A DNA stretch of 21,133 nt from a virus, in IMG/VR virus record IMGVR_UViG_3300031143_000041, positions 1 through 21,133 of that record. One strand, 5' to 3'. The position numbers and the translations under genes were made by a program. The notes beneath the pieces were generated by a model, which saw only the letters and a program-made list of their open reading frames with translations, searched no databases and was not told the DNA's origin. Shown here piece after piece: positions 1 to 21,133 of this stretch; position 1 is the first letter of the stretch; the number at the start of each line of letters is the position of its first letter.

Positions 1-796
1 TAAAAGTATTATCTTTACACCTAACACAATTACTTATGCAGTTCCTGCTGATAGTAAACTAGCTAGTACAATTCGTAAAGCAAGTATAGGAGTTGTCTGG
101 CACACAGCATATAATGGAAAAACTATTGCAGACTTGAGTGCGTCTTTTGGTGTAGACTCTAGTAAGTTTAAATCAGCAAGTAGTGTTTGGTCAGAAGATG
201 CTGGTGTCAAGAATGTTAGTAAGGTAGCTGGTTTATCAAAATCAGATACTAAGAATCTTGAAAATAAAATTAAACAGTTACAAGGTGCAATTAAAAAGGC
301 TGGTGGATTTTTTAATATGTTGGCCAGAGAGAAAACTATTCTTAGTTTGGGTGGTCAAATGAAAATCTTTTTTAATTCAAAGATTCGTGAAGGTATTCAG
401 TTATCAGGTGCGAAACAACTTGTTGTAGATTTTGACAAATATTATGTTGCACGAATGACAAAAGAAATTTCGGGTAAGAAGTCAGACAAAGGCAAAGAAA
501 AATATCAAAAGATTCTCCAAGATTCTACTAAGGAATTAAAGAGATACAAGAATGAAATATATTTTGCCTTTGCAACTTACCTAGCTATTCGTGATGCAAA
601 GATGATTGTTATACAGCAGTTGAATAAGATTCAGGGTATTGGTACGTTTCTTAAATCACCTGACGGTTTCAAAGTAACAGCTCCAGAAGGATATGTTGCT
701 ATTAATTCAAAGAGCGGGCAAGCAATCAAGTTAGTTGATAGGCTTGGTTTCTCCTTTGCAAATTTTACATTGGCTAAGGATTGGGTGAAAGGATAA
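1..796 (+). CDS. C-terminal part of a conserved marine T4-like phage protein (DUF6267-like), 5' truncated
   Basis: The reading frame is open from base 2 to the stop at 794-796 and enters from the left edge, so the true start lies outside the window; the ATG at 134 is internal. The first part (FTPNTITYAVPADS, then GVVWHTAYNG) and the following lysine-rich helical stretch match what I recall of a family common in marine T4-like phages (DUF6267). From memory, its missing N-terminal half carries a KxDG motif reminiscent of ligase/nucleotidyltransferase folds. The C-terminal residues (SPDGFKVTAPEGYVAI) look like a small closing beta unit. The stop is followed at once by another small gene with its own ribosome site. 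Catalytic activity cannot be judged because the relevant half is not here. Coding status is certain, the family assignment moderate, the function unknown. Confidence 0.75.
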   Translation, partial: KSIIFTPNTITYAVPADSKLASTIRKASIGVVWHTAYNGKTIADLSASFGVDSSKFKSASSVWSEDAGVKNVSKVAGLSKSDTKNLENKIKQLQGAIKKAGGFFNMLAREKTILSLGGQMKIFFNSKIREGIQLSGAKQLVVDFDKYYVARMTKEISGKKSDKGKEKYQKILQDSTKELKRYKNEIYFAFATYLAIRDAKMIVIQQLNKIQGIGTFLKSPDGFKVTAPEGYVAINSKSGQAIKLVDRLGFSFANFTLAKDWVKG

Positions 797-798
797 TT

Positions 799-945
799 AT
801 GGATATACAAAAACTAGCTACAAAGATGGATGTGAAACTAAGCTTCCAAAAAATAGCTACAAAGATAGAAATAATAAAGATGATTCTATTAAATAGTAAT
901 GATAAAAAAGAAGTTAAAAAAGATTATAAATATAAGAAAGATTAA
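799..945 (+). CDS. small lysine-rich hypothetical protein (48 aa) with an internal repeat
   Basis: ATG at 799 sits five bases after AAAGGA (788-793) and two bases after the preceding stop, which is the gene-start pattern used throughout this window. The 48-residue product is basic. It holds two similar segments, QKLATKMDVK (residues 4-13) and QKIATKIEIIK (about 18-28), joined by LSF, which looks like a tandem duplication of a short amphipathic helix, and it ends in a lysine/tyrosine-rich tail. There is no signal peptide or membrane segment. I do not recognise a family. It may be a real small phage gene or the remnant of a larger one; the ribosome site and close packing favour a real gene. Confidence 0.5.
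   Translation: MDIQKLATKMDVKLSFQKIATKIEIIKMILLNSNDKKEVKKDYKYKKD
925..932 (+). promoter_or_regulatory. possible T4-type late promoter (TATAAATA)
   Basis: TATAAATA is the -10-like box of T4 late promoters and lies 37 bases before the ATG at 969, leaving room for a leader with the GGAGG at 948-952. It overlaps the 3' end of the preceding small gene. In DNA this AT-rich the octamer occurs by chance, including inside genes, so this is weak evidence. Confidence 0.22.
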
Positions 946-968
946 TTGGAGGAAATATATAAACAAGT

Positions 969-1178
969 ATGACTATTATTAATAAAAAAGAAACTAAAAT
1001 AAAGGTTAGATCAAGATTTTGTGCAATATGCGATTCACAGTTTAGATGGCAATGCGAGTGTCCAAATAATAAAGTTATGTCGGCACAAAAGAAAAAAAGT
1101 TTTAAGAGTGGTAAACGATATAAAGGCAAACGAGCTTTAGAATACTGTTACGAAACGGAGAAGAATGAAGTTGATTAG
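969..1178 (+). CDS. small basic Cys-rich (putative zinc-binding) protein
   Basis: A 69-residue basic protein with four cysteines in its N-terminal half: CAIC at 18-21 and CEC at 29-31. This CxxC...CxC arrangement could hold one zinc ion. The C-terminal half is rich in Lys/Arg (KKKSFKSGKRYKGKR), which would suit nucleic acid binding. The ATG at 969 is the first possible ATG after an in-frame stop at 960-962. The GGAGG at 948-952 is 16 bases away, longer than usual, so translation may be inefficient. The 3' end overlaps the next gene by 14 bases in another frame. No family recognised; zinc binding is inference from cysteine spacing. Confidence 0.6.
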   Translation: MTIINKKETKIKVRSRFCAICDSQFRWQCECPNNKVMSAQKKKSFKSGKRYKGKRALEYCYETEKNEVD

Positions 1179-1752
1179 TTACAAAGAATTTTTTTCAGAG
1201 GCTGTTAGTGATTCAGTTGTATTCACATTTGGTAGAATGAATCCACCTACAGTCGGACATGGTAAGTTGATTGATAAAGTATTATCAGTTGCCAAGTCCT
1301 CTGGAGCCAAAGCTATTATTTATCCATCTAAAACAGAGGATGATAATAAGAATCCATTACCTTTCAAGATGAAAGTAAAAGTCTTGAAAGATGTATATGG
1401 AAGTATCGTTGATACTGATAAATCAATTAAGAACCCCTTTCATGCATTGGAAAAACTGGACGATAAAAAAGTATCTAATGTAACATTTGTTGTTGGTAGT
1501 GATAGGGTAAAAGAATTTGAAAAGAACATGAGTAGTCATATTAAGAAGAATTTAAGTAATATTAAAAATTTCTCTGTTGTATCAGCTGGTGAACGTGATC
1601 CAGATTCTTCTGATGTTTCAGGAATGTCTGGTTCTAAAATGCGTTCATTCGTACAGAAGAATGATTTTGATAAATTTAGAAAAGGATTAATAACTAAGAG
1701 TAGTAAGCTGGCAAAAACAGTTTTTACTTTACTTCAAAAGAAGTTAAACTAA
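1165..1752 (+). CDS. nucleotidyltransferase-superfamily protein (HxGH-type) with capsid-targeting-like N-terminus
   Basis: A 195-residue protein of the adenylyl/cytidylyltransferase superfamily (the fold of NadD, NadM, CoaD and TagD). Visible motifs are FTFGRMNPPTVGH (20-32), where TVGH stands for the T/HxGH nucleotide-binding motif, VVGSDR (109-114), and SGSKMR (155-160), the equivalent of the ISSTxxR motif. Such enzymes transfer AMP or CMP from a nucleoside triphosphate to a phosphorylated acceptor; the acceptor cannot be read from the sequence, although an NMN adenylyltransferase-like role in NAD synthesis is one option. The first 13 residues (MKLISYKEFFSEA) precede the fold and resemble the T4 internal-protein capsid-targeting sequence MKTYQEFIAEA, with a possible gp21 protease site at SE|A. 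GGAG at 1157-1160 supports the start. It lies among virion-type genes, which fits packaging. Confidence 0.85.
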   Translation: MKLISYKEFFSEAVSDSVVFTFGRMNPPTVGHGKLIDKVLSVAKSSGAKAIIYPSKTEDDNKNPLPFKMKVKVLKDVYGSIVDTDKSIKNPFHALEKLDDKKVSNVTFVVGSDRVKEFEKNMSSHIKKNLSNIKNFSVVSAGERDPDSSDVSGMSGSKMRSFVQKNDFDKFRKGLITKSSKLAKTVFTLLQKKLN

Positions 1753-1763
1753 AGGAGAAGGAA

Positions 1764-1835
1764 ATGAAACCTTGGATGCATCACACAATTTACTTTTTGA
1801 TGGGTTGGGCTGTTGCAGGTTATCTATATCATTAA
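1764..1835 (+). CDS. tiny membrane peptide (23 aa)
   Basis: A strong Shine-Dalgarno sequence (AAAGGAG, 1751-1757) precedes ATG GAA-style spacing typical of this genome, with ATG at 1764. The product is 23 residues: a short MKPWMHH head, then one hydrophobic stretch (TIYFLMGWAVAGYLYH) long enough to span a membrane once. It lies directly before another small hydrophobic protein that looks holin-like, so a role in membrane permeabilisation or lysis timing is possible. No family is recognised and so short an open frame can be chance. The ribosome site and the membrane-like composition are the only support. Confidence 0.5.
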   Translation: MKPWMHHTIYFLMGWAVAGYLYH

Positions 1836-1869
1836 TCATTAATTTTTTAATATAAATAAGGAGAACGAA

Positions 1870-2067
1870 ATGGAAACAATGGTTTTAGCTTGGGCATCAG
1901 GACAATCTTGGTGGGGCTTAGCAACGACACTTATCGTTATTGCAAATGGTATTACGATGACACTTAAAGATAAGTATGCTGAGAGTATTCCGATAATCGG
2001 AAAAATCTGGCCTATTTTGAATTGGTTGTCGTTGAATGTTGCTAACAACAAAAATGATGAGAAATAA
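1870..2067 (+). CDS. small hydrophobic, holin-like membrane protein (65 aa)
   Basis: A 65-residue protein with one clear hydrophobic segment (WWGLATTLIVIANGITMTL, about residues 14-32) and a second less polar stretch (IPIIGKIWPILNWLSL, about 40-55), ending in a charged tail (NNKNDEK). Small size, one or two membrane segments and a polar C-terminal tail are the usual look of holins or holin-like proteins, but these are too diverse to assign by eye. AAGGAG at 1858-1863 with ATG at 1870 supports the start. The TATAAATA at 1851-1858 overlaps this ribosome site and is probably just leader sequence. Holin function is inference; the membrane location is likely. Confidence 0.65.
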   Translation: METMVLAWASGQSWWGLATTLIVIANGITMTLKDKYAESIPIIGKIWPILNWLSLNVANNKNDEK

Positions 2068-2080
2068 CTAAGGAGATATT

Positions 2081-2350
2081 ATGAGAGGTATTATAAAAGG
2101 TTTTCACAAACCAACAGGACAGATTGTAACACCAGAACAGGTTTATAATTTTAATGTTGATTGTGTTAATGGAAGTATTCAAAACAATCAAGAAGTAGAT
2201 TTTATGGCTAATAGTGATGGATTTGTTACAAGTGTTGATACTATAAGAGATACAACTGTAGAAGAAACAATTACCGAAGAATTACTATTAGAAGAAGAGG
2301 AGGATAAAAATGGCGTTATGGGGAAAGAACGAAGCAGACGGCGCAGTTAA
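2081..2350 (+). CDS. small OB/cold-shock-like beta protein with acidic tail, paralogue of the 13481 gene
   Basis: An 89-residue protein. Residues 3-55 align without gaps to residues 19-71 of the protein at 13481-13699, with 20 identical positions out of 53 by my count (shared GQIV, VD and FVT blocks). The pattern of short beta strands with glycines (GIIKGF, GQIV, VDF, FVTSV) recalls OB-fold or cold-shock domains, which would suggest nucleic-acid binding, but canonical RNP motifs are not present. After the domain come a Glu-rich stretch (about 61-75) and an Arg-rich end. AAGGAG precedes ATG 2081. The last 41 bases overlap the start of the next gene, and its AGGAGG lies inside this coding sequence, so the acidic EEEEED tail partly reflects that ribosome site. 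Function unknown. Confidence 0.7.
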   Translation: MRGIIKGFHKPTGQIVTPEQVYNFNVDCVNGSIQNNQEVDFMANSDGFVTSVDTIRDTTVEETITEELLLEEEEDKNGVMGKERSRRRS

Positions 2351-2891
2351 GCCAGGTACATCTGCTACAGCAAAAAGAAAAGTATATGCTAATACTAAAG
2401 GTTGGGTACAACCAGCACAAGGTAATGGTAATGCAGCTGCACAAGAAGAAGTTTTAGTTTGTATTAAAGGATTGAGTTCAGCAGTAAGTGCTAGCACAGG
2501 TGCTGGACTTGCTCAGGCAAATATATCTTCAATCAACTGGAACATTACCACATTTGATAAATCAGATGGTGGAACATTATCTGCAACAGTTAATTTTGAC
2601 GAAGAAGTTACTGTATCAGGTAGTCCAACATTAGCAGTAGCAGGAACTGGTGGAAGAAACCACAGTCTTGTTTATGCTTCTGGTTCTACAACGAATCGTT
2701 TGACTTTTACATTAGCTATTGGTGCTGCTAACGCCGCAACCAATGCAGATGACGCATTAACTTTTGGTGCTAATCCTGTTGCACATGCAGGTGGTAGTAC
2801 TATTGTTGATACACTTGGTGGTGGAAATGCAACAATCACAAGTTCAGCTGGTATTGGTTCATCTGCTGGGACAATTACAGTTGTTGCTTAA
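2310..2891 (+). CDS. putative virion structural protein with an Ig/SwmB-like beta domain
   Basis: A 193-residue protein low in Cys and rich in Gly, Ala, Ser and Thr, as is common for exposed virion proteins. The N-terminus (MALWGKNEADGAVKPG) resembles small structural proteins I recall from marine T4-like phages. Residues about 90-190 look like one copy of a bacterial repeat domain of the SwmB/Ig-like kind: ATVNFDEEVTVSGSPTLAV, then a YASGSTTNRLTFTLAI core, then GGSTIVDTLGGG. Such domains act as adhesive or decoration modules. The start has a perfect AGGAGG (2298-2303) and overlaps the gene before it in another frame. It may decorate the capsid or tail; the exact place in the particle cannot be told. 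Confidence 0.7.
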   Translation: MALWGKNEADGAVKPGTSATAKRKVYANTKGWVQPAQGNGNAAAQEEVLVCIKGLSSAVSASTGAGLAQANISSINWNITTFDKSDGGTLSATVNFDEEVTVSGSPTLAVAGTGGRNHSLVYASGSTTNRLTFTLAIGAANAATNADDALTFGANPVAHAGGSTIVDTLGGGNATITSSAGIGSSAGTITVVA

Positions 2892-2896
2892 TTACA

Positions 2897-3352
2897 ATGT
2901 TAAAAACTTTTCTCCTAACACTATTCCTGTCGCTTGGTGTATCAACGCCAGTCTCAGGTGGTTGGGTGATAGTTTTACAAAATGAACTTAGGGAACCTAC
3001 ACTTGATAAATTAATCGATTGGATTCCTGAGGAAGTCCCAAGGACTGTATCTTTTTATTTTGATACAGACAATGATGGCAAGTTTGATATAAAAATTGCT
3101 TATTCATTGATTGAAGCTTTTCCATGTAAGAAAAATTGTGTGAATACAATAACTGATAACGGAGATCATTGGATATTACCAGCACCAGGCATTAACTATT
3201 TTGTAGTTAAGAAATGGATTCTTTATCGTTATGATGATGATGATGATTGGCGTGGTAATAAAAAGACTAGTGATTTTGTGTATAAGTATAAGTATCATGA
3301 TGATTGGTTACGAGAGAAATTTTATCCTTTGTGGTCTGAACAAATGAAATAG
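2897..3352 (+). CDS. exported hypothetical protein with signal peptide and EF-hand-like loop
   Basis: A 151-residue protein with an N-terminal signal peptide: MLK, then a hydrophobic core (TFLLTLFLSLGV) and a likely cleavage region near TPVSGG (about 17-22). Residues DTDNDGKFD (about 56-64) match the Asp/Asn/Gly spacing of a calcium-binding EF-hand or dockerin loop. Two cysteines in CKKNC could form a disulfide in the periplasm. A later run of five Asp (encoded by a GAT repeat) precedes a Trp/Tyr/Lys-rich tail. The gene starts five bases after the stop of the virion protein gene with no strong ribosome site, so it is probably translationally coupled. Function unknown; export is well supported. 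Confidence 0.7.
   Translation: MLKTFLLTLFLSLGVSTPVSGGWVIVLQNELREPTLDKLIDWIPEEVPRTVSFYFDTDNDGKFDIKIAYSLIEAFPCKKNCVNTITDNGDHWILPAPGINYFVVKKWILYRYDDDDDWRGNKKTSDFVYKYKYHDDWLREKFYPLWSEQMK
3231..3247 (+). repeat. GAT/ATG trinucleotide run
   Basis: Seventeen bases of uninterrupted ATGATG... repeat inside the exported-protein gene, encoding an aspartate run. Such a tract can slip during replication, but a change of whole units would keep the frame. Confidence 0.8.
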
Positions 3353-3367
3353 AAAATGAGAGAAACT

Positions 3368-3751
3368 ATGAGATTTAATGAATTGACGAATGAAAATTAT
3401 TTAATGTATGCATTATTACACTATGATAATCCGCATTGTGTTGACATAAAAGAATATTTTGAAGACGTTAGAAAGCTAAAGTATATTAAAAGATTGTTTA
3501 ATCGTTATAAAGAAGATGGGGTTATTAAAGAACGTCTAATACTTAATCATCTAATATCTTTTTATAACGTATTTGAAAACGAAGCTTCAACAAGACTTTT
3601 GTTTTTTAGGGTTGGTGTTGAATATCATTCATTGTTAAAAACATTTCTTGTATTTTTAAATAAAATGCCAGAACAGGTTAATGAAAATTTATATTCGTGT
3701 GACATTCTTTTGGAAGATAATATTGTAAAAATTTTAAGGAATATAAAATAG
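3368..3751 (+). CDS. conserved T4-like marine phage protein (DUF7207-like)
   Basis: A largely helical protein of 127 residues from ATG 3368 (131 if the upstream ATG at 3356 is used). I prefer 3368 because the product then begins MRFNELTNENY, as I recall for this family; neither start has a strong ribosome site. The stretch LKYIKRLFNRYKEDG followed by ERLILNHLISFYNVF and LLFFRVG matches a small conserved family (DUF7207 by memory) found in T4-like cyanophages and pelagiphages, where it sits directly before the same neighbour as here. The function is not established. The downstream gene begins on the base after this stop, so the two are surely co-translated. Confidence 0.75.
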   Translation: MRFNELTNENYLMYALLHYDNPHCVDIKEYFEDVRKLKYIKRLFNRYKEDGVIKERLILNHLISFYNVFENEASTRLLFFRVGVEYHSLLKTFLVFLNKMPEQVNENLYSCDILLEDNIVKILRNIK

Positions 3752-4090
3752 ATGGCCTCAAGAGCATTCGACACATTTATCACATATAAAATCATTTCTA
3801 ATCTTGTTACTGATTGGGAAGATTTTGATGCATTTGAACATGGTATTATTGATAACAAAGGAAAGTTATTAAGAAAATATAAAACTCTTAAAACTAATGA
3901 AGAGAAAGATTCTTATACACTTTTTAACAGATTGATTTTTAATGTTAAAAGATTAATACAGAAATTGCCAGGTGGATCAAATAAATTAGCATCATATGCA
4001 GCTGGATTGTTTTTAATTAAAGAAGAAATTGATGTTGAACGATTACTGAATGAGGGAGAATCATATGTCGAAGAATTATTACAAGACTGA
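3752..4090 (+). CDS. conserved small T4-like marine phage protein
   Basis: A 112-residue helical protein beginning MASRAFDTFITYKII. The ATG directly abuts the TAG stop of the preceding gene. The pattern LVTDWEDFDAFEHGIIDNKG, KTLKTNEEKDSYTLFNRLIF and KLPGGSNKLASYAAGLFLIKEE is one I recognise as a conserved protein of T4-like marine phages, always next to the DUF7207-like gene; no function is known to me. The Glu-rich C-terminus (DVERLLNEGESYVEELLQD) overlaps the start of the next gene by 26 bases in another frame. It contains no membrane segment or catalytic motif that I can see. Confidence 0.75.
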   Translation: MASRAFDTFITYKIISNLVTDWEDFDAFEHGIIDNKGKLLRKYKTLKTNEEKDSYTLFNRLIFNVKRLIQKLPGGSNKLASYAAGLFLIKEEIDVERLLNEGESYVEELLQD

Positions 4091-4610
4091 AGATGCACCT
4101 GCAAATTCCACGGGTTCGTCTGTATCAGGTACTGGTGGTGATGGAACGGTTGTTAAAAATAAAAAGAAGAAGAAGAAGAAATGGGATTTATATTCACCAG
4201 ATGCTTTGGGTAGACAATTTCGTGTAGAAGGTAAAAATATGGATCAGCTGCATGATTTGATTAAGCAAGGAAAAACTGCTGATGAAATCTCTAAGATAAT
4301 GAAACTTGATGTCGATGCTATTAACGCATTAATGAAGGAAAGTGTGGATGCAGTTGCACCAAATATTACACCTGATAGTCAATTTGCAGGAGTTGATGTG
4401 TTTAATGTTAATGATTCTTCATATAATGATTGTAAGTTTGGAAAAAAGAAACACGAAAGGTGGAGTAAATATGTTGATATGAACTCTGAATCTGGAAAAA
4501 GGATTCATGGATATGCAAAGAAGAATCCTAATAAATCTATAATTGTACAGCACGACAAGACAGGTCATATGTTGTACTTAAAGAAATACGATATGGGAGG
4601 AGAGTCATGA
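4065..4610 (+). CDS. conserved phage protein with lysine tract and HTH-like segment
   Basis: ATG 4065 is chosen over the in-frame upstream start at 4050 because GGGAG (4053-4057) is well placed before it and the product then begins MSKNYYKTEDAPAN, a start I recall from marine T4-like phage proteins. The 181-residue product has a low-complexity linker (about 13-30), seven consecutive lysines encoded by an AAG run (4161-4181), a segment reading KTADEISKIMKLDVDAINALM (about 71-91) that looks like a helix-turn-helix, and a C-terminal basic domain (HERWSKYVDMNSESGKRI then KKNPNKSIIVQHD). DNA or RNA binding is plausible but is inference. The stop overlaps the next ATG (ATGA), so the two are translationally coupled. 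Confidence 0.72.
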   Translation: MSKNYYKTEDAPANSTGSSVSGTGGDGTVVKNKKKKKKKWDLYSPDALGRQFRVEGKNMDQLHDLIKQGKTADEISKIMKLDVDAINALMKESVDAVAPNITPDSQFAGVDVFNVNDSSYNDCKFGKKKHERWSKYVDMNSESGKRIHGYAKKNPNKSIIVQHDKTGHMLYLKKYDMGGES

Positions 4611-4822
4611 TCGGATCAATAATTGGAAGTTCACTAAAGCTTGGTTTAAAGATTATGGATAAGATTGAAAAGAACTCTGATAAAGCAAGTTTTGAAGAGT
4701 TCAAAGCACGAAAAAAAGAAATGGATAATTCATTGGTAGATGCTGATGTAGAAGGTATTGATTCTATGTTTGAGTATCTAGCAGATCGAGCTCGTGGTGG
4801 TAATACGGGTCGAAAGGAATAA
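4607..4822 (+). CDS. small hypothetical phage protein (71 aa)
   Basis: A 71-residue protein whose ATG overlaps the previous TGA and follows GGAGGAGAG (4596-4604), a very strong ribosome site. The N-terminus (MIGSIIGSSLKLGLKIMDKI) is amphipathic with small residues, like a membrane-associated helix but too polar to be a sure transmembrane segment. The rest is charged and probably helical (SFEEFKARKKEMDNSLV), ending in a Gly/Arg-rich tail. Its stop is one base before the next ATG. I recognise no family; its place in the late region makes a minor virion or lysis-related role possible. Confidence 0.6.
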   Translation: MIGSIIGSSLKLGLKIMDKIEKNSDKASFEEFKARKKEMDNSLVDADVEGIDSMFEYLADRARGGNTGRKE

Positions 4823-4823
4823 C

Positions 4824-5069
4824 ATGAAAAACTTTAAAACTTTTATAGAAGATAAGACGTTAAAGGATATTGTCAAGAGAGAGAAAGAGAGTAGTCACTC
4901 TGGAAGTAATGCTAGTAAATCTATCAGGATAATGACCAAAGAGATTAAGAGAGAAAAATCTGATGATCTTATCCTTGTCAAACTGTCTGATGATGGTGAT
5001 AGTGTAATACGCATAGAGAAAAATAAGTTAGATGGATATTTGAAAAAGGGTTGGGAGAAAATCAAATGA
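4824..5069 (+). CDS. small highly charged protein with capsid-targeting-like N-terminus (internal-protein candidate)
   Basis: ATG 4824 follows AAAGGA (4813-4818) and gives an 81-residue protein; an upstream in-frame start at 4794 lies inside the previous gene and is not needed. The N-terminus MKNFKTFIEDKT resembles the T4 capsid-targeting sequence MKTYQEFIAEA at the spaced positions M-K-x-aromatic-x-x-F-I-x-E/D. The rest is very rich in Lys, Arg, Glu and Asp, with no hydrophobic core segment, as in T4 internal proteins I-III. The C-terminal part (DDLILVKLSDDGDSVIRIEK) may form a small beta unit. An encapsidated, injected protein is the best inference; the cleavage site is less good than in the nucleotidyltransferase at 1165. 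The stop overlaps the next ATG. Confidence 0.65.
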   Translation: MKNFKTFIEDKTLKDIVKREKESSHSGSNASKSIRIMTKEIKREKSDDLILVKLSDDGDSVIRIEKNKLDGYLKKGWEKIK

Positions 5070-5287
5070 AAAATTTATTGATTGGATTTTGTTTAGTACT
5101 ATTCATTGGTTGTGCTAATAGTAATGCCTATGAAAGACCTACTGTTAGAATAGTTGGTGAAGCTCAGATGACAAAATTACCTAATGGTAATTATGAAGTC
5201 ACACCTAGATGGATTAAAGATCGTTTCAATGCAGAAAATTCTATGATAAAGCAGTTAGAAGATTGTAGAGAATCACGAGGAAATTAA
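5066..5287 (+). CDS. small lipoprotein (candidate lysis or superinfection protein)
   Basis: ATG 5066 overlaps the previous TGA and has GGGAG upstream, giving 73 residues; the earlier in-frame start at 5051 would bury the signal peptide. The product begins MKNLLIGFCLVLFIGC, a signal peptide with a lipobox (FIGC, Cys16), so it should be lipid-anchored, probably in the inner leaflet of the outer membrane because Asp is absent at +2. The mature part is about 57 residues. Small phage lipoproteins include outer-membrane spanins (Rz1) and superinfection-exclusion proteins. It lies next to a membrane-anchored coiled-coil protein, which hints at a two-component envelope function. The precise role is not shown. 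Confidence 0.72.
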   Translation: MKNLLIGFCLVLFIGCANSNAYERPTVRIVGEAQMTKLPNGNYEVTPRWIKDRFNAENSMIKQLEDCRESRGN

Positions 5288-5292
5288 AGCAT

Positions 5293-5613
5293 ATGCCCGA
5301 CAATCAATCAAGAGAATCAGAAACACAAATTTTATCTTTACATAAAGACATTGAACATTTCAAATATATTATCGAGGAGTTAGAGAAGGATATTAAATCT
5401 TTTCATGAAAGATTAGATACACATCAAAAAACTGATTTGGACTTTCACGAAAATGTTCGTAAAAAGGTTTCATTAAAATTTGATATTCTTGATTGTAGAA
5501 TTAGAAGGCTAGAAAGATGGAAATGGGCAGTTTGGGGAGGGTTGTTGGTGTTTGGATGTATGATTGGTTATTTTCTCCCAGGTGTAAAAGGTCCCGGACT
5601 TAGTTTGTTGTAG
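5293..5613 (+). CDS. coiled-coil protein with C-terminal membrane anchor (XhlA-like architecture)
   Basis: A 106-residue protein. Residues about 8-75 form a heptad-rich coiled coil (LHKDIEHFKYIIEELEKDI, later LKFDILDCRIRRLERW). One transmembrane segment follows (WAVWGGLLVFGCMIGYFLPG, about 78-97), then a short tail. This order, coiled coil then LERWKW and a single C-terminal helix, resembles XhlA-type haemolysin/holin-associated proteins. It is the opposite of Rz i-spanins, which have the anchor at the N-terminus. GAGGAAA precedes ATG 5293. It is the last gene before the promoter at 5621-5653, so it ends the late-type block. Together with the lipoprotein before it, an envelope or lysis role is the leading inference. 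Confidence 0.7.
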   Translation: MPDNQSRESETQILSLHKDIEHFKYIIEELEKDIKSFHERLDTHQKTDLDFHENVRKKVSLKFDILDCRIRRLERWKWAVWGGLLVFGCMIGYFLPGVKGPGLSLL

Positions 5614-5620
5614 CTAGTTA

Positions 5621-5659
5621 TTCCTTGTATTCAATCTTTAACTTTGGTATAATTATATT
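5621..5659 (+). promoter_or_regulatory. strong sigma70-type promoter with extended -10; predicted start at the ATG
   Basis: TTGTAT (5625-5630), a 17-base spacer, then TGGTATAAT (5645-5653), a consensus -10 with an extended TGn. Counting 7 bases from the end of the -10 puts +1 at 5660, the A of the next ATG, so the message would be leaderless. The 33 bases 5621-5653 match the promoter at 11582-11614 at 24 positions with identical spacing, starting with the shared TTCCTTGT. Confidence 0.75.
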
Positions 5660-6781
5660 ATGGAAAATCAAGATATACACATTGGAATCGTTGGAGCAGG
5701 AAAAATCGGAACTGCCATCTATAGTTTATTAGTTGGTGAAGGTTCTGGTTATAAAATCTCCATAGCTGATATTACTCATCCAACATTTCTTTCTAGTTCT
5801 GTTACAGAAAAGGACTATGTTAAGTTGAGTGGTAGTGAAAATGGCATTGCTCAGTTTACTGATTTTGTACATGATAAAACTCTTATCATTAATGCATTAC
5901 CATTTCATTTAAATGTGAGTTTATACTATGCTTGTTATGAACATCATATTCCCTACTTTGATCTTTCTGAAGATGATGCGTTAGATAATTCTATTCACAA
6001 TCGTATTCAACTAGATAAACTACCATTCACAATGCCTCATTGTGGATTAGCTCCGGGTATATCCACAGTAATAGCAAACAATCTATCAAAAGACTTTTCT
6101 GATCTACATGAAATTAAAATTCGTGTTGGAGCTCTATCACAATTCTCAACAAACAAATTAAAGTATCATAGCTCGTGGAGTGGTGATGGGTTGGTTAATG
6201 AATATCTTGGTAAATGTCAAGTGATTCGTAATGGATCTTATGAAGAAGTAGATGCTTTGTCTGGTTATGAAATACTAAATATTGATGGTACAGATTATGA
6301 AGCTTTTCATACGTCTGGTGGTATTGGTTCTTTTGCAGCAACACTTTCTGATAATTTTCATGCAGGTGTTAATGCAGATTATAAAACACTCCGTAGAGTG
6401 GGTCATCATCAATATGTGGATTTTCTTTTTAATGATCTTAAAATACCACAAGATTTATTAACAGACATATTTAAAAAATACATCCCAACAACAACAAAAG
6501 ACGAAGTTATAATTTTTGCATCAGCAAGTGGTTATCATGCATCTAATATAAATTATAATACTAATATCTATTATAAGGTATTTAAACCAGAACTTATTCG
6601 TGGAAGAAAATATACAGCAATTGAATATACGACAGCATGTGGTGTCTTAGCTATGGTGGAATTATATTTGGATGGTAAGCTACCAAAAGAAGGATATGTT
6701 ACACAAGAGTCAGTAGAATGGAAAGATGTGTTGAGTACAACATTCGGGAGGTTTTATAAGGAGAGAAGTGTATATGAGTAG
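5660..6781 (+). CDS. saccharopine dehydrogenase-like NAD(P)-dependent oxidoreductase
   Basis: A 373-residue protein. An N-terminal Rossmann fold begins at once (HIGIVGAGKIGTAIY, with G12-x-G14-x-x-G17). The second half carries the catalytic-domain signature PHCGLAPGISTVIANNL and later GGIGSFAATL. These match the saccharopine dehydrogenase-like superfamily, which includes saccharopine dehydrogenase/reductase, lysine 6-dehydrogenase, homospermidine synthase and carboxynorspermidine synthase. All reduce or oxidise an imine joining an amine to a keto acid or aldehyde with NAD(P). The substrate cannot be read by eye. There is no Shine-Dalgarno sequence before ATG 5660 and the promoter predicts a leaderless message. 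The 3' end overlaps the primase gene by 8 bases. It is a likely auxiliary metabolic gene acting on host lysine or polyamines. Confidence 0.82.
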   Translation: MENQDIHIGIVGAGKIGTAIYSLLVGEGSGYKISIADITHPTFLSSSVTEKDYVKLSGSENGIAQFTDFVHDKTLIINALPFHLNVSLYYACYEHHIPYFDLSEDDALDNSIHNRIQLDKLPFTMPHCGLAPGISTVIANNLSKDFSDLHEIKIRVGALSQFSTNKLKYHSSWSGDGLVNEYLGKCQVIRNGSYEEVDALSGYEILNIDGTDYEAFHTSGGIGSFAATLSDNFHAGVNADYKTLRRVGHHQYVDFLFNDLKIPQDLLTDIFKKYIPTTTKDEVIIFASASGYHASNINYNTNIYYKVFKPELIRGRKYTAIEYTTACGVLAMVELYLDGKLPKEGYVTQESVEWKDVLSTTFGRFYKERSVYE

Positions 6782-7781
6782 CACCACCTGGATAGACGTA
6801 AAATATATAAATTTGTGTTCGAGCATTCTCGAAAGATTTAAACAGAAAACCAACAATTTGTGGAATTTTAGATGTCCTATATGTGGTGATTCAGAGAAGC
6901 ATAAGAACAAGTGTCGTGGATTTATCTATGAACGGAGGAATAAATATTTTTATAGATGTCATAATTGTAATGTTGGTACAAGCTTCAATAAGTTTTTAGA
7001 ACAAATCAATCCAACATTACATAGAGATTACATAACAGAAAATTATAAAGAGGATGCAGGAAAAAATAAAAATGATATAAAAGTATTACCAAAATTTAAT
7101 TTTGTTCCTGAGTTCAATAATGTTTTGGACGGTATGGTATCTATCTCATCTCTTTCACAAGATCATCCAGCACGACAATATTTACATGGAAGATTAATAC
7201 CAGAAAAACATTTTAGATATTTGTACTTATGTAAAGAATTTAAGAAGTGGACAAATACTGTTATACCAAACAAGTTTAGCTCATTAAAGTATGATGCACC
7301 ACGTTTGGTTATACCATTTTTTGATGAAAGTAAAAATGTGATAGGTTATCAAGGTCGTTCTTTTGATCCAAAAGAACAATCAAAATATATAACAATAAAA
7401 ATGAAAGGAGTAGAGAATTTAATCTATGGTCAAGAACGTCTTGATATTAATAAAAAAATATATTGCGTAGAAGGACCTCTGGATAGTTTGTTTTTACCAA
7501 ACTGTTTAGCAACAGCTGGGTTAAATTTTAAAGAGTTAAAACTTGGTCATATTATTGTACTGGACAACGAAAGGAGAAATGTTCAGATTGTAGATGCATT
7601 AAAGAAGGTAATAGCAAATGGTTATAGTGTTTGCATTTGGCCTGATAACTTGAATGAAAAAGATATCAATGAGATGATAATGAATGGAAAAACTGTAGAT
7701 GAAATCGTATCTATTATAGATAATAATACATATGCAGGCCTGCAAGCAGATTTTCAACTTTCTGAATGGAAACGATGTTAG
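6774..7781 (+). CDS. DNA primase, T4 gp61-like
   Basis: A 335-residue protein (342 in T4 gp61). ATG 6774 is chosen over GTG 6768 because it lies 10 bases after AAGGAG (6758-6763). An N-terminal zinc-binding domain has CPIC (34-37) and CHNC (62-65) around a basic beta hairpin (KCRGFIYERRNKYFY). A Toprim catalytic domain follows, with the glutamate in YCVEGPLDSLF (about residue 226), the next strand HIIVLDNERR and the conserved end CIWPDNLNEKDINEMI. It would make RNA primers for lagging-strand synthesis with the phage gp41-type helicase, which is not in this window. It sits in the block run by the promoter at 5621 and overlaps the dehydrogenase gene, so the two are co-expressed. Confidence 0.9.
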   Translation: MSSTTWIDVKYINLCSSILERFKQKTNNLWNFRCPICGDSEKHKNKCRGFIYERRNKYFYRCHNCNVGTSFNKFLEQINPTLHRDYITENYKEDAGKNKNDIKVLPKFNFVPEFNNVLDGMVSISSLSQDHPARQYLHGRLIPEKHFRYLYLCKEFKKWTNTVIPNKFSSLKYDAPRLVIPFFDESKNVIGYQGRSFDPKEQSKYITIKMKGVENLIYGQERLDINKKIYCVEGPLDSLFLPNCLATAGLNFKELKLGHIIVLDNERRNVQIVDALKKVIANGYSVCIWPDNLNEKDINEMIMNGKTVDEIVSIIDNNTYAGLQADFQLSEWKRC

Positions 7782-7790
7782 GAGGATAAG

Positions 7791-7970
7791 ATGCTTTTAA
7801 CGGAAGAACAAACCAAATATTATTTAACAGATTTGATTAACCATTACGGAGAAATAAGACAAGACGCAATAACTAGTGAAGCAGAGTATAAACAAAAAGC
7901 TTTTGAAGATATGAAAATAGTATTATTTGGAGATGATTATAATGGAGCCAAAAGAGAAACAAATACATGA
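7791..7970 (+). CDS. small hypothetical protein (59 aa)
   Basis: ATG 7791 follows a strong GGAGG (7781-7785) that begins on the base after the primase stop. The 59-residue product (MLLTEEQTKYYLTDLINHYG, then an acidic helical stretch and FGDDYNGAKRETNT) has no membrane segment, signal peptide or cysteine. It overlaps the start of thyX by 29 bases in another frame, and the ribosome site of thyX (GGAG 7929-7932) lies within it. This fills the gap between primase and thyX. No family recognised; the excellent ribosome site makes it likely to be expressed. Confidence 0.65.
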   Translation: MLLTEEQTKYYLTDLINHYGEIRQDAITSEAEYKQKAFEDMKIVLFGDDYNGAKRETNT

Positions 7971-8826
7971 GCATGGATTTGTAAGACTAATTGATGTAAT
8001 GGGTGATGACAACTGTATTGCTGATGCAGCTCGGGTTTCTTACGGAAAAGGAACTCGGTCTGCTTCAGATAATAGAAATCTAATTCGTTATTTGCTTAGA
8101 CATAAACACACATCACCACTTGAGATGGTAGAAGTTAAATTTCATCTCAAGCTTCCTATTTTTATTATGAGGCAGTTAGTAAGACATAGAACTGCATCCT
8201 TAAATGAGTATTCGGGAAGATATTCTATAATGACAGAAGAATGTTATGAACCAAGTGATGAATATTTAAAACCTCAATCCCAAGTTAATAAACAGGGGAG
8301 TGATGGTGATCTTCCCAAGATATGTAAGAACAGTTATAAACAAAAAATACATGGTGCAATTAATAAAGCTATTGTAGCATATAGATTTTTACTTGGTACA
8401 GAATCAGCAACATGGGGTGGGTTAGGATTATCAAGAGAGTTGGCAAGAACAGTTTTACCAGTATCAAACTATACAGAATGTTACTGGAAGATTGACTTGC
8501 ACAACTTTTTTCATTTTTGTCGTTTACGAATGGATAGTCATGCACAACAAGAGATACGAGACTATGCTAAAGTGATGTATGAGATGGTCAAACCAGAGGT
8601 TCCACTTGCAGCCGAAGCCTTTGAAGACTACAGTCTAAATAGTGTATCATTTAGTAGAATGGAAGTAGACGTATTACAATATGCATTTAAGAAGTTTCCA
8701 GAGATGCAGTCATCTTCTGGATTTATACAGAACATAACAAGTTATATTTCTAAATTGAAAAATGATGATAATAACTTTGGTATGAGTAACCGAGAATGGA
8801 AAGAATTAGAGGAGAAATTAAAATAA
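7942..8826 (+). CDS. thyX: FAD-dependent thymidylate synthase ThyX
   Basis: A 294-residue flavin-dependent thymidylate synthase. It methylates dUMP to dTMP using methylene-THF as carbon donor and reduced FAD (from NADPH) as reductant. The diagnostic ThyX motif RHRTASLNEYSGRY is at 81-94 (RHRxxSxNxxSxR), preceded by HTSPLEM (56-62), which is typical of the family. RMDSHAQQEIRDYA in the second half is the usual substrate-binding Arg/His region. Length is slightly above the usual 220-260 because of an insert near residues 108-135. ATG 7942 is preferred because GGAG at 7929-7932 is well spaced; starts at 7927 (TTG) and 7933 would overlap that site. It is followed directly by ribonucleotide reductase, forming a dNTP supply pair. 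Confidence 0.95.
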   Translation: MEPKEKQIHEHGFVRLIDVMGDDNCIADAARVSYGKGTRSASDNRNLIRYLLRHKHTSPLEMVEVKFHLKLPIFIMRQLVRHRTASLNEYSGRYSIMTEECYEPSDEYLKPQSQVNKQGSDGDLPKICKNSYKQKIHGAINKAIVAYRFLLGTESATWGGLGLSRELARTVLPVSNYTECYWKIDLHNFFHFCRLRMDSHAQQEIRDYAKVMYEMVKPEVPLAAEAFEDYSLNSVSFSRMEVDVLQYAFKKFPEMQSSSGFIQNITSYISKLKNDDNNFGMSNREWKELEEKLK

Positions 8827-10752
8827 ATGTTACCAACAACGTATCAGCAGTTCATACATCAAAGCAGATATGCTAGATGGCAAGAAGACAAACACAAACG
8901 TGAATCATGGGCAGAAACAGTAAAAAGATACTTTGATTTTTTTGAAGAACATCTCGGAACTAAGGCAAAAAAAGATAGAAAAGAATTAGAAGATGCAGTA
9001 TTAAAGTTAAACATTATGCCATCAATGAGGGCATTGATGACTGCTGGTGAAGCATTACATAGAGATAATGTTGCAGGATATAATTGTGCATATTTAGCTG
9101 TAAATGAAAAGAGAGCATTTGATGAATGTCTTTTTATTTTGATGTGTGGAACTGGTGTTGGTTTTTCTGTAGAACGTAGAGAGGTTGAAAAACTTCCATT
9201 GGTAGCAGATGAACTTTTTGATACAGATACAACTATTGTTGTTGCTGATTCAAAGATTGGATGGGCAAAGGCATATAAAGAATTGATCTCGATGTTATAT
9301 GCAGGACAGATTCCAAAGTGGGATATGTCTAAGATTCGTAAAGCTGGTGAACGATTAAAAACTTTTGGTGGAAGAGCATCAGGCCCTTTACCATTGGACA
9401 ATCTTTTTCGTTTTACTATAGATACATTCAAGGCTGCAATTGGGAGAAAACTATCATCTATTGAGTGTCACGATTTAATGTGTAAGATAGCAGAGATAGT
9501 TGTGGTTGGTGGTGTTCGTAGGTCTGCTTTGATTTCTCTTTCAAATCTTACAGATGAACGAATGAGAAAAGCAAAGTCTGGTCAATGGTGGTTGAATGAA
9601 ACCCAAAGATCATTATCTAATAACTCTGTAGTTTATACAGAGAAACCAGATGTAAGTATATTTCTTAAAGAATGGATGTCGTTGATTGAATCTAAATCAG
9701 GAGAACGTGGAATCTTTAATCGCTTAGCAGCAAAAAAACAAGTAGAGAAACTTGGTGATAGAAGAGATGCTAATCATAATTTTGGAACTAATCCTTGTTC
9801 AGAAATTATATTGAGAGATTCAGAGTTTTGTAATTTGACTGAGGTAGTGGTTCGTCCAAAAGATACACCAGCAACACTTAAAGAGAAAGTTCGACTTGCA
9901 TCTATACTAGGAACATGGCAGGCTTCTTTAACTAATTTTCGTTACTTATCTAAAACTTGGAAAAAGAATTGTGAGGAAGAAGCATTGCTTGGTGTATCAT
10001 TAACTGGTATTATGGATAATGAATATACTAATGGTACTCATTATGGTACAAATGAAAAAGGATTACCATCTTTGTTAGAGTCACTTAAAAATATTGCTGT
10101 TGCAACAAACAAATTGAGTGCAAAACAACTTGGTATCAATCCAGCTGCAGCTATTACTTGTGTTAAACCTTCAGGAACAGTTTCACAATTGGTTGATGCA
10201 TCTTCTGGTATTCACGCAAGACATGCACCTTACTATATTAGAACTGTAAGAGGAGATAAGAAAGACCCTTTATGTGAGTTTATGGTAAAGAAAGGTATTC
10301 CACATGAATCAGATGTAACTAAACCAGAACATACATGGGTGTTTTCTTTTCCAATTAAAACTTCTAAAGCTGCATTGTGTAGAAATGATAGAACAGCTAT
10401 TGAACAATTAAACTTTTGGAAATTGTATCAGGAGCATTGGTGTGAACATAAGCCGTCTGTTACTATAACAGTTAAAAATGAAGAGTGGCTTGATGTTGGT
10501 GCATGGGTTTATAAAAACTTTGATATGATTTCTGGTATTTCTTTTTTACCACATATAGATCATTCTTATCAACAGGCACCTTATCAGGATTGTAGTGAAG
10601 AAGAATATGAGGAAATGGTAAAGAAGATGCCTGCAACAATCGACTGGGACGAACTATCTAAATATGAACAAGAAGACCACACACGAGGTTCGCAAGAATT
10701 TGCATGTACAGGGGATAAATGTGAGGTCGTAGATTTACAATCGGAGAATTAA
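8827..10752 (+). CDS. class II (B12-dependent) monomeric ribonucleoside-triphosphate reductase
   Basis: A 641-residue adenosylcobalamin-dependent ribonucleotide reductase of the monomeric type (Lactobacillus leichmannii RTPR, about 740 residues). It reduces NTPs to dNTPs without oxygen or a separate radical subunit. All five functional cysteines are visible: Cys87 (GYNCAYL) and Cys335 as the redox pair, Cys324 in NPCSEI as the thiyl radical site with Asn322 and Glu326, and a C-terminal pair Cys627/Cys632 (CTGDKC) that passes electrons from thioredoxin. Further signatures are CGTGVGFS (107-114), GGVRRSALISLS (228-239) and KPSGTVSQL. The ATG follows the thyX stop directly. A host able to make or import cobalamin is implied. 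The absence of nrdA/nrdB in the window fits replacement by this single gene. Confidence 0.95.
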   Translation: MLPTTYQQFIHQSRYARWQEDKHKRESWAETVKRYFDFFEEHLGTKAKKDRKELEDAVLKLNIMPSMRALMTAGEALHRDNVAGYNCAYLAVNEKRAFDECLFILMCGTGVGFSVERREVEKLPLVADELFDTDTTIVVADSKIGWAKAYKELISMLYAGQIPKWDMSKIRKAGERLKTFGGRASGPLPLDNLFRFTIDTFKAAIGRKLSSIECHDLMCKIAEIVVVGGVRRSALISLSNLTDERMRKAKSGQWWLNETQRSLSNNSVVYTEKPDVSIFLKEWMSLIESKSGERGIFNRLAAKKQVEKLGDRRDANHNFGTNPCSEIILRDSEFCNLTEVVVRPKDTPATLKEKVRLASILGTWQASLTNFRYLSKTWKKNCEEEALLGVSLTGIMDNEYTNGTHYGTNEKGLPSLLESLKNIAVATNKLSAKQLGINPAAAITCVKPSGTVSQLVDASSGIHARHAPYYIRTVRGDKKDPLCEFMVKKGIPHESDVTKPEHTWVFSFPIKTSKAALCRNDRTAIEQLNFWKLYQEHWCEHKPSVTITVKNEEWLDVGAWVYKNFDMISGISFLPHIDHSYQQAPYQDCSEEEYEEMVKKMPATIDWDELSKYEQEDHTRGSQEFACTGDKCEVVDLQSEN

Positions 10753-10753
10753 T

Positions 10754-10960
10754 ATGGATGAAGAAATGGATGAGGAATTCGATGACGATGTAGAGAAAAG
10801 ATTTGGATGTGCTGAATGTGGTCATACTTTTTGTATGGAGTGTGAGGAAGACATGATTCCAAAGTTTTGCCCTTTTTGTGCATCACCTGTTTATATCAGA
10901 GATGTTGATGAAGATGATGAATATTGTGATGATGAAGAAGATAATGGTTTTCATCTATGA
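10754..10960 (+). CDS. very acidic small zinc-ribbon protein
   Basis: A 68-residue protein with three CxxC pairs: Cys19/Cys22 (CAEC), Cys27/Cys30 (CMEC) and Cys39/Cys42 (CPFC). Two of these pairs would hold one zinc ion in a ribbon and the third may be structural. Both ends are extremely rich in Asp and Glu (DEEMDEEFDDDVE at the start, DVDEDDEYCDDEEDN at the end), so the surface would mimic DNA charge or bind a basic partner. GGAG precedes ATG 10754. Its stop overlaps the ATG of the nuclease gene (ATGA), suggesting that it works with, or restrains, that enzyme. No named family; zinc binding is inference from spacing. Confidence 0.75.
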   Translation: MDEEMDEEFDDDVEKRFGCAECGHTFCMECEEDMIPKFCPFCASPVYIRDVDEDDEYCDDEEDNGFHL

Positions 10961-11481
10961 GTAGTAAATCAAAAACAAAAGGTAAGAGCTGGGAACGAGA
11001 TGTTTGCCTGTTTCTATCTAAACTATATGGTGAATCTTTTATTAGGGTTCCTGGCTCTGGTGCATTTATAGGTGGTTCAAACCAGTTCAGAAAGGAAACA
11101 CTTTCGGATGAGCAGATAAAGTTATCACGTGGTGATATCATTTCACCTGAACACTATCCATATTTCTTAGCTGAGTGTAAAAATTATGCAGATTTTCCAT
11201 TTCATCAATTGGTGTTGATGAATAGTATTGCTCTTTTAGATTCATGGATAGAACAAGTAGAGCATGATGTAACTTGTAACGAAGATGTATGGTTGTTATT
11301 TATTAAGATAACCAGAAAGGGACAGTTTGTACTTTTTAATCCGCAGCATTTGGGGGATCAGTTATTTCCTTTACCATATGGTGTAAAATATAAAAAGTAT
11401 TGGTTCTGTGAGATGGACTATTTTTTTGAATGTTATAAAGATGAAATTAGATATAAATGGACTATTAACAGTAGCTCCTAA
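10957..11481 (+). CDS. PD-(D/E)XK nuclease, Holliday-junction-resolvase-like
   Basis: A 174-residue protein with the PD-(D/E)XK nuclease core in its N-terminal two thirds. KGKSWERDVCLFLSKLYG (about 8-25) is the first helix with its conserved Glu, IRVPGSGAF follows, RGDII (about 58-62) holds the metal-binding Asp, and FLAECKNY (about 70-77) is the E-x-K strand. The order E, PGSG, D, E-x-K is that of archaeal-type Hjc resolvases and related phage nucleases. It may resolve branched DNA before packaging or degrade host DNA; T4's own resolvase (gp49) is unrelated, so this could be its replacement. The ATG overlaps the stop of the acidic zinc-ribbon gene. A perfect hairpin starts at its last base. 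Confidence 0.8.
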   Translation: MSSKSKTKGKSWERDVCLFLSKLYGESFIRVPGSGAFIGGSNQFRKETLSDEQIKLSRGDIISPEHYPYFLAECKNYADFPFHQLVLMNSIALLDSWIEQVEHDVTCNEDVWLLFIKITRKGQFVLFNPQHLGDQLFPLPYGVKYKKYWFCEMDYFFECYKDEIRYKWTINSSS

Positions 11482-11506
11482 TAAACCCTTGCATACAAAG
11501 GGTTTA
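11481..11506 (+). terminator. 10-bp perfect hairpin after the nuclease gene
   Basis: ATAAACCCTT (11481-11490) and AAGGGTTTAT (11497-11506) form a perfect 10-bp stem with a six-base loop, starting at the last base of the stop codon. A T-rich stretch (TTATTTT) follows only after about eight bases, so it is not a textbook intrinsic terminator, but its place between two promoter-led blocks fits transcript ending or 3'-end protection. Confidence 0.55.
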
Positions 11507-11528
11507 TAAGTCCTTATTTTACAAGGCC

Positions 11529-11547
11529 TTACATGATAACGATGTAA
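11529..11547 (+). other. second small hairpin in the intergenic region
   Basis: TTACAT (11529-11534) pairs with ATGTAA (11542-11547) around a seven-base loop, and GG/CC bases outside can extend it with a bulge. Just before it, CCTT and AAGG (11512-11526) can form a short stem. It was tested as a tRNA and rejected because the loop lacks the required T at position 33. The rest of 11548-11581 shows nothing else. Confidence 0.35.
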
Positions 11548-11581
11548 TCCTATTAGAACCAACAACTTACCTTATACCTTT

Positions 11582-11620
11582 TTCCTTGTGTTTGATACTA
11601 TAGTTTGCTATAATAGTACT
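11582..11620 (+). promoter_or_regulatory. strong sigma70-type promoter with extended -10
   Basis: TTGTGT (11586-11591), 17-base spacer, then TGCTATAAT (11606-11614). Predicted +1 is 11621, giving a 21-base leader that contains AAAGGA before ATG 11642. It shares 24 of 33 positions with the promoter at 5621-5653, including TTCCTTGT and TTTG before the -10, so both probably belong to one timed class of this phage. Confidence 0.75.
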
Positions 11621-11641
11621 ATAAATGAGAAAGGAAACCAT

Positions 11642-11872
11642 ATGAATTATATTCTGTATGTAGTATTAACGGTTTTTCTGGAAAACGGAGAACCAGCAAA
11701 ACACGAATTTAAATTGTCTTTTGATAAGGCTAAACATTGTGTTGAGATGAAAAAAGTTTTTGATGTAGGTGTATCATTTTTTCGTTTAGCAAATAAGAGT
11801 AATATTAATTATGAAGGTAATTGTAAAAAGAATAATAAGAATAGTAATTTACCAAAAAAAAGGAGCTTATAA
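11642..11872 (+). CDS. small hypothetical protein with hydrophobic N-terminus (76 aa)
   Basis: The first gene behind the promoter at 11582. ATG 11642 follows AAAGGA (11630-11635); the in-frame GTG at 11588 lies inside the promoter and upstream of +1, so it cannot be used. The product begins MNYILYVVLTVFLENGEP and continues with a Lys/His-containing stretch and two cysteines (Cys33 and Cys62 by my count), ending in a very basic tail (KKNNKNSNLPKKRSL). The N-terminal 13 residues are hydrophobic but short for a membrane span and may instead be a beta strand. No family recognised. It overlaps the next ATG by one base (TAATG). Confidence 0.65.
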   Translation: MNYILYVVLTVFLENGEPAKHEFKLSFDKAKHCVEMKKVFDVGVSFFRLANKSNINYEGNCKKNNKNSNLPKKRSL

Positions 11873-12135
11873 TGAGTATATTTGATGAAATGTTTGACGA
11901 TGAGAATTTAGACGAACATGAATTTGAAATCTGGTTGGATTCTATAAATGAATCTGGTGATCCAGAAAGAGATGAGGAGTGTTATTATAAGGAGATGGAT
12001 AGAATAAATAAAGAAACCTTTTCACAAGAAATTGGTGAAAATATGGAGTCAGAAGAAGAACTAATGGAACTAGTACAATTTCCAGAATTTAGAGTAAAGG
12101 GAACTGATTATATATGTACATACTCGGTCAATTGA
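11872..12135 (+). CDS. very acidic hypothetical protein (87 aa)
   Basis: An 87-residue protein dominated by Asp and Glu (MSIFDEMFDDENLDEHEFE at the start, MESEEELMELVQ later) with no membrane segment and only two cysteines. AAAAGGAG precedes the ATG, which overlaps the previous stop. Small acidic proteins made early by T4-like phages often bind host enzymes or mimic DNA, and the early-type promoter upstream fits such a role, but there is no motif to support a target. No family recognised. Confidence 0.65.
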   Translation: MSIFDEMFDDENLDEHEFEIWLDSINESGDPERDEECYYKEMDRINKETFSQEIGENMESEEELMELVQFPEFRVKGTDYICTYSVN

Positions 12136-12136
12136 A

Positions 12137-12403
12137 ATGAAGAAATGGTTAATAGATGATTGGAAGCATAATCGTTTTCGATTATTTTGTGAAACAATCG
12201 GCTCTTTATGTTTTATTAGTATTATGTTGATGATGGCTTGGTATGGTGATACAGTTTCTATTCTCACAGTATTTCTTGTACAGATAGCTGGTTCATCATT
12301 ACATATCATTAATGGATATATGAGAAGTAGTGTTAGTTTAATTGTATTGAATGTAGTAGTAATAGCAATAGCAATTTTTGGAATTGGGAGGATGTTTTTA
12401 TGA
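12137..12403 (+). CDS. three-helix membrane protein (88 aa)
   Basis: An 88-residue membrane protein beginning MKKWLIDDWKHNRFR, a basic amphipathic head, followed by three hydrophobic segments at about 16-35, 40-60 and 66-87. The first part (W-K-H-N-R-F-R then E-T-I-G) resembles small membrane proteins I recall from T4-like cyanophages, of unknown function. The ATG comes two bases after the previous stop. The stop overlaps the next ATG (ATGA). No transport motif is visible; a role in changing the host inner membrane during infection is only a guess. Confidence 0.7.
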   Translation: MKKWLIDDWKHNRFRLFCETIGSLCFISIMLMMAWYGDTVSILTVFLVQIAGSSLHIINGYMRSSVSLIVLNVVVIAIAIFGIGRMFL

Positions 12404-13251
12404 TTTACGAGATTATGAAATGTAATGATGGTGTGACTAGAGCAGTTAAAGTGGTTAATGGTGTAAAAGTAGATCCATCAGTAGTAGATGAATCAGTTGT
12501 TAAGGTAGAAAAAACATCCACAAAACCAATTGTTTCTATACAGGATCGATTACATAGTAAAATAGAAGACTATATTTCATCAATTGAGGAACGAGTTGAT
12601 GATTATATAGATAGTGGTTATAAGATGAAATATGATGTATATAATCATCTGTTAGAACTTGGATGTAAAGCAGCTCACGCACGAAAAATGAGGCCCTTTT
12701 ATGTTGATTGTTTTAATGAGTTGGTTGATCTGTATAATCAGGAAGATGAATATTACATAGAGGCGTGGAGCAGTCTTAGACCAAAACATCAAAAAATGTT
12801 GATGGATTTTTATGGAGTTATTGTAGATGATTTGGATCGTATAATAAAGAACTCTACAGCACAACGAAAACCACGCAAGAAGAAAACATTATCAGCTTCA
12901 AGACTTATTAACAAGTTAAAGTATCAACAAGAATTTTCTGATTTGAAGTTGGTTAGTATAAATCCTGAAAAGATAATTGGTGCAAATGAGCTTTGGGTAT
13001 TTAATACAAAGAACAATAAGTTAGGTGTTTATAAGGCAGTTAATACAATAAGAGGTTTCTCTGTTAAAGGTTGTACAATACAACATTTTGATGAATCAGA
13101 GTCGGTTGAGAAGACGGCAAGAAAACCAAAAGAAGCAGTAAGCATTTTGAAGAAACGATCTTTGAAAAATGTGTTGCAAAACATGACAACCAAAGAACGT
13201 CAACTAACGGGTAGAATTAATGCCCAAACAATATTATTGGGGGTATTCTAA
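12400..13251 (+). CDS. conserved T4-like marine phage protein of unknown function (283 aa)
   Basis: A 283-residue protein with three visible parts: a short N-terminal beta region (1-40), a helical acidic region (about 45-150, including IEDYISSIEERVDDYI and a Trp/Tyr-containing segment), a basic linker (QRKPRKKKTLS, 155-165), and a C-terminal domain (about 168-250) with the pattern KIIGANELWVFNTKNNKLGVY and GFSVKGCTI. I recall the C-terminal pattern from conserved hypothetical proteins of T4-like marine phages, where the function is not known. The basic linker suggests nucleic acid contact. The ATG overlaps the previous stop and the stop overlaps the next ATG, so it lies within a tightly coupled operon. 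Confidence 0.75.
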   Translation: MIYEIMKCNDGVTRAVKVVNGVKVDPSVVDESVVKVEKTSTKPIVSIQDRLHSKIEDYISSIEERVDDYIDSGYKMKYDVYNHLLELGCKAAHARKMRPFYVDCFNELVDLYNQEDEYYIEAWSSLRPKHQKMLMDFYGVIVDDLDRIIKNSTAQRKPRKKKTLSASRLINKLKYQQEFSDLKLVSINPEKIIGANELWVFNTKNNKLGVYKAVNTIRGFSVKGCTIQHFDESESVEKTARKPKEAVSILKKRSLKNVLQNMTTKERQLTGRINAQTILLGVF

Positions 13252-13484
13252 TGTATAAAAATATTATTATTATTTTTCTTGTATTTATGTTATGTTCTTT
13301 GGTGTTTCAGAATAAACAAAACATAAAAATTATTATACATAACTTAGCTGAAACAAAAAAACTGGTTAGTGAAACAAAAGATTATGTTGCGAAAACTTTT
13401 GAAGATGAATTTTCTGTTGAGGAATTTGTTGTTGGTATAGAGATACCATCTTTACATCCAGAGGATGAGGAGGAGGTTAAATGA
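13251..13484 (+). CDS. small protein with N-terminal membrane anchor (77 aa)
   Basis: A 77-residue protein with one N-terminal hydrophobic segment (NIIIIFLVFMLCSLVF, about residues 4-19), then a helical Lys/Glu-rich region (TKKLVSETKDYVAKTFEDEF) and an acidic end (HPEDEEEVK). The layout fits a single-span inner-membrane protein with its soluble part outside or, if uncleaved, a short anchor. TAATG and ATGA overlaps on the two sides couple it to its neighbours. No family recognised. Confidence 0.6.
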   Translation: MYKNIIIIFLVFMLCSLVFQNKQNIKIIIHNLAETKKLVSETKDYVAKTFEDEFSVEEFVVGIEIPSLHPEDEEEVK

Positions 13485-13699
13485 ATAAGGGTAATGAAGA
13501 TTTAGTAGGAGACAGCACTCAAAAAACATCAAGAGGTGTTGTTAAAAAATTAACAGAAAAGAAAGGACAGATTGTATCAAAGAAAAAACTTTATCATTTT
13601 ACAATGGATGCTGTATTTGGTCATATTGAGAATGATATGTTAGTTGATGTGTTACTTGCATCGAATAATTTTGTAACTAGAGTAGAGAGGGTATATTAA
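13481..13699 (+). CDS. small OB/cold-shock-like beta protein, paralogue of the 2081 gene
   Basis: A 72-residue protein whose residues 19-71 (from GVVKKLTEKKGQIV to FVTRVERV) align without gaps to residues 3-55 of the protein at 2081-2350, with about 20 of 53 identical. A flexible N-terminal tail of 18 residues (MNKGNEDLVGDSTQKTSR) replaces the acidic C-terminal tail of the other copy. The spacing of short beta strands and glycines suggests a small barrel of the OB or cold-shock kind. ATGA and TAATG overlaps on both sides show close coupling. One copy in the late-type block and one in the block behind an early-type promoter suggests separate timing of related functions. Function unknown. Confidence 0.68.
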   Translation: MNKGNEDLVGDSTQKTSRGVVKKLTEKKGQIVSKKKLYHFTMDAVFGHIENDMLVDVLLASNNFVTRVERVY

Positions 13700-13956
13700 T
13701 GAATAGAGAAACTTTGATTAAGAGCTTAAGAAAGAAGGCTATGAGAATTAAGTTTACGAAAGTAAATGGAGAAGAACGAGTAATGGATTGTACTTTGCAG
13801 GAACATATGATTCCTCCAACAGATCCAAATAAACGTAAAGAGAATGAAGAGGTTTTACCAGTTTGGGATATTGGTAAAGGTGAATGGAGATCGTTTCGTA
13901 TGGATTCTATTATTAACTTAGAAATATTACAATATCAAGATAACGGGGTACTTTGA
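13699..13956 (+). CDS. SH3-barrel-like protein (DUF2693-like)
   Basis: An 85-residue protein. After a short basic helix (MNRETLIKSLRKKAM) it reads IKFTKVNGEERVMDCTLQ, then EVLPVWDIGKGEWRSFRMDSI. This pattern (FTKxxGxxRxMxCTL ... VWDxxxxxWRSFR) matches DUF2693, an SH3-like small barrel family found in many T4-like phages and some bacterial genomes. It appears to be a general small barrel with no assigned reaction. The ATG overlaps the previous stop. The following gene is the RNase H-like nuclease, one base after the stop, so a link to replication is plausible. Confidence 0.78.
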   Translation: MNRETLIKSLRKKAMRIKFTKVNGEERVMDCTLQEHMIPPTDPNKRKENEEVLPVWDIGKGEWRSFRMDSIINLEILQYQDNGVL

Positions 13957-13957
13957 C

Positions 13958-14812
13958 ATGATTTTACTTGATTTCAGTAACATAATTATAGGCAGTATAA
14001 TGGTATCAGCTAAAATACCAAATGAGCAAAGATTTTCGGAGGATTTTATCCGTCATCTAGTGTTGAATAGTATTAGGTCTTATCGTAAAAAATATAGTGG
14101 TAAGTATGGTGAGATGGTTATTTGTACAGATTGTGATTCTAGTTGGAGAAAGGTTGCATTTCCATACTACAAGGCTCATAGGAAAATACAGAGAGCAAAA
14201 CAGTCAGCAAAAGAAGGAGTTGATTGGTCTGCATTATTTGATACCATTAACAAGATAATAGAAGAGTTACAGACATTCTTTCCATATAAAGTGATAAGGA
14301 TACCACATGCTGAGGGAGATGATGTGATAGGAGTGCTTGCAAAGCATATAAAAGAACCTTGTTTAGTTGTTTCTAGTGATAAAGACTTCAATCAGTTGTA
14401 TAAATATAAGACAGTTAGACAGTTCTCACCTATGAAGCAGAAGATGATAAAGGGAATTGATGCAGATGCTTATTTGAAAGAACACATTATTCGTGGTGAT
14501 AAGGGAGATGGTATTCCAAATATCTTATCAGCTGGTGATTGTATTGTTTCTGGAGTAAGGCAAAAACCAATTTCAAAAAAGAAAGTTTTAAATTGGTTAC
14601 AACAAAAACCTGAGGATTTTTGTAACAATGGGATGTTAGATGGATGGAATCGAAACCAAGAAGTAATTGATTTTGATTATATTCCACCTACAATTGTTCT
14701 TGCTATATTAGACTCATATAATAAACAAGTACCAGCAAAACGTAGTGGGTTGTTAAATTACTTTATTAAACATAAGTTAAAATTATTAATTGATAATATA
14801 GGAGATTTTTAA
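13958..14812 (+). CDS. rnh: T4 RNase H-like 5'-3' exonuclease (flap nuclease family)
   Basis: A 284-residue protein (T4 Rnh is 305) of the FEN/5' nuclease family that removes RNA primers from Okazaki fragments. Acidic metal-binding residues appear in order: Asp5 (LLDFSN), Asp58/Asp60 (CTDCDSSWRK), Glu119-Asp121-Asp122 (AEGDDVIG), Asp141/Asp143 (SSDKDF) and Asp181/Asp184 (RGDKGDGIPN), the last beginning the helix-hairpin-helix-type region. KAHRK and the following Lys/Arg stretch fit the DNA-binding arch. The C-terminal third (SGLLNYFIKHKLKLL) is typical of the phage branch. The ribosome site before ATG 13958 is weak, but the gene is coupled to its neighbours. It acts with the primase at 6774 in lagging-strand processing. 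Confidence 0.9.
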   Translation: MILLDFSNIIIGSIMVSAKIPNEQRFSEDFIRHLVLNSIRSYRKKYSGKYGEMVICTDCDSSWRKVAFPYYKAHRKIQRAKQSAKEGVDWSALFDTINKIIEELQTFFPYKVIRIPHAEGDDVIGVLAKHIKEPCLVVSSDKDFNQLYKYKTVRQFSPMKQKMIKGIDADAYLKEHIIRGDKGDGIPNILSAGDCIVSGVRQKPISKKKVLNWLQQKPEDFCNNGMLDGWNRNQEVIDFDYIPPTIVLAILDSYNKQVPAKRSGLLNYFIKHKLKLLIDNIGDF

Positions 14813-15261
14813 TGCCAGATAATGAAACATTGATGATTGGTGAAATACTTGCCAAAGTTGATTCAGCTAGATCTAAACAAGCAAAAATAAAAATATTGGA
14901 ACAGTATAAAAGTATTCCAGTTCTTCAACATTTTTTAAGAGGATTATTTGATCCAAAAATTAAATGGGCAATAACAGAAACACCAGATTATGCAGAAGAT
15001 GATATCACACCAGAAGGAGAAGAAGCAAATTCTTTGTATATTGAAATACCAAAGTGTTCTCTTTTTGTAAAAGATCATCCAAAAGCAAAAGGTGTAAAAC
15101 TAATAAGACTTAAACAAATTTTAGTTCAGGTGTTGGAAAGTTTACATCCATCAGAAGCATCTTTGTATATGCAAATGTTGAAAAAGAAAACTAAGGTAAA
15201 AGGTCTAACATCTAAATTAGTGTTAGAAGTCTTCCCAGGTATGTATAAAGAAGGAGTATAA
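14812..15261 (+). CDS. conserved T4-like phage protein (DUF6433-like)
   Basis: A 149-residue protein: an N-terminal helical part (MIGEILAKVDSARSKQAKI, then IPVLQHFLRGLFDPKIKWAI), a middle segment ending in the beta strand SLYIEIPKC, and a C-terminal helical part (LKQILVQVLESLHPSEASLYMQML, then GLTSKLVLEVFPGM). The phrases PVLQHFLRGLFDPKIKW and LVLEVFPGM match a family I recall as DUF6433, widespread in T4-like marine phages beside the RNase H gene and of unknown function. It starts on the last base of the rnh stop (TAATG). Association with replication is inferred from position only. Confidence 0.78.
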   Translation: MPDNETLMIGEILAKVDSARSKQAKIKILEQYKSIPVLQHFLRGLFDPKIKWAITETPDYAEDDITPEGEEANSLYIEIPKCSLFVKDHPKAKGVKLIRLKQILVQVLESLHPSEASLYMQMLKKKTKVKGLTSKLVLEVFPGMYKEGV

Positions 15262-15263
15262 AA

Positions 15264-15602
15264 ATGGCAATAGGTGTTACAACAGGAGGTGAAAGTTTAA
15301 AAACTAATGTTAGTGTGAAATCTGGTAGAAAGAAATTATATGATAACCAAGCATTAGTAGTTGAAGCTTTCAAAGAAAAGTATATCAAGGTAGATTTAGT
15401 TGATGAAGAAGATCATCATTTTAAATTGAATTGGGATGGAGAAAAATATGAAGGTAACTTTTTTGGTACTACATTAACTTGTGAGTATGATGTGATTAGA
15501 GATTTTAAAGCAGATATTTCTGCACCAGAAAGAAACGAGTCGGGTTCTCCTGTTTATGCAAAGAGATCAAAAGGAGGTAGACCAGATCGTTATCACGAAT
15601 AG
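15264..15602 (+). CDS. small hypothetical phage protein (112 aa)
   Basis: A 112-residue protein. A flexible start (MAIGVTTGGESLKTNVSVKS) leads to a basic helix, then a beta-rich core (YIKVDLVDEEDHHFKLNWDG, then YEGNFFGTTLTCEYDV) and a disordered Gly/Arg-rich tail (SKGGRPDRYHE). Only one cysteine and no membrane segment are seen. AAGGAG before ATG 15264 supports the start. I do not recognise a family. It sits in the block led by the promoter at 11582, between DUF6433-like and SprT-like genes. Confidence 0.65.
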   Translation: MAIGVTTGGESLKTNVSVKSGRKKLYDNQALVVEAFKEKYIKVDLVDEEDHHFKLNWDGEKYEGNFFGTTLTCEYDVIRDFKADISAPERNESGSPVYAKRSKGGRPDRYHE

Positions 15603-15611
15603 GAGATATAT

Positions 15612-16058
15612 ATGTATGTTTCAGTAGAAAACCCAGTTACACAAGAAATTCGTAACTATGAAACAAACATGTGTAGAGCTTATAAAGAAAATAAAATTAG
15701 TAAGACTAGATATTTTAAATCATTATATCCAACCAAACATCTAATTACAAGATGGTTTAATATACTGAATGAGGAAATATTTAATAACGAGATTTATCCA
15801 TTCTATGACATTGAGATTATACAAAAGAAGGGATGTCATGCAGAACATATTCCATTAGAATATAGTGGAAAAATCTATGCTATTTTATCTATGACAGATC
15901 GTTTTATTAATAAGAATGAGTTTTTGTTTACATTAGCACATGAGATGGTTCATCAATGGCAATGGATGCACTTGTATAGATCGGATCATGGTCAATCGTT
16001 TTGGAAATGGAAGAATCGATTGGCACAATTTGAAATTCCATTAGGAGAAAGTATTTAA
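15612..16058 (+). CDS. SprT-like zinc metalloprotease
   Basis: A 148-residue protein of the SprT/Spartan type. An N-terminal helical part (RWFNILNEEIFNNEIYPFY) leads to the catalytic helix AHEMVHQWQ (109-117), in which HExxH is at 110-114, followed by RSDHGQSFWKW (123-133), where His126 would be the third zinc ligand. This matches SprT-like proteins, which in eukaryotes (Spartan) cut DNA-protein crosslinks. The family usually continues into a C-terminal zinc ribbon, which is missing here, although the next gene encodes a separate zinc ribbon starting on the last base of this stop. AGGAGA precedes ATG 15612. A role in processing proteins stuck on DNA is plausible. Confidence 0.85.
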   Translation: MYVSVENPVTQEIRNYETNMCRAYKENKISKTRYFKSLYPTKHLITRWFNILNEEIFNNEIYPFYDIEIIQKKGCHAEHIPLEYSGKIYAILSMTDRFINKNEFLFTLAHEMVHQWQWMHLYRSDHGQSFWKWKNRLAQFEIPLGESI

Positions 16059-16315
16059 TGCCATACTATGAATTTGAATGTGAAAAATGTTCTCACGAGT
16101 TTGAAGATTTTCAAATATTAGCAAATATTGATGTTCCTTTAAAACAACCATGTCCTTCTTGTAAGAAAATTGGACACATACAGAGGTTGATTTCTGGTGC
16201 AGATATATGTGATCCAGTTTCGTTAGGTATAAAAAAAGTTCCAGCTGGGTATAATGAGGTTATTAGAAATATACAAAAGAACAACCCAGGTAATACGATA
16301 GAGTTAAGAGATTAG
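16058..16315 (+). CDS. FmdB-type zinc ribbon protein
   Basis: An 85-residue protein beginning MPYYEFECEKCSHEFEDFQ, with zinc-ligand pairs CEKC (Cys8/Cys11) and CPSC (Cys32/Cys35) and then HIQRLISGAD. This is the FmdB regulatory/zinc-ribbon family signature, small proteins thought to assist regulators or enzymes. The rest (PAGYNEVIRNIQKNNPG) is a polar helical tail. The start overlaps the SprT-like stop (TAATG, with AGGAGA upstream), so the two are made together, and this ribbon could supply the one that SprT proteins normally carry. The family call is good; the role is inference. Confidence 0.82.
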   Translation: MPYYEFECEKCSHEFEDFQILANIDVPLKQPCPSCKKIGHIQRLISGADICDPVSLGIKKVPAGYNEVIRNIQKNNPGNTIELRD

Positions 16316-16324
16316 GAGATTAAA

Positions 16325-17470
16325 TTGTTACAAAAAAGTATCAGTATTTTAATTGTTATTGGTAGTATTTTAATATTTAGTAGTTGTGGTTCTATAACTA
16401 CTGTTACCGCTTTAAGCACAGTTGGAACTGCGGCTGCGAGTAAAGTTATTGAACACCAAGTTGGTTATGGGATTAGGACACCACAAACGATTATAGAACA
16501 GGTGATGCCTTCTGTAGTAACAATTGTTTCTGAATCACGTAATTCAAGAAACTTGCCACCTCGTCAAAGATTTACTAATCCGAGAGAAACACCAATATTA
16601 CCACAACCAAACAATAACGAATTTCAATCTGGTACTGGTTTTGTTATCAAAGAAGATGGTACAGTTATTACCAATTATCATGTCGTAGCAAATAGTATAG
16701 GTAAACCAGATGCTGTGCTTCGTGTTATTTTTAGTAATGATTCTGTTTATACAGCAAAAGTTTTTAATTATGATAAACTATCTGATATAGCTATTTTAAA
16801 GATTGTTAATAATGAAAATAAAAAATTCCCAGCAATTACTTGGGGTGATAAGGCGAAACTTGGAAGTCATGCAATCATTATTGGTTCGCCCATTGGCATG
16901 GACTTTAGTGTGTCTTTTGGGATCGTTTCTGCTGTTGACAGGATTGTTCCAGATGCTTCTCCTCCATTTGTTCCATATGTTCAAACAGATGCAGCGATGA
17001 ATCGTGGTAACTCTGGAGGTCCGTTGTTTGATGCAGATGGAGGTGTTATTGGTATTAACACTTTAATATTATCACCAGCACCAGGTGTTGATACTGGTAG
17101 TGTTGGATTAGGATTTGCTATTGACGGTCAGTATGCACAGAATATCATAAAACGATTAGAGGGTGGTGATAAAATAAAATGGAGTTACATGGGGATTCTT
17201 TATCGTTTATTAGATATGGAAGAAACCGAAAGTAACAATTTACAATTTGGAAGGAATGTTATTATTAAAGATGTTTTGAGTAATGGTTCAGCTTATAACA
17301 TATTGAAAAAAAATGATATTATTCAAAAACTGGATGGAGTAGTTGTTACACATAAAAAATTTGCATCAATGATTGCTAAGTTAAAACCTGGTACTACTAT
17401 CGAATTGACAGTTTTACGAGATGGTAAAGAAGAAACTTTAAAATTAATTCTAACACAGAGGCCGGCGTAA
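16325..17470 (+). CDS. HtrA/DegP-type lipoprotein serine protease with one PDZ domain
   Basis: A 381-residue protein. TTG 16325 is the start because AGGAGA lies upstream and the signal peptide begins here (KSISILIVIGSILIFSSC, lipobox FSSC, Cys21), so it should be lipid-anchored in the envelope. A disordered Pro/Asn-rich linker (about 70-98) precedes a trypsin-like domain with GTGFVI (103-108), catalytic His119 (TNYHVV), Asp154 (SDIAIL) and Ser230 (RGNSGGPLF). One PDZ-like domain (about 285-378; IIKDVLSNGSAYNILKKNDII) completes it. All three catalytic residues are present, so it should be active. HtrA proteases degrade or repair misfolded envelope proteins. Such a host-like periplasmic protease is unusual in a phage and probably acquired from a bacterium. 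Confidence 0.92.
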   Translation: MLQKSISILIVIGSILIFSSCGSITTVTALSTVGTAAASKVIEHQVGYGIRTPQTIIEQVMPSVVTIVSESRNSRNLPPRQRFTNPRETPILPQPNNNEFQSGTGFVIKEDGTVITNYHVVANSIGKPDAVLRVIFSNDSVYTAKVFNYDKLSDIAILKIVNNENKKFPAITWGDKAKLGSHAIIIGSPIGMDFSVSFGIVSAVDRIVPDASPPFVPYVQTDAAMNRGNSGGPLFDADGGVIGINTLILSPAPGVDTGSVGLGFAIDGQYAQNIIKRLEGGDKIKWSYMGILYRLLDMEETESNNLQFGRNVIIKDVLSNGSAYNILKKNDIIQKLDGVVVTHKKFASMIAKLKPGTTIELTVLRDGKEETLKLILTQRPA

Positions 17471-17471
17471 T

Positions 17472-17975
17472 ATGTCACCAGTTAAAATGATGCTTAGAAG
17501 TATGATGATGTATCAACGTAATCGTATGTTATCACAAGATTGTATTGATCTTTCTACAAGAATATATAATAATTTACTGGACATAGATGAATGGAAGCAG
17601 ACAGGAAATATAAATATATACAAGAGTGTTGGTAATGAAGTTTCTACAGAAAAAATAATCAATGAAGCTTCTAAGACAAATAAAATTATTTATCATCCAA
17701 CAGCTGAACCAGAGGATAATATTATTGAAGTAGATTTAGTCATTGTCCCAGGTGTGGTGTTTGATGAAAAACTTGCAAGATATGGTAGAGGTAAAGGTTA
17801 TTATGATAGATTTCTTTGTAGGTTACCAAAGAAGACAATTGTGATTGCTGTTGGATATGATTTTCAAGTGATAACAAGAAAATGGAGATTAGGATTGAAG
17901 AGTCATGATATAAAGATGGATTATATTATAACAGAGAAGAGGGTTATTCAAAAGAAGGGTACATTTTTTTACTAA
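17472..17975 (+). CDS. 5-formyltetrahydrofolate cyclo-ligase-like protein
   Basis: A 167-residue protein of the MTHFS/FAU1 family, which uses ATP to turn 5-formyl-THF into 5,10-methenyl-THF and so returns an inhibitory folate to the active pool. Family motifs seen are DLVIVPGVVFDE (88-99), RYGRGKGYYDRF (103-114), the substrate/ATP loop, and MDYIITEKRVI (149-159) near the end. The N-terminal Lys/Arg stretch (K5 and LR at 8-9, QRNR at 15-18) matches the usual nucleotide-binding start. It is shorter than typical bacterial members (about 180-200), mainly in the middle. ThyX at 7942 consumes methylene-THF, so the two fit one folate circuit. The start has no clear ribosome site and is probably coupled. 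Confidence 0.85.
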   Translation: MSPVKMMLRSMMMYQRNRMLSQDCIDLSTRIYNNLLDIDEWKQTGNINIYKSVGNEVSTEKIINEASKTNKIIYHPTAEPEDNIIEVDLVIVPGVVFDEKLARYGRGKGYYDRFLCRLPKKTIVIAVGYDFQVITRKWRLGLKSHDIKMDYIITEKRVIQKKGTFFY

Positions 17976-17990
17976 ATAAGGAGCAACGGG

Positions 17991-18533
17991 GTGAGATATT
18001 ATATACTTCCCCTTGTTATGTTATTGATGATACCTACATTATTATATGGAGCAGATAGTAATACAGTCAGTAGTTCAACTGTTACAGGAACAACAACAGT
18101 TGACCGAACACCTGGCACAGCTGTGTCTCCTAGTATAGTTATTAATAATACTGATGTTTGTGTAACTGGAATTAGTGGTGCAGCTCAAACAGCATGGTTT
18201 GGTTTTTCAATGGGCAAGACTATTGAAGATAAGAATTGTGAAAGACTAAAACTTGCTAGAACACTTTTTGGTCAAGGAATGAAGGTGGCTAGTGTAGCAC
18301 TATTATGTCAAGATGTCAGAGTTTTTAAAGCTATGATGATGGCAGGAACTCCATGTCCTATAGATGGTAAGATTGGAGAAGCTGCAAAACAGATATGGGA
18401 GAAAGAACCAAAACGTAGACCAGACTATCACGAATGGCGAAAAAGAGATAAGAATAAAGAAGCAGTAAACGAATTAGATTCTTTCAAATCAAATGAGTAC
18501 AATGCAGGTAGTTGGGATGATGATAACTATTAA
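17991..18533 (+). CDS. exported hypothetical protein with conserved marine-phage pattern
   Basis: A 180-residue protein starting at GTG 17991, seven bases after AAGGAG (17978-17983). It has a signal peptide (MRYYILPLVMLLMIPTLLYGA, cleavage likely after about residue 20) and then a Thr/Ser/Val-rich linker. The core reads NTDVCVTGISGAAQ (about 53-66), FSMGKTIEDKNCERLKLART and VALLCQDVRVFKAMMMAGTPC, with four cysteines that could form disulfides. This core matches exported proteins I recall from marine phages, always unnamed. The C-terminal tail is charged (PKRRPDYHEWRKRDKNKEA) and helical. Envelope or periplasm localisation is well supported; function is unknown. Confidence 0.72.
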   Translation: MRYYILPLVMLLMIPTLLYGADSNTVSSSTVTGTTTVDRTPGTAVSPSIVINNTDVCVTGISGAAQTAWFGFSMGKTIEDKNCERLKLARTLFGQGMKVASVALLCQDVRVFKAMMMAGTPCPIDGKIGEAAKQIWEKEPKRRPDYHEWRKRDKNKEAVNELDSFKSNEYNAGSWDDDNY

Positions 18534-18536
18534 AAA

Positions 18537-18565
18537 GCTGGTGAGGCATTCCTAGTCCATCCAGC
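18537..18565 (+). other. 5' stem of the structured intergenic element
   Basis: GCTGG (18537-18541) can pair with CCAGC (18561-18565), and inside this AGG (18544-18546) can pair with CCT (18551-18553) around CATT. It lies directly before the 13-bp hairpin, so the region 18537-18607 could fold as one RNA unit. It is less AT-rich than its surroundings. Known riboswitch classes were not matched by eye. Confidence 0.35.
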
Positions 18566-18569
18566 GGAG

Positions 18570-18619
18570 ACTCCATACACCAATGCACCCTTAGTGGTGT
18601 ATGGAGTTGCCCAATTTTT
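18570..18619 (+). terminator. 13-bp perfect hairpin, possible terminator
   Basis: ACTCCATACACCA (18570-18582) and TGGTGTATGGAGT (18595-18607) pair perfectly over 13 bp around a 12-base loop. A T5 run follows at 18615-18619, seven bases after the stem, so termination is possible but not textbook. With the 5' stem at 18537 it may instead be a structured leader of the next gene, whose ribosome site AAAAGGA is at 18625-18631. Confidence 0.5.
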
Positions 18620-18636
18620 AAATCAAAAGGAACAGT

Positions 18637-19404
18637 ATGATTTCATTTTTAGAATACGTTAATGTAAGAAAACATAATAAAGAGTGGCAGTTTATGGCTG
18701 ATGGTTATTTACCACTATCACCAGCTATTCTTAAAGATTTTGAAGTGGATGTAAAAAATGTATATCATGTTACCACTATCAAAGGATTGAAAAAACTTGC
18801 ACGATTACAAGGTAAACGTGTAGATGTCTCTGGCTTCACTAAAGGTTCAAAGGGTGTTAGTAAAGGACTACTTAATGATGCTGAAGTATTAGTCAAACTA
18901 GATGGTAAGAGTTCTGTTGAATTTGAGAATGATGTGAATACTAGAACAGATAGAAATGGTATTAGATGGTTATCCCCTAATGGTAATGTATCATCAAGAC
19001 TTAATGCTAGAATATTTCAATTTGGTCAAACGATATTCCCAAAGATAATAAAACATTTTGATATACTATCGAAGGGAACTAAATCAATGTTTACGCATGA
19101 TGTAGGTAATTGGATACATGATAAAGATGGTAAGACTAAAAAAGAGTTTATTAAGTTTTATCATCAAGAAGCTAAGAAGATAATCAATAGTTCTCTTATT
19201 AAAGCAATGCAGAATGATATTTCATATAATGATATAATGGGTCATAATCATAACGAGATACTAATACATGATTTCAAGATAACAAACTCAAAACTCATAC
19301 GATCTAGTGATCCTGATAAGGCAGAGAAAATGTGGAGTAATGCAGAAGCTGCTGGTATGACAAGTTTTGCTGTAATAGATGCAGTAGAGGTAGAGAAAAT
19401 ATAA
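18637..19404 (+). CDS. hypothetical protein, possible ADP-ribosyltransferase-like with capsid-targeting-like start
   Basis: A 255-residue protein. AAAAGGA precedes ATG 18637. The N-terminus MISFLEYVNV resembles capsid-targeting starts (M-x-x-aromatic-x-E-aromatic-V). Three segments in order recall ADP-ribosyltransferase folds: VYHVTTIKGLKKL (42-54; first motif H/R), VDVSGFTKGSKG (62-73; the STS/STF-like strand), and HNEILIHDFKI (205-215; a Glu-bearing strand near the end). T4 Alt, an encapsidated ADP-ribosyltransferase that modifies host RNA polymerase, would be the functional precedent. The match is by eye and weak; GFT in place of STS and a lone Glu instead of ExE argue for caution. Otherwise the function is unknown. 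It begins a block after the structured intergenic element. Confidence 0.6.
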   Translation: MISFLEYVNVRKHNKEWQFMADGYLPLSPAILKDFEVDVKNVYHVTTIKGLKKLARLQGKRVDVSGFTKGSKGVSKGLLNDAEVLVKLDGKSSVEFENDVNTRTDRNGIRWLSPNGNVSSRLNARIFQFGQTIFPKIIKHFDILSKGTKSMFTHDVGNWIHDKDGKTKKEFIKFYHQEAKKIINSSLIKAMQNDISYNDIMGHNHNEILIHDFKITNSKLIRSSDPDKAEKMWSNAEAAGMTSFAVIDAVEVEKI

Positions 19405-20615
19405 TGTTACAACTATTACTTATACTTTTATTATCTACTAGTGCATTTGCAGAAACAGCAACTACTGCTGATGTAACAGAGAAAGATGCAGGTGCAACTC
19501 ATCTTTGTTCAAGAGGTGATAGTGCATGTGGAGCTGATCCACGGACAGATATAAATTCAGATGGTGGTAGTGATGATGATATAGTTTATTGGGATCAACA
19601 TGGGCATATTAGTTCTCAATATGGTAACGGGACTTATGATACAGATTTTAAGATTACAAATGATATTAGTACATTTATGACTGAAGATGAAATGCTTCAG
19701 GGTTTCACTATGGATAGTTCTATTGGATTAAGAGATAGAAACTATGTAGGTGGTGATGCATTTAGAATAAAAATTAACGTAACTGATGGAACAACTACAT
19801 ATTCAAACACAACAGATTTTACGACTAGTGCAGGTCAGTCATACGAAACTGTTATCAGTCAACTCATTATCCCAGAAAATACATTATCATATGATTTAGC
19901 AACATTCGGATTGATTCTTAGTGGTGATAGTTTGACTAATGGTTATAACGGACCTCAAACAAATAGTATTGGATTAACTGCTACATATGAATTAATTAAT
20001 AACGTGCAGGATACTGTTTTAGATTTAGTAGCATCGGCTGTATCTGATATACTTGAGACATCTACAGATACTACAATGCAAGTTAATGTGTCATCCCCAT
20101 CAGGTGTTACTAATATTAATATACCTGTTAGTGTTAGTGCTGGTGTAGTAACAATGTCTGTTCCTACTGTTGCTGGTACAATAGAGAAAATACAAATTAA
20201 TACTGGAATGGCATCAAGTTCAAGTCAACCAGAACAAGTAGCAGAAGTAAAAACAGCAGTTGCTGAAGTAGAATCAGCTGTAGAAGAAGACCAAGAATCT
20301 GATTCAGAAGAACAAAAACAAGAGACAAAAAAAACCAAAGCAGACAAAGCAAAAGCAGTACAAGTAATAGTCACAAGAGTTTTACAAGCAGTTCAATTGG
20401 CGGGTGGAGATACAGATAGCACTAAATTAGCATTGATGGGTATTATGGGTAATGCAGGTTTTAGTTCATATCAAGAAGCATCTATTCCTGATGTTGCATT
20501 TTATGATACAACAGTTACATACGAGTCACCTGTTTATAATGATCCGTTAGGTAATGTATTTAATATGGGAAGTAATCAAATGATGGATAGCATGATAAAT
20601 TCCCAATACAACTAG
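19404..20615 (+). CDS. large exported hypothetical protein (403 aa)
   Basis: A 403-residue protein with a clean signal peptide (MLQLLLILLLSTSAFA, cleavage after residue 16). The mature part has an N-terminal Asp/Gly/Cys-containing region (Cys35 and Cys42), a beta-rich Thr/Ser/Asn domain (about 60-270), a charged Glu/Lys region likely to form a coiled coil (about 277-322), then a hydrophobic helical stretch (VQVIVTRVLQAVQLAGG) and a tail rich in Tyr, Asn and Met. It starts on the last base of the previous stop (TAATG). I recognise no family; beta-rich exported proteins may be surface or outer-membrane proteins. Phages rarely carry exported proteins this large, so transfer from a bacterium is possible. 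Confidence 0.7.
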   Translation: MLQLLLILLLSTSAFAETATTADVTEKDAGATHLCSRGDSACGADPRTDINSDGGSDDDIVYWDQHGHISSQYGNGTYDTDFKITNDISTFMTEDEMLQGFTMDSSIGLRDRNYVGGDAFRIKINVTDGTTTYSNTTDFTTSAGQSYETVISQLIIPENTLSYDLATFGLILSGDSLTNGYNGPQTNSIGLTATYELINNVQDTVLDLVASAVSDILETSTDTTMQVNVSSPSGVTNINIPVSVSAGVVTMSVPTVAGTIEKIQINTGMASSSSQPEQVAEVKTAVAEVESAVEEDQESDSEEQKQETKKTKADKAKAVQVIVTRVLQAVQLAGGDTDSTKLALMGIMGNAGFSSYQEASIPDVAFYDTTVTYESPVYNDPLGNVFNMGSNQMMDSMINSQYN

Positions 20616-20623
20616 GAGATGAA

Positions 20624-21133
20624 ATGACTAACGCTCAAGCTGAAAAAGAAAAAATCAAAAAGATTATAAGATCGACTCACGAAAATCTTGGAAAAGTAAA
20701 TGCGAAGGGTCAAACGTATACTGATATAAATGATATGTTTTATGATTCAGAACAAAAACCTGTTTTCTTTACTGGTAGTGAAGTTATCAAAGAAGCTATT
20801 AGACGAGCAAGTGTTGGAACATCTGTCGCATATCCAATTACACCACAGAGTGAAGCAGCTGCATTGATTGGTGAATTATATGCAGAAGGATACTTAGATG
20901 AATACTTTAGAGGTGAAAGTGAATTTGCAGTAATGGGACAATGTGCAGGTGCATCGTTTGGTGGGCATAGAGTGTTTACTACTACAGCAGGTCCCGGAAC
21001 TCTTAGAGCAATGGAAAACTTTCCAATGTGGGCAGGGTCACGACTACCAATTCAAGTTTGTGTAACTTGTAGAGGTATTAACTCTCCGTTAAGTATTCAA
21101 CCAGACACCTTAGAAATACATTATCTGTTAGAA
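20624..21133 (+). CDS. 2-oxoacid:ferredoxin oxidoreductase alpha subunit (PorA-like), 3' truncated by window end
   Basis: AGGAGA precedes ATG 20624, and 170 residues are read before the window ends without a stop. After about 48 residues of extra N-terminus, the sequence follows the alpha subunit of pyruvate/2-oxoacid:ferredoxin oxidoreductases: GSEVIKEAIRRA (51-62), VAYPITPQSE (68-77, the YPITP signature), GESEFAVMGQCAGASFGGHR (97-116), VFTTTAGPGTL (117-127) and RGINSPLSIQPD (150-161). The enzyme oxidises a 2-oxoacid with CoA to acyl-CoA, CO2 and reduced ferredoxin, using thiamine diphosphate and iron-sulfur clusters on partner subunits. The beta subunit should lie just to the right. It follows the exported protein by nine bases, so it belongs to the same phage operon. 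The exact substrate is not resolved. Confidence 0.88.
   Translation, partial: MTNAQAEKEKIKKIIRSTHENLGKVNAKGQTYTDINDMFYDSEQKPVFFTGSEVIKEAIRRASVGTSVAYPITPQSEAAALIGELYAEGYLDEYFRGESEFAVMGQCAGASFGGHRVFTTTAGPGTLRAMENFPMWAGSRLPIQVCVTCRGINSPLSIQPDTLEIHYLLE

Follow-up and report, generated by a model that had tools for sequence, protein, structure and literature searches.

The question raised by this locus is why a virus should carry part of an enzyme of central carbon metabolism, and what such a gene could do during infection. The window, by which we mean the whole stretch of DNA analysed, is an entire virus record of 21,133 bp that ends inside a gene resembling the alpha subunit of a 2-oxoacid:ferredoxin oxidoreductase (OFOR). 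The 5' part of this gene (170 codons, 20624..21133, plus strand) was delimited from its ATG and a Pfam match. Its frame runs from the ATG at 20624 to the last base of the window, encoding 170 aa with no stop, and because the window is the whole virus record, it is the end of the contig, rather than a stop codon, that truncates the gene. An 8-bp gap separates it from an upstream gene (19404..20615, plus strand); the 403-aa product has a hydrophobic stretch at its N terminus, and the gene keeps its position and order in three related virus contigs, L002, L003, and L004.

The match of the window's alpha fragment to Pfam POR_N (PF01855) reaches E 2.9e-33 and 116 bits, the cut-off for this family being 27 bits. 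The motifs YPITP, GESEFAVMG, and RGINSPLSIQPD are all present, as are R150 and the first half of POR_N, in agreement with the preliminary description of the gene as an OFOR alpha subunit. In an alignment of 23 relatives, T73, E98/E100, and R150 are invariant; T73 and R150 also align with the Moorella PFOR, while the glutamate aligns clearly only with OFORs that have a separate alpha subunit. We take the GESE glutamate to be a catalytic-type residue and the conserved arginine to be the one that meets the substrate carboxylate. A predicted alpha structure has a mean pLDDT of 76, and its best fold matches per Foldseek are the alpha subunits of oxalate and pyruvate OFORs (E ~1e-23). As judged from its sequence, the gene is the alpha subunit (domains I and II, thiamine-diphosphate site) of a five-subunit-type OFOR. 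The N-terminal extension of roughly 48 residues, which had been considered unusual, is present in the cellular alphas of Nitrospina and Nitrospira as well, and confidence in its model is good from about residue 21 on.

The remainder of the gene is found in L002 (IMGVR 3300027779_002373, 32 kb), whose DNA is 94.9% identical to positions 10621-21133 of the window. The window and L002 alpha proteins are identical across their overlap, and L002:10001-11266 encodes a complete alpha of 421 aa with POR_N and PFOR_II in one chain (PF01855, E 7e-58; PF17147, E 2e-20). A stop or frameshift just beyond the window's edge, which would have spoken against the original reading, is thus absent from L002. Its alpha frame overlaps that of a first beta subunit (beta-1, 310 aa), which in turn abuts a second (beta-2, 295 aa); the two betas are paralogs with 43% identity. 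Downstream of them lie genes for an Nfu/NifU-C protein, then a YfhL-type 2[4Fe-4S] ferredoxin, then an IscA-like protein; a PurM-like gene and an aldehyde dehydrogenase come further on. The gene order in L004 is similar, except that the ferredoxin precedes the Nfu-like gene. Alpha, beta-1, and beta-2 are all complete in both L002 and L004, with overlapping starts. Both betas contain a TPP_enzyme_C domain, and those of L002, L004, and L005 retain the GDG...N thiamine motif and four [4Fe-4S] cysteines (invariant C52, C55, C82, and C240; G129-G131, N158, and N163). The expectation that a beta subunit and a gamma or ferredoxin gene would lie to the right was therefore borne out in part: two betas, a ferredoxin, and Fe-S assembly genes are there, but a gamma was not found.

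A protein search of virus contigs returned six loci, and altogether the alpha gene is found on seven virus contigs. Several of these carry unambiguous phage genes. The 126-kb contig L005 encodes a portal, a major head protein, a tail sheath, a terminase, UvsX, and a single-strand-binding protein, and in L006 and L007 the neighbors of alpha include T4-like baseplate genes. Within the window itself, four genes of phage type share the strand of alpha, namely a phage DNA primase (6768..7781; phrog_47, E 8e-72), a ThyX thymidylate synthase (7927..8826), a class II type ribonucleotide reductase of phage nucleotide metabolism (8827..10752; phrog_367, E 3e-189), and, in the same gene run as alpha, a T4 RNase H-like 5'-3' exonuclease (13958..14812; PF02739, PF09293, and phrog_107), which is a phage hallmark. 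That the window's gene stops at a contig end would, taken alone, be compatible with a mis-join, and one could suppose that the OFOR genes arrived recently as passengers, or are products of chimeric assembly, and do nothing for the phage. However, the same junction occurs in separate contigs, further genes lie on both sides of alpha in L002, L005, and L007, and the 126-kb contig joins alpha to portal, major head protein, terminase, and tail sheath genes. A chimera of phage and bacterial DNA is consequently out for the window's clade; the case is weaker for L006, a contig of 8.4 kb with alpha near its end.

Selection and composition speak against passengers as well. With dS unsaturated, dN/dS for alpha lies at 0.13-0.18 among L002, L004, and L005, indicating purifying selection, and the window and L002 alphas differ at synonymous sites (pS 0.11) with zero amino acid changes. 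GC3 in the window's clade is 0.18-0.20 versus 0.31-0.50 in the host genes, and the genes have therefore adapted to phage composition. With these points, we regard the passenger or chimera explanation as hardly credible. The structural genes of related contigs, the phage replication genes of the window, the donor tree described below, and dN/dS below 0.2 instead mark alpha as a metabolic gene of host origin that is under selection in a genuine phage genome, so that the claim that it is truly phage-borne, on several independent T4-like contigs and flanked by phage genes, stands.

Where the gene came from was addressed by scanning bacterial and archaeal genomes, one for each species, which gave 289 alpha relatives. 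The best 80 of these 289 are essentially all from Nitrospina or Nitrospira, with identity up to 90%, and the few relatives labelled otherwise (e.g., a Chloroflexi bin) place inside Nitrospina/Nitrospira clades in the tree. This tree, the kind of analysis that had been proposed for finding the donor lineage, was built from 89 alphas and puts Nitrospina/Nitrospira on the donor side. The window, L002, L003, L004, and L005 form one alpha clade (100/99), sister to a single Nitrospinaceae alpha, L008 (100/98); L006 pairs with a different Nitrospina alpha, L020 (100/99), and L007 with a third, L035 (100/98). The tree forces at least three label changes between phage and cell, and therefore there were several captures, or a single capture followed by losses or transfers back. 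Beta trees agree with the alpha tree in that Nitrospina-type phage betas cluster with Nitrospina; two contigs with only beta-2 cluster with Nitrospira, as do, by closest match, two large contigs with only beta-1 (~84-88% identity). From this gene kinship, the phage host is very probably a Nitrospina-like nitrite oxidiser, and the contigs are likely to be marine. No tRNA or RNA element giving a host link was found within the window.

The relevant host operons are of two kinds. Operon 1 encodes a delta-like protein (~214 aa), alpha, beta, a gamma of PF01558 type by sequence similarity, and a small ferredoxin; operon 2 encodes alpha2, beta2, gamma2, and a small ferredoxin, and contains the ortholog of phage beta-2. 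In Nitrospina, delta adjoins operon 1 but was not seen next to operon 2; there is also another delta-like gene, which is unlinked. Nitrospina gracilis is described as having a five-subunit POR and an OGOR without delta, both serving CO2 fixation by the reverse TCA cycle (Lücker et al., PMC3578206). Because the delta linkage fits this description, we assign operon 1 to POR and operon 2 to OGOR, and the window's gene would therefore be a POR alpha; the POR/OGOR assignment is putative, drawn from operon context and one paper (PMC3578206). Phage alpha and beta-1 thus probably derive from the host POR operon and beta-2 from the second host operon, that of the 2-oxoglutarate enzyme (OGOR). The phage ferredoxin (112-114 aa) shares 73-81% identity with a ferredoxin that Nitrospina encodes elsewhere and is not the 93-aa epsilon of the host operon.

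Compared with the five-subunit POR/OGOR systems named for Nitrospina gracilis, Nitrospira, Hydrogenobacter, and Aquifex (PMC3578206, PMC10052474), the phage genes are recognizably orthologous to those of Nitrospina/Nitrospira in alpha, beta-1 (operon 1), and beta-2 (operon 2), with the same alpha N-terminal extension and catalytic motifs. The phage operons differ from the host operons in having no gamma, no operon-type delta or epsilon beside alpha and beta, and a different spacing, and only in the phages does the second-operon beta adjoin the first-operon alpha and beta.

The missing gamma, which is present in the host OFOR operons, deserves closer attention. Among 20 virus records, three of them contigs of 108, 126, and 176 kb and none known to be a complete genome, no PF01558 was found; the same search found a match in 11 of 14 control genomes. 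Scans of all IMG/VR virus contigs with a host gamma and with a gamma alignment, which rely on short conserved patterns, likewise returned no gamma. A gamma gene could lie in the missing part of the incomplete phage genomes; a phage with a complete OFOR including gamma was rejected for all records at hand. Because no gamma was found, the phage set does not amount to a complete enzyme. Alpha itself is patchy: it occurs in 3 of the 16 records of one set, and elsewhere in L003, L004, L006, and the window. Several phages have beta-1 or beta-2 alone, with no alpha on the contig, and the recurring unit is thus the beta subunit, which alpha joins in some phages. We also observed two virus contigs (L136, 176 kb; L137, 89 kb) in which a Nitrospira-type POR beta is the only OFOR subunit found.

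One reading of this pattern is that the phages make a gamma-less enzyme of their own, in which one alpha serves two betas with new chemistry or a new electron acceptor, the phage ferredoxin. The lack of gamma in every phage record examined is consistent with it, as is the operon itself, where alpha, beta-1, and beta-2 overlap or abut and a ferredoxin follows downstream. Nevertheless, the many phages with a beta and no alpha on the contig do not look self-sufficient, and the phage subunits share ~64-93% identity with host subunits whose genes accompany a gamma gene; we consider such an enzyme very unlikely. A different possibility is an interchangeable module, in which one alpha would combine with either beta, without a gamma of its own, and retune or replace both CO2-fixing OFORs of the host simultaneously by exchange of subunits, having evolved repeatedly in phages of nitrite oxidisers. 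We regard this as a speculative and rather improbable proposal.

The reading that we favor, and hold to be probable though well short of assured, is that a T4-like phage captured a Nitrospina-like POR alpha and that phage catalytic subunits work with host gamma, delta, and epsilon to sustain CO2 fixation. The alpha would have been taken from a Nitrospina-like nitrite oxidiser, the probable host, and the phage would encode just the catalytic subunits and helpers for Fe-S maturation. These subunits would assemble with gamma, delta, and epsilon of the host and boost or replace an O2-labile catalytic core while host gene expression is shut down, with the phage Nfu, IscA, and ferredoxin helping to mature Fe-S clusters and to supply electrons. 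In this way, two reverse-TCA carboxylations might be kept going during infection, namely acetyl-CoA plus CO2 to pyruvate and succinyl-CoA plus CO2 to 2-oxoglutarate. Five-subunit OFORs of Aquifex are O2-sensitive (PMC10052474). Enzyme activity, hybrid assembly, the reductive direction, and the benefit to the phage are what we infer from gene content and kinship.

The direction of the reaction is the point on which we depart from the preliminary description. It held that the gene would supply acetyl-CoA and low-potential electrons, which presumes the oxidative direction, whereas the enzymes of the donor lineage run reductively in the reverse TCA cycle. Run oxidatively, the enzymes would draw on host stores or amino acids for pyruvate and 2-oxoglutarate, yield acyl-CoA together with CO2 and reduced ferredoxin, and so feed energy metabolism and biosynthesis once nitrite oxidation fails in infection. 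OFORs are generally reversible, and the L005 genes near the OFOR match proline dehydrogenase, tyrosine phenol-lyase/tryptophanase (beta-eliminating lyase), and aldehyde dehydrogenase, all of which would suit an oxidative role. All three matches, however, fall below the NCBIfam equivalog cut-offs, L004 and L006 have no catabolic genes beside the OFOR, and the donor enzymes are of the anabolic five-subunit type of reverse-TCA autotrophs (PMC3578206). We view the oxidative direction as unlikely, if still worth keeping in mind, above all for L005.

OFOR-type metabolic genes in Nitrospira phages are already known. From Lake Baikal, Coutinho et al. (2020) reported T4-like phages of Nitrospirota (VP_99 and VP_1723) with OFOR/ferredoxin genes, including a POR-beta-like 'ferredoxin oxidoreductase', an OGOR epsilon subunit, a ferredoxin, and an Fe-S assembly gene, and proposed that viruses modulate dark carbon fixation via the reverse TCA cycle (PMC7678222). 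Those phages resemble the present ones in being T4-like, in having nitrite-oxidiser hosts, and in carrying a POR-beta-like gene, a ferredoxin, and an Fe-S assembly gene; they differ in infecting freshwater Nitrospira and in having an OGOR epsilon, and the accessible text of that paper mentions neither an alpha nor a beta pair (PMC7678222). The present phages belong with the Nitrospina lineage and combine alpha and two betas from two host enzymes with Nfu and IscA in one operon. New here are thus marine Nitrospina-type phages, alpha and two betas of different host enzymes in a coupled operon, repeated capture, and a consistent lack of gamma. In the open-access literature, with the phrases tried, we found no report of a Nitrospina phage; two marine virus papers (PMC10224230 and PMC12254263) leave ferredoxin and the TCA cycle unmentioned, and a soil nitrifier-virus paper leaves ferredoxin unmentioned.

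Cyanophage psbA offers a parallel, as there the phage replaces the labile D1, the catalytic core of a large complex whose other partners come from the host. Supply of a core subunit would be analogous in the phage OFOR, while the enzyme and the energy metabolism differ. By this analogy, the pattern of a beta, sometimes an alpha, and never a gamma yields a testable hypothesis, namely that the O2-labile catalytic core runs short in infection. Among marine nitrite oxidisers, Nitrospina is reportedly the one met most often, and its CO2 fixation proceeds through the reverse TCA cycle (PMC3578206); phages with catalytic subunits of both CO2-fixing OFORs would tie infection to dark-ocean carbon fixation and nitrification.

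We would like to note several further observations. A close alpha copy in isolated phages was sought in a phage collection, which gave only three distant records (31-37% identity); these (MT836945, MT835724, and MT837202) are short, unannotated human-faecal 'Bacteriophage sp.' entries with a distant OFOR alpha and may be bacterial fragments. Also on the plus strand of the window are an HtrA/DegP-like serine protease (trypsin-like plus PDZ domains, with a lipoprotein-type signal; 16325..17470), which has homologs in L002-L004, with a protein in a similar position in L113, and, in the same co-directional gene run as alpha, a 5-formyltetrahydrofolate cyclo-ligase-like gene (17472..17975; PF01812, E 2e-25). 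The latter, together with the PurM-like gene of L002 (L002:15046-15996), suggests possible folate/purine support. A saccharopine-dehydrogenase-like protein is common to several phages (window 5660-6781; L005:10483-11613; L131:13695-14816), and in L005 its gene adjoins the proline dehydrogenase-like and tyrosine phenol-lyase/tryptophanase-like genes, forming an unexplained set for amino acid metabolism. Finally, an aldehyde dehydrogenase recurs near the OFOR genes (L002:17891-19360; L005:4850-6373; L113:14821-16302); its best NCBIfam match, below the cut-off, is alpha-ketoglutaric semialdehyde dehydrogenase, and it is 54-55% identical to a Nitrospina gene.
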